Below, in pieces: positions 1-64,000 of a DNA stretch of 64,000 nucleotides; position 1 is the stretch's first letter, and the number at the start of each line of letters is the position of its first letter. The notes beneath the pieces are model-generated. The model was not told where the DNA came from. It saw nothing but the letters and a program-made list of their open reading frames with translations, and made no database searches. The stretch covers positions 1 to 64,000 of the forward strand of contig JAJCYM010000057.1 in the NCBI GenBank assembly GCA_029262895.1, written 5' to 3'. The stretch comes from Roseivirga sp. (lineage in GTDB: Bacteria; Bacteroidota; Bacteroidia; Cytophagales; Cyclobacteriaceae). Both the position numbers and the translations under genes were made by a program.

Positions 1-345
1 GAGGTTGGTTTGAATGAGGCCATGAGACTTTATTCTTTGGGCCAATATCAAGAGGCACTTAATGCATTCGGGCAGGCTTCTCCTGATTCGCTGTTTAATG
101 AGTACTACTTTTATCGGGGGGTCGCTGCCCTGGCAATAGACAACTTCAGTTTAGCCAAAGAATCATTTCTCGTGATTGGAACAGCCAGATCAAACCAATT
201 TTGGGAGCAAACTAAGTGGTATCTGGCCTTGGCACATTGGCAATTGGAAGATGCAAAAAATGCTGTTGATTTGTTGAAAACAGTCAAATCGAATGAATTC
301 AAATTTGAGGAGAGCCAACAATTACTGAAGCAACTGTCAGATTGA
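1..345 (+). CDS. TPR-like repeat protein, 3' end (5' truncated by window)
   Basis: The frame is open to the left edge of the window (codons at 1, 4 and 7 are sense), so this is the C-terminal part of a longer gene; the TTG at 10 is not a credible start. The roughly 114 visible residues form repeated amphipathic helix pairs of tetratricopeptide type: YSLGQYQEALNAF, then YFYRGVAALAIDNFSLAKESF-like, then WYLALAHWQLEDAKNAVDLL-like, with alanine and aromatic residues at the packing positions. TPR domains mediate protein-protein contacts. The N-terminal part, which would show a signal peptide or fused domain, is outside the window, so no specific role can be given. It converges with the AlbA_2 gene on the other strand. 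Confidence 0.7.
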   Translation, partial: EVGLNEAMRLYSLGQYQEALNAFGQASPDSLFNEYYFYRGVAALAIDNFSLAKESFLVIGTARSNQFWEQTKWYLALAHWQLEDAKNAVDLLKTVKSNEFKFEESQQLLKQLSD

Positions 346-379
346 TAACACTCAAGTATCAGGTTTCCTGATAGTCCTA

Positions 380-1033
380 TTACATAGTCCGCGTTAAAAT
401 AAACCGGTCTTCAACTTCCTTCGGAACAACATCAAGCACATTTGCCAGGGTCAATCGAATTAAGGTTTTTGATGCGATGTACCTGTTCACTTTTGCTTCA
501 CTTTTGAACTTATTGACCGTGATATAGTCATGAATGTCAAGGTACTCCAGGAGTACTTTCTCTTTTTCTCCATAGCTGAACTGAATGTCCTTGGGCCTAA
601 GCCTTCTTCTGATGATTTCTCGTACTTCGCGACTGGCCTGAATACTTTGGTCGGCAGCTCGCACATAGGCTTTGCCAGCTTTACTGTTCTTCTCAGTGCT
701 TGCAAAATGCGGTTTCTTTTTGCTTTCCCCTATTTCAAAGACTGCAATACCTTTTTTCTCATTTAGCTTGATGACTTCTATCGAATATTGGATTTTGGGG
801 CGGATGAGGTCTTGGATAGCTTCTTCCAGAACATAGACTTCTCCATCCATATCTCTTGATCCGGAGACAGTGCCGTCATCGTCAATGCCTAAAAGCAGGA
901 TGCCACCAGTTGTATTGGCAAAGGCCACTAGCTCCCTTACTATCTTTTCAGGGTGATTCGCCTTTTTCTTGAATTCCAAGTGCTGGCCCTCTCCCTTCCG
1001 AACCAGTTCTTTTATTTGCCTGAGATTCCACAT
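380..1033 (-). CDS. AlbA_2 (Schlafen-type) putative DNA/RNA-binding protein
   Basis: A 217-residue protein. Its N-terminal half carries the AlbA_2/divergent AAA_4 signature: HLEFKKKA near residue 18, an ELVAFANTTGGILLLGIDDDG stretch around residues 34-54, and downstream AIQDLIRPKI. This fold occurs in many bacterial regulators and in Schlafen proteins and is thought to bind nucleic acid or nucleotide. The C-terminal 60 residues (KVLLEYLDIHDYITVNKF onward) look like a winged helix, the usual partner domain. It is the last gene of a leftward cluster, 29 bp after the MoxR-like ATPase, so it is probably co-transcribed. The fold assignment is firm; the function is not known. A role in regulating the VWA/ATPase pair is only inferred from position. 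Confidence 0.75.
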   Translation of the reverse strand: MWNLRQIKELVRKGEGQHLEFKKKANHPEKIVRELVAFANTTGGILLLGIDDDGTVSGSRDMDGEVYVLEEAIQDLIRPKIQYSIEVIKLNEKKGIAVFEIGESKKKPHFASTEKNSKAGKAYVRAADQSIQASREVREIIRRRLRPKDIQFSYGEKEKVLLEYLDIHDYITVNKFKSEAKVNRYIASKTLIRLTLANVLDVVPKEVEDRFILTRTM

Positions 1034-1062
1034 GTGATAAAAAAATCATCGGAGTTCATTGC

Positions 1063-2589
1063 TCACTCCAGGTCTTCCTCGCTGATATCGCCAAGATCAG
1101 GCATGGAAAACATACTACTAAGCAAATCCTTGAATCGGGTTCCGGTATCCAGTGCAGACTTGCTCAGCTTGCTGTACTCCGCCAGACCGTGCAAGGCAAA
1201 TTCCATTAAAAAGAGTTGCTCATGTTTCGACTTGCCGGGGTGGTTTTTCTTAACCAGGTCCTTCAGGCCGGGGATGGTATTCAGGGCTTTTTCATAATCA
1301 GCGTTTGACAAATCATTCAGCAAATCTATGGTGGAGCCTTCGCCAAACCAATCAATAATGGGTTTATAAGGATTTGCTGCTGTAGCTGCTTTTTTGTCAT
1401 CCGGTTTGGGAAAATAATTGGCGAACTGGGTACGAATAGCTTTGCCTACCAAACTATGGGCGACTATACCGGCTCCTTCTTGTTCCCCTTCGTAAACCAG
1501 CTCAACCTTTCCCGTAATTGCCGGGATTACCCCAATAAAATCGGAGACCCTCACATAAGTCTGTTTTTCATTATTAATCAATGCTCTGCGCTCTGCTGTG
1601 CTGGCCAGATTTTCATAAGCTGAAATTGTCAGTCGGGCAGAAACACCACTTTTTTCATCTACGTATTCGCTTTCTCTTGCTTCAACGGCAATCTGCTCTA
1701 TCAAATCCTGGGTCAACTCATTTACCACCACTAGTTCCTTTTGGGCATCTTTGATTTTAGCTTCCTGAATTGTCACCTGCTTGCCAATATCTATGGATTT
1801 TGGGTAGTGCGTGATGATTTGACTGTCAATCCTGTCCTTTAAGGGTGTCACAATACTGCCCCGATTAGTATAGTCTTCCGGGTTGGCGGTAAAAACAAAT
1901 TGAATGTCCAAAGGCAGACTTAATGTGAAACCTCTGATTTGTATATCCCCGTCTTGAAGGATGTTAAAGAGTGCCACCTGAATTCTGGCTTGCAAATCGG
2001 GCAACTCATTAATTACGAAGATGCCGCGATGTGAACGAGGCACTAATCCATAATGGATTACTCTTTCATCGGAATAGGGCAATTTGAGTGAAGCTGCTTT
2101 GATAGGGTCAACATCCCCAATTAAATCAGCAATGGATACATCGGGGGTGGCCAATTTTTCAGAATAACGCTCACTTTGGTGCATCCATGAAATTGGAGTA
2201 GCATCGCCATGCATTTCAATTTGGTCAATACCAAACCTGGAAATAGGAGCAAGTGGATCGTCATTGAGCTCTGATCCTTCAATGTAGGGGACATATTCGT
2301 CTAACAATTCGGTCATTTGACGGGCTATTTTTGTTTTGGCTTGGCCCCTTAACCCAAGCAAATTCATATTATGCATTGACAAGATTGCCCTTTCAATGTC
2401 TGGAATTACGGTGTCTTCAAAACCCCAAATGCCATCAAAAGTGGTCTCTCTGGCTTTTATTTTTACAATAAGGTTATCCCTCAACTCTGCCTTGACAGAC
2501 CTTGGTGTATAGCCTGAAGCCTTTAATTCTCCAAGTGTGCTTATTTTTAATAATTGATCAGCTGTCAGATCAGTGTATATCATATTCAA
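1063..2589 (-). CDS. MoxR/Mg-chelatase-like AAA+ ATPase
   Basis: A 508-residue AAA+ protein. Walker A is GLRGQAKTK at 79-87, a Walker B-like FVINELPDL at 191-199, and sensor 1 FTANPED at 233-239; PLKDRIDSQI supplies the arginine-containing segment after sensor 1. The usual Walker B Asp is Asn (NE instead of DE), which I believe is normal in this subgroup of magnesium-chelatase-like ATPases. The C-terminal 200 residues are a helical lid and an unassigned region. Its start overlaps the stop of the VWA gene by 4 bp (ATGA), so the two are translationally coupled. MoxR-type ATPases act with VWA proteins as chaperones that remodel or insert metals into client complexes. The client here is unknown. 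Cytoplasmic; no signal peptide. Confidence 0.85.
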   Translation of the reverse strand: MNMIYTDLTADQLLKISTLGELKASGYTPRSVKAELRDNLIVKIKARETTFDGIWGFEDTVIPDIERAILSMHNMNLLGLRGQAKTKIARQMTELLDEYVPYIEGSELNDDPLAPISRFGIDQIEMHGDATPISWMHQSERYSEKLATPDVSIADLIGDVDPIKAASLKLPYSDERVIHYGLVPRSHRGIFVINELPDLQARIQVALFNILQDGDIQIRGFTLSLPLDIQFVFTANPEDYTNRGSIVTPLKDRIDSQIITHYPKSIDIGKQVTIQEAKIKDAQKELVVVNELTQDLIEQIAVEARESEYVDEKSGVSARLTISAYENLASTAERRALINNEKQTYVRVSDFIGVIPAITGKVELVYEGEQEGAGIVAHSLVGKAIRTQFANYFPKPDDKKAATAANPYKPIIDWFGEGSTIDLLNDLSNADYEKALNTIPGLKDLVKKNHPGKSKHEQLFLMEFALHGLAEYSKLSKSALDTGTRFKDLLSSMFSMPDLGDISEEDLE

Positions 2590-3683
2590 TATCTTTTTCT
2601 TCTATTCTTTTTGTAGTCTTCAAAAATCACGTGACCTAGACCTTTCAAACTGCTGTAATATGCATTTCCATTATTTGCCTTTGTGAACTCTTTCACGAAT
2701 TCTTTGAGATAGGGGTCAGAAGCAATCATAAATGTAGTAACCGGAATGTGTATTCTTCGACATTGCGTTGCCAGATTAAGTGTTTTGTTTAAAATTTTAG
2801 TATCGAGTCCAAAGGCATTTTTATAGTACTTAATACCCACTTTCATGCAGGTCGGTTTGCCATCCGTAATCATGAAAATCTGCTTATTCGTATTTTTTCT
2901 CCTTCTCAAAATATCCATGGCCAACTCCAATCCGGAAATGGTATTGGTGTGATATGGGCCTACCTGCAAGTAGGGTAGGTCTTTGATTTCAATTTGCCAT
3001 GCATCATTTCCAAAAACAATCACGTCCAGAGTATCTTTGGGGTACTTTGTGGTAATGAGTTCGGCAAGTGCCATGGCTACTTTTTTGGCTGGAGTGATTC
3101 TATCTTCTCCATAAAGAATCATGGAATGCGAAATATCAATCATCAGCACCGTTGAGGTCTGTGTTTTGAATTCCGTTTCCACCACCTCTAAATCATCTTC
3201 GGTAAGCCTAAAGTCCCCGGGACCATGATTGATTTGTGCATTGCGAATAGAATCAGTCATGGCAATCTGTTGGATGGTATCACCAAACTCAAATGGCCTT
3301 CTTTCGGTGCCGGTTTCATCACCAGTTCCCGGGATGTTAGTTTTATGCTGTCCCTGACCTGATTTTTTCAGCTTGCCAAAAATTTCCTCTAAAGCAGATT
3401 TTCTGATCTGTTGACCCGTTTTGTCTGTGACTTCAAAATTACCGGTCTGATTATTCTCGGTCAGATAACCCTTATCTTTTAGCTCATCAATAAAATCCCC
3501 GACCCCATACGAGCCATCAGTAATGTTGTATTCATTGTCCAGGTTTGTTAGCCAGTTTAGAGATTCGGCAACTTCTCCACCCGTAATACTTACCAGTTGC
3601 AAGAATATATTGAGCAGATTGTCGAATGCCGACTCATTTTGAGCCTTCTGAGGAATGAACTTGGAAAATCTGTATCCTAGCAT
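2586..3683 (-). CDS. VWA domain protein, partner of MoxR-like ATPase
   Basis: A 365-residue cytoplasmic protein. The C-terminal half is a von Willebrand A domain with an intact metal-ion-dependent adhesion site: D183-x-S185-x-S187 in VLMIDISHSM, a later threonine in the NTISGLELAMDILRR segment, and FMITDGKPT as the second acidic motif. The N-terminal 170 residues are mainly helical, with a Gly/Thr-rich linker near 115-130. First gene of the leftward VWA-ATPase-AlbA_2 unit; its stop overlaps the ATPase start. In known MoxR-VWA pairs the VWA protein works as the adaptor that presents the client to the ATPase. The start ATG at 3683 lies 180 bp from the divergent sigma-factor gene, so the operon promoter is probably in that gap. 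Confidence 0.87.
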   Translation of the reverse strand: MLGYRFSKFIPQKAQNESAFDNLLNIFLQLVSITGGEVAESLNWLTNLDNEYNITDGSYGVGDFIDELKDKGYLTENNQTGNFEVTDKTGQQIRKSALEEIFGKLKKSGQGQHKTNIPGTGDETGTERRPFEFGDTIQQIAMTDSIRNAQINHGPGDFRLTEDDLEVVETEFKTQTSTVLMIDISHSMILYGEDRITPAKKVAMALAELITTKYPKDTLDVIVFGNDAWQIEIKDLPYLQVGPYHTNTISGLELAMDILRRRKNTNKQIFMITDGKPTCMKVGIKYYKNAFGLDTKILNKTLNLATQCRRIHIPVTTFMIASDPYLKEFVKEFTKANNGNAYYSSLKGLGHVIFEDYKKNRRKRY

Positions 3684-3806
3684 AAGTCAAGGAAGAACGC
3701 TTTTAATGGCAAATTGGTTTAGCCAGAACCTATCCGCCCACTATTTTATTAAATTAGCCACTACAAATGACAAAAACATTTTTTAACGGTCACTGTATCT
3801 TTTCTT

Positions 3807-3829
3807 TTCGAACCCGTTATAGGGTCGAA
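3807..3829. promoter_or_regulatory. Inverted repeat in divergent intergenic region
   Basis: Half-sites ttcgaaccc and gggtcgaa are separated by gttata, with one unpaired base in the left arm. The repeat ends 35 bp before the sigma-factor start. It could be an operator or a leader hairpin. No promoter consensus can be assigned with confidence. Confidence 0.3.
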
Positions 3830-3863
3830 TCTAAAGTAAAACTTAGATTAAAAAAGCTCGAAA

Positions 3864-4430
3864 GTGGATTCTCAGTTAGCAAATAAGGTGGAGTTGGATG
3901 AGCAATTGATAATTGAGCAATCGAAGAAGGATCCTAAGCGATTCGGGGCTATTTACGAGAAATACCACGAGCCGATATTTAGATTCGTATATTCTCGCGT
4001 TGGGCAACTAGAAGCGAGCAAAGATATTACCTCTTCTGTCTTTTATAAAGCCCTTGCCCATATACGAAAGTATAGGGATCAAGGGCTTTCTTTTTCCTCA
4101 TGGCTTTATCGGATCGCTGTAAATGAATGTTATGATTTCTTTAGGGCTCAGAAGAAGTACAGGACGGTGGCATTGGAAGATTATATGCATGCTGACTTGC
4201 TGGAGGAATTACAGTTGGAAGAGGATGAAAAGGAAATTTGGATGAATTCCTTGCCAAGTTTGTTAGAATCTTTGGATTCGAAAGACCTCGAATTAATCGA
4301 ATTAAGGTTTTTTGAGTCTAAAAGTTTTAAAGATGTGGGATTTATTCTAGGTATTACGGAAAATAATGCCAAAACTAGGACTTATAGGGTACTAGGTAGG
4401 ATAAGAAAAGAAGTAAGAAATTTTTCATAA
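3864..4430 (+). CDS. RNA polymerase sigma-70 family (ECF-like) sigma factor
   Basis: A 188-residue sigma factor. Region 2 is recognisable at about 25-95 (RFGAIYEKYHEPIFRFVYSR, then a SFSSWLYRIAVNECYDFFR segment), and region 4 at about 125-185 (LELIELRFFESKSFKDVGFIL, then NNAKTRTYRVLGRIRK), the helix-turn-helix that reads the -35 element. There is no region 1.1 or 3, as expected for a group 4 (ECF) factor. The start is GTG at 3864: an in-frame TAA lies at 3849 and no ATG occurs early enough to keep region 2. It is followed after one base by the TonB-like gene, then by a type IX cargo and a PorP/SprF protein, so it probably controls this surface-export operon and perhaps itself. No conventional anti-sigma gene is adjacent. 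Confidence 0.88.
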   Translation: MDSQLANKVELDEQLIIEQSKKDPKRFGAIYEKYHEPIFRFVYSRVGQLEASKDITSSVFYKALAHIRKYRDQGLSFSSWLYRIAVNECYDFFRAQKKYRTVALEDYMHADLLEELQLEEDEKEIWMNSLPSLLESLDSKDLELIELRFFESKSFKDVGFILGITENNAKTRTYRVLGRIRKEVRNFS

Positions 4431-4431
4431 G

Positions 4432-5166
4432 ATGAAGTACCGATTCGTAAAGAAGAGACCGGAGATAAGTACTGAGGAGATCAACTCCCTAAGGGATTTC
4501 GATTCAGTACTGAAGGGGAGTAGACGTATATTGGACTTTGCCTACAAGGGTAAACTTCTATGGACATTGACTATTCCAGTGGCCATAGTGGTGTACACGT
4601 TGGTTGTGAATCAGACTCCTGTGCAAGAGCCTCAGGATCATGAATTGAACCAGCCAGCCCAGGAAGAAGTACCTGCCACTCCACTTCAAGAGCAGGAGGC
4701 CGATGAAGAGCCAAAGAAGCCGGAAGCCAAGCCGGAAATTCAACCAACTGAAAGTGTCGCTAAAAAAGCTGAGCCGCAAAAACCTATTGTGGAAAAACTC
4801 GAACAACCCCTCGAACAACCCACTGAGGATAACGAGACAAGCGAAGAACTTATCAAAGAAGATATTTATTTAAAGGCCGAACCGAAAATGGGGTTCAAAG
4901 ATTTCTATGCTTTCATAGACAATGAACTCACCTACCCGGAGTTGGCCAGAAAAGACAGTATTCAGGGTCATGTGAAAGTGCTGTTTTCTATCGACAAGGC
5001 CGGGGCAGTAAGCGGTGTAACCGTCTTAGAATCCCTTGGCGATCTGTTTGACAATGAGGCAATCCGAGTGATTAAGCGAATTCCGGAATGGAATCCAGCA
5101 ACATTCAATGGTGAGCCCGTTCCAAGTCGAATGTCGTTAAAGCTTACTTTCAAATTCAGTAAATAA
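4432..5166 (+). CDS. TonB-like energy transducer with N-terminal cytoplasmic extension
   Basis: 244 residues: about 41 cytoplasmic residues, one membrane segment (about 42-59, LLWTLTIPVAIVVYTLVV), a periplasmic linker rich in Pro, Glu and Lys (about 65-140), and a C-terminal TonB fold (about 150-244: YPELARKDSIQGHVKVLF, then VTVLESLGDLFDNEAIRVI, ending RMSLKLTFKF). TonB C-termini normally contact the plugs of outer-membrane receptors and pass on the proton motive force. The charged N-terminal stretch (RPEISTEEINSLRDFDSVL) is longer than in classic TonB and sits where an anti-sigma protein would be encoded: directly after, and one base away from, the sigma gene. Whether it binds the sigma factor is an inference. 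No ExbB/ExbD genes are nearby. Confidence 0.83.
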   Translation: MKYRFVKKRPEISTEEINSLRDFDSVLKGSRRILDFAYKGKLLWTLTIPVAIVVYTLVVNQTPVQEPQDHELNQPAQEEVPATPLQEQEADEEPKKPEAKPEIQPTESVAKKAEPQKPIVEKLEQPLEQPTEDNETSEELIKEDIYLKAEPKMGFKDFYAFIDNELTYPELARKDSIQGHVKVLFSIDKAGAVSGVTVLESLGDLFDNEAIRVIKRIPEWNPATFNGEPVPSRMSLKLTFKFSK

Positions 5167-5177
5167 AACTTGCTAAT

Positions 5178-7670
5178 ATGAAGTTCAGAGCACTTTTTTT
5201 AGGTGTACTGGGTTTGATCTATGTCAGCTTTTCCCATGGACAAACCTTAGAGGCCACTGATACGATCCGATTGGGGGATATTGAAAATATACAATCGCAG
5301 TGGATTGACCTTAATCATGACCTTTCGTATGATTTGTTTGTTTGGGGCAAGTCAACGGATGGAGACGAGACCCTTGCGAAGATTTATTTAAACGATGGTT
5401 CTGGTGCATTCACAGCCCAGACGGTTCTATTTCCAGATGTCATCATTCACCAGCTACAATTCAAAGATTTTAATAGAGACAGGGTTCCCGATCTGATTTT
5501 CGCAGGGGTCATTAATGGAACGGACTCTGTACTTTCTGTGATTCTGGGTAGTGAAGATTTTAATTACCAACTTAGGGCGGAGCCTCTCATTAATGAGCCA
5601 GTGGAGCAATTTTCAATGCTTGACATAAACTACGACACGCGGGAAGATTTGATGATTGGTCAGAGAACCGTAGATGACAGTTTGAAATTTAGCTTATTGA
5701 AGGGGGTGGAATTGGGCTTTGAAGCTACAGGTACCGAATTTCCAATGTTCGGTGATCTTCAATTGTACACCTTTGATTTGGACAGCAACGGTGTGAAAGA
5801 CTTTGTCTTTTCGGGGATAACCAAAACCGATACGCTCACCCAGGCCTTCAGTAATCTGGGAAATTTTGTATTCGTTGAATCACCCTTTTTCGATGACCTC
5901 AAGGATAACTTAATTGACAATCTGACCATTGGCGAGTTCAATCAAGACCAATTGCCTGATTTGTTTATCGCAAGTCATAATGCCAACAGCAATAACCAGA
6001 ATACTATTTATTCGAATGGGCGAACAACCCTGACTTCCGAAAGGTCAATTCTGGAAGGCTATCAAGTGAAGTCTTCCCTGATGGTCGATTTTGATTCTGA
6101 GGGTACAACGGATTTGTGGTTGGAGACGACCAGAAATGATTCGACTTATATTTTTTGGCAAAAAGATATAGCTGACTTTTCTGATACTACAGGAATATTC
6201 AGAGACTCTTTGATCTCTACCAGTTTTGCCGATTTGAATTTAGACGGCCATATAGATTATATGGAACTACAACAAGGAGTAGACAGTTTGGAGTTGATAT
6301 TTTTCATCAACGAGCTGGAAGATAAAAACGATGGTCCGCTCAAACCTCTGCCACAGGTTGCTGTTCAAACTGGTAGGAATGAGCTGAAAGTCAGCTGGCA
6401 AAATGGAACAGATTCGCTTACGCATACCTCATCCATTTCCTATGATGCATTGCTAATGGATGCCGATACCACGGTTTTATTTGAAGCCAATACGAGCACA
6501 GCCAATTTCTGGCCTATGATTCCCGCTCATGGCAACCAACTCTATAGCAATGAACTGAACTTAATTGAGCTGCCACCGGGAGATTATTTTTATCTGGTGA
6601 GAGGTATCGACAATGCCTTTAATTTTTTCCCATCTGATGGAGCCTCTGAGGAATTAGAACTTGGTAAGGTGACCATTTGTGATGCAGAAACTGTTGTATC
6701 TAATGTGGACATGTGCAACGGCAGTATTCAAGTGTTTGGAACACTCGGTGTCCAGCGCAACTGGTATTCTGATAGAATTGGCGCCATTGGTGTTGCAGAT
6801 TTAATGACTTACCAGGCAGGAGGAGTAGATGATGTTATTTATGGAAGTGTCACTGAATCTGGCCAGTGCTCACAAGGTCAACTGCAGATTAATGTCACTA
6901 TTTTGGACGGTGGCCCGAATGTCATTCCCATTTCGCCTTCCGTTCTGGTCTGCAATGAACAAGAGTTGACCTATGAATTGCCCAATGAGTGGTCCGATAT
7001 TCGCTGGAGTTCAAGCACTTCCGGTAACCTGGGCACGGCCAATAGTTTAACCATAAATGTGACTCAATCTGATACACTTTTTGTTCAGGCCACCAATCCT
7101 TTAGGCTGCATTTACAGGGCTCAGAGTATTATTCAATTTTCGGAGTTTAATCCAGCGGTTCGAGATTCTGTGATAAAGATAAATTCTGGCGACCGTGTCG
7201 TGCTTAATGCCTCAGGCGGCACCAGATACATTTGGGACCGCGGAGAAACTTTAAACAACCCTTTTACAGCATCACCAATCGCATCACCAAGAGAAACTAC
7301 GCTGTATACGGTGATTATTCAGAATGCTGTGGGTTGTTTTGAACGATTGACCGTGAGGGTTGAAGTACCAAGAATAGCTTTTGCCGCTGACATGTTCTCA
7401 CCAAATGGTGACAACCGCAATGACTTATTTTTCCTTCAATTGTCAAGTGTTCCTACCGTGATTGATTTCCGAATATATAACCGAGAGGGTAATATTGTTT
7501 ATCAGGAAAGAGACGGAAGTAGGGTGGTAACCAGGGGTTGGGATGGCACATTTAAGGGAGAAAAGTTACCTCCTGGAGTGTATTATTGGCAGGTAAGAGG
7601 GTTTTATAGCAATGGTGAACCAGTCGTTGTCAATGACGATAATTCAGGTAAAGTTCATCTAATCCGCTAA
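5178..7670 (+). CDS. Type IX-secreted surface protein with FG-GAP/VCBS-like repeats and type B sorting domain
   Basis: 830 residues with an N-terminal signal peptide (LFLGVLGLIYVSFSHGQ). The first 400 residues hold FG-GAP/VCBS-like beta-propeller repeats, with recurring DxNxDxxxD-type calcium loops (DFNRDRVPDLIFAG, DLDSNGVKDFVFSG, EFNQDQLPDLFIAS, DLNLDGHIDYMEL). Ig-like/PKD-like beta segments follow (about 400-730). The last 95 residues are the gliding-motility-associated type B sorting domain (FSPNGDNRNDLFFLQ, FRIYNREGNIVYQ, GWDGTFKGEKLPPGVYYW), which directs export through the type IX system. The stop codon overlaps the start of the PorP/SprF-OmpA gene (TAATG). Type B cargo is commonly encoded next to a dedicated SprF-like partner, so the pair very probably works together at the cell surface. 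The ligand is unknown. Confidence 0.87.
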   Translation: MKFRALFLGVLGLIYVSFSHGQTLEATDTIRLGDIENIQSQWIDLNHDLSYDLFVWGKSTDGDETLAKIYLNDGSGAFTAQTVLFPDVIIHQLQFKDFNRDRVPDLIFAGVINGTDSVLSVILGSEDFNYQLRAEPLINEPVEQFSMLDINYDTREDLMIGQRTVDDSLKFSLLKGVELGFEATGTEFPMFGDLQLYTFDLDSNGVKDFVFSGITKTDTLTQAFSNLGNFVFVESPFFDDLKDNLIDNLTIGEFNQDQLPDLFIASHNANSNNQNTIYSNGRTTLTSERSILEGYQVKSSLMVDFDSEGTTDLWLETTRNDSTYIFWQKDIADFSDTTGIFRDSLISTSFADLNLDGHIDYMELQQGVDSLELIFFINELEDKNDGPLKPLPQVAVQTGRNELKVSWQNGTDSLTHTSSISYDALLMDADTTVLFEANTSTANFWPMIPAHGNQLYSNELNLIELPPGDYFYLVRGIDNAFNFFPSDGASEELELGKVTICDAETVVSNVDMCNGSIQVFGTLGVQRNWYSDRIGAIGVADLMTYQAGGVDDVIYGSVTESGQCSQGQLQINVTILDGGPNVIPISPSVLVCNEQELTYELPNEWSDIRWSSSTSGNLGTANSLTINVTQSDTLFVQATNPLGCIYRAQSIIQFSEFNPAVRDSVIKINSGDRVVLNASGGTRYIWDRGETLNNPFTASPIASPRETTLYTVIIQNAVGCFERLTVRVEVPRIAFAADMFSPNGDNRNDLFFLQLSSVPTVIDFRIYNREGNIVYQERDGSRVVTRGWDGTFKGEKLPPGVYYWQVRGFYSNGEPVVVNDDNSGKVHLIR

Positions 7671-9199
7671 TGAACTTTAAGATGAAATTGACCCTCCGCC
7701 CATTAATTCTTTTCATACTATTCGCCCTTAGCATTCAACTAGGACAGGCACAACAATTCAATTTTTCTCAATACAATTTTACCGACCAGCGCGTAAATCC
7801 AGCCTTGGTTGGAATAGGGAACTATTGGAAGTTGGGCGGTATACATAGGGAACAAAACACCGGACCAGATTTTGATATAAAAAGTACTGCGATTGCTGGG
7901 AGTTACCCTTTTGTAAAGGCCAATGATGCCGGTGTTTTTGGAGGACTAGGCATTACCCTTTTGGATGATAAGGCAGGGGTTGGTCAATCCTTCAAAATTC
8001 AGGAAGTCGGTTTGAGTTATGCCATGCAGGTGAGATTAGGAGCCAATCAACAGTTGGCCCTAGGTGTAAGCGGTTTTTATCAGACCAGAAAATTTGGGCT
8101 TGATGACCTTATTACGAATTCGCAATTTATTCCCGGCCGAGGTTTCGATACATCATTAGATAATGGTGAGACCTCTGGCCAACTTCAACGCTCATTTTAC
8201 AGAACAGGTGTCGGGCTTCATTGGGAGAAGCGTGATGAAAACGATTTTAGAAAAAGCCATTTTGGCTTGTCAGCCTTCGACCTGAACAGAGCGAACGAGG
8301 CTTTTGTGGATTCGACATTTAGAACAGATCCCAGTTATATGGTAAGTGCCGGATTGGAATTGTTAAAAATAGGATCGTTCAGTGTTTATCCGGAAGTTCT
8401 ATACACGCATACAGGAGGGAAAAACAGTGTAAATGCCGGTGTCAATGCCCGCTATGATTTGGCCGACAACAGTTATTTCATGTTTCAGGGGCAATACCTT
8501 ACTGGGGGAGAATTTGTGGCAGGAGTGCAGTTTAGCAAGGATGATTTCAGGGTTGGGTTGAGTTATGATGTAGCGATAGATGCAGTAAACACAGGCAATC
8601 AGGGTGCCTTCGAAATTGGGTTTGAATTCAGGGGTCTTGTAAAAAGTAAGTCAAAGCCAGAAAAAAAACGCAGGAAAAAGCCCGCGAAGAAAACGACAAC
8701 ACAAGTACCTCCTGTTAAGGAAGAGGTGATTAAAAAAGAAGAGGTGCCAGAACCTGAACCAAAAGAAAAAGAAACAATAGAAGTTGTACCAGCCGAAACG
8801 GATACCGTACAAATTAAAACAGATACAGGTGTTGAAGGGTTAGAATTCGAACCCTTTGAGGTTGAGCGAATCACAAAACATTTTGGCTTCGATTTCAACA
8901 AGGCGGAGATCACACCAGACATCCGCACCTATTTGGACGAGTTGGTTCAAAAGCTAAATGATGGATCTTACATCAAGGTGGAGATTGAGGGTCACACGGA
9001 TAATATTGGCAGTGCTGAGGTAAACAAAAGGTTGTCAACTGCACGGGCAAATGCGGTTAGAGGTTATCTCATTAGTAAAGGGATTTCGGCAGCTCAACTG
9101 AAAGCTTCAGGCAAGGGTGAGCTAGAGCCGATAAGTTCGAATAGTACCGCCAAAGGAAGAGCACTCAATCGTAGAGTCGAAATGATCATTTATCGCTAA
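7670..9199 (+). CDS. PorP/SprF-family outer-membrane protein fused to OmpA domain
   Basis: 509 residues. A signal peptide (LILFILFALSIQLGQAQ) is followed by a PorP/SprF beta-barrel (about 28-315), opening with the family pattern FNFSQYNFTDQRVNPALVG and repeating short beta strands. A Lys/Pro/Glu-rich linker (about 325-390) leads to an OmpA-like peptidoglycan-binding domain (about 400-509: HFGFDFNKAEITPDIRTYL, IEGHTDNIGSAEVNKRLS, ARANAVRGYLISKGISAAQL, GRALNRRVEM), with the conserved Asp and Arg for diaminopimelate binding. PorP/SprF proteins help type IX cargo reach and stay on the surface; the OmpA part would anchor this one to the cell wall. Last gene of the sigma-TonB-cargo operon, with its ATG inside the cargo stop codon. 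The fused form, rather than PorP alone, is less usual. Confidence 0.87.
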   Translation: MNFKMKLTLRPLILFILFALSIQLGQAQQFNFSQYNFTDQRVNPALVGIGNYWKLGGIHREQNTGPDFDIKSTAIAGSYPFVKANDAGVFGGLGITLLDDKAGVGQSFKIQEVGLSYAMQVRLGANQQLALGVSGFYQTRKFGLDDLITNSQFIPGRGFDTSLDNGETSGQLQRSFYRTGVGLHWEKRDENDFRKSHFGLSAFDLNRANEAFVDSTFRTDPSYMVSAGLELLKIGSFSVYPEVLYTHTGGKNSVNAGVNARYDLADNSYFMFQGQYLTGGEFVAGVQFSKDDFRVGLSYDVAIDAVNTGNQGAFEIGFEFRGLVKSKSKPEKKRRKKPAKKTTTQVPPVKEEVIKKEEVPEPEPKEKETIEVVPAETDTVQIKTDTGVEGLEFEPFEVERITKHFGFDFNKAEITPDIRTYLDELVQKLNDGSYIKVEIEGHTDNIGSAEVNKRLSTARANAVRGYLISKGISAAQLKASGKGELEPISSNSTAKGRALNRRVEMIIYR

Positions 9200-9284
9200 A
9201 TCAGATACCGTTCATTGGATATATGAGCTGGTTTCGACCCATTTGCTATTAATTTTTTATATTTCTCCATAACTGTTTAACCGA

Positions 9285-9746
9285 ATGAAGTCGATTTTCT
9301 TTCTAAAAAGCACGCTAACCTGTGTGCTATTTTCACTAATCGTATGGTCCTGTACAAGCCCTGAAGATCAATCTGAAAAGATGTTGGGGGAATGGTACAA
9401 TGAATCTTTGGGGGTGCGTATAGATGCCAGTCATGGAGGAACTACAATGTATGAGGTTCCGAAAGGAAAATGGGAAGAGGTGCTGAAAATCAAACCCATC
9501 CAAACAATCTATAAAGATGATGGCACTTACAATTCCACTTACTGGGATTTGGATGGCACCGTGATGCGTGAAACCGGGGGTGAATGGGAAATGGTTGGCG
9601 ACACTTTATTCTTAACAGATAGCGGAGTGCGAACGGGGTATCATGTAGAATGGATGGAGGGCAAGGCAGCGTTTTCCGGATACCTGGATTGGGATAGTGA
9701 CGGAGATGAGGACGATCTATATAGAGGTGTCCAAATCAAGAAGTGA
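9285..9746 (+). CDS. Putative lipoprotein, function unknown
   Basis: 153 residues. The N-terminus is a lipoprotein signal with the lipobox cysteine at about residue 23 (FSLIVWSCTS), followed by an acidic, mainly beta-strand domain (LGEWYNESLGVRIDAS, KWEEVLKIKPIQTIYKDDG, GGEWEMVGDTLFLTDSG). The strand pattern and the position of Trp-Tyr near the start resemble small Bacteroidota lipocalin-like lipoproteins that begin with a LxGxW motif, but I cannot name the family. It lies 85 bp after the PorP-OmpA gene and 24 bp before the DUF1761 gene, on the same strand; it may have its own promoter. Likely in the inner or outer membrane, facing the periplasm. Confidence 0.72.
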   Translation: MKSIFFLKSTLTCVLFSLIVWSCTSPEDQSEKMLGEWYNESLGVRIDASHGGTTMYEVPKGKWEEVLKIKPIQTIYKDDGTYNSTYWDLDGTVMRETGGEWEMVGDTLFLTDSGVRTGYHVEWMEGKAAFSGYLDWDSDGDEDDLYRGVQIKK

Positions 9747-9770
9747 CTTTTTTAACCAAAACTATATACT

Positions 9771-10193
9771 ATGGATTTATCAACTATTAACTGGCTAGCT
9801 GTTATAGCGGCAGCTGTAGCCTATTTTATTTTGGGGGCCATTTGGTTCGGACCAATTTTCGGAAAGGCCTGGCAAAGAGGAGTGGGCCTGTCAGATGAAG
9901 AAGTGAAAAGTGGGAGTATGGGCAAGATGTTGGGCACTGTCTTCGTAATGGCCCTAATTGTCTCTTTTGGAATGGCCATGTTCTTTTTCGGCTTCGGTAC
10001 CGATCCTGAAAACCCAATGACCTTAACGATGGGAGCAATGTACGGAGCAATGTCCGGTGTATTCTTTGTTCTGCCCACCAAGGCAATGGACTATGTGATG
10101 GCCAGGAAATCCTGGGGACTCGTTTTTATAGAATCCTTTTATCATATCGTTGGCTTTGTGATTGTGGGAATAATCCTTGGCGTCTGGCAGTAG
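9771..10193 (+). CDS. DUF1761-family small integral membrane protein
   Basis: 140 residues, almost entirely hydrophobic, with four predicted membrane helices (about 7-28, 52-72, 78-98, 112-138). The DUF1761 family pattern is visible: an N-terminal NWLAVIAAAVAYFILGAIWF segment, then a WFGPIFGKAWQRGVGLS loop, and a final helix ending FVIVGIILGVWQ. The biochemical role of the family is unknown. It is the last rightward gene of this block and is followed by a strong rho-independent terminator. Confidence 0.8.
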   Translation: MDLSTINWLAVIAAAVAYFILGAIWFGPIFGKAWQRGVGLSDEEVKSGSMGKMLGTVFVMALIVSFGMAMFFFGFGTDPENPMTLTMGAMYGAMSGVFFVLPTKAMDYVMARKSWGLVFIESFYHIVGFVIVGIILGVWQ

Positions 10194-10220
10194 AAGAGAG
10201 TTGAACAAGAAATATCAAGG

Positions 10221-10247
10221 CCCTGACGACATTGTCAGGGTTTTTTT
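10221..10247 (+). terminator. Rho-independent terminator
   Basis: Stem ccctgac (10221-10227) / gtcaggg (10234-10240), loop gacatt, followed directly by seven T (10241-10247). It ends transcription of the rightward genes 28 bp after the DUF1761 stop. Confidence 0.88.
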
Positions 10248-10290
10248 GTGGCCAGGTTTGTCAAATTTTGAAAGTGACAAACCTGGTCAC
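10248..10290. other. Long near-perfect hairpin between convergent genes
   Basis: The 16-bp arms (10248-10263 and 10275-10290) pair fully except for one G-T, around an 11-base loop. The core arm is ccaggtttgtca / tgacaaacctgg. It starts directly after the T-run of the terminator and lies 14 bp before the stop of the leftward epimerase-like gene, so it could act as the leftward terminator or as an RNA-stabilising 3' hairpin. There is no T-run on the leftward side. Confidence 0.6.
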
Positions 10291-10303
10291 ACACTTTTGG
10301 TTA

Positions 10304-11104
10304 TTAGAAGCTTATTGGATCGGCAAATCTGAACTGGTAATCCAATGCTTCCTGAATATTTGAATTCACCACCTTATGAGGAATCACTTCCGGCTCAACC
10401 CAAACCGGCTTTTCAAAACCGTGTTTTTGAGCCATGGCTTCATGAACTTGTTTTCGGGTAGGATGCGAGGGGGCAACTAAGTTCAAAGTTCCAAGTTTCG
10501 AGTTTTGGGTTTGGATCAGTTTGTGAATAATGCCAATTACATCTTCCCGATGGATGTAATTGACGGGCGTATTGGCTCCGGGAGTTTCCTTGCTGGAAAA
10601 CCATTTTCCCGGAATTCGACTTCCACCCATCAATCCACCGCAGCGTAAAACAATTAATTCAGAGTTAATCTGTCTGATTTGTTTTTCGGCCTGTACAACG
10701 GCTTCTTTCGAACCATTTTGAAGGTCGGCTTCAGTATTTTCATTCACTTCACCCCCAGTGTTAGGGTAATAGGCGGTTGAACTAACAAATACCACCTTAG
10801 GGACTTTATGTTCTTCAATCAGGTACTTCAAATACTTGATTTGCTCTTCATAAAAAGAAGGAGGATTCTTTTTTCTGCTCGGTGGTATATTGACAATGAG
10901 TATATCTGTTTCGAACAGCTGATTAAAGCCTTTGCCAGATGGCATGGGTTCCAGCTTGAACAGGGTCGGTGCAATGCCGGCATTTTCGATCTCCTTGAAT
11001 TTCTCCGGGCTGGTTGTACTACCGAGGACTTGATGACCTTCTTCAACCAACCTCTTTCCAAGAGGTAGGCCTAACCAGCCACAACCGATAATTGAAATTT
11101 GCAT
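10304..11104 (-). CDS. NAD(P)-dependent epimerase/dehydratase-like (extended SDR) protein
   Basis: 266 residues. It begins with a Rossmann NAD(P)-binding motif, IIGCGWLGLPLGKRLVEEGH (GxGxxG-type), the form seen in the atypical YeeZ-like SDR group. Further SDR features are ILIVNIPPSRK (strand beta-4), VFVSSTAYYP (catalytic Ser followed by Tyr in place of the usual YxxxK spacing), and VLRCGGLMGGSRIPG. A substrate-binding C-terminal region carries YIHREDVIGIIHKLI. Members of this group are often annotated as NAD-dependent epimerases, but their reaction is not established. Cytoplasmic. It stands alone on the leftward strand, after the small membrane protein at 11140-11364, and may share a transcript with it (35-bp gap). 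Confidence 0.8.
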   Translation of the reverse strand: MQISIIGCGWLGLPLGKRLVEEGHQVLGSTTSPEKFKEIENAGIAPTLFKLEPMPSGKGFNQLFETDILIVNIPPSRKKNPPSFYEEQIKYLKYLIEEHKVPKVVFVSSTAYYPNTGGEVNENTEADLQNGSKEAVVQAEKQIRQINSELIVLRCGGLMGGSRIPGKWFSSKETPGANTPVNYIHREDVIGIIHKLIQTQNSKLGTLNLVAPSHPTRKQVHEAMAQKHGFEKPVWVEPEVIPHKVVNSNIQEALDYQFRFADPISF

Positions 11105-11139
11105 GGAATTGGCTAGTTAGACTTTTTTAATGAGATATC

Positions 11140-11364
11140 TTATTTCGGCCGCCTCTCTTTCTTTCGTTTAAAGTAGAGTATAACATATAGGGTGAGGATG
11201 AGATAGATTACAATGTGCTTGTACCATTCGATTATGGTCCAATTATCGAAGTTATCAGGGAAGCGAATCTTCTCAATCCACATGTAGCTAAAGATAACGA
11301 AACCGAAAACAGCCCAGGCTAAAATAAAAGGGTTGAAAATATATTTTTCTTTAATCTTAATCAT
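11140..11364 (-). CDS. Small membrane protein, unknown function
   Basis: 74 residues with two clear membrane helices (about 10-30, NPFILAWAVFGFVIFSYMW, and about 46-66, HIVIYLILTLYVILYF) and a strongly basic tail (KRKKERRPK), which suggests that both ends are cytoplasmic. The leader has no obvious Shine-Dalgarno, as is usual in this phylum. I do not recognise a family. The compositional pattern is protein-like, so it is probably a real gene. It sits 35 bp upstream of the epimerase-like gene in the same direction. Confidence 0.55.
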   Translation of the reverse strand: MIKIKEKYIFNPFILAWAVFGFVIFSYMWIEKIRFPDNFDNWTIIEWYKHIVIYLILTLYVILYFKRKKERRPK

Positions 11365-11716
11365 AAGATTTATTTCTTATCAGCGCGCGTCATACACCGG
11401 GCAAACTGAGCAGCCATTACTAAGAAGACCAAATTCTGAAGCAACCCTTATTCCAACTTTTTTAAACAACTTGATTGCGGCCTTTCTAAAGGCTTTACTT
11501 CCTGAATTAGACTTAAATATAAACAAGAAAGAGTTAATTGGAAAACGGAATTATCCAATTTTGAAAAACCATATTAAACCTAAAGAACTATATAGGCAGG
11601 TATCTAATAGTCATTAGAAAGCCAGTTTCTAGAGATTCCTGATAAATCTTTTTCCATGTAAAAATTGAAAAAGTATTTTCCGGAATAACGTTCTATCATG
11701 GTTTTAGGAATGCTGT
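11365..11716. other. 352-bp intergenic region without a supportable gene
   Basis: AT-rich sequence between the small membrane gene and the 3' end of bshA (both leftward). An open frame runs on the + strand from 11333 to 11617, but it has no recognisable domain and overlaps the start of the small membrane gene. I see no tRNA, terminator hairpin or repeat. It probably contains the promoter for the leftward 11364 gene. Confidence 0.5.
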
Positions 11717-12856
11717 TTATTGCGCTGCAGTCAATACTTCTTGAGCAACTTCCTCATAAAATTGCTCGTAAATCGGCAGTATTTTAACAATGTCAAACTC
11801 TTTGGCTTGCTTGAGTGCATTGGCCTTAAACGTGGCTAGGTTATCATCACTGAGTATATGCAGGGCATTTTTCGTCATATCAGCTATATCACCAATTTTT
11901 GAATTAAAACCTGTGACACCATTGATATTCAGTTCAGGAATACCTCCCGCATTACTACTGATCAAAGGAACCTCGCATGCCATGGCTTCAAGGGCGGCCA
12001 ATCCAAAACTCTCTTTTTCTGAAGGCATAATGAACAAGTCAGCCACCGATAGAACTTCCTGCACCGCCTCCAGTTTTCCTAAGAATCGCACATCTTCTAT
12101 AATGCCCAACTCTCGGCATACATTCTCAATATGACCACGTTCAGGTCCGTCACCTACGAGTAGCAACCTAGCCGGCACAGTATCCTGAATTTGATGGAAA
12201 ACGCGCACCACATCATCTACACGCTTCACTTTTCTAAAATTGGAAGTGTGCACGATTAATTTTTCACCATTAGGACAAATGGCAGTTTTGAAATGATCTT
12301 TGTGTTCTTTTTTAAACTTTTCCAGATCAATAAAATTGGGTATGACTTTAATATCACGCGTGATATTAAAGTGCTTATAAGTGTCTTTTTTAAGATCTTC
12401 GGATACGGAAGTCACCCCATCCGATTGATTAATGCTAAAAGTAACCACTGGCTCATAGGAGGGATCTTTCCCCACCAGAGTGATGTCGGTTCCGTGCAAG
12501 GTTGTGATCACCGGCATCTCAATACCTTCTCCCTTAAGGATTTGCTTGGCCATTACAGCGGCTGAGGCATGAGGAATGGCATAGTGCACATGGAGCAAAT
12601 CCAACTGCTCGTACTTCGCTACATCCACCATTTTACTGGCTAGTGCCAATTCATAAGGGGGATATTTGAATAGGGGGTAAGACCGAATATCTACTTCATG
12701 GTAGAACAGGTTTTCATTGAAGAAATCTAACCTGGTGGGTTGTGAATAGGTGATAAAGTGAACTTTATGACCTTGTTTGGCTAAGCCAATTCCCAATTCG
12801 GTTGCTACAACACCACTACCTCCATAGGTAGGGTAACAGACGATGCCTATATTCAT
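11717..12856 (-). CDS. bshA: BshA, N-acetyl-alpha-D-glucosaminyl L-malate synthase
   Basis: 379-residue GT-B glycosyltransferase (family GT4) that joins GlcNAc from UDP-GlcNAc to L-malate, the first step of bacillithiol synthesis. The N-terminus MNIGIVCYPTYGGSGVVATE is the BshA signature, followed by DLLHVHYAIPHA and VITTLHGTDITLVG. The C-terminal half has the nucleotide-sugar site HTSNFRKVKRVDD and the E-x7-E motif EKESFGLAALE. Length matches the family. Cytoplasmic. bshB and bshC are not in the window. Its start lies 38 bp after the GH3/serine-hydrolase stop, so the two leftward genes may be co-transcribed. The coding sequence contains a perfect 28-bp palindrome (listed separately). Confidence 0.93.
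   Translation of the reverse strand: MNIGIVCYPTYGGSGVVATELGIGLAKQGHKVHFITYSQPTRLDFFNENLFYHEVDIRSYPLFKYPPYELALASKMVDVAKYEQLDLLHVHYAIPHASAAVMAKQILKGEGIEMPVITTLHGTDITLVGKDPSYEPVVTFSINQSDGVTSVSEDLKKDTYKHFNITRDIKVIPNFIDLEKFKKEHKDHFKTAICPNGEKLIVHTSNFRKVKRVDDVVRVFHQIQDTVPARLLLVGDGPERGHIENVCRELGIIEDVRFLGKLEAVQEVLSVADLFIMPSEKESFGLAALEAMACEVPLISSNAGGIPELNINGVTGFNSKIGDIADMTKNALHILSDDNLATFKANALKQAKEFDIVKILPIYEQFYEEVAQEVLTAAQ
12345..12372. repeat. Perfect 28-bp palindrome inside bshA
   Basis: The left arm actttaatatcacg (12345-12358) is followed directly by its exact reverse complement (12359-12372), with no spacer; the centre is ACGCGT. On the coding strand it spans the codons for FNITRDIK plus flanking bases. 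It may be chance constrained by the conserved protein sequence, or a protein-binding dyad. Confidence 0.9.
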
Positions 12857-12894
12857 AAATTTGACCTTTCAACGCTGAGCTAATTGTTAACTCA

Positions 12895-15825
12895 CTAATG
12901 TCCCTTAAAGTTCCAGATGGATTCATAGATAAGGTCCTGAATTCTGGTACGAACATTTGAGGAGAGCAGTTTTGTATTTGATGCGTCCGGATAAATTCTG
13001 TTGGAAAGAAAAATGTATACCAGTTCATTTTCAGGGTCGGCCCAAACGGCTGTGCCGGTAAAGCCGGTATGACCAAAGGTCGAGTTTGAAGCATATTTGG
13101 ATGTAGGCCCCCCATTCAATGTGATGTCAGGTTTGTCCCAACCCATGCCCCTACGATTGCCTTGATATTGCTGAGCTGTGAATTGCGGTATGGTCTCTTT
13201 TTGGAAAAAGGCCTTACCACCATAATTGCCCAGTTGCAGGTTCATCTGCATTAGAATCGCCAGATCATGTGCATTGCTAAACAAACCGGCATGGCCCGCT
13301 ATGCCGCCTACCATGGCGGCTCCCTGATCATGTACCAAACCACAGACCAGCGCATCCCGAAAAGCCTCGTCATCTTCTGTTGGTGCAATTTGATCATAGA
13401 ATTCCTTTTCTCTGGGCAGGTAGGTGAGGGTTTGCAACCCAAGGGGTGCATAAATCTGATTTTCCAAAAACTCATTGATCGGTTGGTCAAGGAGTCGTTC
13501 TGCCAATCTGAAGAACAGATAATAGCCCATGTCAGAATACAGGTAATCGTATTTTTTTTCTCCCCGAGGCAGCCTTCTTAATGGTGCCTTCACTATCCAG
13601 TTCCACATTGAATCCGCTAGGGCCGGGTTTCCATAGAGGTCATCGGCCAGTTGGTAATCAAAGCCATCACCGGGGGAATTTTGATAGAGGTCTTCGTTTA
13701 ATTCACCCTTTGTGAGGGTTCGCTTCCAAAAAGGGATAAAGGGTTGTAGTCCTGCCTGATGGGTGAGTATATCCCTCAATTTTAGGTGCTCCTTATCTGT
13801 TCCTTTAAGCTCTGGCAAGTAGGTGCCAATGGCCTCATTCATGTCTATCAGTTGCCTTTCCCAAAGGTGCATCAGTGTTTGCGTGGTTGCCGCTACTTTG
13901 GTAATGGAAGCGATATCATACATGGTTTGGTTGGTCACCTTCTTTTGCTGCGCATAGGTTTGATAACCATAGTTTTTATTAAAAACGATTTTCCCCTTTC
14001 GGGCAACCAGCACCTGGCCTCCGGGGGTGGCTTTGCGTTGGATGGCCCTGGCCATGATTTGGTCAATTCCAGCAAGTATTTTGCCATCCATACCCGCTTC
14101 CTCCGGACTTCCATAGCCAAATCTGGAAGCACTGAGCGTTTGTATACCTGTGCCAGCCTTAAAGCTGTTTCCGGCTGATATAGGCAGCTTTCCCTCTGCG
14201 CTTATGGCACCGAAGATAATCTGAGGAACAATTTCCTGGGTGATTGAATTGTCTTCGTAGGTGCAGATAATGTTCTTCACGCCTTCGAAATATTGCAGGC
14301 TGTAGGCATTGCCAAAAACCACAACAATCACTTTGGTCTTTTGCTGAAGCTGCTTGATAAATGCAATCTCATCGTCCTTCACCTTATGTTGATCTCTAGG
14401 AGAATTGGTAATGCCCTGATAGCCTACCACCACCACATCATAAGCAGACAATTGATCCATTAGACTATCTCCAATACTATCGGCTTTGAGATGCTCAAAC
14501 TTGGAATAGCGATCCAAAGTCTTGTTGAAAATGTAGGCGTCTTTTTTACCGAAAGTAACGGAGGCAAAACGGGTGCTGTCCAATCGGATTGTGGGCATTA
14601 AGTTGTCAGTATTGTCAACCACCGTGATGGCTTTTTGGAAGAGGAGCCGGTTGAGCATATTGGCCTGGCTATTATTTAGTCTTGCTGATAAATTGTCTGT
14701 AGAAATTGGTTCGTATTGGTTTAGTCCGGCCCAGTATTTGGCACGAAGCACTTTTTTGACCCTTTCATTTAGAGACTCCAGGCTTAGGTCATTTTTCTTC
14801 AACGCCTTTTGAATTTGAACGATTGCTTTTGGCACATCTAATGGAAAAAGAATAACATCATTGCCAGCCATAAGCGCCTTGACATCAGCCTCTCCAGGTT
14901 CATAATATTTGGCCACGCCCTGCATGTTCATGGCATCTGTAAGGGTCAGACCATCGAATTTCAAGTCATTTCTGAGCAGATCAGTTGTAACTTTGGACGA
15001 AAGCGTTGTGGGAGTTCTTGGCCGATTATCATAAGCCGGGATTTGTAAATGGGCAACCATCACACTCATTAAACTGTCATGCATCAGAGCCTTGAAAGGG
15101 TAGAGCTCAATACTATCCATACGCGCACGGCTGTGGAGAATTACTGGTAGCTCAAGATGTGAATCTGCATCAGTATCTCCATGGCCGGGAAAATGCTTGG
15201 CATTGGCAATAATCTGGTTGTCCTGCATGCCCCTCATATAGGCTATGCCCTTTTTCGCCACATTGTGCTTGTCTTCTCCAAATGAGCGATATCCAATTAC
15301 AGGATTTTGCGGGTTGACGTTCACATCAACCACCGGAGCAAAATTCATATGCATATCCATAGTGTGGAATTGATTGGCCACCTGCTTACCCATTTCATAG
15401 ATCCATTTGTTATCCTGAATGGCTCCCAAGGTCATTTGTTTGGGGAAACTAATGGTGCTGTCAAGACGCATTCCCAGACCCCATTCGGCATCCATGGCCA
15501 GCCAAAGGGGTACTTTCGCCAACTTCTGGTAACGGTTGGTGAGATTAGCCTGACGAGCAGGTCCGCCTTGAAAAAAGATCAGGCCACCCACATGATGTTT
15601 GGTGATCAACTCATCGATTTCCTTGTAGTGAGTTTCGTTCCGATTGGAGTAGGCGGCAACCATAAAAAGCTGTCCGAGTCGTTCGTCCGGAGTCATGGCC
15701 TGAAAGACGCTATCCACCCATGATTCCTGAGCCACGGTATCTATACGGTGATAGATTTTTTGTCCAATGGCCGTTGATGTCAACAAAAGCAGCATCAATA
15801 TGCCGGGGGTAACTTTTTTTAACAT
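12895..15825 (-). CDS. GH3 beta-N-acetylhexosaminidase-like / serine hydrolase (class C beta-lactamase-like) fusion
   Basis: 976 residues, with a signal peptide (GILMLLLLTSTAIGQ). Residues about 30-380 are a glycoside hydrolase 3 domain of NagZ type: WLAMDAEWGLGMRL, KHFPGHGDTDADSHLELP near 210-227 (the mobile loop with the His-Asp pair), and LTDAMNMQGV with the aspartate nucleophile. A GH3 C-terminal alpha/beta domain follows (about 400-560). The final 360 residues are a penicillin-binding/class C beta-lactamase-like domain with SITK (S-x-x-K, near 640), the YSD motif near 763 and HTG near 917. The combination is known in Bacteroidota and suggests a periplasmic or surface enzyme acting on muropeptides or other beta-GlcNAc compounds. 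All visible catalytic residues are present. Its substrate is not settled by sequence. Confidence 0.9.
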   Translation of the reverse strand: MLKKVTPGILMLLLLTSTAIGQKIYHRIDTVAQESWVDSVFQAMTPDERLGQLFMVAAYSNRNETHYKEIDELITKHHVGGLIFFQGGPARQANLTNRYQKLAKVPLWLAMDAEWGLGMRLDSTISFPKQMTLGAIQDNKWIYEMGKQVANQFHTMDMHMNFAPVVDVNVNPQNPVIGYRSFGEDKHNVAKKGIAYMRGMQDNQIIANAKHFPGHGDTDADSHLELPVILHSRARMDSIELYPFKALMHDSLMSVMVAHLQIPAYDNRPRTPTTLSSKVTTDLLRNDLKFDGLTLTDAMNMQGVAKYYEPGEADVKALMAGNDVILFPLDVPKAIVQIQKALKKNDLSLESLNERVKKVLRAKYWAGLNQYEPISTDNLSARLNNSQANMLNRLLFQKAITVVDNTDNLMPTIRLDSTRFASVTFGKKDAYIFNKTLDRYSKFEHLKADSIGDSLMDQLSAYDVVVVGYQGITNSPRDQHKVKDDEIAFIKQLQQKTKVIVVVFGNAYSLQYFEGVKNIICTYEDNSITQEIVPQIIFGAISAEGKLPISAGNSFKAGTGIQTLSASRFGYGSPEEAGMDGKILAGIDQIMARAIQRKATPGGQVLVARKGKIVFNKNYGYQTYAQQKKVTNQTMYDIASITKVAATTQTLMHLWERQLIDMNEAIGTYLPELKGTDKEHLKLRDILTHQAGLQPFIPFWKRTLTKGELNEDLYQNSPGDGFDYQLADDLYGNPALADSMWNWIVKAPLRRLPRGEKKYDYLYSDMGYYLFFRLAERLLDQPINEFLENQIYAPLGLQTLTYLPREKEFYDQIAPTEDDEAFRDALVCGLVHDQGAAMVGGIAGHAGLFSNAHDLAILMQMNLQLGNYGGKAFFQKETIPQFTAQQYQGNRRGMGWDKPDITLNGGPTSKYASNSTFGHTGFTGTAVWADPENELVYIFLSNRIYPDASNTKLLSSNVRTRIQDLIYESIWNFKGH

Positions 15826-15884
15826 GGGGGCGTTAACTTTTTATACCAACAAATAAAACATAAATTTGTTTCAACGCGCTTCTT

Positions 15885-15945
15885 TTCAGAATAACAAGCG
15901 TGTTTTTCTGAAGTGAAATCGTCAAAATTTGATTAGATTCACTTC
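15885..15945. promoter_or_regulatory. Two inverted repeats in divergent promoter region
   Basis: In the 150-bp gap between the divergent GH3-fusion and 15976 genes, ttcagaa/ttctgaa (15885-15891, 15906-15912) and gaagtgaa/ttcacttc (15910-15917, 15938-15945) form overlapping dyads. They could be operator half-sites for both genes; the assignment is tentative. Confidence 0.3.
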
Positions 15946-15975
15946 TATCAACGACAAGAAAGGGAGGCGATTATT

Positions 15976-16326
15976 ATGAAGTTACCCAGTTTAACAAAAC
16001 AAGCGAAATATCAGCGTTTTCAGGTAGTACCCAGGTACTATGACCCTATTAAAGAAGACATTGCCAACCGTACTTCCAGAATCAAAGCTGAAATGGGAAT
16101 GTCAGATGCTGATATTGACGTAGGTTATAGCTCTCAAATTTCCGGCTCATTCCGAAAGAATATGAAGCATGCCAAGGGGCAAGTAGACAAAACAGCCATG
16201 ATGAGGTTGATTATTTTTGTTGTCTTGGTGCTCTTTGCAGGAGGGTTCGTCTACATTGGCACGGAGATTTTTTATCTGACTCTGCTCTATGTTCCTTTCT
16301 ATCTTTGGAAAAAAATTCGCAAATAA
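15976..16326 (+). CDS. Small conserved membrane protein
   Basis: 116 residues. The N-terminal 70 are soluble and basic, with the motif VVPRYYDPIKEDIANRTSRIKAE; the C-terminal half has two close membrane segments (about 77-92, LIIFVVLVLFAGGFVYI, and about 96-112, IFYLTLLYVPFYLW), ending KKIRK. Proteins with this PRYYDP start are widespread in Cytophagales and Flavobacteriia and are sometimes mislabelled riboflavin synthase subunit beta; nothing in the sequence supports that name. Gap to mutL is 18 bp, so they are likely co-transcribed. A GGGAGG stretch at 15961-15966, 10 bp before the ATG, is a rare good Shine-Dalgarno match for this window. Confidence 0.78.
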   Translation: MKLPSLTKQAKYQRFQVVPRYYDPIKEDIANRTSRIKAEMGMSDADIDVGYSSQISGSFRKNMKHAKGQVDKTAMMRLIIFVVLVLFAGGFVYIGTEIFYLTLLYVPFYLWKKIRK

Positions 16327-16344
16327 TTTAGGGCTCCCTTCTTA

Positions 16345-18186
16345 ATGCCAGATGTCATCCGCCTACTTCCGGACAAAATTGCCAATCAAATTGCGGCAGG
16401 TGAGGTGGTTCAACGACCTGCTTCAGTAGTCAAAGAACTGCTTGAAAATGCCATCGATGCAGGAGCAAGTCAAATTAAACTAATCGTCAAAGAATCGGGA
16501 AAAGCCATGATCCAGGTGATTGATGATGGCATTGGTATGTCTGAAACTGACGCACGAATGTGCTTTGAGCGGCATGCCACTTCAAAAATCAAAACTACAG
16601 AAGACTTATTTTCCATTAAAACAATGGGATTCAGAGGAGAGGCCATGGCTTCTATTGCGGCTGTGGCTCAGGTCGAATTAAAATCGAAAAAGGGCGAAGA
16701 GGAATTAGGGAGTCTGTTGCAGGTTGAAGGTTCTGAAGTAAAAAAATCTGAACTCACCTCTACTTCGAAAGGAACATCGATTTGTGTAAAGAACCTCTTC
16801 TTCAATGTTCCTGCCAGAAGGAATTTCCTAAAGTCGAACTCGGTGGAGATGCGTCATATTGTTGACGAATTCCAACGTGTGGCTCTGGCTAATCCGGAAG
16901 TTTCTCTTTCTCTATATCAGAACGACCTGGAGATGTACAGACTTACCCCGGGCAAGTTGAGCAAGCGTATTGTTGAGTTGTTTGGTAAGAACTACCAAAA
17001 TCAAATGGCGGCCTGCCAGGAAGAAACAGAATTGGTCAAGGTTTTTGGTTATGCAGGGAAACCTGAATTTGCCAAGAAAACCAGGGGAGAACAGTTTTTC
17101 TTTGTCAATAATAGATTCATCAAAAGTAATTACCTGCATCATGCGGTGATGAATGCCTTTGAAGATCTTCTTCAAGAAAGGACCTACCCTTTTTATGCGC
17201 TTTTTCTAGAGCTTGACCCAAAGCATATTGATATCAATGTGCACCCTACAAAGACTGAAATTAAGTTTGACGATGAGCGTACGGTCTACGCGGTGGTTAA
17301 GGCGGCAGTGCGCCAAGCACTAGGTAAGCATAACATTACTCCATCGTTGGATTTTAGGCAGGATGTGAATTTTGCGTCTTTTACACCCCAGGGTAAGGAC
17401 ACTTCTTCCGCATCTAAAGCTGACAGGGAATATGGTCAGTTTCGGAGTTTTGAGAAACAGGACACTTCCCATTGGGAAAAACTTTACGAAGGCCTTCAGC
17501 AAGACATTCAAAAAGAAGAGGAAACCAATGCTCAAATGGATATCCATCCAGAGGCAGAGAATACAATAACATATGGGAGCTCTATAAATGAATCGGCAAG
17601 TGCTAACCTTACTGAACTTACCAGAGAGAAACAATATTTTCAGATTCACAGAAAATTTATTGCTACTCATGTGAAATCGGGCTTGATGCTAATCGCACAA
17701 CAAGAAGCCCATGAGCGGATTTTGTATGAGAAATTCCTGGCAATGGTTGAGAAGCGTTCAGGAGCCGCTCAGCAGTCCCTTTTTCCGCAGACCCTCGAAC
17801 TCAACCCTTCTGACTTTTCACTCGTAATGGGAGTGAAAGAAGAAATCAATGCTATTGGTTTTGAATTTTCAGTTTTTGGAAAAAATGCCATCATTATCAA
17901 CGGAGTACCGGCAGATTTAAGGGCGGTCAATGAGAAGGAGCTTTTTGAAGGGTTTATAGAGCAATTCAAACAGAATCAATCAGAGTTATCGATTTCAACA
18001 GATGAGAATGTAGCCAGGGCCATTGCCATGCGCTCATCACTAAAAGAAGGTATCTCTCTGGAAACAGAGGAAATGGCCTCTTTGATTGATCAGTTGTTTG
18101 CCTGTAAAAACCCTAATTATGCTCCAAATGGCAGGCGCACGAGCTTTATTCTTGAATTGGAAAAGATAGACCAGTTTTTTAACTAG
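16345..18186 (+). CDS. mutL: MutL DNA mismatch repair protein (nuclease motifs degenerate)
   Basis: 613 residues. The N-terminal GHKL ATPase is intact: IANQIAAGEVVQRPASVVK, catalytic ELLENAIDAGA (Glu34, Asn35), IDDGIGM, MGFRGEAMASI and GTSICVKNLFFNVPARRNF. The transducer domain (HIDINVHPTKTEIKF) is also complete. The C-terminal dimerisation domain is present, but the endonuclease motifs look altered: the DQHA-type site reads AQQEAHERILYE at 451-462 (Asp to Ala), the middle ACR-type motif reads AMRSSLKEG at 561-569, and the CPHGRP-type motif reads APNGRR at 593-598. MutL couples MutS mismatch recognition to strand removal. This copy may act without its own nicking activity. Followed 5 bp later by the first rhomboid gene. 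Confidence 0.94.
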   Translation: MPDVIRLLPDKIANQIAAGEVVQRPASVVKELLENAIDAGASQIKLIVKESGKAMIQVIDDGIGMSETDARMCFERHATSKIKTTEDLFSIKTMGFRGEAMASIAAVAQVELKSKKGEEELGSLLQVEGSEVKKSELTSTSKGTSICVKNLFFNVPARRNFLKSNSVEMRHIVDEFQRVALANPEVSLSLYQNDLEMYRLTPGKLSKRIVELFGKNYQNQMAACQEETELVKVFGYAGKPEFAKKTRGEQFFFVNNRFIKSNYLHHAVMNAFEDLLQERTYPFYALFLELDPKHIDINVHPTKTEIKFDDERTVYAVVKAAVRQALGKHNITPSLDFRQDVNFASFTPQGKDTSSASKADREYGQFRSFEKQDTSHWEKLYEGLQQDIQKEEETNAQMDIHPEAENTITYGSSINESASANLTELTREKQYFQIHRKFIATHVKSGLMLIAQQEAHERILYEKFLAMVEKRSGAAQQSLFPQTLELNPSDFSLVMGVKEEINAIGFEFSVFGKNAIIINGVPADLRAVNEKELFEGFIEQFKQNQSELSISTDENVARAIAMRSSLKEGISLETEEMASLIDQLFACKNPNYAPNGRRTSFILELEKIDQFFN

Positions 18187-18191
18187 CACAT

Positions 18192-18989
18192 ATGTTTGGA
18201 AGACTTACCCCCCTTGTCAAAAATCTGTTAATCATCAATATTGCTATAGCCGCAATACAGGGTGTGATGGGCTTAGATTTGGGGACACCCTTTGGACTCT
18301 ATTTTGTACTTGCAGATGAGTTCATGCCCTACCAATTTGTTACGTACATGTTTTTGCATAGCACCGGAAGTATAATGCACCTCTTGGGCAACATGTTCGC
18401 CCTGTTCATTTTCGGGCCGATGCTGGAGAATTTCTTAGGTCAAAAGAAATTCCTAATTCTGTATATGGTCACGGGAGTGGGTGCAGGACTTTTTTATACG
18501 GCAGTGAATTACATTGAAGTGAATGCGGTCAAGGTGGATGTCGAAGCTTATATCAACAACCCCAACCCTGATGCTTTTAGTCAACTTCTCATTGACCATG
18601 GTGGTAGTTTGAATCCAAGGATTTATGATTTTGTCGGTGAATACGCAGAAAACAAAAATGACTTTCAGCTTGAAAGTCAATCGGTAAGCTACGCACGACA
18701 ATTGTATGCAATACAAGGCAACTACAATATGGTAGGGGCGTCTGGTGCTGTCTTTGGGATTTTGGCAGCCTTCGCACTATTCTTTCCGAACACAGAGCTC
18801 TTTTTACTCTTTATGCCCTTTCCTATTAAGGCAAAATACCTGGTCGGGGCCTATATACTTTTCGAGTTATATGCAGAATTGCAGCGTTCGCAAGGCGACA
18901 ACGTTGCCCACCTTGCCCATATAGGTGGAGCCATTATTGCCTGGGTGCTGGTGACCATCTGGAAAAAGGATCGTGCTTCTTTTTACTAA
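18192..18989 (+). CDS. Rhomboid family intramembrane serine protease
   Basis: 265 residues with six membrane segments. The catalytic dyad is visible: Ser184 in the MVGASGAVFG motif and His243 in AHLAHIGGAIIAW. The loop-1/TM2 signature YMFLHSTGSIMHLLGNMFALFIFG, with its conserved His and Asn, is also there. Unusually, about 70 hydrophilic residues (AVKVDVEAYINNPNPDAFS onward to the GASG helix) separate TM3 from TM4, forming a large extramembrane loop just before the catalytic serine. Rhomboids cut transmembrane segments of membrane proteins; the substrate is unknown. It is 5 bp after mutL and 8 bp before a second rhomboid, in one rightward operon. Confidence 0.9.
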   Translation: MFGRLTPLVKNLLIINIAIAAIQGVMGLDLGTPFGLYFVLADEFMPYQFVTYMFLHSTGSIMHLLGNMFALFIFGPMLENFLGQKKFLILYMVTGVGAGLFYTAVNYIEVNAVKVDVEAYINNPNPDAFSQLLIDHGGSLNPRIYDFVGEYAENKNDFQLESQSVSYARQLYAIQGNYNMVGASGAVFGILAAFALFFPNTELFLLFMPFPIKAKYLVGAYILFELYAELQRSQGDNVAHLAHIGGAIIAWVLVTIWKKDRASFY

Positions 18990-18997
18990 GTTTTGAA

Positions 18998-19918
18998 ATG
19001 AACAGTATCCTCGAAGATTTTAAGCAGGCTTTTAAGACAGGAAATATCCTGAACCAGCTTATTGTAATCAATGTGGTGGTGTTTGTTCTTTTCGGTGTAG
19101 TCGGTGTCTTCATGCAGCTGTCTGGTGCCGATGCGTTGTATCAACGCATTTACTATTATTTGTCTCTGCCTTCCAGTCCAGACCAAATTCTCTATCAGCC
19201 ACTGTCCTTTGTAACCTATATGTTTATGCATCAGGGTATTTTCCACATTCTTTGGAATATGCTCTTTCTGTACTGGTTTGGTAAGCTGGTTACAGGTTAT
19301 CTAGGGCAAAACAAGGTATTGGGGCTCTACGTATTCGGAGGTCTTATGGGTGGATTACTGTACGTTCTGGCCTATAATATTTTACCCTTTTATGCTCCGG
19401 TGGCAGCTAATTCCACTTTGGTAGGTGCCTCAGGGGCCGTTCTGGCAGTGGTGGTAGGTGCAGCTACTTTTCAGCCAAATTTTACGGTACATCTTTTCCT
19501 ATTTGGACCAATCAAGATTAAATATATTGCGGCTTTCGTTGTTTTAAGCTCGTTTTTTAGAATTACAGGATCAAATGCGGGTGGTGAGATTGCTCACTTG
19601 GGTGGAGCCCTGATGGGCTATGTGATAATATCTCAACTCCAAAAAGGAAATGATTGGAGCAAACCAGTTGTACAATTTATCGCTTGGGTAAAGAGTTTTT
19701 TCGTTCGCCAGCCAAAGATCTATGTGAGCTATAAAAACAAAGAAGAGTCGAAAAAAACATGGCGGAAAAAAGCACCGTCAAGTACTGGTTCTACCAAAAA
19801 GAAGACAGCAACTCCACAAGCCGAGATAGATGCCATCCTGGACAAAATCTCTGAAAAGGGTTATGATGCCTTAAGCAAGGAAGAGAAACAGAAGTTGTTT
19901 AATGCGAGCAAGGACTAA
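18998..19918 (+). CDS. Second rhomboid protease with C-terminal soluble tail
   Basis: 306 residues. Rhomboid core with Ser145 in LVGASGAVLAVV and His200 in IAHLGGALMGYV; the LSFVTYMFMHQGIFHILWNML segment carries the conserved His and Asn. TM3-TM4 spacing is short, unlike the previous paralogue. After the last membrane helix comes a basic linker (KKTWRKKAPSSTGSTKKK) and a helical tail (EIDAILDKISEKGYDALSKE, ending KQKLF), which is seen in many Bacteroidota rhomboids and probably lies in the cytoplasm. It starts 8 bp after the first rhomboid, so the two proteases are likely made together and may divide substrates between them. Confidence 0.9.
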   Translation: MNSILEDFKQAFKTGNILNQLIVINVVVFVLFGVVGVFMQLSGADALYQRIYYYLSLPSSPDQILYQPLSFVTYMFMHQGIFHILWNMLFLYWFGKLVTGYLGQNKVLGLYVFGGLMGGLLYVLAYNILPFYAPVAANSTLVGASGAVLAVVVGAATFQPNFTVHLFLFGPIKIKYIAAFVVLSSFFRITGSNAGGEIAHLGGALMGYVIISQLQKGNDWSKPVVQFIAWVKSFFVRQPKIYVSYKNKEESKKTWRKKAPSSTGSTKKKTATPQAEIDAILDKISEKGYDALSKEEKQKLFNASKD

Positions 19919-19963
19919 TCCTATTTGCTTGATACTTCTGGTTAGAAGGTAGCATAAAGTTCA

Positions 19964-21004
19964 TTAGCTTTTATTGGCCAGTTGCCCACAGGCAGCATCT
20001 ATGTCTTTGCCTCTGCTTCGCCTGACATTTACCACAACCCTCTTGGACTCCAAAATTTGCTCGTACATCTCAATCTTTTCGGGAGCAGCTTGTTGAAATT
20101 CACCATCATCAATGGGGTTGTATTCGATTAAATTCACCTTTGAAGCTACTTTTCCACAATATTTTGCAAGTGCTCGCGCATGTTCCTCATCATCATTGAT
20201 GCCCTTCCAAACCACGTATTCGAACGTGACTGTCCTGCCCGTCTTATTATACCAATGTTGAAGTGATTCTAATAACTCACTCAAGTTGCTCTTCTCATTG
20301 ATGGGCATCATCCTGGAACGCGTTTCATCAATGGCTGAGTGCAACGAAACCGCCAGATTAAATTTCACCTCCTCATCCGCCATTCTCTTGATCATTTTTG
20401 GAATGCCCACGGTGGACAAGGTGATCCGTTTTGGCGACATTCCTAAACCCGTTGGAGAGGTGATTTTTTCGATAGAGTCTATAACGTTTTGGTAGTTAAG
20501 CAGAGGTTCACCCATGCCCATATACACAATGTTTGTGAGCGGCCTGTCAAAGTATAGTTCTCCCTCTTCCTTAATGGCAACCACCTGATCATATATTTCA
20601 TCAGGGTTTAAATTGCGCATTCTTTTGAGTCGGGCAGTTGCGCAGAAATTACAATCGAGACTACACCCCACCTGCGAGGAGATGCAGGCCGTGATTCGTT
20701 TACTGGTTGGAATCAAAACGGATTCAACAATCAATCCATCATGCAACTTGACCGCATTTTTAATGGTGCCATCAGTACTGCGTTGCATCTCATCAACCTG
20801 GATATAGTTAATGGTAAAATGCTCTTTTAGCTTATCCCTCACTTTCAGAGAGATATTGGTCATTTGATCAAAATCCTTGGCCGATTTTTTCCAAAGCCAT
20901 TCATAAAGCTGTTTGCCGCGAAATGGTTTTTCGCCAATGCTCACAAAAAACTCTTGAATTTCCTCCAAAGAAAGTTGCCGAACGTCCTTTTTGGTTTCCA
21001 CCAT
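19964..21004 (-). CDS. rlmN: RlmN, 23S rRNA (adenine-C2503) methyltransferase (dual rRNA/tRNA)
   Basis: 346 residues. A radical-SAM enzyme that methylates C2 of A2503 in 23S rRNA and, in many bacteria, A37 of some tRNAs. The N-terminal helical domain (LSLEEIQEFFVSIGEKPFRG, LYEWLWKKSAKDF) matches the family. The 4Fe-4S motif is C114-x3-C118-x2-C121 (CSLDCNFC), preceded by SSQVG, and the catalytic mono-methylated cysteine is C339 in AACGQLANK. Length and motifs are complete. It stands between the convergent rhomboid operon and the MG-plug array and is probably monocistronic. Confidence 0.95.
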   Translation of the reverse strand: MVETKKDVRQLSLEEIQEFFVSIGEKPFRGKQLYEWLWKKSAKDFDQMTNISLKVRDKLKEHFTINYIQVDEMQRSTDGTIKNAVKLHDGLIVESVLIPTSKRITACISSQVGCSLDCNFCATARLKRMRNLNPDEIYDQVVAIKEEGELYFDRPLTNIVYMGMGEPLLNYQNVIDSIEKITSPTGLGMSPKRITLSTVGIPKMIKRMADEEVKFNLAVSLHSAIDETRSRMMPINEKSNLSELLESLQHWYNKTGRTVTFEYVVWKGINDDEEHARALAKYCGKVASKVNLIEYNPIDDGEFQQAAPEKIEMYEQILESKRVVVNVRRSRGKDIDAACGQLANKS

Positions 21005-21094
21005 AGGGCAAAGGTAGTGGAATAGGGTATAAAATCTTTATTGAATTTAGTCAGGGATTTCGCTGGGTTGGAGAATGCTACTTCGTCCTTTGGC

Positions 21095-23545
21095 TTACTG
21101 ACTTTTTTTGATTTGATAAGTCTTAGTCACAGAAAATGGATTTCCATAAGCAGACAGTCCCTGTAAGTCAATAAGAATCTCTGTGTCCTCATCAGAATTC
21201 CAGAATTGAATCTCTGCCTCCCCGTTTTCATCAAGAATAATCATCGGCTGCCAGTGCAGGACAATTCGACTATCAGGCTTGACATGTTCGGGTATTTGCA
21301 CATCGTATTTTGGAGCATAAAATTCCCTTGGCTGGTGGTAGCTATTTTTTAACCTGGTGGTTAAGATACCTGGTGTTTCAATCACCGTGGGGTCAATATC
21401 CGTTTTTGTATAAAATGCCAGTACACCACCTGCACCATCTGAGCCAAAAACAGCGGTGCTTGCAAGGCTTTTGTATGCCACTACTCTATCAATGAGATTT
21501 GCCGGGTAGCTGGATATAAAAGCGAAACTAACCGCTACATCGTCCAGTAATACCAATGCGGGAAGTCTTCTAGTGAAGTTACGAGCTCTCAAATAAGGGG
21601 TATATTCAAAATTTAGGTTTTCAACAATAAGCCCTGGTATTTGTCCAATGATGGCTTGTAAAGGGTTTTTCCATCCCGCATATCTTATATCATCTGAGAA
21701 GTCAACAAGATTATCTCCTCTGCCATAGAGACCCTTCAATTTCTCTTCCCTTGAGTCCTTCTTGCTTCCTTCAACCACAACATCTTCAAGCCTTGTTACA
21801 TCTGTAGTATCAAAATTGTAAGTCCTGTTGATAAGGTCACGTCTATCTCTTTTCTGGGTAAACATTTCCATATCTACTGAGCTGGTCTTTTGAAGCACGG
21901 ATTTAAAGCTGGTAGGGATTTCTTTTAATTCCAGGAGCGTGTCCAGTTCGAATTCCACATAGGGTTTGTCTTTTTTATTTACACCCTGGATAACAATTTC
22001 ATGGTCTTCAAAGATGCTCAGTGTATCAAATCTAAAAGAACCGTCCGAGGCTGTTTTGGTCTCCAGAAAGGTGGGGGGAAGAGCACTTTTGTTCAAGAAC
22101 TTTACTTTACCCGTTTGGTTTTTCCTTCCCGAAAATGTTTTGAGCCTACCTTCCACACTAATACCCTGTTCGACAAAATGTTCAGCCTCAGGATATTTTT
22201 TCTGAAGAACGTTGTCCCAAACAAATCTGGTCCAGCCATGAGTCATCATTAATAGGTCCAAATGTCCACTGGCCAAGGAGTTGTTTGAGTCAAAATAATA
22301 CATAGGGTTATGGATATAGCCCTTGAGGTCAGAGGCAAGGAGCAGCTCTGAATGTATGGTATTTGTTGGTTGCCTATCCACGGTCTGCCCAATGTCTATG
22401 GCACTCAGTGAAAATACCCCGGCCACCGGTTTGCCCTCCTCATCGAGGACCTTGATTTTGGCACTGACCATTTCTCTGGGCCTATAGACCGGCTTGTCAA
22501 TACTGAATTGGAGGTTGCTGTAATTAGGGGTGTTGACAAATACCAACCGTTCGGCCACCGGATTGCCCGATTTATCGAATAAGGTAATGTGCGCAATACC
22601 GGCAGGCATATCCGCTTTCGGAATTCTGGCAACCACCGCGTTTTCGGAAAGGTCTACATTAAATGCATGAGAAATGGCCCCTCGGGTATGGACCACTGCA
22701 CTAAGGTCACTTTTGTTTGGCGTGGCTTCATTAGACCTGAAGACCAATGCAATGTTGTCCGGAAGGTTGTTGCTGGCCGCAATCACAAAACCCCTTTCGA
22801 GGGCTTTGGGTAGTTCAGCAGTTTGGCTATGCCCTTCCAACCTGACCGAGTACACCTTTCCACTTTGGGGAGTAAACTTAAACAGCCCCATGCCATCATG
22901 CTGTACAACCAACCGGGCCACTTGGAGCCCCTCATTGTCATAGATGGCACCGGAGACATCAATTCCCCTGCCTGAAGTGTCAATGGCCTTAAAAGCTACT
23001 TTGCTAGGGACGTCCACCACCAGGTTGCCACCTTCGGGAAAGAACTGCAGGTCGATGCTCTCAGCGGTATTTTCGGAGACTACTGCAGGATCACCGCCAA
23101 CTACGACCAGTTCCTTTTCAAAGAAAAAGGCCTTGTCGAAATTCCTCATCCAGTTGGTATAGGCACGCAGCACATAGCTGCCAGATTGCAATGAATCGGG
23201 CAAGTCAAAAGATCCGTTTCCAAACCCGCCATCTACCCTTACCAGTTTATGATCTATAAGCAGTTTTTCAGAAGAATAGAGTTCTACATAGATGTTGTTG
23301 CTCAAAGGAGAAGGCTCGTTGTATCTTCCTGCGGAGAGGTAGGCCTGGAACCATATAGTTTCCCCCGGAGCATAGTATTTCCTATCAGTATGGATATAGG
23401 TCTTTTCCTGAGGGAAGGTGGCGCTATAATCTTCCAATTGTGATCCCAGCCTTTCGAAAAATCGGTTTGATTGAGCGATCGCGATAGAATGGCAGAAGCA
23501 AATCGAAATTAGTAACATTAGGATTTTGGGCACTCTATGTATCAT
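21095..23545 (-). CDS. MG2-like / barrel-less TonB-plug surface protein (short copy A)
   Basis: About 816 residues from the start chosen here (MIHRVPK), where a signal peptide begins (ILMLLISICFCHSIAIAQ); the same ATG is conserved in the other short copies, while the upstream reading frame is not. Domains in order: macroglobulin MG2-like segment (FPQEKTYIHTDRKYYAPGET, IWFQAYLSAGRYNEPSPLS), further beta-sandwich MG-type repeats to about 560, and a TonB-receptor plug domain at about 600-720 (IPGLIVENLNFEYTPYL, RLPALVLLDDVAVS, AVFGSDGAGGVLAFYTK). A final beta domain has IVLHWQPMIILDENGEAEI and ends IKKSQ. No transmembrane beta-barrel follows the plug, so it cannot be a TonB transporter alone. 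Likely an outer-membrane or surface protein; function unknown. Last member of the array. Confidence 0.82.
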   Translation of the reverse strand: MIHRVPKILMLLISICFCHSIAIAQSNRFFERLGSQLEDYSATFPQEKTYIHTDRKYYAPGETIWFQAYLSAGRYNEPSPLSNNIYVELYSSEKLLIDHKLVRVDGGFGNGSFDLPDSLQSGSYVLRAYTNWMRNFDKAFFFEKELVVVGGDPAVVSENTAESIDLQFFPEGGNLVVDVPSKVAFKAIDTSGRGIDVSGAIYDNEGLQVARLVVQHDGMGLFKFTPQSGKVYSVRLEGHSQTAELPKALERGFVIAASNNLPDNIALVFRSNEATPNKSDLSAVVHTRGAISHAFNVDLSENAVVARIPKADMPAGIAHITLFDKSGNPVAERLVFVNTPNYSNLQFSIDKPVYRPREMVSAKIKVLDEEGKPVAGVFSLSAIDIGQTVDRQPTNTIHSELLLASDLKGYIHNPMYYFDSNNSLASGHLDLLMMTHGWTRFVWDNVLQKKYPEAEHFVEQGISVEGRLKTFSGRKNQTGKVKFLNKSALPPTFLETKTASDGSFRFDTLSIFEDHEIVIQGVNKKDKPYVEFELDTLLELKEIPTSFKSVLQKTSSVDMEMFTQKRDRRDLINRTYNFDTTDVTRLEDVVVEGSKKDSREEKLKGLYGRGDNLVDFSDDIRYAGWKNPLQAIIGQIPGLIVENLNFEYTPYLRARNFTRRLPALVLLDDVAVSFAFISSYPANLIDRVVAYKSLASTAVFGSDGAGGVLAFYTKTDIDPTVIETPGILTTRLKNSYHQPREFYAPKYDVQIPEHVKPDSRIVLHWQPMIILDENGEAEIQFWNSDEDTEILIDLQGLSAYGNPFSVTKTYQIKKSQ

Positions 23546-23746
23546 ATCAAATTGTTTCAAGAGAGGGCTAATATGTTGTTGGGCTCGGAAGAATAACAAT
23601 CTAGGCTATCAATGACCTTATTTTTATTCGATAGTTGTCCTCAAGTTGAACGGATATGCTTACTACTGTTTTCTCTAACACTGACCATCATTTCTTAAAC
23701 CGGGATTTTTTAAGACCGAGTAGAATGATGGTTTTGAAATGGCTTA
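23546..23746. repeat. Array spacer repeat R1
   Basis: The leader of short copy A plus the spacer to short copy B. It is nearly identical to R3 (30847-31045) and clearly related to R2 (26198-26367), sharing for example atcaatgacctta and tctaacactgaccatc-like stretches. It marks duplication of an 'end of one gene + spacer + start of next' block. Confidence 0.8.
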
Positions 23747-26197
23747 TTAATTTTTTTTGATCTCGTAGATTTTTGTTGTGGAAAATGGATTTCCATAGGC
23801 AGACAGTCCCTGTAAGTCAATAAGAATCTCTGTGCCCTCATCAGAATTCCAGAATTGAATTTCTGCCTCCCCGTTTTCATCAAGAATAATCATCGGCTCC
23901 CAGTGCAGGACAATGCGACTATCAGGTTTAACATGTTCGGGTATTTGCACATCATATTTCGGAGCATAAAATTCCTTGGGCTGGTGATAGCTATTTTTTA
24001 ACCTGGTGGTCAAGATGCCGGGTGTCTCAATACTCTTGGGGTCAATATCCGTTTTTGTATAAAATGCCAGTACACCTCCTGCACCATCCGAGCCAAAAAC
24101 AGCGGTTTTTGCCAGGCTTTTGTATGTCACCGCTCTATCAATGAGATTTGCCGGGTAGCTGGATATAAACTGGCTACTAACCGCTACATCGTCCAGTAAT
24201 ATTAATGCGGGAATTCTTCCTGATATAGTACGACCCCTTAGATAAGCGGTATATTCAAAATTTTGTTGTTCAATAATAAGCCCTGGTATTTGTCCTCTGA
24301 TAGCTTCAAAGGGATTTTTCCATCCCGCATTTCTTACATCATCTGAGGAGAAGTCAACAACACCATCTCCTTTGCCATAGGCACCCTTCAATTTTTCCTC
24401 CCTTTCGTTTTTCCTGCTTCCCTCAACCACAACATCTTCAAGCCTTGTTACTTTTGTAGTATCAAAATTGTAGGTTCGGTCAATAAGGCCTCGTTTATCC
24501 CTTTTCTGGGCAAACACTTCTATGTCTCCGGAATTGGTCTTTTGAAGGACAGATTTAAAGCTGGTGAGGAGTTCTTTTAATGCTGGAAGGGTATCCAGTT
24601 CGAATTCCACGAAGGGTTTGTCTTTTTTATTTACTCCCTGGATCACAATTTCCTGATCTTCAAAGATGCTCAGTGTATCGAATCTAAAAGAGCCGTCCGA
24701 GCCTGTTTTGGTCTCCAGAAAGATGGGGGGGAAAACACTCTTGCTCATGAGCGTTACCTTACCTGTTTCCTTTTTCCTTCCCGAATACGATTTAAGCTTA
24801 CCTTCCACACTAATACCCTGTTCAACAAAATGCTCAACTTCGGGTTTTTTTTTCTGAAGGACGTTGTCCCAAACAAATCTGGTCCAGCCATGGGTCATCA
24901 TCAATAGGTCCAGATGTCCACCGGCCATGGAGTTGTTTGAGTCAAAATAATACATAGGGTTATGGATATAGCCTTTGAGGTCAGAGGCAAGGAGTAGCTC
25001 TGAATGTATGGTGTTTGCTGGTTGCCTATCCACAGTCTGCCCCAGGTCTATAGCACTCAGTGAAAACACCCCGGCCACTGGTTTGCCCTCCTCATCGACC
25101 ACCTTGATTTTGGCACTAACCATTTCTCTGGGTTTATAGTCAGGCTTGTCAATACTGAACTGTAGTTTGCTGTAACTCTGGTTGTTGACAAATACTAACC
25201 GTTCGGCCACTGGATTACCCGATTTATCGAATAAGGTAATGTGTGTAATACCGGCTGGCATGTCCACTTTTGGAATTCTGGCAACCACCGCTTTTTCGGA
25301 AAGGTCCACTTCAAATGCATGAGAAATGGCCCCCCGGGTATGCACCACTGCGCTGAGGCTATTCTTATTTGGGGTGGCTTCATTAGACCTGAAGACCAAC
25401 ACTATGTTGTCTGGCAGATTGTTGGTGGCCGAGATCACAAAACCCCTATCAAGTGCTTTGGGTAGTTCAACAGTTTCACTATGCCCTTCCAACCTGGCCG
25501 AGTACACCTTCCCCCTTTGTGGAGTAAACTTAAACAGTCCCATACCATCATGCTGTACCAGCAACCGGGAAACCTCAGTCCCCTCGTTGTCATAGATGCC
25601 ACCAGAGACATCAATTCCCCTCCCTGAAGTGTCAATGGCCTTAAAAGCTACTTTGCTGGGCACTCCCGCCACAAGATTGCCGCCTTCAGGGAAGAACTGC
25701 AGGTCGATGCCCTCAGCGATATTTTCGGGAACTTTTGCAGGATCATCACCAATTACGACCAGCTCCTTTTCAAAGAAAAAGGCTTTGTCAAAATTCCTCA
25801 TCCAGTTGGTATAAGCACGTAGCACATAGCTGCCAGATTGTAGTGAATCGGGCAAGTCAAAGGATCCGTTTCCAAACCCGATATCTGCCCTCACCAGTTT
25901 ATGGTCTATAAGCAGTTTTTCAGAAGAGTAGAGCTCTACATAGATGTTGTTACTTAATGGAGAGGGTTCATTGTATCTTCCTGCGGAGAGGTAGGCCTGG
26001 AACCATACTGTTTCTCCAGGGGCGTAGTATTTTCTGTCCGTATGTATATAAGCTTTTTCTTGAGGAAAGGCGGCACTAAACTCTACTAATTGGGTCCCCA
26101 ACCTTTCGATAAATCGATTTGACTGAGCCAGGGCTATAGAATGGCAGAAACAAATCGAAACAAGAAGGACAAGGATTTTGGGTAATCTATGGATCAT
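23747..26197 (-). CDS. MG2-like / barrel-less TonB-plug surface protein (short copy B)
   Basis: About 816 residues, starting at the conserved MIHRLPK with signal peptide ILVLLVSICFCHSIALAQ; the longer frame would need a GTG 15 bp upstream. Close paralogue of short copy A throughout: MG2-like FPQEKAYIHTDRKYYAPGET, LQFFPEGGNLVAGVPSKVAF, the MMTHGWTRFVWDNVLQ segment shared by all intact copies, plug domain with IPGLIIEQQNFEYTAYL, PALILLDDVAVSSQ and AVFGSDGAGGVLAFYTK, then the terminal beta domain. Its last residues (TTKIYEIKKN) match the long copy A ending rather than that of its nearer relative, short copy A, which suggests exchange between array members. Probable surface protein with no barrel; role unknown. 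Confidence 0.82.
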   Translation of the reverse strand: MIHRLPKILVLLVSICFCHSIALAQSNRFIERLGTQLVEFSAAFPQEKAYIHTDRKYYAPGETVWFQAYLSAGRYNEPSPLSNNIYVELYSSEKLLIDHKLVRADIGFGNGSFDLPDSLQSGSYVLRAYTNWMRNFDKAFFFEKELVVIGDDPAKVPENIAEGIDLQFFPEGGNLVAGVPSKVAFKAIDTSGRGIDVSGGIYDNEGTEVSRLLVQHDGMGLFKFTPQRGKVYSARLEGHSETVELPKALDRGFVISATNNLPDNIVLVFRSNEATPNKNSLSAVVHTRGAISHAFEVDLSEKAVVARIPKVDMPAGITHITLFDKSGNPVAERLVFVNNQSYSKLQFSIDKPDYKPREMVSAKIKVVDEEGKPVAGVFSLSAIDLGQTVDRQPANTIHSELLLASDLKGYIHNPMYYFDSNNSMAGGHLDLLMMTHGWTRFVWDNVLQKKKPEVEHFVEQGISVEGKLKSYSGRKKETGKVTLMSKSVFPPIFLETKTGSDGSFRFDTLSIFEDQEIVIQGVNKKDKPFVEFELDTLPALKELLTSFKSVLQKTNSGDIEVFAQKRDKRGLIDRTYNFDTTKVTRLEDVVVEGSRKNEREEKLKGAYGKGDGVVDFSSDDVRNAGWKNPFEAIRGQIPGLIIEQQNFEYTAYLRGRTISGRIPALILLDDVAVSSQFISSYPANLIDRAVTYKSLAKTAVFGSDGAGGVLAFYTKTDIDPKSIETPGILTTRLKNSYHQPKEFYAPKYDVQIPEHVKPDSRIVLHWEPMIILDENGEAEIQFWNSDEGTEILIDLQGLSAYGNPFSTTKIYEIKKN

Positions 26198-26603
26198 ATC
26201 AAGTTGTTTCACGAAAGGGTTAATATATTATTGAGTTTGAAAGAGAAGCAATTTTCACGCCATAAATGACCTTGTTTTCCCACAATTGCACACAAGTTGG
26301 AGGGATATGCCTACCACAGTTTTTTCTAACGTTGACCATCATTTCTAAAACCGGGATTTTTTTAAGTCAAATTGAGTTTTGATAATCTTACGCGGAATTC
26401 TGAAAAATGATTTTCCTTTTCCACAAAGGAAATTCCTCATCATATATTTTCCGAGTGTGACCTATGTATTTCGGTTTAACCTGGTTTATGCTTTGATGCT
26501 TTTGCTTGGCAATGGTTTATTCTGAAAAAGTAATTCGGATGATTTTTGGGAATTAGGCCGTTGGCACCGAATCGACAGGTTGTAAGAATGGTTTTGGAAT
26601 AAT
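26198..26603. repeat. Array spacer repeat R2 plus about 235 bp of unique spacer
   Basis: 26198-26367 matches spacers R1 and R3, more diverged. The remainder (26368-26603) has no counterpart in the other spacers and no supportable gene. It contains one AT-rich hairpin, tttccttt/aaaggaaa (26412-26419, 26425-26432). The region just before 26604 again resembles the 3' flanks of the other members. Confidence 0.65.
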
Positions 26604-29600
26604 CTATTGACTTTTTTTGATTTGATATGTCCTGGTAGCGAAAAAGGGGTTTCCATAGGCCGAGAGTCCCTGCAAGTCAATAAGAACTTCTGTATCCTCA
26701 TCAGAATTCCAGAATTGAATTTCTGCCTCCCCGTTTTCATCAAGAATAATCATGGGCTGCCAGTGCAGCACAATGCGGCTATCAGGTTTGAGATGCTCGG
26801 GTTTCTTCACATTATATTTGGGTGCATAAAACTCTCTTGGCTGGGAATAACTGTTTTTTAGACGAGTGATGTAGATACCTGGCCTTTCAATCTCTACAGG
26901 ATCAACATCAGTTTTTGTATAAAATGCCAGTGCACCACCTTCACCAGCTGATCCAAACATTGCCGAGGAGGAAATGCCCTTATATGTTACCATCCGGTCA
27001 ATATGCGATGCTGGAATAGATAGTAGAAAGTCAATTTCAGTAGGAATATCATCCAATAGAAGCAAAGCAGGTATTAGGCGCGAACCCATAATGCTTCGTC
27101 TATTTCTAATGTTTACCATGACAATCTGGCCTCGCTCACGAACGACCGTTACTCCAGGAATTTTGCCAATGATGGCTTCCAAAGGAGAGGAACTTGCCTG
27201 GACAGCGGCATTCAGGTTCGAAAAATCTACTACTCCATCCCCCCTTCCATAAACTTGGCTTCTCAATACAGATTCATCGGCCTTGAATTTGCTGCCTTCG
27301 ACCACTACCTCATCAAGCTGTGTAGTTGCTGTACTATCGAAGTTGTAAGTTTGGTCGATAAGGTCACGGTAGTCCTTTTTCTGGGCAAACACTTCCATAT
27401 CTCTGAAACTGGTCCTTTGAAGCACTGATTTAAAGCTGGTTGGGGGTTCTTTCAATGAGAAGGCTGTGTCCAGTTCGAATACCACATGGGGCTTGTCTTT
27501 TTTATTGACCCCCTGAATTATAATTTCATGATCTTCATAGATGCTCAATGTATCGAACCTAAAAGAGCCATCCTCGGTTGTTTCGGTCACAAGAAAAGTA
27601 GGAGGCTGTGAACTTTTGTTCAGGAACGTGACTTTGCCAATTTCCTCCTTTTTCCCGGAAAGATTTTTGAGCTTTCCTTCCAGGCTAATGCCCTTTTCTA
27701 CAACGTGGTCAACATTGGGGTAATTTTTCCAGAGCACGTTGTTCCATTCAAACCTACTCCAACCATGGGTCATCATCAAAAGATCCAAGTGCACATTGGC
27801 CATTTGGTTGTTTGGATCAAAATAATACATAGGATCTTGAACATAGCCCTTCAAATCCGAGGCAAGCAGTAGTTCCGAATAGATGGTGTTTGCCTGTTGC
27901 CGATCTATGGTCTGGCCCAGATCTATAGCACTCATGGAAAATACTCCGGGAACAGGTCTGCCCTCCTCATCGGTCACCTTGATTTTGGCACTGACCATTT
28001 CTCTGGAACCATAGACTGGCTTGTCAATACTGAGTTTTAAGTTGATAGAACTCGCGTTGTTGATAAAGGCTAACCTTTCAGCCACAGCGTTACCCCAGTT
28101 ATCGAATAAGGTAATGTGTGAAATACCTGTAGGTATGTCCTTCTTTGGAACCCTTGTTATGTTCACATTTTTAGAAAGGTCTACTTCAAATGCACGTGAG
28201 ATGACCCCCTTGGTATGTATCACTGCACTCAGGTTGGCCTTGTTCCAGGTGGCTTCATTAGATTTGAAGACCACCACGAGGTCATCGGTAAGATTATTGT
28301 TGATTCCAATTACAAAACCCTGATCAAGAGCTTTTGGTAGCTCAATTCTTAAGCCTTGTTGCTCCAATCTGGCGGTATATGTCTTTCCTGCTTGAGGGGT
28401 GAACTCAAAAAGGCCCATGCCCTCATGTTGCACCGCCATTTGAGCCACCTCCAGCCCTTCATTGTCATAGACTGCTCCAGTGATAGTAACTCCTCTCCCC
28501 GAAGTATCAATGGCCTTAAAGGCTACCTTACTAGGGACGCCCACTACCAGATTACCACCTTCCGGGAAGAACTGCAGGTCAATATCCTGATTGATCACAT
28601 TTATCGGGTCATCATCGGAATTATCATCACCAATCACAACAAGTTCCTTTTCAAAGAAAAAGGCATTGTCAAAATTCCTCATCCAGTTGGTATATGCACG
28701 CAGCACATAGCTTCCGGCTTGCAAAGAATCAGATAAGGTAAAGGCTCCGTTTCCGAACCCGCCATCTACCCTCACTAGTTTTTTGTCTATAAGTGATTTT
28801 TCAGATGAGAAAAGCTCTACATAGATATTATTGCTCAAAAGCGAGGGCTCATTGAACCTGCCTGCTGAGATGTACGCTTGAAACCATATGGTTTCCCCTG
28901 GGGCGTAATATTTCCTATCAGTATGAATATAGGTCTTTTCCTGCGGAAAATTGGCTGTATACGTATTAAGACTTGGCTGAAATAAACCCAAGTTGATCCC
29001 GTCTGTTGGTGGTGTAATTTGGTTGGCTCGAAGCCCGTCAGACTCGTATTCAAAGTCAAACGGAAGCATTTCGTATAGTCCTTCCGTAGAGAGATACCCA
29101 TAGGCCGTTATGGATCTTGGATCCACCAAAAGGCCATTGGTATACACAAGTACAAAACCTTTATTAGCTTTTAAGTAGGTCAACTGGCCTTGACCATTTG
29201 CCATGGATTCTCTCAGGTATCGGACTTTGAGAAAGTCCTCAAATATAATTTTTTTGATTCTGTCATCACCAGTGTCTTCGATTTTCAGCGGAGTAACTGC
29301 CTTTTTTTGAATTGCTCCTGAACTTAAGAAACCCACATAGGGTCTATCATTTCGTTCAAGAGGATCTTGCTGGGTCAATTCGGATTCAAATAACTCTTGT
29401 TTAAGTGACCCTGATAGCAAAGACTTAAAGAAATGCCTTAGTGATCCTTCATAAGATTTCCTTCTATTAGTTATCCATTTTTGTCCTTCATCAGGATCAT
29501 CTGACTCCATCGGTTTAAACCTTGGATAACCGACCATAAATTGCCGAATTCCATTACCCAAAAGAAAATTTTCCACCGGATAAAAGATTTCATAACCTGT

Positions 29601-30134
29601 ATAGCTATTGTTGATTTGTAGTGTGAATGGCTCCTTTTCAACAATGGTATTTCTTTTTTGTAAGAATTCTGCCTGATAGAAATTAGGAATTTCTATGTCT
29701 TTTTTCCGGTAATGGTCACCGAGGATGTACTTTTTAAATCTCTCGAACTGTCTCTGCCATTTTTTGTCTTCTTTATCCTCTACTTGAGCAAATATGGGTG
29801 GGGGAGGTTTTTCCTCCAAAATTACTGAGCCCAAATCAATGTTCTTGGAATCAATGACTAGTCGAAAGGACTTGTAATTATAGCTTACATGGGATATGAT
29901 CAAATCATAAATGCCCGGTTTTAAATTTGAGATTGTAAAATTACCATTCTCATCAGTCATGGTTCCAATGGTACTTCCAGAAAGATAGACATTGCAAGCC
30001 GGAATCGTTTCTCTGGACCCCTCCATCAGAACAATCCCTTTGACAGAGTAGGTCTGGGCAGCCAGATTTCCAGCAAGGAAAAGGAGGATTGTAGTAAGGG
30101 CTATGTTTCTGGATATCTTAATAAAATGATTCAT
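26604..30134 (-). CDS. CarboxypepD_reg-like + MG2-like + TonB-plug surface protein (long copy B)
   Basis: 1176 residues. Signal peptide (IALTTILLFLAGNLAAQ), CarboxypepD_reg-like beta-sandwich at about 28-110 (VKGIVLMEGSRETIPACNVY, GTMTDENGNFTISNLKPGIY), then a region found in Bacteroidota surface proteins (WQRQFERFKKYILGDHYRKK, INNSYTGYEIFYPVENFLL) to about 385. From FPQEKTYIHTDRKYYAPGET onward it follows the short copies: MG-type repeats, MMTHGWSRFEWNNV, plug domain (IPGVTVVRERGQIVMVNIRN, AMFGSAGEGGALAFYTK) and terminal beta domain ending TYQIKKSQ. So a long copy is a short copy with a 390-residue N-terminal extension. The chimeric remnant lies 37 bp upstream, which mirrors the thioesterase 36 bp upstream of long copy A. 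Confidence 0.83.
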   Translation of the reverse strand: MNHFIKISRNIALTTILLFLAGNLAAQTYSVKGIVLMEGSRETIPACNVYLSGSTIGTMTDENGNFTISNLKPGIYDLIISHVSYNYKSFRLVIDSKNIDLGSVILEEKPPPPIFAQVEDKEDKKWQRQFERFKKYILGDHYRKKDIEIPNFYQAEFLQKRNTIVEKEPFTLQINNSYTGYEIFYPVENFLLGNGIRQFMVGYPRFKPMESDDPDEGQKWITNRRKSYEGSLRHFFKSLLSGSLKQELFESELTQQDPLERNDRPYVGFLSSGAIQKKAVTPLKIEDTGDDRIKKIIFEDFLKVRYLRESMANGQGQLTYLKANKGFVLVYTNGLLVDPRSITAYGYLSTEGLYEMLPFDFEYESDGLRANQITPPTDGINLGLFQPSLNTYTANFPQEKTYIHTDRKYYAPGETIWFQAYISAGRFNEPSLLSNNIYVELFSSEKSLIDKKLVRVDGGFGNGAFTLSDSLQAGSYVLRAYTNWMRNFDNAFFFEKELVVIGDDNSDDDPINVINQDIDLQFFPEGGNLVVGVPSKVAFKAIDTSGRGVTITGAVYDNEGLEVAQMAVQHEGMGLFEFTPQAGKTYTARLEQQGLRIELPKALDQGFVIGINNNLTDDLVVVFKSNEATWNKANLSAVIHTKGVISRAFEVDLSKNVNITRVPKKDIPTGISHITLFDNWGNAVAERLAFINNASSINLKLSIDKPVYGSREMVSAKIKVTDEEGRPVPGVFSMSAIDLGQTIDRQQANTIYSELLLASDLKGYVQDPMYYFDPNNQMANVHLDLLMMTHGWSRFEWNNVLWKNYPNVDHVVEKGISLEGKLKNLSGKKEEIGKVTFLNKSSQPPTFLVTETTEDGSFRFDTLSIYEDHEIIIQGVNKKDKPHVVFELDTAFSLKEPPTSFKSVLQRTSFRDMEVFAQKKDYRDLIDQTYNFDSTATTQLDEVVVEGSKFKADESVLRSQVYGRGDGVVDFSNLNAAVQASSSPLEAIIGKIPGVTVVRERGQIVMVNIRNRRSIMGSRLIPALLLLDDIPTEIDFLLSIPASHIDRMVTYKGISSSAMFGSAGEGGALAFYTKTDVDPVEIERPGIYITRLKNSYSQPREFYAPKYNVKKPEHLKPDSRIVLHWQPMIILDENGEAEIQFWNSDEDTEVLIDLQGLSAYGNPFFATRTYQIKKSQ

Positions 30135-30171
30135 TTATTCAAGTTTATGCTGTATAATCTGCCAATTTCTT

Positions 30172-30846
30172 TCAGACTCTAACAGAGTTGAAACGTTTAC
30201 ATTTCTGCTCATAATTGAAAGTGCTAAAGGTAGTCTTTGCCCTTACAACTTCTTTTCCAGAGGCTAGTTGTCGAAGTGAATAAACCAACTCGAGACTGTA
30301 CCTGGTAATTTTCCCAACAGCCATCCCCTCATTGTCATATCTTATCCCAGATATATCAACCCCCTTACCTGAAGCATCAATGGCTTTCAAGGCCACTCCC
30401 AGGACCAGATTGCCGCCTTCAAAGAAAAAGGCCTTGTCGAAATTCCTCATCCAGTTGGTATAGGCACGCAGCACATAGCTGCCAGATTGCAATGAATCGG
30501 GCAAGTCAAAAGATCCGTTTCCAAACTCGCCATCTGCCCTCACCAGTTTATGGTCTATAAGCAGTTTTTCAGAAGAGTAGAGCTCTACATAGATGTTGTT
30601 GCTCAAAGGAGAAGGCTCGTTGTATCTTCCAGTAGAGAGGTAGGCCTGAAACCATATGATTTCCTCTGGGGCGTAATATTTCCTATCAGTGTGGATATAG
30701 GTCTTTTCCTGAGGGAAGGTGGGACTATAACCCTCCAATTGTGATCCCAGCCTTTCGAAAAATCGGTTTGATTGAACGAGTGCGATAGAATGGCAGAAGC
30801 AAATCGAAATTAGGAACATTAGGATTTTGGCCAATCTATGTATCAT
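30172..30846 (-). pseudogene. Chimeric remnant: start of a short MG-plug gene fused to the 3' end of a thioesterase gene
   Basis: An uninterrupted frame of about 224 residues from the conserved start MIHRLAK. Through AFFFE it is about 90% identical to short copy A. Then 28 residues (84 bp, in frame) are missing between FFFE and GGNLV, a further 4 residues are missing (GVALKAID versus GVPSKVAFKAID), and after YDNEGM the sequence becomes the C-terminal part of the thioesterase: AVGKITRYSLELVYSLRQLAS against AVTEISKYSFDLFYSLRQLAS, and KTTFSTFNYEQK against KTTIVTFDYEQK. The 3' flank resembles the thioesterase-to-long-copy spacer. No MG-plug function remains, yet all junctions keep the frame, so a secreted fragment could still be made. 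Confidence 0.85.
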
Positions 30847-31045
30847 ATCAAATTTTTTCAAGAGAGGGTTAATATGTTGTTGGGTTTGGAAGAATAACAA
30901 TTTAGGCAATCAATGACCTTATTTTTATTCGATAATTGCCCTCAAGTTGAACGGATATGCCTACTACTGTTTTCTCTAACACTGACCATCGTTTCTTAAA
31001 CTGGGATTTTTAAGATCGATTATAATGATGGCTTTGAAACGGCTA
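30847..31045. repeat. Array spacer repeat R3
   Basis: Leader of the chimeric remnant and spacer to long copy A. Nearly identical to R1, including tatttttattcgata, gttttctctaacactgac and the 3' end of the preceding gene (tctttttgatctcgtagat). It shows that the block 'EIKKN-type gene end + spacer + short-gene start' exists twice. Confidence 0.8.
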
Positions 31046-34000
31046 TTAATTCTTTTTGATCTCGTAGATTTTTGTTGCGAAAAAGGGATTTCCATAGGCC
31101 GAGAGCCCCTGCAAGTCAATAAGAACTTCTGTGTCCACATCAGAATTCCAGAATTTAATTTCCGCCTCCCCGCTTTCGTCAAGAATAATCATGGGCTGCC
31201 AGTGTAGCACAATGCGGCTGTCAGGTTTGATATGTTCGGGTTTCTGCACATTGTATTTGGGCGCATAAAATTCCCTGGGCTGGTGATAACTGTTTTTTAA
31301 GCGAGTTATGTAGATACCTGGCCTCTCAATCTCTACAGGACCAATATCTGTTTTCGTATAAAATGCTAATGCACCACCTTCTCCTGCTGACCCGAACATT
31401 GCTGAGGAGGAAATGCCCTTGTACGTTACCATCCGGTCAATATGTGATGCTGGAATGGATAGTAGAAAGTCAATTTCAGTAGGAATATCATCCAATAGAA
31501 GTAATGCAGGTATCAGGCCACCTCTAATACTTCGTCTATTTCTAATGTTCACCATGGTAATCTGGCCCCGGTCTCGAAGAATCCTTACTCCAGGGAGTTT
31601 GCCAATGATGGCTTCTAAAGGAGAGGAACTTGCATTCACAGCGTCACTTAGGAGCGAAAAATCCACTACTCCATCCCCCCTTCCATAAATCGGGCTTTTC
31701 AATACAGCTTCATCGGCTTTGAATTTGCTGCCTTCTACCACCACATCATCAAGCTCCGTTATAGCTGTGCTATCGAAGTTGTAAGTTTGGTCGATAAGGT
31801 CACGATAGTCTTTTTTCTCGGCAAATATTTTCGTGTCTCCCGCTCCGGTCTTTTGGATCACGGATTTAAAGTCGCTCAAAAGTTCCTTTACAATGAAGGC
31901 TGTGTTCAGTTCGAATGTCACATTGGGTCTGCCTTTTTTATTGACTCCCTGAACCACAATTTCCTGGTCTTCAAAGATGCTTAGCGTATCGAATCTGAAA
32001 GAACCGTCAGAGGCTGTGTTCGTCTCCAAAAAAGTAGGGGGGATCACAGACTTGTTCAGAAGTGTGACGGTGCCCGTTTCCTTTTTCTTCCCGGAAAGTG
32101 TTCTGAGCTTACCTCTCAGACTAATGCTCTGTTCCACAAAGTGCTGAGTATCAGGATATTTTTGTTGGAGCACATTGTCCCATACAAACCTTGTCCACCC
32201 ATGGGTCATCATTAAAAGATCCAGGTGTCTACTGGCTTCCGGGTTGCTTGTATCAAAATAGTACATCGGATTATGGACATAGCCCTTTAGGTCAGAGGTA
32301 AGCAGTAGTTCTGAATAGATGGTGTTTGCCGGTTGCCGATCCGCGGTTTGTCCCAGGTCTATGGCGCTCAGTGAAAACACGCCAGCCACTGGTTTACCCT
32401 CCTCATCGGTCACCTTAATTTTGGCACTAACCATTTCTCTGGACTTATAGTCAGGCTTGTCAATACTGAATTCCAGGTTGCCATAACCTGGATTGTTGAT
32501 AAAGGCCAATCTTTCAGCCACTGCATTGCCCGATTTATCGAATAAGGTAATGTGTGAAATACCGGTAGGTATGTCCTTCTTTGGAATCCTTGTAATGGTC
32601 ACGTTTTTAGAAAGATCCACTTTAAATGCACGGGAGATAACTCCTCGGGTATGTACCACCGCACTAAGGTTGCCTTTGTTTGGTGTGGCATCATTCGATC
32701 TGAAGACCAAGACGATGTCATCCGGCAAATTATTGTTGACGGTTATCACAAAACCCTTGGCAAGAGCCTTCGGTAACTCAACTGTCGTATTCTGCCCCCC
32801 TAACCTGGTAGAGTAAACCTTTCCCTCTTGAGGAGTAAACTCAAAAAGACCCATGCCATCGTGCTGTACAGCCAATTGGGCAATCTCTAGGCCATCATTA
32901 TCATAGACGGTTCCAGAGACAGGAACTCCCTTCCCAGAGGCATCTATAGCCTTAAAAGCAACCTGATTAGGAACTCCTTGAACCAAATTTCCACCCTCAG
33001 GAAAGAACTGTAGATCAATGTCATTTGCAGTAGTGCTTACAGGAGTTATAGCAGGGTCATTGGCAATCACGATGAGTTCCTTTTCAAAGAAAAAGGCCTT
33101 ATTGAAATTTCTCATCCAATTGGTATAGGCACGCAGTACATAACTGCCAGATTGCAATGAATCAGACAAGTTAAAGGCTCCGTTTCCGAACCCACCATCT
33201 GCTCGCACTAGTTTTTGGTCGATAAGCCGTTTTTCAGAAGAATAGAGTTCAACATAGATGTTATTGCTCAAAGGGGAGGGCTCGTTGAATTTCCCAGCAG
33301 AGAGGTAGGCCTGGAACCACACGGTTTCTCCTGGGGCATAGTATTTCCTGTCTGTATGGATATAGGTCTTTTCCTGTGGGAGAGCTTCCGTATACGCGCT
33401 AAGACTCGGGTGAAATACATCCAAGCCGATCTGGTCTTTTGGTTGTTTAATTTGACTGTTCCCAGATGGATCAATGTCATATTCAAAGTCAAAAGGAAGC
33501 ATTTCATACAATCCTTCAGTGGAGAGATATCCGTAGGCGGTTATAGACATTGGATCCACCAAAAGGCCATTGGTGTAAACAAACACAAAACCCTTGTTAG
33601 CTTTTAAATAGGTCAATTGGCCTTGGCCATTTGCCATGGATTCTTTCAAGTATCTGACTTTGAGAAAGTCCTTAAATACTATTTTTTTGATCCTATCATC
33701 GCTGGTGTCCTCGATTTTCAGAGAGCCTGTTGCCCCATTTTGAACTGCTCCTGAAATCGAAACCGCAGCATTTGGTTTGTTATTTCGGTTGAGAGGGTCT
33801 TGATCAGTTAGTTCGGATTCAAAAAATTCTTGTTCAAGCGATCCTGAAAGTAATGACTTAAAGAAATGCCTCAGTGATCCTTCATAAGATTTCCCCCTGT
33901 TCGCTTCCCATTTTTGTACCTCATCAGGATCATCTGACTCCATTGACTTAAACCTGGGATAACCAACCATAAATTGCTGAATTCCATTACCCAAAAGAAA

Positions 34001-34552
34001 ATCTTGAACAGGATAAAAAATTTCATAACCTGTATAGTTATTGTTGATTTGTAGTGTGAAAGTCTCCTTTTTGACCAGGGCATTTCCCGCTCGCTTGAAT
34101 TCTGCCTCATAGGCATTGGGGATTTCTATATCTTTTTTCCTAAAGTGGTCACCTAGGATGTATTTTTTAAATCTCTCGAACTGCCTCTGCCACTTCCTGT
34201 CTACTTTATCCTGTACTTCTGTAAATGTGGTTTGGATAGGTTTTTCCTTCAAAAACACCGAGCCAAGATCAATATCTTTAGAAGTGATATTAATGGCAAC
34301 GGACTTGAAATTATAGCTGACATGTGACACGATCAAGTCATAAACGCCAGGGTTTAAACCTGAAATGGTAAAATTACCGTTCTCATCGGTCATTGTGCCA
34401 ATGGTACCTCCCGAAAGATAAACATTGCAGGCTGGTATCGTTTCTCTGGATTTGCTCTCTCTAACGACACCCTTGACGGAGTACGTCTGCCCAACTATGA
34501 GATGGCCAGCTAGAAAAAAGAGAATCGAGACAAAGCCTATATTCCTAGACAT
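31046..34552 (-). CDS. CarboxypepD_reg-like + MG2-like + TonB-plug surface protein (long copy A)
   Basis: 1168 residues, collinear with long copy B: signal peptide (VSILFFLAGHLIVGQ), CarboxypepD_reg-like domain (VKGVVRESKSRETIPACNVY, TMTDENGNFTISGLNPGVY), WQRQFERFKKYILGDHFRKK region, MG2-like start at LPQEKTYIHTDRKYYAPGET, MG-type beta repeats, MMTHGWTRFVWDNVLQQ, plug domain (LPGVRILRDRGQITMVNIRN, AMFGSAGEGGALAFYTK), terminal beta domain ending TKIYEIKKN. No barrel. It is 36 bp downstream of the thioesterase gene, so the two are likely co-transcribed; this pair appears to be the source of the block that was duplicated to give the chimera and long copy B. Cellular role unknown; probably exposed at the outer membrane. 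Confidence 0.83.
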   Translation of the reverse strand: MSRNIGFVSILFFLAGHLIVGQTYSVKGVVRESKSRETIPACNVYLSGGTIGTMTDENGNFTISGLNPGVYDLIVSHVSYNFKSVAINITSKDIDLGSVFLKEKPIQTTFTEVQDKVDRKWQRQFERFKKYILGDHFRKKDIEIPNAYEAEFKRAGNALVKKETFTLQINNNYTGYEIFYPVQDFLLGNGIQQFMVGYPRFKSMESDDPDEVQKWEANRGKSYEGSLRHFFKSLLSGSLEQEFFESELTDQDPLNRNNKPNAAVSISGAVQNGATGSLKIEDTSDDRIKKIVFKDFLKVRYLKESMANGQGQLTYLKANKGFVFVYTNGLLVDPMSITAYGYLSTEGLYEMLPFDFEYDIDPSGNSQIKQPKDQIGLDVFHPSLSAYTEALPQEKTYIHTDRKYYAPGETVWFQAYLSAGKFNEPSPLSNNIYVELYSSEKRLIDQKLVRADGGFGNGAFNLSDSLQSGSYVLRAYTNWMRNFNKAFFFEKELIVIANDPAITPVSTTANDIDLQFFPEGGNLVQGVPNQVAFKAIDASGKGVPVSGTVYDNDGLEIAQLAVQHDGMGLFEFTPQEGKVYSTRLGGQNTTVELPKALAKGFVITVNNNLPDDIVLVFRSNDATPNKGNLSAVVHTRGVISRAFKVDLSKNVTITRIPKKDIPTGISHITLFDKSGNAVAERLAFINNPGYGNLEFSIDKPDYKSREMVSAKIKVTDEEGKPVAGVFSLSAIDLGQTADRQPANTIYSELLLTSDLKGYVHNPMYYFDTSNPEASRHLDLLMMTHGWTRFVWDNVLQQKYPDTQHFVEQSISLRGKLRTLSGKKKETGTVTLLNKSVIPPTFLETNTASDGSFRFDTLSIFEDQEIVVQGVNKKGRPNVTFELNTAFIVKELLSDFKSVIQKTGAGDTKIFAEKKDYRDLIDQTYNFDSTAITELDDVVVEGSKFKADEAVLKSPIYGRGDGVVDFSLLSDAVNASSSPLEAIIGKLPGVRILRDRGQITMVNIRNRRSIRGGLIPALLLLDDIPTEIDFLLSIPASHIDRMVTYKGISSSAMFGSAGEGGALAFYTKTDIGPVEIERPGIYITRLKNSYHQPREFYAPKYNVQKPEHIKPDSRIVLHWQPMIILDESGEAEIKFWNSDVDTEVLIDLQGLSAYGNPFFATKIYEIKKN

Positions 34553-34588
34553 CCCATAAAGTACTCAAAGTGAGCAGTGTATTCAAGC

Positions 34589-35026
34589 CTAAGTGGTGCG
34601 ATCTGCCAGTTTCTTCAGAAGCCTGTCAGGGATAGGACATTTCTTTTTCTGCTCATAGTCAAAGGTGACTATGGTCGTTTTTCCCCTGGCAATTTCTTTC
34701 TCGGAGGCCAATTGTCTAAGCGAGTAAAACAGGTCGAAGCTGTATTTTGAAATTTCCGTAACTGCTATTTTTATTTGAATTTCATCTCCATGAAAAGCTT
34801 CGCTCCTGTAGGAAACGGCCAGATCAGCCTGAATGGTACCAATGCCCTCAATGGATATCTCATCTGCGTAGCCTAATGACTGAAAGAACTGATACCTGGC
34901 CTCGTGGATAAGGCTTACCATAGCATCGTTGCCCAAATGCCCACCATAATTCAAGTCGGTCACTCTTACTTTGAGCTGAGTTTCGAAAACATAAGATTCG
35001 GGGAGGTCGATTTTGATTCTTGCCAT
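34589..35026 (-). CDS. Hot-dog-fold acyl-CoA thioesterase (4HBT family)
   Basis: About 145 residues from the start chosen here (MARIKIDLPESYVF); the frame extends 7 codons further, but family members begin close to this methionine. The single hot-dog domain has the 4HBT/YbgC-like opening VRVTDLNYGGHLGNDAMVSLIHEAR, with the helix that carries the catalytic acid, then the central strands (IQADLAVSYRSEAFHGDEIQI) and YSFDLFYSLRQLASEKEIARG. It hydrolyses an acyl-CoA thioester; which one is unclear. Cytoplasmic, so an odd partner for the surface proteins downstream, although the spacing is only 36 bp. Its 3' third has been copied to form the tail of the chimeric ORF at 30172-30846. Confidence 0.85.
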   Translation of the reverse strand: MARIKIDLPESYVFETQLKVRVTDLNYGGHLGNDAMVSLIHEARYQFFQSLGYADEISIEGIGTIQADLAVSYRSEAFHGDEIQIKIAVTEISKYSFDLFYSLRQLASEKEIARGKTTIVTFDYEQKKKCPIPDRLLKKLADRTT

Positions 35027-35182
35027 AGATACTGCTAAAAGCCTCAAAGCTAAGACATAATGGCTGAATTTGAAGCTTTTATCCGTTCGAAATCGGACAA
35101 AATTTCCGAATTTTTGATATGGACAACTCTTTGAGGATGCCGGAGCGACAGGGTGAATTGGTAATTAAGAAAATACAGATAA

Positions 35183-37828
35183 ATGGATTTTAAGAACTAT
35201 ACAATCAAATCTCAGGAAGCTATCCAGAAGGCGGCCGAGGTGGCAGCTGGCAATCAGCAACAAGCCATTGAGCCGGGACATCTGCTGAAAGCTATCCTCT
35301 TGTCTGATGAGAATGTAATTTCTTTTCTGACCAAGAAATTGAGTGTAAACAAAGTGTCTTTGGAACAGAAGCTGAACGAAATATTGGAAGGCTATCCAAA
35401 GGCTAGTGGACAGCAGCCTTATTTGTCTAACGATGCACATACTGCTTTGACCAAGGCAACTGAATATCTCAAAGAGTTTAAAGATGAGTATGTGGCCATA
35501 GAGCACATTGTGCTTGGCCTCTTAGGGGGTAAAGAAAAGATTGCCGCTTTATTAAAGGAGGTTGGTTTTGGAAAGAAGGAGCTGATTGCGGCCATAAAGG
35601 AATTGAGGGGCGGGAACTCAGTTACTGACCCCAATGCTGAAGCCAAATACCAGTCGCTTGATCGGTATTCCAAAAACCTGAACAACATGGCCAAGGAAGG
35701 AAAAATTGATCCGGTCATAGGACGCGATGAAGAGATCAGGCGCGTACTTCAAATTCTATCTCGAAGAACAAAGAACAACCCGATGCTTATTGGGGAACCG
35801 GGTGTAGGTAAAACGGCTATTGTTGAAGGTCTTGCACAAAGAATAGTGGATGGCGATGTGCCTGAAAACCTGAAATCAAAAACCATCATTTCCCTGGATA
35901 TGGGGCTGCTGGTTGCCGGTGCAAAGTATAAAGGGGAATTCGAAGAAAGATTAAAGGCTGTGATAAAAGAAGTACAGGATTCAGCCGGAGAGATTGTCCT
36001 TTTTATTGATGAAATCCATACCCTGATTGGAGCAGGTGGTGGCGAAGGGGCTATGGATGCTGCAAACCTGTTAAAGCCTGCACTTGCCCGAGGAGAACTG
36101 CATGCTGTTGGTGCCACTACTTTAAAAGAATATCAAAAGCATATTGAAAAGGATAAGGCGCTGGAGCGAAGGTTTCAGACCGTGATTGTTGATGAGCCCG
36201 ATCAGGATGACGCCATCTCCATTCTTCGGGGGATCAAAGAAAAGTATGAGGTGCATCATGGTGTACGAATAAAGGATGACGCGGTAATTTCAGCAGTTGA
36301 GCTTTCTTCCAGATATATATCGGACCGATTCCTGCCAGATAAAGCCATTGATTTGATGGATGAGGCAGCCGCTAAATTGCGCCTCGAAATAGACTCACTT
36401 CCGGAAGAACTGGATGAATTACAGCGCAGGATAATGCAGCTCGAAATTGAGCGCGAGGCCATTAGAAGAGAGAAGAACAAAGACAAGGAGTCTGTGCTTT
36501 CCAAAGAAATCGCTGAACTCTCGGAGACACGAGATAGTCTCAAGGCGCAATGGGAAAATGAGAAGTCCGTGATTACAGGAATTCGACAAGAGAAGGAAAA
36601 TATTGATCGCTTCAAACAAGAGGCCGAAAAGGCCGAACGTGAAGGAGACTTGGGCCGGGTTGCTGAAATACGCTACGGCAAAATCACAGAAAGTGAACAG
36701 AGGTTGGAAGGATTCAAGGAGAAAATGAAAGAGATGCAGGGAGAAAAATCCTTGCTTAAAGAGGAGGTCGACAGTGAGGACATTGCTGAAGTAGTAGCCA
36801 AATGGACCGGCATTCCGGTCTCCAAGATGATTCAGAGTGAAAGAGAGAAATTGCTTCACCTGGAAGACGAATTAGGTAAACGTGTGGCTGGTCAGAAAGA
36901 AGCCATTTCGGCACTTTCAGATGCTGTGCGCAGAAGCAGGGCAGGACTTCAGGACCCCAAAAGACCTATAGGCTCTTTTATTTTCCTTGGAACAACCGGA
37001 GTGGGAAAGACTGAGCTTGCGAAGGCATTGGCTGAGTATCTCTTCAATGATGAAAACAATATGGTTCGCATAGATATGTCGGAGTATCAGGAGCGCCATG
37101 CGGTGAGTCGTTTGATCGGAGCTCCTCCCGGATACGTGGGTTATGATGAGGGGGGTCAGCTCACTGAAGCGGTTCGGAGAAAGCCATATTCAGTTGTCTT
37201 GCTGGATGAGATTGAAAAGGCGCATCCAGACGCTTTCAACGTCTTGTTACAAGTGCTGGATGAAGGTCGATTGACGGATAACAAAGGTCGTGTGGCTAAT
37301 TTCAAGAATACCATCATCATTATGACTACCAATATTGGCTCTCATATGATTCAGGAGAACTTTGAGAAGATCAATGAAGACAATGTCTTTGATGTGATGG
37401 ATGAAACAAAACTTCAGGTGTTTGAAATGCTGAAGAAATCTGTTCGACCAGAGTTTCTAAATCGTATTGATGAAACCATCATGTTTATGCCTTTGAATAA
37501 GGAAAACATAAGGCAAATCGTTGAGATACAATTTGGACTGGTTCAAAAGCAGCTCAAGGAAAATGGTATTGAGATTGAAGCAAGTACCGCAGTATTGGAT
37601 TACTTGGGAGAGCTAGGTTTTGATCCTCAGTTTGGAGCAAGGCCGCTTAAAAGGGTTATTCAGAGAAAAGTACTTAATGAACTTTCAAAGAGGATTTTGG
37701 CTGATCAAATTCAGAAGGACGCTGTTGTTAGCATTGAGCTTGACAGCAATCAGGAGATTCAATTCGTGAATATTGATACACCAGCCGACCCTTCTATCGA
37801 GGGCGAAACCAAAACAGCCGATAGCTAG
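35183..37828 (+). CDS. clpB: ClpB protein disaggregase
   Basis: 881 residues. AAA+ chaperone that, with DnaK/DnaJ, rescues aggregated proteins after heat stress. All parts are present: N-terminal Clp_N repeats (about 1-145), first ATPase with Walker A GEPGVGKT (204-211) and Walker [12 protein letters not shown], the long coiled-coil middle domain (about 405-530, many Glu/Arg/Lys heptads), second ATPase with GTTGVGKT (603-610) and [20 protein letters not shown], and the C-terminal small domain ([18 protein letters not shown]). The substrate-pore motif [10 protein letters not shown] and [13 protein letters not shown] are also visible, and there is no ClpP-docking loop. It is monocistronic, divergent from the thioesterase gene. 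No clear heat-shock operator is seen upstream. Confidence 0.97.
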
Positions 37829-37870
37829 GGACAAGATATAAAAATGGGTTGAGGAGTTCTCAAGGGCTTT

Positions 37871-38668
37871 TCAACCCAAAATTTTTGGTAAATTCTTTTT
37901 ATAGCTTCTGCTCACTTTTAGCTTCTCATCATTCTTGAGTCTTACAATTAATTCCCCATTGAAATAGGGTTCTACCTCCTTGACGAAATCGGAATTCACC
38001 ATAACAGAACGATGTATTCTTAAGAAGGAGGTACCCTTCAAATGAACTTCCAGAGATTTTAATGATTCACGAACAAGGTAGGACTCCTTGATGGTATGCA
38101 CATTGACATAATAGTTTTGGGCAACGATATGGGTAATCTCTTTTAAGGGTATAAAGATTATTTTGCCATTGGTTTTTACGATCAATTGACTTGGGGAAGG
38201 TTGTGTTGTGTTGGTGATTAGGCGCTCTACCTCTTGAACATCGGCCTGTTGAAGGTAATCCGTAATTATTTTTTGGAGCCCTTCCTGGTTTTTATTTTGA
38301 TTATCAAATTCGGCACGGACATGTGCCAAAGCTTCGAAAAACCTGGTGTCTGAAAAGGGTTTGAGCAAATAGTCGCTGGCGTGTACCTCGAATGCTCGTA
38401 GTGCATATTGATCATAGGCGGTTACAAAAATAACCTTTGGAATTGATTCGGGTTGCAGACTATTCAATACTTCAAAGCCATTTATTTTGGGCATTTGAAT
38501 ATCCAAAAAGATCAAGTCTGGCTTTAGGTTTTCAATGGCTCGTATGGCTTCTAATCCATTTTCACAGGTGTCCAGCAATTCAATCCCTTCGCTCTTTTGT
38601 AGAAGTAAACTTATACCATCCCTGGCTTCTTTTTCATCATCAATTACTATGGTTCTTATAGTTTTCAC
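37871..38668 (-). CDS. LytTR-family response regulator (module A)
   Basis: 265 residues. Receiver domain at 1-120 with the acidic pair Asp10-Asp11, phospho-acceptor Asp56 (LIFLDIQMP), the VTAYDQYA switch region and the conserved Lys in DYLLKPF. The C-terminal LytTR DNA-binding domain (about 165-265) shows IVKTNGKIIFIPLKEITHI, NYYVNVHT, SLKSLEVHLKGTSFLRIHRS and VMVNSDFVKEVEPYFNGE. The start overlaps the stop of its sensor kinase by 4 bp (ATGA), so the pair is co-translated. The upstream neighbour in the same direction is a secreted pseudo-hydrolase/DUF2911 protein, the same association as in the second module at 48444-52767. Target genes are unknown. Confidence 0.93.
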   Translation of the reverse strand: MKTIRTIVIDDEKEARDGISLLLQKSEGIELLDTCENGLEAIRAIENLKPDLIFLDIQMPKINGFEVLNSLQPESIPKVIFVTAYDQYALRAFEVHASDYLLKPFSDTRFFEALAHVRAEFDNQNKNQEGLQKIITDYLQQADVQEVERLITNTTQPSPSQLIVKTNGKIIFIPLKEITHIVAQNYYVNVHTIKESYLVRESLKSLEVHLKGTSFLRIHRSVMVNSDFVKEVEPYFNGELIVRLKNDEKLKVSRSYKKNLPKILG

Positions 38669-39774
38669 TCCGTTTTGGAATTCAAAGGGATAACTAACTC
38701 CGCGATTACCCCACCCCGTTCAAAGTTGGAAATAGAAAACCTGGCCCGTTCGCCATATAGCTTTTCGATTCTGGATACTGTATTTCTGATTCCGATCCCT
38801 TGCGAGTTTTTAAGGTTCCAGTCTGGAGCCAATTCCGGACCGGAGTTGATTATGGTGAGGTGCAATTCATTTTGAAAAATGCTTGATTTAATGCTGATAG
38901 AGGAGGCACCAAAGTTTTCGGAAAAACCATGTTTAAAAGCATTCTCAACAATGGGTTGAAGAATGAGATTGGGTACCCATGCCTCAAGAGTATCGGGATC
39001 AATATCAAAGTTAATCTCCAACCTTTCCTTGAATCTCAACTCTTCAATGGCCAGGTACTTTTTCAAAAGTTCCAGTTCATAAGAGAGCTTGACCAGTTGA
39101 GTGTCTTCCCTGCCAAGTGTAGTCCTGAGTAGGTCACTCATTCCCGAAATCATTTCCACTGCCTGTTGGTTGTTTTTCTTCCTTACAAGCATGGAAATGG
39201 TATTGAGAGCATTGAAGATAAAATGAGGCCGCAATTGCATTTTTAAATTGTTGAGCTGCGCTTTTGAAAGCTCGGATTCCAGTGCCAGCGAATTCATAAA
39301 CTGTTCCTTGTATTTGCGATTGATATCTAAGGCGATCATAATAAGCAAAATCGCAGCATAAATAAGTGAGCTCATTGGCATGTTTGAGAAAAAACGCCTC
39401 ATGGCGCGCCCCAATTTATCCATTAAATCTACCGGCCCGGACAAATAAAGATTCCAGGTGAGGTTGCCAATGATGTAATGGATAGAAATCGAAAATACCC
39501 CCACAAGAAAAAGTAAGAATATCCTGACAAGGAGCTTTTTATTACTCAGTTTTTGAAAAATATCATAAATGAAAATACTCAGAACGAACCAAATGTAAAA
39601 TTTGATAAAGGCGGAAACGGCAAAGTCAACCACCCGTCTATCATCTTGAAAAATAATGGAGCTTTCCATCACCATGATTCTTATTCTGGCGAAGTCTAGC
39701 AGTGCAACGAGCGTCCAGACGATAAAGCTTACTAAGACAAATAGCTTCTTTGGTGTGAGTCTTTCAGCTATCAT
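38665..39774 (-). CDS. LytS/YehU-like sensor histidine kinase (module A)
   Basis: 369 residues. Four membrane helices (about 11-29, 54-73, 81-105, 135-150) with short external loops, then a coiled-coil linker and a His_kinase domain with the phospho-acceptor His184 in LRPHFIFNALNTISMLVR. The ATP-binding part has LILQPIVENAFKHGFSEN (N box) and QGIGIRNTVSRIEKLYG (G box). There is no separate extracytoplasmic sensing domain, so it probably senses through the membrane or a partner protein. It is followed, with a 4-bp overlap, by its LytTR regulator and preceded 47 bp upstream by the DUF2911 protein, which could be that partner (inference). Confidence 0.92.
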   Translation of the reverse strand: MIAERLTPKKLFVLVSFIVWTLVALLDFARIRIMVMESSIIFQDDRRVVDFAVSAFIKFYIWFVLSIFIYDIFQKLSNKKLLVRIFLLFLVGVFSISIHYIIGNLTWNLYLSGPVDLMDKLGRAMRRFFSNMPMSSLIYAAILLIMIALDINRKYKEQFMNSLALESELSKAQLNNLKMQLRPHFIFNALNTISMLVRKKNNQQAVEMISGMSDLLRTTLGREDTQLVKLSYELELLKKYLAIEELRFKERLEINFDIDPDTLEAWVPNLILQPIVENAFKHGFSENFGASSISIKSSIFQNELHLTIINSGPELAPDWNLKNSQGIGIRNTVSRIEKLYGERARFSISNFERGGVIAELVIPLNSKTE

Positions 39775-39821
39775 TTCCCATCTGATTCCATTTATGTGAA
39801 GTATACGAAGAATTTCTGAGC

Positions 39822-42086
39822 TTAATTCTTTAGGGTGATTGTAGCAAATTCTCCGTCCTTGCCAATGTCATCGTTCCAAGTGGAATTTGCCCCCACCGAT
39901 CCGATCACATTAAATTTGCTCAATTGTGGGCTAATGTCGGTTCTTTTAACTCCTAAGTAATAAGCCCTTTCAGCTACACCAAAATAGAAGGTGACATTGT
40001 TTATGTCAACATTGATCCAGTCGCTTGTTTGAATTCCTTTTGCATCTGTAGTTCCGTTGTAACCATCATAGCCGTCACCCTGCCTGACCGGCCCTGCCGA
40101 AAGCATCAGGTCTACTTTGAACTGCCTGTTGGTGCCATACCAGAGAGCACCATTGCTTTGATTATTGTCATGATCAATGGAAACACTGATTGCCGGGTTA
40201 ATGGTGGTAATTGGGTTGTAAGTTTCCAATTTGAACCAAATGCTGTCCGTTTTGACATCATGATAATAGGAAAAGGCCTTGCCATCTGATGAATTCTTAT
40301 TTCTCACATCCCCTTCCTCATCTTCCAGTAGCTTTTGCCAGGCAAATTGCTGAATAGCGCGAGGCACCAATGCAGGTTTGAAAGTTTCAAGAATAGGAAC
40401 CGATACCCTTAGAGAGTCCCATTGCAAAGAGAGGTTGAGCTCATGTTGACTCGTCTGCTCCAGGTCATATTTCAGATACTCCTGATGCGATACAGTCTCC
40501 GGTACGATATCGAAACGGATGACATCATGGCTTTGCTCGTAGTTGAACACACCCCATTGATTGACAATTTGATTAAGAATTAATGTCCATCTCTTTTCAT
40601 GAGGTTCGACAAAAAGGGAATAATTGCCAGCCTTTATTCTTTCGTTATTTATAAGAACGTCTCTTGAAAAACTGATCTCAGTAGCCTCATTCGCTCCAGC
40701 CCTCCAAACTTTTCCGTAGGGAACCACTGAGCCAAATATCTTTCTCCCCTTAACCGCTGGTCTGGAATAGGTGATTGAAACATCAATGTTGGAAAATGTT
40801 TGGGATATAGTAGATTTTGGACTGATGTTCACAGCGTGAGTTGGCTTGGGTTTGTCGTATTCAAATTCATTTGGGACAGCTGTGAATTGATGAATCAGCT
40901 TGCCGGCTTCTTTTGGATAGTCAAAAAGCACCAGCCCTCGTGCGTTTTGGATTGGTACCAAATGGATCGGTTTGTCGGGCAGTGCCAACTTCAACTTCTG
41001 CCAGGCTATGACGTTAGCTCGGCTCCCGGTCACAAAGCGTGAAAGGGGATCATGTACGGAAGTGATAGATAGCAGAGGCACCTTTAGCGATTTCAATTCT
41101 TCCATAAGATCAGCCGCTTTCATTTGATCTCTGTACATCCAGAAAGTATATCGGTCCACCTTCTCAAGATTGTTCTTGACTATAGCACGGATCGGCTCAG
41201 GTTGATTTGAATGATGGCTTTGAAAACTGCCCGTAGGCTGAAAAGTCGGAAATGGCCGCAGTTCTGCATCAGGAAAAGTGTTTTTAACCCTGTTCCTTCG
41301 ATCAGATAGGGAAGCTGCTTTATTTGATTCGAGTTGAGCCATTGGAACGTTAATGGTGCCGTTAATGGCAATCACTCCCTTGGTCATTTCAGGGTGTTTG
41401 AGCCCAAATTGGGCGGCAATAAATCCTCCAAGTCCATTTCCAGCAATAAATGCCTTTTCTATTCCTTCTGCACGGAGCAATCCCAATAGGGCATTATCAA
41501 TATTCTTGAACCAACTCATGTTGGCAAGGTCTCTTTTTTTATCTCGGAGATAGGGCGGAGTTCCTCCAAAACCAGGCAGAGTAATGGCGTAAATGGTGTA
41601 ACGCTCTTTATTGAGATTTATAAAAGGCTGAAAGATTTTCCAATCAAAGCCGGTAGGAGGAATCAGAATTAGGGTTTCAGGTCCAGTTCCTTGCTTGCTT
41701 ACTTCTCCCAGTTCATTGCTTTTTGTCGTGTTTGATTCGTTCCAATCGTAAGCCGCGATTTTCGTATTAAAGAAGGCAGAAAATCGAGGGTAATTATATT
41801 GGTTCAACCATTTTTTTTGATAGGCCAAATCGGGATCACCAACCAAATCGAAAATTGTGTTAAGGATGGTTCCCCAGTTTTTAGTCCGGTTGGCGATACT
41901 TTCTCCTTGCTTTTCCGCCAGATTCAAAGCTAGTGCCAAGCTGTCCATGGTTGGTTCTGAAACGGACTTTTCGATATCGAGATAGTAAAATAGATCGTAC
42001 AATTTGGCCCTGGATTGCTCAAGGGTTTCCTGGGCAAAGGTGAGGCTAGTGGTGAGAATAAAGGATAAAATCAGTACACGCTTCAT
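39822..42086 (-). CDS. Secreted alpha/beta-hydrolase-like (nucleophile lost) + DUF2911 protein (module A)
   Basis: 754 residues with a signal peptide (LILSFILTTSLTFAQ). Residues about 135-415 have an alpha/beta-hydrolase pattern (LILIPPTGFDWKIFQPF, ITLPGFGGTPPYL, AFIAGNGLGGFIAAQFG), but the nucleophile elbow reads GNGLG at 216-220, with Gly218 where the serine should be. A DUF2911 domain follows at about 425-575 (SPKSTISQTFSNIDVSITYS, GKVWRAGANEATEISFSRDV, IKAGNYSLFVEPHEKRWTLI). The C-terminal 150 residues form an unassigned beta-rich domain (AISVSIDHDNNQSNGALWY, ending EFATITLKN). It precedes the module A kinase by 47 bp. A paralogue lies at 48444-50675. Probably periplasmic and non-catalytic, perhaps binding a ligand. 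The start codon lies within a hairpin. Confidence 0.85.
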   Translation of the reverse strand: MKRVLILSFILTTSLTFAQETLEQSRAKLYDLFYYLDIEKSVSEPTMDSLALALNLAEKQGESIANRTKNWGTILNTIFDLVGDPDLAYQKKWLNQYNYPRFSAFFNTKIAAYDWNESNTTKSNELGEVSKQGTGPETLILIPPTGFDWKIFQPFINLNKERYTIYAITLPGFGGTPPYLRDKKRDLANMSWFKNIDNALLGLLRAEGIEKAFIAGNGLGGFIAAQFGLKHPEMTKGVIAINGTINVPMAQLESNKAASLSDRRNRVKNTFPDAELRPFPTFQPTGSFQSHHSNQPEPIRAIVKNNLEKVDRYTFWMYRDQMKAADLMEELKSLKVPLLSITSVHDPLSRFVTGSRANVIAWQKLKLALPDKPIHLVPIQNARGLVLFDYPKEAGKLIHQFTAVPNEFEYDKPKPTHAVNISPKSTISQTFSNIDVSITYSRPAVKGRKIFGSVVPYGKVWRAGANEATEISFSRDVLINNERIKAGNYSLFVEPHEKRWTLILNQIVNQWGVFNYEQSHDVIRFDIVPETVSHQEYLKYDLEQTSQHELNLSLQWDSLRVSVPILETFKPALVPRAIQQFAWQKLLEDEEGDVRNKNSSDGKAFSYYHDVKTDSIWFKLETYNPITTINPAISVSIDHDNNQSNGALWYGTNRQFKVDLMLSAGPVRQGDGYDGYNGTTDAKGIQTSDWINVDINNVTFYFGVAERAYYLGVKRTDISPQLSKFNVIGSVGANSTWNDDIGKDGEFATITLKN

Positions 42087-42108
42087 AGCTTTTTTTAAAA
42101 AAGCTATG
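42084..42108 (-). promoter_or_regulatory. Hairpin containing the start codon of the module A DUF2911 gene
   Basis: Arms catagctttttt and aaaaaagctatg are exact complements around one base (25 nt in total). On the leftward mRNA the hairpin ends with the gene's own AUG, so start codon and upstream A-rich leader would be paired. It could control translation, for example by temperature or by a binding factor; as DNA it could also be an operator. Confidence 0.55.
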
Positions 42109-42219
42109 CTTGATTTTTAAAATAGACCAGCAGTTTGAAGTAACTGCCACTATAGCTAAGTAAATCGCACCTATGAGAAGTGAATGGAAGAAGGCCGTTG
42201 AGAATATCCTAAAAAGCCA

Positions 42220-42789
42220 CTACTCGATGATAATATCAAATGGTTTCAAAAAACTCAAGACTCCCGGAAGTGAGAACCGCGCCTTAGAGATATTGTTGGT
42301 TTCAGGGTCAAAACTGTAGTTGGCCGAAGTACTGAAGTTGGCCCCGCTTAGGTCACAGCGCTCAAAGGTAGAACCACTTAGATCGGTTCCGCTGAAATCT
42401 GATTTGGACAGATCTGAGGTGACAAAGTCACATTCTTTCAATTGGCAATGGACAAAGGGGATTGCCGGTATTTTCAAGTCCTTGAAATGGCAATAACTCA
42501 ACGCACAGTTTTCGAAAGAAACAGCAAGTAGCATCTTGCTAATAGGCTCCAGGTCAAGCCCTGATATTTTGCAATGTTTGAAGCTTACTTCCTGCCATTT
42601 ACAATTGACCATGCTGATATTAAGCAGGTTGCAATCTTCGAATGAGCAGTTTTCGAACAGCGCATCGGTAAAATTTGTCCTGGTGAAATTGCAACTTACA
42701 AATGCACATTGCTCAAACGAATGATCCTTGAAAGAGACCTCGGTGAAGTCTCTTCCTTCGAATTTCATATTAAAGTTGTCCATTGTCAT
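42220..42789 (-). CDS. Pentapeptide-repeat protein
   Basis: 189 residues of nearly uninterrupted pentapeptide repeats (A/C/S-D/N-L/F-x-x pattern): FEQCAFVSCNFTRTNFTDA, LFENCSFEDCNLLNISM, VNCKWQEVSFKHCKISGLD, CDFVTSDLSKSDFSGTD, LSGSTFERCDLSGANFS. These fold as a right-handed quadrilateral beta-helix. Cysteine is common at the inward positions. There is no signal peptide or membrane segment, so it is probably cytoplasmic. Some relatives mimic DNA and protect gyrase from quinolones, but that cannot be inferred here. The gene ends with a hydrophobic stretch (VLSFLKPFDIIIE). It lies between the M61 peptidase (64 bp upstream) and module A, all leftward. Confidence 0.9.
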   Translation of the reverse strand: MTMDNFNMKFEGRDFTEVSFKDHSFEQCAFVSCNFTRTNFTDALFENCSFEDCNLLNISMVNCKWQEVSFKHCKISGLDLEPISKMLLAVSFENCALSYCHFKDLKIPAIPFVHCQLKECDFVTSDLSKSDFSGTDLSGSTFERCDLSGANFSTSANYSFDPETNNISKARFSLPGVLSFLKPFDIIIE

Positions 42790-42853
42790 GTGCTGCTATT
42801 TTGAGTTCTTTTGGTGCCCTTTCATTTCTACACGAATAAATGGCCTTTCAAGT

Positions 42854-44653
42854 TTAACCCTTCTTAGCCAACCAGGCCTCACGTCTTTGAGCCGCCTTGC
42901 TATCTGCATTTTGATCCCAGGTGGTTCTTCGTGCTTTTGAAGCCTCTAAAGTAACCTGCACAGATTTCTTCACGCCCCATCGTTCAAACTCAATGGATAT
43001 CTTTTCTCCCGGCTTGTGATTTTTCAAAATATCATTGACATTAGAAATCCCCGCAAGGCTGGTTCCGGCAATTGTAGTGATTTGATCTTCTGCCTCAATA
43101 CCAGCATTGTAAAGGGGGCCTCCTATGGTAGCATTTGATGTCAGTTGTCCACGCCCATCCCGAATTCGAATATTGTCTCCCAGACTAGCGGCCTCGGGAT
43201 TTGACAAATTGAAATTCAACCCCATTTTCTTGAACAGGCTGGTATAATCCGGCATTTGACTGTTGAAAATATAATCTCCGAAAAACTGGTTAGCAAACCT
43301 TGCTCCTGCGTACTCGGCCAGTGTGGCCTGTAAATCACGAACTGCATATGGAATTTCGGGCTTTCCATATTTCTGCCAAACCAACTTCATATAATCATCC
43401 AGGTTTAGGCCATTATCCATAGACCTCAAGGACATGTCCAGGGCCAAACCCAAAACAGAGCCATAAGTGTAATATGAAATAAAAGTGTTACCTCGGTTTA
43501 CAGGGTCTACTGAGCGAGCAGCATCCACAAAAGGAGCCTGATAGCTCATCTCGATAGGTGTATGGAATTTGCGTCCTGGGGCGTTGATCACATAGTTAAC
43601 TGCTCCACCAAGTCCATTGGCATATTGCTTTTTGGTAATACTGCCAGACCTTGCTCTTATCAGGTTGGTATAGTAGCTGGTAAAACCTTCTGCGAACCAC
43701 AATTCTCCAGACATATTGGCCTCTTCAAAGTTGAATGGCTCCAGGGATTTGGGGCGAATACGTTCAACATTCCAGCAATGGAAAAACTCATGGGAAATAG
43801 TGCCCATAGAGGTAGATGCCAATGGCCGGTCAGCCGGTTTTCCGCTGACCACATAAGTCGAGTTTCTATGCTCCATGCCATCTCCACTGGCATTTGGTAC
43901 GTAGCAGGAAAGGAAAGTGTATTCACCATAATCAAAGTCGGGTAACTCTCCGAAAACAGCTTTTTGCTGTTCGACCACACCCATCAATTCCTCAAAATAC
44001 TTATCCACCTCGGCATCTGTCGCAGGGGTATGCAGTGCGAGACGAATGTTTTTCCCATCAAGCTTTCTTTCTCTCAAATGAAAGTCCGCAATCTCTGTAG
44101 GGCTATCCATGAAGTAGTAATTGTTTGGTGCATAATAGGTACCATCATCCATTGCTTTCATTTGGGTGGCCACCTTCCAATTGGAACCTTGAGGTAAATT
44201 GTACTTCACCTTTACAGGCCTGTGCCCAAGATTTCGGGCAAAAGCAAATGTGGCGGGAATGTTCAAATGGGCATGAGTTTCGTCAACTCCCGAATAAGTA
44301 CCGCCTGCCCGATTGGCGTAAAGTGTATATTTAAAATTGACCGTTCCGTCATGTCCGCTAACATCCCATTGATGAGGGTTTGGTCTTGTAATTTTGAGCT
44401 CATTGCCTTTGCTGTCTGTGGCTTTAACCGAATAGACATTTTTAGCAAACTCATGCAAGGCATATCGGCCGGGAGAGGTACGACTCATGCGCACCTCCAG
44501 CACCTTATCTTCAAGGTTCGCAAACTTGATAGCCACATCCATTTCATGGTGAACCACATTGTCAAAAGAGACTTCGTATTCAGTATAGGTTTGGGCTTGA
44601 ATGGCCAAGGCGATCAAGCTTAGCACGATAATAAGTGATGTTTTGAGTTTCAT
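42854..44653 (-). CDS. M61 family metallopeptidase with PDZ domain
   Basis: 599 residues from the start chosen here, where a signal peptide begins (LIIVLSLIALAIQAQ); the longer frame adds 23 residues before it. The N-terminal beta-domain (about 25-190) is M61-specific. The zinc site is H288-E289-x-x-H292 in ISHEFFHCW, with the third ligand Glu322 in WFAEGFTSYYTNL, as in glycyl aminopeptidases. A PDZ domain (about 490-580: ASLGDNIRIRDGRGQLT, LYNAGIEAEDQITTIAG, KPGEKISIEF) follows. Exported, probably periplasmic or surface. M61 enzymes remove N-terminal residues such as glycine or act as broad proteases. It is 40 bp downstream of the RidA-like lipoprotein, both leftward. Confidence 0.92.
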   Translation of the reverse strand: MKLKTSLIIVLSLIALAIQAQTYTEYEVSFDNVVHHEMDVAIKFANLEDKVLEVRMSRTSPGRYALHEFAKNVYSVKATDSKGNELKITRPNPHQWDVSGHDGTVNFKYTLYANRAGGTYSGVDETHAHLNIPATFAFARNLGHRPVKVKYNLPQGSNWKVATQMKAMDDGTYYAPNNYYFMDSPTEIADFHLRERKLDGKNIRLALHTPATDAEVDKYFEELMGVVEQQKAVFGELPDFDYGEYTFLSCYVPNASGDGMEHRNSTYVVSGKPADRPLASTSMGTISHEFFHCWNVERIRPKSLEPFNFEEANMSGELWFAEGFTSYYTNLIRARSGSITKKQYANGLGGAVNYVINAPGRKFHTPIEMSYQAPFVDAARSVDPVNRGNTFISYYTYGSVLGLALDMSLRSMDNGLNLDDYMKLVWQKYGKPEIPYAVRDLQATLAEYAGARFANQFFGDYIFNSQMPDYTSLFKKMGLNFNLSNPEAASLGDNIRIRDGRGQLTSNATIGGPLYNAGIEAEDQITTIAGTSLAGISNVNDILKNHKPGEKISIEFERWGVKKSVQVTLEASKARRTTWDQNADSKAAQRREAWLAKKG

Positions 44654-44693
44654 AAATGTTGTTTTTATTTCTGTTCTGACAGCTTTTGAGTTA

Positions 44694-45206
44694 CTAATAA
44701 ACGGCTCTGACTTCAATTTCAATAAACTTGTTCGGATCTACCAACTGATAAACCCCAATAGTACTTCGAGCCACTTTATTCGGGTTTTCCGCATTATTAA
44801 AGTATTCTCCATAGGCCTTAAACCAGGCTTGAAAATCAGGCTTGTTATCGTTTTCCGGATCAGGTGCGACATATACCTTCATAGAAATAACATCCTTCAG
44901 GCTTAGCCCTTCTTCACCCAAATATTCATTGATCCGTTTTAAGGCACTTACACTTTGGTCATACGTATCACCAAACCGACCTCTATCTCCTTCTGGTTTA
45001 GATTCATCCTTCACATTAGCCACTATGCCACTGGCGAAATAAAGACTGTTTCCAGCCGGAACTTTTACCCCTTTAAGGATAGACGATCCATCACGTTCCA
45101 ATCTTGTGATACCTTGCACCTCATCATCGTCATCATCCTCCGTTTCACATGCCAAGAAGGCCAAAGGTAGGGCCAGTAGTAGGTAAAAATATGATTTGAA
45201 TTTCAT
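44694..45206 (-). CDS. Exported RidA/YjgF-like lipoprotein
   Basis: About 170 residues from the start chosen here (MKFKSYFYLLLALPLAFLAC), which is a lipoprotein signal; the longer open frame upstream has no protein-like features. Behind the lipid cysteine comes an acidic spacer (ETEDDDDDEVQG) and then a RidA fold: VPAGNSLYFASGIVA, YDQSVSALKRINEYLGEEG, LSLKDVISMKVYVAPD, ARSTIGVYQLVDPNKFIEIE. The conserved arginine of imine deaminases is present in ARSTIG. RidA enzymes normally work in the cytoplasm, hydrolysing reactive enamine/imine intermediates; this one would sit in the cell envelope. Divergent from the BNR/VPS10-like gene, with a 103-bp shared promoter region. Confidence 0.85.
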   Translation of the reverse strand: MKFKSYFYLLLALPLAFLACETEDDDDDEVQGITRLERDGSSILKGVKVPAGNSLYFASGIVANVKDESKPEGDRGRFGDTYDQSVSALKRINEYLGEEGLSLKDVISMKVYVAPDPENDNKPDFQAWFKAYGEYFNNAENPNKVARSTIGVYQLVDPNKFIEIEVRAVY

Positions 45207-45309
45207 AGCAGAATCTTTGCCTTGAATATACAAAAGTTCAGTGTTCAGACGGGATTGGTTTTTACAAAGGGCATCACTATCTTTCAAATCGACCTTAACC
45301 GAAATACAC

Positions 45310-48300
45310 ATGAAATTGTTTAGATCACTTTCTCTGCTCACCTTTTTGCTCTCGTTTATTTTGTTTTCTGCCGAAGCGCAGCGCAGGAAAAAACGTAATG
45401 TTGAACCCGAAGGCACTACTTATGATGCCAAGCTTTACAGCGCCTTGGAATGGAGAAATATCGGGCCATTTCGCGGAGGTAGAGCTACTGCAGTGTCCGG
45501 GGTCACCTCCGATCCACTGACCTATTATATGGGTGCTACAGGAGGTGGAGTTTGGAAAACTGCTGACGCTGGAAAAAGTTGGAAGAATATCTCAGATGGT
45601 TTTTTTAAAACAGGCTCTGTTGGGGCCATCGCGGTTTCAGAATCTGACCCCAATGTTATTTATGTAGGCATGGGTGAGGCTCCGGTTAGAGGGGTAATGA
45701 CCTCGCATGGTGACGGAGTTTACAAATCAACAGATGGGGGTAAAACCTGGAAGCATATGGGGCTTGACAAGACTCGCCAAATCTCCAAAGTGCAGGTGCA
45801 TCCTGCGAATCCCGATATTGTATTTGTGGGTGCCCAGGGTAGCCCTTATGGTGCTACAGAAGATAGGGGCATTTACCGATCCCAGGATGGAGGTCAAACC
45901 TGGGAAAAGGTACATTATATTGACGAGAATTCCGGGGTCAGTGACCTGAGCATGGACATGAATAATCCGAGAATTGTTTATGCTGCATTTTGGGATCATA
46001 GGCGTTATCCCTGGTATGTCCAGAGCGGTGGGCCAGGTTCCGGAATCTGGAAAACTGAGGACGGAGGTGATACCTGGACACAGCTAAAAGGTGGATTGCC
46101 AAAAGGGGTAATGGGAAAAATTGGTGTATCTGTTTCTGGTGCCAATCCAGAGCGGGTTTACGCCATCATAGAAGCAGATAAAGGAGGTTTGTATCGTTCC
46201 GAGAACGGAGGAAAGACCTGGACCCTGATCAACCCTGACCGATTGCTCCGTGCCCGTTCCTGGTACTATATGCACATTCAGGCACATCCAACTGATGCTG
46301 ACGGTGTTTTTGTAATGAATGCTCCGGCATTGGAATCAACCGATGGTGGCAAGACCTTCAGAAATATGCAAACCCCGCATGGGGACAACCATCGCATATG
46401 GGTAAATCCCAAACAGCCCGAATATATGATTAATGCTAATGATGGTGGTGCCAATGTTTCCATTAATGGTGGGAAGAATTGGAGTTTACAGAACAATCAG
46501 CCGACAGCGCAATTTTATCGCGTTAATGCCGATAATCAATATCCATATAGAGTCTATGGAGGGCAGCAAGATAACAGCTCCGTGTCCATTTTGTCTAAAG
46601 ATGAAGGGCCGGGAATTGGCTGGGAAGATTTTTATCCTGTCGGGGGCTGCGAAAGCGCCTATTCAGCTTTTGATCCTGACAATCCACAATATATCTACTC
46701 AGGCTGTTATCAGGGAATAATCTCTGAATGGAATGCTAAAACTAAACAGACCAAGGATGTGATGGCCTATCCATTTCAGGGTTTGGGTACTAACCCCAGG
46801 GATGTGAAATATCGATTCAATTGGAATGCGCCCATCATTGCTTCCAAACATGATCCATCTGTAATTTATCATGCCGGAAATAAGTTACTAAAGACATCCA
46901 ACAGGGGAATTACCTGGGAAGAAATCAGCCCTGACCTGACAAAAAATGATACCTCCAATATCAATTGGGGCGGTGGCCCGATAACGAATGAAGGTGCCGG
47001 TGGAGAGATTTATCACGCTATCTATTATGTAGCGGAGTCACCACATACGCCTGATGTAATTTACACAGGTGCAGATGATGGCTTGGTACACATTACCAAG
47101 GATGGAGGCGCCAATTGGACCAACATCTCACCGCCAAATGTGGAAGAGGGCATGGTGAACCAGATAGAGGTCTCTCCGCATGACCCGGGCACGGTTTATA
47201 TCGCTTATAACAGATACAAATTCAACGATTTCACACCTCATATTTTCAAATCTACGGACTATGGACAGAATTGGACCCGCATCGTAAATGGGATTGGTGA
47301 AGAGGCTCATATTAGGGTGGTTAGAGAAGACCCAGCCAAGAAAGATTTACTATATGCCGGAACCGAATTGGGGCTCTATATTTCCTTTGACGGGGGAGTG
47401 AAATGGAACGAATTTCAGCAGAATTTACCCGTTGTACCAATCACGGATTTGATGGTGCATCAAAACGATTTGATTGTGGCCACCCAAGGTCGGGCATTCT
47501 GGATATTGGATGACATTACGCCATTACACCACCTGGAAGAATCGGCTGGAGCTGACTTCTTTGTTTATGAACCAAGAGCCACCATTCGCGATAATGTTTT
47601 TAGAAGCAATAATCCACAGCTAGGAAAGAACCCATATCCCGGACTTAGCATGTTCTATTATATCAAAGAGGATGTAGACTCAATTCCATTGTCGGTAGAA
47701 ATTATGGATGCTGATGGTGGCAAGGTCAGAAATTTTGCCACGGATGAAGAGGATAAGCAAAAGAAGATCACTAAGAAGTCAGGGATGAATCGGTTTAACT
47801 GGAATTTGTCTAAGACAAATTTCGATGGGGTGGATGGTGTCTTTGTAGGCCTGGGAGCTGGTGGCCATAGAGTGGCACCTGGCAATTATACCGTAAAGCT
47901 CACCTATGGAGAAACGGAGATATCAAAAACATTTGAAGTAAAACCTGATCCAAAATGGGAAGCTGCACCGCGAGAATATGAAGAGCAGCAAAATGAGTTG
48001 GGACGGGTGAGGATAATGATTGAGTCTTTGCAGGAAAAGGCCAATAACCTACGTTCTGTCAGGGTTCAGATCAAGGATTTGAAATCCAGAATTTCAGAAG
48101 AGGATTTTGAAGAAATCCATACAAGGGCAGATGAGCTGATTGAAGAGATTGATGGGCTAGAAGACAGAATGGTACAGCCGAAGCAAAAGACTTTCCAGGA
48201 TGTGATTAATTTCCCAAACAAATTGGAAGTGAACCTCTTGCATATTTACGGTGCAATCAATGGCATTGAACCTCCGGTAACTGATGGTCAGAAGCAACGT

Positions 48301-48432
48301 GTGAGGGATTTGCAGCAAGAGTTCACCAAGTTGATGGATGACATACAATCACTGGACCAAAAAGTAGCGGATTTTAATTCACTAATCAGAGAAAATCAAG
48401 TACCATTTATTTCACCCAAAAAGAAGAAGTAA
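45310..48432 (+). CDS. Secreted BNR/Asp-box (VPS10/sortilin-like) beta-propeller protein
   Basis: 1040 residues from the start chosen here (MKLFRSLSL), where the signal peptide begins (LLTFLLSFILFSAEAQ); the open frame starts 23 codons earlier without a signal. Residues about 40-760 contain at least ten Asp-box repeats of the S/T-x-D-x-G-x-T/S-W type (TADAGKSWKNI, STDGGKTWKHM, SQDGGQTWEKV, TEDGGDTWTQL, SENGGKTWTLI, SINGGKNWSLQ, TSNRGITWEEI, TKDGGANWTNI, STDYGQNWTRI, SFDGGVKWNEF), the pattern of VPS10/sortilin and BNR propellers. A beta domain and a coiled-coil (about 890-1030: ELGRVRIMIESLQEKANNL) close the protein. Such proteins are often annotated as glycosyl hydrolases, but no catalytic site is identifiable. 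Probably on the surface or in the periplasm. Confidence 0.87.
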   Translation: MKLFRSLSLLTFLLSFILFSAEAQRRKKRNVEPEGTTYDAKLYSALEWRNIGPFRGGRATAVSGVTSDPLTYYMGATGGGVWKTADAGKSWKNISDGFFKTGSVGAIAVSESDPNVIYVGMGEAPVRGVMTSHGDGVYKSTDGGKTWKHMGLDKTRQISKVQVHPANPDIVFVGAQGSPYGATEDRGIYRSQDGGQTWEKVHYIDENSGVSDLSMDMNNPRIVYAAFWDHRRYPWYVQSGGPGSGIWKTEDGGDTWTQLKGGLPKGVMGKIGVSVSGANPERVYAIIEADKGGLYRSENGGKTWTLINPDRLLRARSWYYMHIQAHPTDADGVFVMNAPALESTDGGKTFRNMQTPHGDNHRIWVNPKQPEYMINANDGGANVSINGGKNWSLQNNQPTAQFYRVNADNQYPYRVYGGQQDNSSVSILSKDEGPGIGWEDFYPVGGCESAYSAFDPDNPQYIYSGCYQGIISEWNAKTKQTKDVMAYPFQGLGTNPRDVKYRFNWNAPIIASKHDPSVIYHAGNKLLKTSNRGITWEEISPDLTKNDTSNINWGGGPITNEGAGGEIYHAIYYVAESPHTPDVIYTGADDGLVHITKDGGANWTNISPPNVEEGMVNQIEVSPHDPGTVYIAYNRYKFNDFTPHIFKSTDYGQNWTRIVNGIGEEAHIRVVREDPAKKDLLYAGTELGLYISFDGGVKWNEFQQNLPVVPITDLMVHQNDLIVATQGRAFWILDDITPLHHLEESAGADFFVYEPRATIRDNVFRSNNPQLGKNPYPGLSMFYYIKEDVDSIPLSVEIMDADGGKVRNFATDEEDKQKKITKKSGMNRFNWNLSKTNFDGVDGVFVGLGAGGHRVAPGNYTVKLTYGETEISKTFEVKPDPKWEAAPREYEEQQNELGRVRIMIESLQEKANNLRSVRVQIKDLKSRISEEDFEEIHTRADELIEEIDGLEDRMVQPKQKTFQDVINFPNKLEVNLLHIYGAINGIEPPVTDGQKQRVRDLQQEFTKLMDDIQSLDQKVADFNSLIRENQVPFISPKKKK

Positions 48433-48443
48433 TTCTAATTCGA

Positions 48444-50675
48444 TCATCTCTTTAGATTAATGGTTGCGAAATCCTGATTTGAAATGGTGTCGTTGTAGGT
48501 CATAAATTCACCAACTGCACCAATTAGGTTGAAATGATTAAGGTCAGGGTGGATATCCGATCTTTTCATCCCTATGATATAAGCCTTATTGGGCAAATCG
48601 AGATAGTGTGTAATGTTGTCTTGGTTCAGCTTAGTCCATTGGCCAATTTGATCGGTTACGCCAATGACGCCATGATAGCCATCACCTTCCCTTCTAAGCC
48701 ATACTGAAATCATTTTTTCGAAGGTGTACTTTCTATTATGCTTTCCAAACCACTTCAACCCGGTGCTTTGGTCTTGATCTGTGTCTACCAAGACGTTCAG
48801 TGCCATAGCCTTTGGGTTTGGATCATTGTATAAATCAAACCTAAACCAGATTGAATCCGAAGGGGCATCAAAATAATAGCTCATTGATTTAGCGTCCGAA
48901 AGGCTCTTGGAGACCCCATCTTCTTTTGGATCTTCAAGAATCTGCTGCCAGACTATATTTTGAACCTTTATGGGTATGGCTGGTGGTTGGAATTGCTCTT
49001 TGATCTCGAAGGTTCCTTTGACATCTCCCCAGGCTAATGACATCACCAGGGTTTCAGGGTCTTTCAAATCGAGGTCATACTTTAAGTTTTCGGTGAAGCT
49101 CTCAGCCTTTTCCGGTGTAATATCAACGCGCAATGCATCAAACGATGGGTCATAATTGAAACTACCCCATTGACCAGACAATTGATTGAATATAATGGTC
49201 CAGGTATTCTCGTTTGGGATAACAAAGAAGTCATAGTTTCCCTTTTTTAACGGTTGGTCATTGATGAGCACGTCACGATTTAATCGAAAAGAGGTGGCTC
49301 CATTGGCTCCTGCTCTCCAAACCCTTCCATAAGGTACCATTCCACCCCATATTTCTCGACCTTTTGCAGCCGGTCTATGATAGCTGATACTCACCTCTGT
49401 CGTTCCTAAAACCTGGCTGACAGCAGCTCTTGGACTAGGCATTAATGGAGTGCCAATTTTTTGATTTTCCTCCCAACCCTTGTTAATGAATCTATGAACC
49501 ACAGTATTGACCTGAAGTGGATATTCCAAAAAAGGAAGGGCTCCAACCATATCCATGGGTCGAAACATAATTTCGAGATGTGGATTCATCGCCATAAATT
49601 TTTGCCATTTGAAAATGGTTGGCTTGACGATATTTCTGGAACCGTAAGAATCACCATTTGAGGCGATCACCAGAATAGGAATGTTCAGGTCTTTTAATGC
49701 CTGTGTAAGGTCAATCGTGGTGAACTCAGAATAAAAAACTTCATAGGCGTAGAGACTAGTATTTTCCTTGCTAATGTTATTTACAAAGGGCGTGTTTTTA
49801 AGATAATCGCTGGTAAACTTATGTTTTGGGATTCTATCTTCAATTGTTCCTAACGCAATTTCGAATACCGGAAAAGTATGATCAATCAGTGTTTTTCGCT
49901 GATCTTGAGAGATATTCTGACCTATTTCCTTTGGGAATAAAAAGGAGGAGGTAAGATAACCTTCAAACGAAATAAGGCCAGTCACACTTTCCGGGTATTG
50001 CGTAGCAAAATGCCCAGCCATTAGAAATCCATCAAGAACACCACCAATGAATGCCTGGGTGATTTTTTCGTTTGCCATCAGTCTTTGAATGGCCTTGGAA
50101 ACTCCGGAGGTCCAGGTAAGTTTTGATGGGTGGAGTTTTGTAGGTGGTTGATAGGCGTCTGTGCCTCCAAAACCGGGTAGGGTAATGGCGTACATTGTGT
50201 ATCGATCTTGATTGGCCGTCATAAACGAATCAAAAATGGCTGCCCCGTATCCCAGTGGAGGAATTAGAATCAGACTTTTCGGACCATTGCCTACTTTCTT
50301 TACTCCACCCAGTTCGTTGTTGGCAGTCACTTTCTTATTCAAGGGTCTAGATTCTAGAAGTTGGGCATCACCATTGATAGCTGCAAAGGCCAAAGAGGTC
50401 ATTTTGAATCGTTGAATCGCCCCGTCAGCCGCTCCCATTTCATCATACAGTAATTTGTAAAAAGTGACTAAATTCTGAGAACGATCGTGCTTAGGCTGAT
50501 TTGAGTCTGTTGCCACTTTAAGCAGATCAAGCCAGTCTTTTTGAGTACTTGGTTCGATGTTCAAATCAAGACGTTGGACAAGTGCTTCCAGTCTTTGCTC
50601 CAGCGAATTTTCGCTCTGGGCACGAACGGAATTAAGGGTTGCAAGTAAAAGAACTAGTATAAAATGCCTTCTCAT
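48444..50675 (-). CDS. Secreted alpha/beta-hydrolase-like (nucleophile lost) + DUF2911 protein (module B)
   Basis: About 743 residues, started at MRRHFILVLL where the signal peptide begins (HFILVLLLATLNSVRAQ). Same architecture as 39822-42086: alpha/beta-hydrolase-like region (LILIPPLGYGAAIFDSF, ITLPGFGGTDAYQPP), nucleophile elbow GGVLDG at 211-216, with Val213 in the serine position, then DUF2911 (SPRAAVSQVLGTTEVSISYH, GRVWRAGANGATSFRLNRDV, LKKGNYDFFVIPNENTWTII) and a similar unassigned C-terminal beta domain (DSIWFRFDLYNDPNPKAMAL, ending DFATINLKR). It follows the module B regulator by about 100 bp, so here it is downstream of the sensor pair, not upstream as in module A. Its stop is 11 bp from the stop of the convergent BNR gene. 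Confidence 0.85.
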   Translation of the reverse strand: MRRHFILVLLLATLNSVRAQSENSLEQRLEALVQRLDLNIEPSTQKDWLDLLKVATDSNQPKHDRSQNLVTFYKLLYDEMGAADGAIQRFKMTSLAFAAINGDAQLLESRPLNKKVTANNELGGVKKVGNGPKSLILIPPLGYGAAIFDSFMTANQDRYTMYAITLPGFGGTDAYQPPTKLHPSKLTWTSGVSKAIQRLMANEKITQAFIGGVLDGFLMAGHFATQYPESVTGLISFEGYLTSSFLFPKEIGQNISQDQRKTLIDHTFPVFEIALGTIEDRIPKHKFTSDYLKNTPFVNNISKENTSLYAYEVFYSEFTTIDLTQALKDLNIPILVIASNGDSYGSRNIVKPTIFKWQKFMAMNPHLEIMFRPMDMVGALPFLEYPLQVNTVVHRFINKGWEENQKIGTPLMPSPRAAVSQVLGTTEVSISYHRPAAKGREIWGGMVPYGRVWRAGANGATSFRLNRDVLINDQPLKKGNYDFFVIPNENTWTIIFNQLSGQWGSFNYDPSFDALRVDITPEKAESFTENLKYDLDLKDPETLVMSLAWGDVKGTFEIKEQFQPPAIPIKVQNIVWQQILEDPKEDGVSKSLSDAKSMSYYFDAPSDSIWFRFDLYNDPNPKAMALNVLVDTDQDQSTGLKWFGKHNRKYTFEKMISVWLRREGDGYHGVIGVTDQIGQWTKLNQDNITHYLDLPNKAYIIGMKRSDIHPDLNHFNLIGAVGEFMTYNDTISNQDFATINLKR

Positions 50676-50774
50676 GGTTCTGTATCTATTCAGAATCAAA
50701 ATGAGGGCGAATTACTATTTCCTAAAGCAATATTCAGGGGTTTGAGTACAGCATGCAGTGACTTGCATGAGAAG

Positions 50775-51593
50775 TCAATTATTTGAAGAGTCTATGAGGG
50801 AGTTAATATTATTTCTATAGCCTCGACTCACCTTTACTTTGACGCCATTGGTGAGATGAGCAAAAAATTCACCATTGTAGTAAGGCTCGAGTTCCTTAAG
50901 GTGCCGGGTATTGATGATACTCGAATTATGGATGCGTAGGAAAATGGTGCTGTCCAGCCTTTGTCCCAAACCTTTGAGGCTTTCCCTCACCATGAAGGTA
51001 TGGTTAACAGTGTGGATTTTGACATAGTAATCGTCCGCTTCAATCCAGTAGATGTCACTGAAATTGACAAAATGAATCTTGCCAGATGCTTTAATGACTA
51101 ATCGGTTAAAGGCGGGCCTGGTGTTGTTTACCTCATTGATTATTTGGTTGGTAGAATCACTGGCCGAATCTCCAATACCCTTTAGAAGTTTAGCAATCTG
51201 ATTATTCAGATTGACGAGCGTTTTATTTTTGATATGAGATTTTGCCCTTTCGAGCACCTCGTTGAAACGCGCATTGGTAAAGGGCTTTAGCAAATAGTCT
51301 AAAGCCTGGATTTCAAAAGCACTAATAGCGTACTGATCATAAGCGGTGACAAATATGATAGTCGGCAGAGGATTCATCCTGATGTTGTTGATCACTTCAA
51401 AACCATTGATTTCAGGCATTTGAATATCTAAAAATATCAGGTCGGGGCTGTGTTCATTGATCTGCTCTATACTTTCAATACCGTCTTTGCAAATTGCACA
51501 GATTTGGATTTCCGAATCTCCTTCAAGCAATGTCCGGACGCCCTCGCGGGCTTGTTCCTCGTCATCTATAATGATGGTTTTAATCAGTGCCAT
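50775..51593 (-). CDS. LytTR-family response regulator (module B)
   Basis: 272 residues. Receiver domain with Asp10-Asp11, phospho-acceptor Asp56 (LIFLDIQMP), VTAYDQYA and LDYLLKPF; then a linker and LytTR domain (LVIKASGKIHFVNFSDIYWI, DDYYVKIHT, GLGQRLDSTIFLRIHNSSII, LKELEPYYNGEFFAHL). It is a clear paralogue of the module A regulator: the receiver core is largely identical, while the linker (about 121-165) is unrelated. Its start lies 14 bp inside the end of the kinase gene, so the two are co-translated. It probably controls nearby genes, including the DUF2911 gene downstream, but no LytTR-type direct-repeat site could be identified by eye. Confidence 0.93.
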   Translation of the reverse strand: MALIKTIIIDDEEQAREGVRTLLEGDSEIQICAICKDGIESIEQINEHSPDLIFLDIQMPEINGFEVINNIRMNPLPTIIFVTAYDQYAISAFEIQALDYLLKPFTNARFNEVLERAKSHIKNKTLVNLNNQIAKLLKGIGDSASDSTNQIINEVNNTRPAFNRLVIKASGKIHFVNFSDIYWIEADDYYVKIHTVNHTFMVRESLKGLGQRLDSTIFLRIHNSSIINTRHLKELEPYYNGEFFAHLTNGVKVKVSRGYRNNINSLIDSSNN

Positions 51594-52767
51594 GATACTC
51601 AGTTATAAACGGGAATAGTAAGCTTACTTGAACACCTTGATCGTGATTTTTAATTTCGAAACTTGCCTTAGGCCCAAAAAGTCGATTGAGTCTTTCTCTG
51701 GTATTACTGAGTCCTATGCCTTGGAATTTATCCAATGACCACTCGGGGTCCAGAGGGGGTCCAATATTGTAAACAGTGATGCTTAAATTCTCTCCCAGTT
51801 TGGAGGCATTTATTTGCAACAAGTTGTGTTTTAAGCTTTTTGAAAGACCATGTTTGAATGCATTTTCAACTATGGGTTGAAGTAAAAGATTGGGGACCAA
51901 TGCTGCCTCCACCTCGGGTTTAACCTCGATTTCTACAGCAAGCTTATCAGTGAATCGCACTTTCTCTATGGTCAAATACTTTTGAATCAAGCTCATTTCC
52001 TGCTCGAGGGTAATGAATTGTTTTTTCTCTACAGTTAGTGAACTTCTTAGGAGGTCACTCAAACCAGTGGTAACATCGATGGCGTTTTCATACAAGTTCC
52101 GTCTTATGAGCATCGTGACCGTATTGAGGGAGTTGAATAAAAAATGCGGTTGAAGCTGCATCTTCAAATGCTGTAATTGCGCTTGAGTAAGAGCACCCTC
52201 TAATCGAAAAGCATTGATTTCCTGTTCGCGATACTTTCGATAGAAATCCAAAGCCAGAAGAGCTACCATTATGAATATATAAATGAGAAGCACATCAAAG
52301 AAGGTGTTAGTTTTAATCAATGAAGTTCCTATTCTAACCTCTTCCCAAAAGCCATAAAGAAGCGAGGACTGGATGAGCCCAATGACTTTTGACACAAAAA
52401 CTCTAAGGAGTTCCTGGATTAATATGAAAATGGGAGAGGCAAGAAGAAAAATCAAAACAATTTTGTGCCAGCCCAAATGACTTAGTTTCCTGTAGACCAG
52501 GTACATGCACCAGCTGATCAAAAACCAACCGAGGTATTCGGATATCAACCCACTTGAGGAGGACGTAGACAAGGAATTCAGAAGTTCTTCAACGGGCTCG
52601 TTAGAATTAGCCTGATCCGAGGGAACCAGCATCCTAAGGCCACCGTTTTTTACATTTGCAACTAGCTGGCTCTGGATTAAGTTGGATTTGTAATAATCCA
52701 TATAACCCATGAGAGCCCAAAAGAAAAAATTGAAGCCTAGAAGAGCCAATGGCCGCGGCTTAGACAT
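51580..52767 (-). CDS. LytS/YehU-like sensor histidine kinase (module B)
   Basis: 395 residues. Membrane helices at about 8-23, 78-93, 102-120 and 157-175. The first external loop (about 25-77) is longer than in the module A kinase and is rich in Ser, Asn and Glu. The kinase core has the phospho-acceptor His208 in LQPHFLFNSLNTVTMLIR, N box LLQPIVENAFKHGLSKS and G box QGIGLSNTRERLNRLFG. It is a paralogue of the 38665-39774 kinase with the same domain order. First gene of the module B transcript; the promoter is presumably in the 90 bp before it. Confidence 0.92.
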   Translation of the reverse strand: MSKPRPLALLGFNFFFWALMGYMDYYKSNLIQSQLVANVKNGGLRMLVPSDQANSNEPVEELLNSLSTSSSSGLISEYLGWFLISWCMYLVYRKLSHLGWHKIVLIFLLASPIFILIQELLRVFVSKVIGLIQSSLLYGFWEEVRIGTSLIKTNTFFDVLLIYIFIMVALLALDFYRKYREQEINAFRLEGALTQAQLQHLKMQLQPHFLFNSLNTVTMLIRRNLYENAIDVTTGLSDLLRSSLTVEKKQFITLEQEMSLIQKYLTIEKVRFTDKLAVEIEVKPEVEAALVPNLLLQPIVENAFKHGLSKSLKHNLLQINASKLGENLSITVYNIGPPLDPEWSLDKFQGIGLSNTRERLNRLFGPKASFEIKNHDQGVQVSLLFPFITEYHGTD

Positions 52768-52857
52768 ATATTCGTAGCTAGATTAGATTCAAATTAAATT
52801 TAGTGGTTTGCTCACTGGCAAACCACTAAATTTTCCGATGTCAACAAATACTCGTGT

Positions 52858-53601
52858 TTAATTCCCTTTCCCTTTTCCCTTCTTTTTTCCTTCCCCCAGG
52901 TTGATTACCCGACTCCCGGATGTACTCATAAATTCTTGCAAAAGATCGTTGTATTGCTCTTGATCAATCACCTGATGAGTTTCCGGAATCTTGAGCTCAG
53001 CCGCGTCTACCTTCGTTTTTTCAACGCGCTTAGCTAAATAGTGATGACTTTTTGATTTATACTCCAGCACGAAACCGTCCAGGCCCGAATAGAAATCTGG
53101 AGAATGGCTATAACCAATTTCCGAGGTATAGTATACCTCTATCTCATCACCATTTTCAGTTGTAATAATCGCCTTTTTACATGTATAGTTTGCGATTTGC
53201 TTTGACCCACTAACGAGTTTTATACTACCGGCCTGCTTCAATTCTCTTTTCACGGCATAATCCTTTTGAGATAAATTGGCTGTGGTAACAAAGTTATTTT
53301 TGTCAAGATCAAAATAGATTTCAGCCCCGGCAATGGCAAAAGACGCATTGGCATTTTCATTCGGAATTACTGCTGATTTTCCTTTATTTTTTCGAAAGGA
53401 GAATCGAATTTCTGAGGTAGTGGAGTCAGGTAAGGACGCCATTTGGGCTTTTTGTTCCTCAGACATATTTGCCTTAAGAAAACTAACGTGTGTATAATAG
53501 ACCACTCCCTCATTTAATTTTTTTAATGGAGTTGGTCTCTTATCAATATTGCCTATTGTCGGTAATAGGGCAAGAAGTGTAACTATTAGAACTTTCATCA
53601 T
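52858..53601 (-). CDS. GLPGLI-family secreted protein
   Basis: About 248 residues. Start chosen at the double methionine (MMKVLIVTLLALLP), where the signal peptide begins; 15 more codons are open upstream but not signal-like. The family hallmarks are visible: an early VVYYTHVSF strand, AIAGAEIYFDLDKNNF, a central NYTCKKAIITTENGDEIEVYY with the invariant Cys-Lys-Lys-Ala, then YTSEIGYSHSPDFYSGLDGF, where GLDGFVLEY replaces the name-giving GLPGLILE. The tail is very basic and glycine-rich (GEGKKKGKGKGN). GLPGLI proteins are Bacteroidota-specific, exported, and of unknown function; some are linked to TonB-dependent uptake. Divergent from the MarR gene, which may regulate it. Confidence 0.82.
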   Translation of the reverse strand: MMKVLIVTLLALLPTIGNIDKRPTPLKKLNEGVVYYTHVSFLKANMSEEQKAQMASLPDSTTSEIRFSFRKNKGKSAVIPNENANASFAIAGAEIYFDLDKNNFVTTANLSQKDYAVKRELKQAGSIKLVSGSKQIANYTCKKAIITTENGDEIEVYYTSEIGYSHSPDFYSGLDGFVLEYKSKSHHYLAKRVEKTKVDAAELKIPETHQVIDQEQYNDLLQEFMSTSGSRVINLGEGKKKGKGKGN

Positions 53602-53667
53602 GTGAAACTTTTGTGTGAATAGGACTAAAACTAAATCGCAACTCACTCAAACTTTAGTAATTTTCAG

Positions 53668-53707
53668 GCGCTTACTGAATTGCAGTGGTGTATTGCACTT
53701 GTAGCGC
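53668..53707. promoter_or_regulatory. Candidate operator between GLPGLI and marR-like genes
   Basis: An outer inverted repeat, gcgcttac / gtagcgc (one unpaired base), encloses a repeated ttgcagt/ttgcact element. It lies in the 143-bp divergent promoter region, 38 bp before the MarR-type start. MarR proteins often bind such sites next to their own gene. Tentative. Confidence 0.3.
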
Positions 53708-53744
53708 AGTAGGCTGATAATACTTGATTAAACCAAGCCATCTT

Positions 53745-54227
53745 ATGCAAAGGAATTTAATTGAAGAATTAGGAAGTCTTGCACTGGCCACCCGTTTAAA
53801 GAATTTAAGCGAGAGGCTGGCTAAAGATGTGGGCAAAATTTACAAGGAGCAGTCTATAGATTTTGAACCACGGTGGTTTGCAGTCATTTATGCCTTGAAA
53901 GACAATAACGAACTTGCCGTTACGGAAATGTCGGTGATGTTGAAGCAGACTCACCCTGCGGTGAACCAAGTCGCTAACATCTTGGTAGAAAAAGGGTTAA
54001 TTGAGGAATCTAAGGATGACAAGGATCAAAGGAAACGGCTGCTTAGGCTTAGCAAAAAAGGTAAGAAGCTGGTCTCGAAAATGGAAGGCCTTTGGGCCGA
54101 AATCAGGAAGGCCAATGATGAATTGTTAAATACATCAGGAAGTGATTTTCTTTCTGCCATCAAAGCTCTGGAAGAGGCTTTGGATGAAAAGAACATGTAT
54201 GATCGAGTGAAGGAGAAGATGTCCTGA
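53745..54227 (+). CDS. MarR-family transcriptional regulator
   Basis: 160 residues from ATG 53745 (MQRNLIEELG); an upstream TTG at 53724 is less likely. Winged helix-turn-helix of the MarR group: PRWFAVIYALKDNNELAVTE (helix 2), MSVMLKQTHPAVNQVANILV (recognition helix), EKGLIEESKDDKDQRKRLLR (wing with the DxRxK/R-type motif), flanked by dimerisation helices at both ends. Here the wing motif reads DKDQRKRLLRLSKKG. Such proteins are usually repressors that release DNA on binding small aromatic compounds; the ligand is unknown. It faces the divergent GLPGLI gene across 143 bp and precedes a S41 peptidase by 148 bp. Confidence 0.88.
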   Translation: MQRNLIEELGSLALATRLKNLSERLAKDVGKIYKEQSIDFEPRWFAVIYALKDNNELAVTEMSVMLKQTHPAVNQVANILVEKGLIEESKDDKDQRKRLLRLSKKGKKLVSKMEGLWAEIRKANDELLNTSGSDFLSAIKALEEALDEKNMYDRVKEKMS

Positions 54228-54375
54228 ACCGTTCAGTTTCGTTCTGATTTTACGTCCGAATTCGTTCAATAGTCATTGGTAAATCATTGATGAAAGGCCA
54301 CTAAGTATTTGTTAATCAGTGCTTTGAATTTTATGGAACTATTTTTGGTAAGTAGTTACGAAAATTGAGAATTTT

Positions 54376-55326
54376 ATGAGATTTAAAGCAGTCCTGCTCT
54401 CTCTGACATTTACGCTTTTCACAGCTCCTTCCTTTTCACAAAACCTCGATAAAGAAGCCATAGTTAGCAAGTTGGCTGATCTAATGAATCGCAATTATGT
54501 TTTTCCTGAAAAAGGAAAGGCTATGCACGATCTGATAAAGGCCAACTTGAAAAAGGGTGAATATGCCGATATTGTGGATAATAATGCTTTTGCCGATCGG
54601 CTGGATGCCGATTTGAAAAGCATCATACATGACAAGCACATTCGAGTAAAATTTGATCCGGAGAGGATAGAAAAAATGAAGAGTGGTGCCGCCAATGGGG
54701 GCAGAAAGCCACCAAAAAATTTCGGTTTTGAGAAAACAGAAGTGAAAGATGGAATCGGTTACCTGGATTTAAGAGGATTCCAAGACATCCGATTTGCGGA
54801 AGATGTGGCAAAAGAAGCCATGGATAAGCTGATTGAAGCTGATGCTATTATTTTTGATCTCAGGAAAAATGGAGGAGGTTCGCCTTCCATGATCCGCTTT
54901 ATCAGCAGTTATATTTTTGGGAAAGAAAGGGTTCACCTCAATGACTTTTATTGGCGCCCAAGCGACAGCTTTTCCGAATCATGGACCAATCCCGATTTTG
55001 CTTCTCAGCACAAGCCCAACATTCCGGTTTATGTACTGACCAGTAATTACACTTTTTCAGCAGCAGAGGAGTTCACCTATAACCTTAAAAATCTTAAAAG
55101 AGCAACTATCATTGGGGAAACCACGGGAGGAGGAGCTCATCCTGGTGGGCCAATGATTATTGACGACCAGTTTTTCGTCAACGTGCCACAGGGCAGGGCC
55201 ATAAACCCAATCACCAAGACCAATTGGGAAGGTGTTGGGGTAAAGCCTGATATTGAGCTATCGGCCGAAAAAGCACTTGAAAAGGCTATAAAAATGGCCA
55301 AAAACGCAATTTTGGCAAAACACTAA
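54376..55326 (+). CDS. S41 family (C-terminal-processing-like) peptidase, small form
   Basis: 316 residues with a signal peptide (VLLSLTFTLFTAPSFSQ). A helical N-terminal domain (about 25-100: IVSKLADLMNRNYVFPEKG) is followed by an S41 core without a PDZ domain: GIGYLDLRGFQDIRFAEDV, AIIFDLRKNGGGSPSMIRF, the nucleophile Ser228 in LTSNYTFSAAEEFTYNL, and the strand IIGETTGGGAHPGG. The layout matches the IRBP/tricorn-like subgroup of S41, which lacks the PDZ gate found in Prc/CtpA; the lysine seen in Prc is not evident, so another residue must complete the active site. Periplasmic or surface. Substrate unknown. Confidence 0.87.
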   Translation: MRFKAVLLSLTFTLFTAPSFSQNLDKEAIVSKLADLMNRNYVFPEKGKAMHDLIKANLKKGEYADIVDNNAFADRLDADLKSIIHDKHIRVKFDPERIEKMKSGAANGGRKPPKNFGFEKTEVKDGIGYLDLRGFQDIRFAEDVAKEAMDKLIEADAIIFDLRKNGGGSPSMIRFISSYIFGKERVHLNDFYWRPSDSFSESWTNPDFASQHKPNIPVYVLTSNYTFSAAEEFTYNLKNLKRATIIGETTGGGAHPGGPMIIDDQFFVNVPQGRAINPITKTNWEGVGVKPDIELSAEKALEKAIKMAKNAILAKH

Positions 55327-55404
55327 TCCGAATAAACAGCAATTACTAACCGAGCCTCGAATAAACTTAATTGTAGATTTGGGCACAATTACTCTATAAA
55401 GGTC

Positions 55405-57786
55405 ATGATCAAAAATTATTTCATTATTGCAATCAGAAGTCTGCTTAAAAGCCGCACGACTTCATTTATCAACGTGCTTGGGCTATCCATTGGAATGGCA
55501 TGTTGTATTATAATTTTCTTGTTTGTGCAGGACGAAATGTCCTATGACAAGTTTCACTCCAAATCAGATGATATTTTCAGAGTGCTTACCATTGATGAGG
55601 CCCTCGGGGTTAGCAGTAGTTTGGTCGGTATTACGCTGCCAGCTTTGGCTCCCGCTATGGAGGACAATTTCCCTGAAGTGGTTAATCGGGTAAGAATGCT
55701 ACCTCAGGGGCGTCAACTGATCAATTACGAGCAGCAGGGCTACTACACAGAACATTTTGCTTATGCCGAATCTTCTTTGTTTGAGATTTTTGATTTCTCT
55801 TTGATTGAAGGCAATGTTGAAAATGCGCTTACGGAACCTAATACTGTTGTCTTTTCCCAGTCTATGGCCAAAAGAACTTTTGGAGAAGAAGATGCCATAG
55901 GCAAGCGAGTGGATATTGGTAATCAGACGGGCTTGGAAGTGGTGGCCGTGATGAAGGATATCACAGAGAACAGCCACCTTGATTTTGATGTGATTGTGTC
56001 GATGGCTCAGGCAGATACAGCATCGGGTTTCTCTCAATTTCTCAGCTCATGGCAGAGCATCAGTATGGTAACCTATGTTGAGCTAAGCAATGCAGAGGCC
56101 GAAGCTAATGTGGAGGCTAAAATGGAAACTTTGATCCGCGATAATAATGTAGGAGACAATTTTAAAGTCACACTGCAACCGCTAAGCGATGTCCATCTAA
56201 GATCAAAAGACACCTTATTTGAAAACTACAATCTTAACAAAACAGATATTGGCTATGTCTATACCCTCGCGGCTGTGGGGATTTTTGTGATCTTAATAGC
56301 CTCCTTTAATTTTATGAACCTGTCAACGGCACGTTCGATAAATCGGGCACAAGAGGTAGGGGTCAGAAAGGTTTTTGGAGCCATAAGGGGTCAGCTTATC
56401 AATCAGTTTATGATAGAGTCCGTGCTTATCGCCTTTATCTCATTCCTGATCGCTCTGGTCATAGTAGCCTCCTTGGGTTCATTCGTCAATCTTCCATTTG
56501 AGGAGAATTTGGCCAACTTATTTCTTTCAAACCCGATTTGGCTCGCGGGTGGATTGTTGTTCACAATTGTTTTAGGACTCTTTTCGGGCAGCTATCCGGC
56601 TTTGATGCTCTCAAAATACAGCCCCACCAGTATTTTGAGAGGCACATTTAAGACAAGTTCTCAAGGTGTTTTATTAAGAAAGGGTCTGGTTATTTTTCAG
56701 TTCACCATTTCTATAATAATGATTATCGGTACTACCATAGTCTATGAGCAGTTGCAGTTAATGAGGAATGCCGACAAAGGTTTTGATCCTGAACAAGTAG
56801 TGACGCTCAATGTGGGTCACCCGAGCTTGCAGCAGTCTATTCCTGTGCTTAAGAACAGACTGGAGCAGAACCCAGCTATTTTGAAGACAGCTTTAACTCA
56901 AGGTATGCCGGGCCGAACCTTCGGCAGGAGAGGAGTTACGCCTGAAGGTGCTTCTCCAGACGATACCTGGATCATTAGCGTCTTAACTTTCGATGAGTCT
57001 TTCATTGACCTGATGGGTATGGAGGTTGCTGAGGGCCGAGCGTTCGATAGAGAGATTCAAACCGATCAACAACAGGCAATTTTGATAAATGAAGCCATGG
57101 CAAAAGAGTTGGCCTGGGATGATCCTGTAGGAAGAAAAGTGAACTTTGGTCAGAACGAGAGGACCATAATCGGTGTGGTAAAGGACTTCCATTTTGCGTC
57201 AATGAGGCATCAAATCGAACCTTTGGCCATGTTCTTTAATCCAAATGGGGGTGGTAACCTGGCGGTGAAATTCTCGGCAAATAACGCGAGTGCAGCCATG
57301 GAATTTGTTCAGGAAGCCTGGGATGAAGTTTTTTCAAATAGCCCCATAGAATATCGGTTTTTCGATGAGGAATTTGGTCAGCAGTATGAATCTGATGAAA
57401 GGTTTGGGCGATTGGTTTTCAGTTTTACCTGGCTAGCCATTTTTATAGCCTGTCTAGGATTGTTTGGACTTTCGACCTTTACCGCTCAACAGAAAATCAA
57501 GGAGATTGGAGTTAGAAAAGTGCTTGGCGCCTCTGTTGCTGGCATTGTGATGTTATTGTCAAAGGAGTTCACCAAACTTATTATTATCGCCACAGTTTTT
57601 GCCTCACCACTGGCCTATTTTATGATGCAGGCCTGGCTGAAGGATTTTGCCTATCGCATCAGTATTAATTGGTTTTGGTTTGTGGTTTCTGCTTTGGCGG
57701 CATTGGTTATTGCCTTGCTGACTGTCAGTTTTCAGTCCATCAAAGCAGCGATGATCAACCCGGCCAAATCTTTACGATATGAATGA
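55405..57786 (+). CDS. ABC transporter permease, MacB/FtsX type, duplicated
   Basis: 793 residues in the common Bacteroidota two-half form. The first membrane helix (about 20-42, INVLGLSIGMACCIIIFLFV) is followed by a MacB-like periplasmic domain (to about 275), three helices forming the first FtsX domain (VYTLAAVGIFVILIASFNFM, then INRAQEVGVRKVFGAIRGQL), a second periplasmic domain (about 440-660) and a second FtsX domain (LVFSFTWLAIFIACLGLFGL, IKEIGVRKVLGASVAG) ending NPAKSLRYE. No ATPase gene is adjacent, so it must use an ATPase encoded elsewhere. The family acts in peptide, lipid or antibiotic export or lipoprotein release. The stop codon is the left end of the foldback element that follows. 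Confidence 0.88.
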   Translation: MIKNYFIIAIRSLLKSRTTSFINVLGLSIGMACCIIIFLFVQDEMSYDKFHSKSDDIFRVLTIDEALGVSSSLVGITLPALAPAMEDNFPEVVNRVRMLPQGRQLINYEQQGYYTEHFAYAESSLFEIFDFSLIEGNVENALTEPNTVVFSQSMAKRTFGEEDAIGKRVDIGNQTGLEVVAVMKDITENSHLDFDVIVSMAQADTASGFSQFLSSWQSISMVTYVELSNAEAEANVEAKMETLIRDNNVGDNFKVTLQPLSDVHLRSKDTLFENYNLNKTDIGYVYTLAAVGIFVILIASFNFMNLSTARSINRAQEVGVRKVFGAIRGQLINQFMIESVLIAFISFLIALVIVASLGSFVNLPFEENLANLFLSNPIWLAGGLLFTIVLGLFSGSYPALMLSKYSPTSILRGTFKTSSQGVLLRKGLVIFQFTISIIMIIGTTIVYEQLQLMRNADKGFDPEQVVTLNVGHPSLQQSIPVLKNRLEQNPAILKTALTQGMPGRTFGRRGVTPEGASPDDTWIISVLTFDESFIDLMGMEVAEGRAFDREIQTDQQQAILINEAMAKELAWDDPVGRKVNFGQNERTIIGVVKDFHFASMRHQIEPLAMFFNPNGGGNLAVKFSANNASAAMEFVQEAWDEVFSNSPIEYRFFDEEFGQQYESDERFGRLVFSFTWLAIFIACLGLFGLSTFTAQQKIKEIGVRKVLGASVAGIVMLLSKEFTKLIIIATVFASPLAYFMMQAWLKDFAYRISINWFWFVVSALAALVIALLTVSFQSIKAAMINPAKSLRYE

Positions 57787-57946
57787 TACCAATTCAATTG
57801 TAAAATGGCGCGAATAGAAATTAAATTATCATCGCTTGATTAAGGCGAAAAATGAAGGCATAGCATCGCTATGGCCGATTTTTTCAACGAAGAGCAAGCG
57901 GTAAGAAATGATTTGTATCCGTCATATTATGTTTGACTTGGTATTA
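57784..57946. mobile_element. 163-bp palindromic foldback element (MITE-like candidate)
   Basis: The whole segment is an imperfect palindrome centred near 57866. Outer ends tgataccaattc (57784-57795) and gacttggtatta (57935-57946) pair at 10 of 12 positions; middle arms cgcttg (57833-57838) / caagcg (57895-57900) are exact; a gaaaaat / atttttt block and inner arms catagc (57859-57864) / gctatg (57868-57873) surround a 3-base loop. It has no coding capacity. Its left end forms the permease stop codon. Full-length symmetry with conserved ends suggests a mobile or REP-like repeat; other copies would lie outside this window. Confidence 0.6.
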
Positions 57947-58124
57947 ATTAGCGAATTTTAACAAATCATTCCTCAGATTACTAAAACCTAAATCTAAATT
58001 TTGGGTATAATAGTTGTGATCTCACATAATTGGTTTTTAAAAGTATCTTAATTAGGTGGAAATCCTTATTTTTAAGATGCACCTAATAATTGGAGATTGG
58101 TTAGAATGAAATTTACGTGTTGAT
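57947..58124. promoter_or_regulatory. Leader region of the Prc-like peptidase gene with two inverted repeats
   Basis: AT-rich, no gene. Two repeats interleave: atctta (58045-58050) / taagat (58073-58078) and attaggtg (58051-58058) / cacctaat (58080-58087). Because their arms cross, the two stems cannot easily form together and would be alternatives in RNA; as DNA, the 8-bp pair could be an operator. The ATG at 58125 follows 37 bp later. Confidence 0.4.
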
Positions 58125-60185
58125 ATGAGAAATTTGAAGAGAGTATTTGTATTTCAAACTTTGGCGCTTTTAAGTGCAATAGGTTTAAATGCAAGTGTAG
58201 CTGATAGTGTAAAGTATTTACAACCAAAGGCGGAGCATATTAAGGAAGCCAGGCTGGTGGTAGGGATACTGGACTACTACCATTATCGCGAAACGAACCT
58301 GAATGATTCGTTGTCATCTGTCATTTTTGATAACTTTCTTAAATCACTCGATGGTAATAAAAACTACTTTTTAGCCTCTGATATCCAATCCTTTCAGAAA
58401 TACAGATTTGAGTTTGACGATGATTTGAAATCTGGAAATCTGGTACCCGCATTTTTCATGTTTAATATGTACAAGAAGCGAGTTGAGGCAAGACTTGATT
58501 ATGCGTTGGCTCATACCGGGGATGACTTTGACTTTACTTTAAATGAATCCTATAGCTTCGACAGGGAGAAGCAACCTTATGCTCAGAATGAGCAACAACT
58601 GGATGATTTATGGAGAAAGGTGCTCAAAAATCAGGCATTAGGTCTGAAATTAAGCGGTTCAGATCAGGCCAAAATAACTAAAACATTAACAGATAGGTAT
58701 AACAGATTCAAGGGCAATGTTTCCAAATACAATAGCAACGATGTATTTGAGATATTCATGAACTCCGTCACCAATGCTTTTGATCCACATACAGGCTACT
58801 TTACGCCATTAGGTGCTGATGATTTTAGGAGAGAAAGCAGCAAGACGATGGAAGGCATTGGAGCCACATTGCAGCAAGAGAACGATTTTACGAAGATAAT
58901 AGAATTGAGACCCGGTGGTCCGGCATTCCTCAGTGGCCAGATTGATAAGGACGATAGAGTAGTAGGCGTAGCACAGGGGGCAGAAGGTGACATGGAAGAT
59001 GTGGTAGGTTGGAGATCTGATGAAGTGGCAGGCAAAATCAGAGGAGCTAAGGGTACGCTCGTGAGGTTAGAACTGCTGCCTGCAGGATCAAGTCCAGGAG
59101 CACCTACTAAGGAAGTACACCTGGTGAGGGATAAAATCAAATATGATGAAGCCAGGGCCAGCAAAGAAGTAGTTCAATACACCCAAAATGGTAAAACTTA
59201 TAACCTGGGCATAATTAAGGTTCCCGATTTCTATTTGGATGCCGATGAGCTTGAGCAGGGTAAAAAAGACTATGTGAGTACTACCAACGATGTGAAGAAG
59301 CTTATTACTGAAATGGAAGAGGAAGGCGTTGATGGGGTAATGCTCGATTTAAGAAACAATGGTGGTGGTGCACTTTTCGAGGCAATCAATTTGTCAGGGC
59401 TTTTTATTGAAGGTGGGCCTGTTGTGCAAATCAAATACAAAAATGGCCGAATTGAACGAGGCAATGACGATGACAAGACCATGTTTTATGATGGCCCTGT
59501 GAACGTTATGATCAATAGGTTTTCAGCATCGGCTTCCGAAATTTTTGCTGGAGCTATGCAGGATTATAAAAGGGGGGTGATTGTAGGAGAACAGACTTAC
59601 GGTAAGGGTACTGTTCAAAACGTACGGGGACTGAATGACTTTATAAGAGGCAATGAGGAGGACAAGCTTGGATTAATAAAATATACTATCGCCAAGTTCT
59701 ATCGGGTAAATGGCAGCAGTACACAGCACCTTGGAGTTTCTCCTGATGTTGAGTTTCCTTCAGCATTTAATGCTGCTGAATTTGGAGAAAGTTCACGTCC
59801 AAGTGCCTTACCATGGGATCAAATTGCATCTGCCGAATACACCCCACTCAACTACGTTGATAAACAACTGATTGATGCCCTCAAGAGGAGTCATGCTGAT
59901 CGCAGGAAGACAGATCAAAGCCTTGTCGACTATATGGCCGACATTGAGGAATTGAAACAAGTGAGAAGTCGGAATGTAGTTTCTCTCAATTTCGATAAGA
60001 GAAAGAAGGAGCAGGATGACAGAGACGAACGTAGAGAAGCCAGGGTTAAGATTGGAGAATCTCTGGGAGACCTGGAGGTCAATAACGTTAAGGATAGATC
60101 TCTGGATGATTTGAAAGACCCCTATTTGAAAGAGAGCATCATCCTTTTAACTCAGCAGATTGTATTTGGCAAGAAGAAGGGATAG
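58125..60185 (+). CDS. Prc/Tsp-like tail-specific S41 protease
   Basis: 686 residues with a signal peptide (VFQTLALLSAIGLNASVADS). Domain order matches E. coli Prc: helical N-terminal domain (about 30-235; SLDGNKNYFLASDIQSFQ, ending FDPHTGYFTPLGADDF), PDZ domain (about 240-340: GIGATLQQENDFTKIIEL, GGPAFLSGQIDKDDRVVG), S41 protease core with VMLDLRNNGGGALFEAI, nucleophile motif NRFSASASEIFAGAMQDYKR and the general-base lysine segment GEQTYGKGTVQNV, then a C-terminal helical tail (about 590-680). It degrades or trims periplasmic proteins with nonpolar C-termini. All catalytic motifs are intact. Followed by a strong terminator. Leader features are listed separately. Confidence 0.93.
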   Translation: MRNLKRVFVFQTLALLSAIGLNASVADSVKYLQPKAEHIKEARLVVGILDYYHYRETNLNDSLSSVIFDNFLKSLDGNKNYFLASDIQSFQKYRFEFDDDLKSGNLVPAFFMFNMYKKRVEARLDYALAHTGDDFDFTLNESYSFDREKQPYAQNEQQLDDLWRKVLKNQALGLKLSGSDQAKITKTLTDRYNRFKGNVSKYNSNDVFEIFMNSVTNAFDPHTGYFTPLGADDFRRESSKTMEGIGATLQQENDFTKIIELRPGGPAFLSGQIDKDDRVVGVAQGAEGDMEDVVGWRSDEVAGKIRGAKGTLVRLELLPAGSSPGAPTKEVHLVRDKIKYDEARASKEVVQYTQNGKTYNLGIIKVPDFYLDADELEQGKKDYVSTTNDVKKLITEMEEEGVDGVMLDLRNNGGGALFEAINLSGLFIEGGPVVQIKYKNGRIERGNDDDKTMFYDGPVNVMINRFSASASEIFAGAMQDYKRGVIVGEQTYGKGTVQNVRGLNDFIRGNEEDKLGLIKYTIAKFYRVNGSSTQHLGVSPDVEFPSAFNAAEFGESSRPSALPWDQIASAEYTPLNYVDKQLIDALKRSHADRRKTDQSLVDYMADIEELKQVRSRNVVSLNFDKRKKEQDDRDERREARVKIGESLGDLEVNNVKDRSLDDLKDPYLKESIILLTQQIVFGKKKG

Positions 60186-60206
60186 AGAAAAAGAAAAAAT
60201 GAAATA

Positions 60207-60236
60207 GAAAAGAGCCGCTTAATAGCGGCTCTTTTT
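60207..60236. terminator. Rho-independent terminator, probably bidirectional
   Basis: The exact 9-bp stem agagccgct (60211-60219) / agcggctct (60224-60232), loop taat, has four A before it (60207-60210) and four T after it (60233-60236). It lies between the convergent Prc-like and 60272-60640 genes and could serve both. Confidence 0.9.
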
Positions 60237-60271
60237 ACTTAAGCTTATATGATCTTGTATCAGAGGTTTGT

Positions 60272-60640
60272 TTAACTCCCCTTTATTTTCTTCATGTTCA
60301 ACGGAATTTCACCGGGCCCTTGTTTCCATGTTCCCTTCAACTCACCATCTTCTAATTTTCCTGTATAACTGCCCTGGATTTGATTGATTTTTAAGGTTAG
60401 CGTACCATCCGTATAAGTGGCTTCATCCATTTTTAATCCCATGGCATTTTGGTCTACACTATCCATGGTGGCTTCCAGTTTACCCTCGTTGAAACGAATA
60501 TGAAATCTAACACGCAGTTTAGTTCCTTGAACTTCAAGGGTTCCTTCCCAATCAGCAACTACTTTTTTATACTCTTCTTGAGCCTGAAGTGTCCCAACCG
60601 CAAGACCCAAAATCATTAGTGTACATATTAATCTTTTCAT
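60272..60640 (-). CDS. Small secreted protein resembling the N-terminal domain of Bacteroidota alpha/beta-hydrolases
   Basis: 122 residues: a signal peptide (LICTLMILGLAVGTLQAQ) and one beta-domain of about 100 residues with WEGTLEVQGTKLRVRFHI, LEATMDSVDQNAMGLKMDEA, LTLKINQIQGSYTGKLEDG and LKGTWKQGPGEIPLNMKKI. As I recall, the same GxWxGxL...L.ATxDSxDQ..xG...GTWxQ pattern forms the domain in front of the catalytic part of many secreted Bacteroidota alpha/beta-hydrolases. Here it stands alone, without the enzyme. Possible roles are a binding module or a free-standing copy of that domain; nothing more can be said. It probably has its own promoter in the 128 bp upstream. Confidence 0.75.
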   Translation of the reverse strand: MKRLICTLMILGLAVGTLQAQEEYKKVVADWEGTLEVQGTKLRVRFHIRFNEGKLEATMDSVDQNAMGLKMDEATYTDGTLTLKINQIQGSYTGKLEDGELKGTWKQGPGEIPLNMKKIKGS

Positions 60641-60768
60641 AGATCTAATTTTAATTCAATTACCATTCCAAAATTAAGAATAGAACTTAAGACAATCTCC
60701 GAAAATGGGTAAACGGTTTAATGGCTAAATGATCGCCTGTTTTAAGGTGTTTATGTAAATATTAGGTG

Positions 60769-63306
60769 TTAGCCAATCTCATTTCTTAATACCTCCAAGG
60801 GAGGACGGCTTATAATTCCCCGACTGTTAGAAAGCCCAATCAGAATGGTCAGCCCGGTGATAATCAGGTAAACTACGAGTATAGGTAATGGATTAGGGAT
60901 AAACTCGGTGTCGAACGAGAAATACGCCAGGGCCCAACTACCCACAAGGGATAATAGAATACCGGACATAGAGGCTAGACTACCCAGGAAAAAGTACTCC
61001 AATACATTGATGGATAGAATCTGTTTTTTACTTCCTCCGAGGGTTCTTAAGAGTATACTTTCACGTATCCTCTGGAATTTGCTCAGAATCACAGAACCAA
61101 TCAAAACCAGCAGTCCTGTGATAATGCTGAACAGGGCCATAAAACGTATGACAAAAGCGACCTTACTCAAAAGGTTATCGACTGTGGTAAGAATAAGACC
61201 AATGTCAAGTACCGATACATTTGGGTATTGCTTGACAATTTCCCGCTGGTAAACCGCAGCCTGCTCGGGAGAAGTAACCCTGGTGATCAAAACATGGAAC
61301 TGAGGGGCTGATTCCAGCACACCTTTAGGGAAGAGCACAATGAAGTTGGTTTGTATTCCACTCCAATCAATGACCCGGTAACTGCCTAGATAGGTCCTTA
61401 CAGGAACTCCTTGCACATTCCAGATAATTTCATCACCAATCTCAAAATGTTGAGACTTGGCAAACCCTTCATCCATAGAGATAAAAATGGTGTCACCTGG
61501 GGAGTTGTATTGGCTTAGCTCACCTTCACTTAATTCCTCCGAGTTGATCAGGGTATCCCTGTAGGTGACACGAAATTCTCTGTTAAACAGAAAATTCCTG
61601 TACTCTATGGTTGTGTCTTGCAAGGCTTCTTTTTGGGTGATTTGATTGATGGTCTGCATTCTCATCGCAACAACGGGCACCTGCTGTATAATTGGCAATT
61701 CGGACTTTACAGTGTAGTCAGCAATCTCGTCTTTTTGATAACCCTGAATATCAAACAAGAGCATATTAGGCCGATCATTTTCGGTGCTAATTTGGACCTG
61801 ATCTATTAAAAGGGTCTGAATAAAATAAAGTGTAGTGATCAGCGCGGTACCTAGACCAATACTGGCGATCAGAATCATTGTTTGGTTATTGGGTCTGTAT
61901 AGATTGGCAAGACTTTGACGCCAGGTATAGCTCCAGCGTGAAGGGAAAAACTTCTTAACCATCCACATGGCTAGTTTGGCAATTCCTGCAAGAAAGGCGA
62001 AGGACAAAAGAATAAAGAGTGTAAAGGCCAGACTGCTTCCCAAATCCTGGATTTGGATGTATGCAAAAATCACTATGAACGAAATTATACCCAGGTAGAC
62101 AAGACTCTTAAGGGGGTCAAACTTCTTTCTGGAATTATCCGGTACATTCCTAAGTGTCAGTAGGGGTGAAGCTTTTCGAACATTAAGTAGAGGGATAAGT
62201 GCAAAGAGAATAGACACGCAGAACCCTATCAATATTCCACCGAAAACGGATGTCCAGGAGATGCTTAAATTCACTTTCACGGGTAGGAAGGCAGCAAATA
62301 CTTCTGGTAATACACGTTGGATTAGGGTACCAAGCAATGTTCCTGTTATGGAGCCTATCAATCCGATAACAGCTATTTGAATCAAATAAATTAAGAAGGT
62401 ATCTCTCCCTTTGGCTCCGAGGCATCGTAAAATCGCCACACTACGAATCTTCCCTTTAATATAAATATGAACGGCACTGGCAACACCTACGCATCCAAGC
62501 AATAAGGCTACGAAGGCCACCAAATTTAGAAAGCTCGCCAGGTTTTGAAAGGTTTCTCCGGTTTCCTCTTTTCTTTCATCAACAGTATCTGCCCACATGC
62601 CCTGGAGCCTAAGCTGTTCACGATCTGCCTCCAGTTTTTCATCCAGGTTAAAATCAGGATCCAAATCGTTGAGCTTATAAAATTTGCGGTAGAAAACGCG
62701 GCTGCCTTTCAGAATCAGATTTGTATCATCCAAATATGACATAGGCATATAAACCGCAGGAGCTACTAGAGTAGCTGCAATGGATTGAGACGGAGAGCTA
62801 AGTAATTGGCCTTCGATAACAAAATTCACATTGCCTATTCTAACAGAATCACCAACCTGAGCATCATATTGAATCATCGTTGACTTGTCCACAAGTACTT
62901 TCCTGCTTCCGTCTCGGAACGACTGACCAGCTGAGGCTGGAATGGTTTCCAGCGCACCGTAATAGGGGAAAGCCCCTTCCAATGCTCTGACATCCATCAG
63001 CCTGCTCTGGTCGTTCTTCATGAACAATAGCATTGACGCAAAACTGAATTCCTTGGATTCTTCATGAGATACTGAGTCTAGCCACTGGTAATGAAAATCA
63101 TCAAGGCTACTGCCTAATTCCAAGTCAGCGCCAAGTAATTCTTTGGCTTGAGAATTAATGTCATCCTTAAGATTTTCGCTGAAAGAGTTTATGGCAACCA
63201 GCGCAGCAATGCCGAGAACGATGGAAGAAATAAAGAGAAAAAGCCTTGATTTACTTTTGCGACTATCTCTAATCGCCATCAGTACAAGCCAACGAAATTT
63301 GGTCAT
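60769..63306 (-). CDS. ABC transporter permease, YbbP-like FtsX family
   Basis: 845 residues. An N-terminal helix (about 22-45, LFLFISSIVLGIAALVAINS) is followed by a large periplasmic domain (to about 255), then a first FtsX group of three helices (LNLVAFVALLLGCVGVASAV, LIYLIQIAVIGLIGSITGTL), additional helices in the middle (about 390-455), a second periplasmic domain (about 500-690) and a last FtsX group (FVIRFMALFSIITGLLVLIG, LLRTLGGSKKQIL, SLASMSGILLSLVGSWALAY). This ten-helix layout fits the YbbP-type permease rather than MacB. Its start overlaps the end of the ATPase gene by 4 bp, so both proteins form one transporter, probably for export or extraction of a lipid or envelope compound. 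Confidence 0.9.
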   Translation of the reverse strand: MTKFRWLVLMAIRDSRKSKSRLFLFISSIVLGIAALVAINSFSENLKDDINSQAKELLGADLELGSSLDDFHYQWLDSVSHEESKEFSFASMLLFMKNDQSRLMDVRALEGAFPYYGALETIPASAGQSFRDGSRKVLVDKSTMIQYDAQVGDSVRIGNVNFVIEGQLLSSPSQSIAATLVAPAVYMPMSYLDDTNLILKGSRVFYRKFYKLNDLDPDFNLDEKLEADREQLRLQGMWADTVDERKEETGETFQNLASFLNLVAFVALLLGCVGVASAVHIYIKGKIRSVAILRCLGAKGRDTFLIYLIQIAVIGLIGSITGTLLGTLIQRVLPEVFAAFLPVKVNLSISWTSVFGGILIGFCVSILFALIPLLNVRKASPLLTLRNVPDNSRKKFDPLKSLVYLGIISFIVIFAYIQIQDLGSSLAFTLFILLSFAFLAGIAKLAMWMVKKFFPSRWSYTWRQSLANLYRPNNQTMILIASIGLGTALITTLYFIQTLLIDQVQISTENDRPNMLLFDIQGYQKDEIADYTVKSELPIIQQVPVVAMRMQTINQITQKEALQDTTIEYRNFLFNREFRVTYRDTLINSEELSEGELSQYNSPGDTIFISMDEGFAKSQHFEIGDEIIWNVQGVPVRTYLGSYRVIDWSGIQTNFIVLFPKGVLESAPQFHVLITRVTSPEQAAVYQREIVKQYPNVSVLDIGLILTTVDNLLSKVAFVIRFMALFSIITGLLVLIGSVILSKFQRIRESILLRTLGGSKKQILSINVLEYFFLGSLASMSGILLSLVGSWALAYFSFDTEFIPNPLPILVVYLIITGLTILIGLSNSRGIISRPPLEVLRNEIG

Positions 63307-63995
63307 ATCACTGCTTGGGTTTCTGTGATATTTGAATCTGATACCAGCTTCCCCCCCTTAATTCTTATGATACGCTCTGTCTTTCCGGCCAGTTCCAAGT
63401 CATGTGTAACCAAAACGAGAGTGGTACCTGACTCGCGGTTAAGCTCAAAAAGCAATTCTTCAACGGATGTAGAGGTGTCCTCATCTAAATTGCCCGTGGG
63501 CTCATCTGCAAAAAGTATTTTTGGACTGTTTGAGAATGCCCTGGCGATAGATATTCTCTGCTGCTCACCTCCGGAGAGTTGAGTGGGATAGTGATCATGG
63601 CGATCACCAAGACCAACCCTTTCCAACAGGTTCATGGACCTGGATCTGATGTTTTTCTCCCTCCTTAACTCCATGGGTACCATTACATTCTCCAATGCGG
63701 TGAGTGTTGGGAGTAGCTGGAAATTTTGAAATATAAAGCCTACGTAATTGTTGCGAACTGCGGCTCGCTCATCTTCGTTCATGTGATCGAGCACCTGTCC
63801 ATATAAGCTCACGGAGCCTGAAGACGCACGATCAAGGCCGGCACATAAGCCAAGCAAAGTAGTCTTGCCACTGCCTGATGGCCCGACTATGGAAAAGGTA
63901 TCTCCTTCAAACAATTGGAAACTTATATCGGAAAGAACCGTAAGATTTTTTGTTCCGCTTTGGTAAGTTTTGGTGAGGTGTTGTACCTCCAGCAT
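63303..63995 (-). CDS. ABC transporter ATP-binding protein, YbbA/LolD-like
   Basis: 230 residues. Complete ABC ATPase: Walker A GPSGSGKTT (about 39-47), Q-loop NNYVGFIFQNFQLLPTLTAL, signature LSGGEQQR, Walker B ILFADEPTGNLD, and H-loop TLVLVTHDLEL. The short length and VGFIFQNFQLLP / TALENVMVPMEL segments are typical of the MacB/LolD/YbbA group, whose partners are FtsX-type permeases. It is translationally coupled (4-bp overlap) to the permease downstream. The start ATG is at 63995, just inside the window, so upstream genes of the operon are not visible. Confidence 0.94.
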   Translation of the reverse strand: MLEVQHLTKTYQSGTKNLTVLSDISFQLFEGDTFSIVGPSGSGKTTLLGLCAGLDRASSGSVSLYGQVLDHMNEDERAAVRNNYVGFIFQNFQLLPTLTALENVMVPMELRREKNIRSRSMNLLERVGLGDRHDHYPTQLSGGEQQRISIARAFSNSPKILFADEPTGNLDEDTSTSVEELLFELNRESGTTLVLVTHDLELAGKTERIIRIKGGKLVSDSNITETQAVI

Positions 63996-64000
63996 TAGCG

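Follow-up and report, generated by a model that had tools for sequence, protein, structure and literature searches.

A chimeric MG2–thioesterase reading frame as a probable rearrangement scar in an expanding gene array of Roseivirga

The gene array and its chimeric frame

The window (the whole stretch of 64,000 nucleotides that was analysed) carries on its minus strand an array of genes in the order thioesterase, D, chimera, C, B, A, rlmN. At one end lies an intact hot-dog thioesterase gene (4HBT_2; 34589..35026), referred to here as TE, and at the other an rlmN-like radical SAM gene (19964..21004). Between them are two short MG/plug genes, A (21095..23545) and B (23747..26197), and two long genes, D (31046..34552, 1168 aa) and C (26604..30134, 1176 aa), which appear to be duplicate fusions of an R part with a short (S) gene. 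C and D are homologous throughout, lie on the same strand in direct-repeat order and are 79.1% identical at the nucleotide level over 1167 codons (dS 0.67-0.82). They share both the R part and the plug region, and in places the S half of C is roughly as similar to A as it is to D. Around the plug domain (alignment columns ~2850-3150) identity between A/B and C/D drops to 39-48%. The flanking columns are mostly at 66-88%, and C and D keep 85-89% identity to each other here; replacement of a domain is possible. The 406-nt gap between C and B (26198-26603) resembles in its last part the leaders of A and of the chimera, which suggests a leader block common to three short-gene starts. No solved structure matched long protein C at E 0.01.

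The chimeric ORF (30172..30846, minus strand) lies between D and C, with C directly behind it. It is a single open frame of 224 aa counted from its ATG, and the mechanically called ORF, with a TTG start at 30909, has 245 aa. The frame consists of a signal-peptide-like start (identified by eye), an MG2 domain, a short MG remnant and a thioesterase tail. A first-pass annotation, made from the letters alone, had described it as an in-frame chimera of an MG gene start and a thioesterase gene end, and we found the frame open and both homologies significant. The start was said to be a near copy of short gene A; the first 143 codons and the DNA upstream are indeed ~93% identical to A (92.8% over 628 nt, 30418-31044, upstream noncoding DNA included), and identity to B is 83.3% over 597 nt. 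In-frame losses of exactly 84 bp and 12 bp, also noted earlier, are both visible in the alignment with A and B. The 84-bp loss is flanked by a repeated GAA and coincides with the edge of a homogenised tract described below; it marks the 5' edge of an older short-gene remnant (30325..30420) which is identical to A at 71 of 96 nt and carries the 12-bp loss.

After YDNEG the chimera departs from the MG genes and continues as thioesterase sequence. DNA alignment of the part following YDNEGM with the thioesterase gene, proposed earlier as a check, gave significant similarity (30136-30324 against 34580-34768, 68.4% over 190 nt), with E values of 2e-13 and 7e-13 in the window for queries of 286 and 912 nt, respectively, and 1.8e-11 in the organism's own genome, where TE was the best second hit for 30135-30400. 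In a protein search, 58 codons were in register with TE residues 87-144 at 59% identity, interrupted by one TGA. The tail therefore derives from residue 87 onward of a hot-dog thioesterase (PF13279), runs to a TE-type stop (30145..30324; the stop at 30145-30147) and is broken by the TGA at 30172-30174, where the chimeric frame ends 9 codons short of the TE-type stop. Thus, while the homology to the end of the thioesterase stands, the thioesterase frame is not kept to that end. A compensating -1/+1 pair near the nonsense codon is possible, as read by eye from the alignment. Homology to TE continues beyond the chimera stop and into the 37-nt gap before C (30135..30171), which aligns with the end of TE and the TE-to-D gap, so that the flank joining the thioesterase to a long MG gene has been kept, as had been remarked. 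At the main joint at most a few shared bases are visible. The homologies of the chimera are real and more than chance.

Only TE residues 87-136 are left in the chimera, the N-terminal 86 residues are missing, and we found neither a complete hot-dog domain nor any 4HBT hit at E 1; the chimera cannot be a thioesterase. With the MG2 and plug proteins of the genus and of other Bacteroidota it shares the start and the MG2 domain, without any of the later MG and plug parts, and the MG2 hit is itself below the Pfam cut-off (26.8 vs 32.8 bits). Two near-invariant glycines, G61 and G107, are both replaced by glutamate in a 12-row alignment. A structure model, built from an alignment of 12 sequences with no other rows for the thioesterase part, predicted the MG2 core with confidence (strands between residues 47 and 129; pLDDT 73-85 in blocks from residue 51 to 130) and no confident fold past residue 137, residues 137-224 being mostly below pLDDT 50 (mean pLDDT of the model 59.7). 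A secreted MG2 fragment is possible.

The chimera stop lies 37 nt before C and the thioesterase stop 36 nt before D, and a 199-nt leader of the short-gene type precedes the chimera. We infer from this arrangement that C is probably no longer placed behind the thioesterase's own upstream DNA and would be read from a short-gene leader, with the chimera as an upstream frame. In the region 26100-35300, sigma-70-like promoters showed no excess over shuffled sequence (23 vs 18.8, sd 5.0; a scan of a type that does not cover Bacteroidota promoters), nor did terminators (9 vs 8.9).

Divergence and constraint along the chimera

Divergence from the short genes changes abruptly within the chimera. Mismatches to A number 44/628 in the 5' tract and 25/96 in the mid remnant (Fisher p 2e-7), with 93% identity giving way to 74% where the 84 bp are lost. 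The younger tract (30418..31045) is ~93% identical to the B-A gap and the 5' end of A (23117-23744), and takes in 199 noncoding nt ahead of the chimera. Its outer end is probably formed by the final ~47 nt of long gene D (31046..31092), which are 91.5% identical to B, compared to 70.2% to A and 74.5% to C. The step in identity is therefore two-sided and independent of coding, as in a gene-conversion tract, although the outer edge rests on ~47 nt. Since the tract spans noncoding DNA and D has a B-like end, the 5' 0.63 kb, younger than the remainder, was probably overwritten by gene conversion, apparently from the B/A region. The 84-bp loss forms the inner edge of the tract, and loss and conversion may consequently have been one event. 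Identities of the mid part to A, B, C and D (71, 73, 71 and 66 of 96 nt) do not tell from which short gene it came.

The thioesterase tail is much more diverged. It is 67.8% identical to TE over 57 codons, with dS of 1.2-1.8 on 50 codons (ML, NG86; ML with all 57 usable codons saturated at 10.8), compared to dS 0.67-0.82 between C and D. The suggestion that the event was recent thus holds for the 5' 0.63 kb (93%, apparently homogenised with the B/A region), but not for the tail, whose 32% divergence is not less than that of the long genes from each other (21%).

Selection was assessed separately in each part. For the 143 codons of the 5' part, the chimera branch had an omega of 0.47 against a background of 0.08; a single omega was rejected (2dlnL 5.99), whereas omega = 1 was not (0.67). 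Nonsynonymous and synonymous changes numbered 8 and 6 on the chimera, compared to 3 and 7 on A, with 4 unassigned. As controls, B as target gave an omega of 0.07 with omega = 1 rejected (2dlnL 63.65), and A as target gave 0.27, indistinguishable both from 1 (2dlnL 0.58) and from the rest (0.70), indicating that power is low for young branches. The 5' part is less constrained than the background and compatible with neutrality at this low power. Preservation of the frame through three separate changes had been viewed in the first-pass annotation as unexpected for decay. We consider it a weak sign of function, since it amounts to three 1-in-3 chances, the GAA-flanked 84-bp loss lies at the edge of a tract, a nonsense codon arose later, and the 5' omega is indistinguishable from 1.

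The older parts departed mildly from neutral expectation. In the thioesterase tail, chimera-branch omega was 0.19 on a seven-row tree (2dlnL 6.6 vs 1; not different from background, 0.86), 0.24 with G005 as the sole outgroup (2dlnL 4.5, reached in 7/200 null simulations), and 0.44 when equal branch times were forced. In a simple neutral simulation, which ignores constraint on the TE branch, 34/58 residues were identical compared to 24.3 expected for wholly neutral change, and stops did not depart from neutrality (1 vs 1.47 expected); as this simulation loads all change onto one branch, the branch model was used for the verdict instead. Omega in the MG mid part (32 codons) was 0.22 (2dlnL 4.25 vs 1). 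The tail bears weak signs of past constraint, which we regard as modest. Such traces of constraint in the old parts suit genes that worked after a duplication and were truncated later, with room left for a retained frame, and fit poorly with a scar that was neutral from birth. Long gene C is under purifying selection, with omega 0.225 in its S part (2dlnL 33.3 vs 1) and 0.275 in its R part (2dlnL only 3.5).

The thioesterase-rlmN locus in relatives

We compared the locus with maps of 18 other members of the genus (G001-G018), counting by eye (blastp E 1e-3, with hitless ORFs shown on the maps only if longer than 200 aa). All 18 carry the thioesterase and an rlmN-like gene within one fetched stretch. 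A ClpC-like ATPase gene is also in that stretch in 15 and in the adjoining stretch in G008; in G010 and G017, where a contig end is close by, it did not appear. Thioesterase and rlmN have no listed ORF between them in 14 of the 18; the intervening genes are R genes in G005, G008 and G010 and an R::S gene in G018. ORFs hit by the MG proteins of the window were present in the fetched thioesterase stretch of 13/18 (not in G009, G011, G012, G015 and G016), and ORFs of >800 aa that gave no hit are adjacent to the thioesterase in G003, G007 and G015. Short genes are found on both sides of the thioesterase in G008; in G010 one side has long genes and the opposite side short ones. The unduplicated order TE - long - short was not found in the relatives examined. 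In G003, a run of R genes and shorter MG-like genes follows rlmN and a short gene (L047, 9904-18291), forming another expanded array. A scan of named genomes returned only distant loci, the best at 33% identity in Dyadobacter.

In the nearest relative, G005, the order is TE - R - R - rlmN - S - S, and the R gene that follows the thioesterase, R1 (362 aa), aligns with residues 7-356 of D (58.6%). R1 ends where C and D pass via a linker into their MG part, and the first ~30 residues of the short gene are absent from C and D at that point. In the R tree, G005 R1 is the sister of the R part shared by C and D (100/99). In the S tree, C and D group by their S parts (100/98), as do A and B (100/100), and the two pairs together make up a clade of four (100/100). 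The fused genes from G008, G010 and G018 are placed outside these groupings, that of G018, with the order TE - long - rlmN, on a long branch. The trees had 19 and 31 rows chosen by us; support is weak at the deep forks of the R tree, and the S tree drew a long-branch warning. What forms the N-terminal third of the long genes stands alone in G005, following the thioesterase, and C and D have the appearance of lineage-specific fusions between a CarboxypepD_reg-like R gene and a short MG/plug gene; the alternative is fission in G005 with homogenisation afterwards.

A copy of the thioesterase tail alone was seen in the organism's own genome only, among the matches listed in 39 genomes (own included). 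A wider search covered 295 family genomes, own included, sampled from a larger family, and 217 of them matched at E 0.001. It gave no other tail-only copy outside the own genome among the matches listed, and no two whole close thioesterases side by side. A second partial thioesterase copy was noticed by eye in the own genome (G000) and G073 only, among the matches listed, and weaker fragments may lie below the scores covered. In G073 it is an internal fragment (L088, ~11126-11404; 85% over 281 nt) located ~3.5 kb from the intact gene, with no MG-gene hit nearby in the fetched 19 kb.

Origin of the chimera and its meaning

The chimera is probably a rearrangement scar in an expanding gene array and not a new working gene. 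A block that begins within the thioesterase, spans the long gene and takes in the start of a short MG/plug gene would have become present twice in tandem, thereby joining a short-gene start to a thioesterase end ahead of the second long gene, C. Sequence of the B-A region would subsequently have replaced the first 0.63 kb of the scar together with the gap before it, the 84-bp loss possibly marking the inner edge, and a nonsense codon would have shortened the thioesterase part. Features of a duplication joint are present: a duplicated segment lies in direct order on both sides, and the joint links the short-gene 5' part (distal end) to the thioesterase 3' part (proximal end). Both homologies, the tandem order, the divergence step and the reduced constraint on the 5' part are observed, while the order of events, the direction of the conversion and the way the parts met, at a direct joint or through a later deletion, are inferred.

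The scar could have formed in two steps, by duplication of an intact TE - long - short block, after which the second thioesterase and short gene worked for a while until a deletion joined them. The intermediate constraint on the thioesterase tail and MG mid part (0.44 for the tail with equal branch times) and the absence of net frame change across 58 thioesterase codons suit this form, and the MG genes on both sides of the thioesterase in G008 and G010 make homologous duplication of a whole thioesterase conceivable. It does, however, need an extra event, the tests have low power (58 and 32 codons, saturated outgroups), and whole close thioesterases side by side are missing among the matches listed; we hold this form tentatively, as a serious possibility.

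A working chimeric protein is unlikely. That the chimera is expressed and useful, either as a secreted single MG2 domain or as a translated leader coupling a short-gene promoter to C, would agree with a frame still open after three length changes, a distance to C like that between TE and D, a retained signal-peptide-like start and MG2 core, a constrained C and a partly constrained tail. Set against this are a 5' omega above background and not different from 1, the loss of two near-invariant glycines, a tail that lacks a confident fold, an MG2 hit under the Pfam cut-off, and promoter-like sites no more frequent than in shuffles, and we judge such a role quite improbable.

The first-pass annotation had proposed that a block of thioesterase end and long gene was copied into a short gene; its right-hand end would then have been placed via homology between the S halves. 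The junction of such a duplicated block with a short-gene start is borne out, but copying into a short gene is less well supported, since the order follows no less simply from a single tandem duplication of [TE 3' - long - short 5'] or from a duplication with a subsequent deletion. Copying predicts the same topology and would accord with the S half of C being partly as close to A as to D; it requires two special joints, however, and the R part and plug region common to C and D are what duplication of the whole gene would give. We think it a poor candidate. An assembly or binning artefact is hardly credible, since homology continues across the joints into C and D, even though the genome is a draft of 102 contigs. 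Assembly collapse or a misjoined near-identical copy is rejected, as divergence from the parent sequences amounts to 32% in the tail and 7% in the 5' part.

Comparable joints are known. In Salmonella, duplication joints that fuse genes to novel promoters have been described (Anderson and Roth 1978, as cited in PMC11111574); the likeness is that a gene comes to lie behind foreign upstream DNA at the novel joint of a direct duplication, whereas the present case would be an old natural event in a paralogue array, read from sequence, with putative promoter use. Chimeric genes at tandem-duplication breakpoints have been studied in Drosophila (PMC5460883). Such genes are similar in that a joint inside two genes makes a hybrid gene; here the case is bacterial and single, and its 5' part was probably later overwritten by a paralogue. 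It is also conceivable, if rather unlikely, that the duplication was kept because it placed C, the second R::S gene, behind new upstream DNA, with the chimera a maintained translated upstream frame carrying a short-gene promoter; the array would then grow by in-frame hybrids, some of which (R::S) became permanent proteins and one (S::TE) a leader. As R and S are separate genes in the nearest relative and were apparently fused separately in another clade, we suggest that R and S proteins work together.

The view of the chimera as a duplication scar with a probable later conversion patch is well supported, and such a scar is ordinary in kind and instructive in detail. Duplication joint, conversion patch and in-frame fusions can be separated within one sequence, making readable the growth of a surface-protein-like array beside a conserved thioesterase-rlmN locus.
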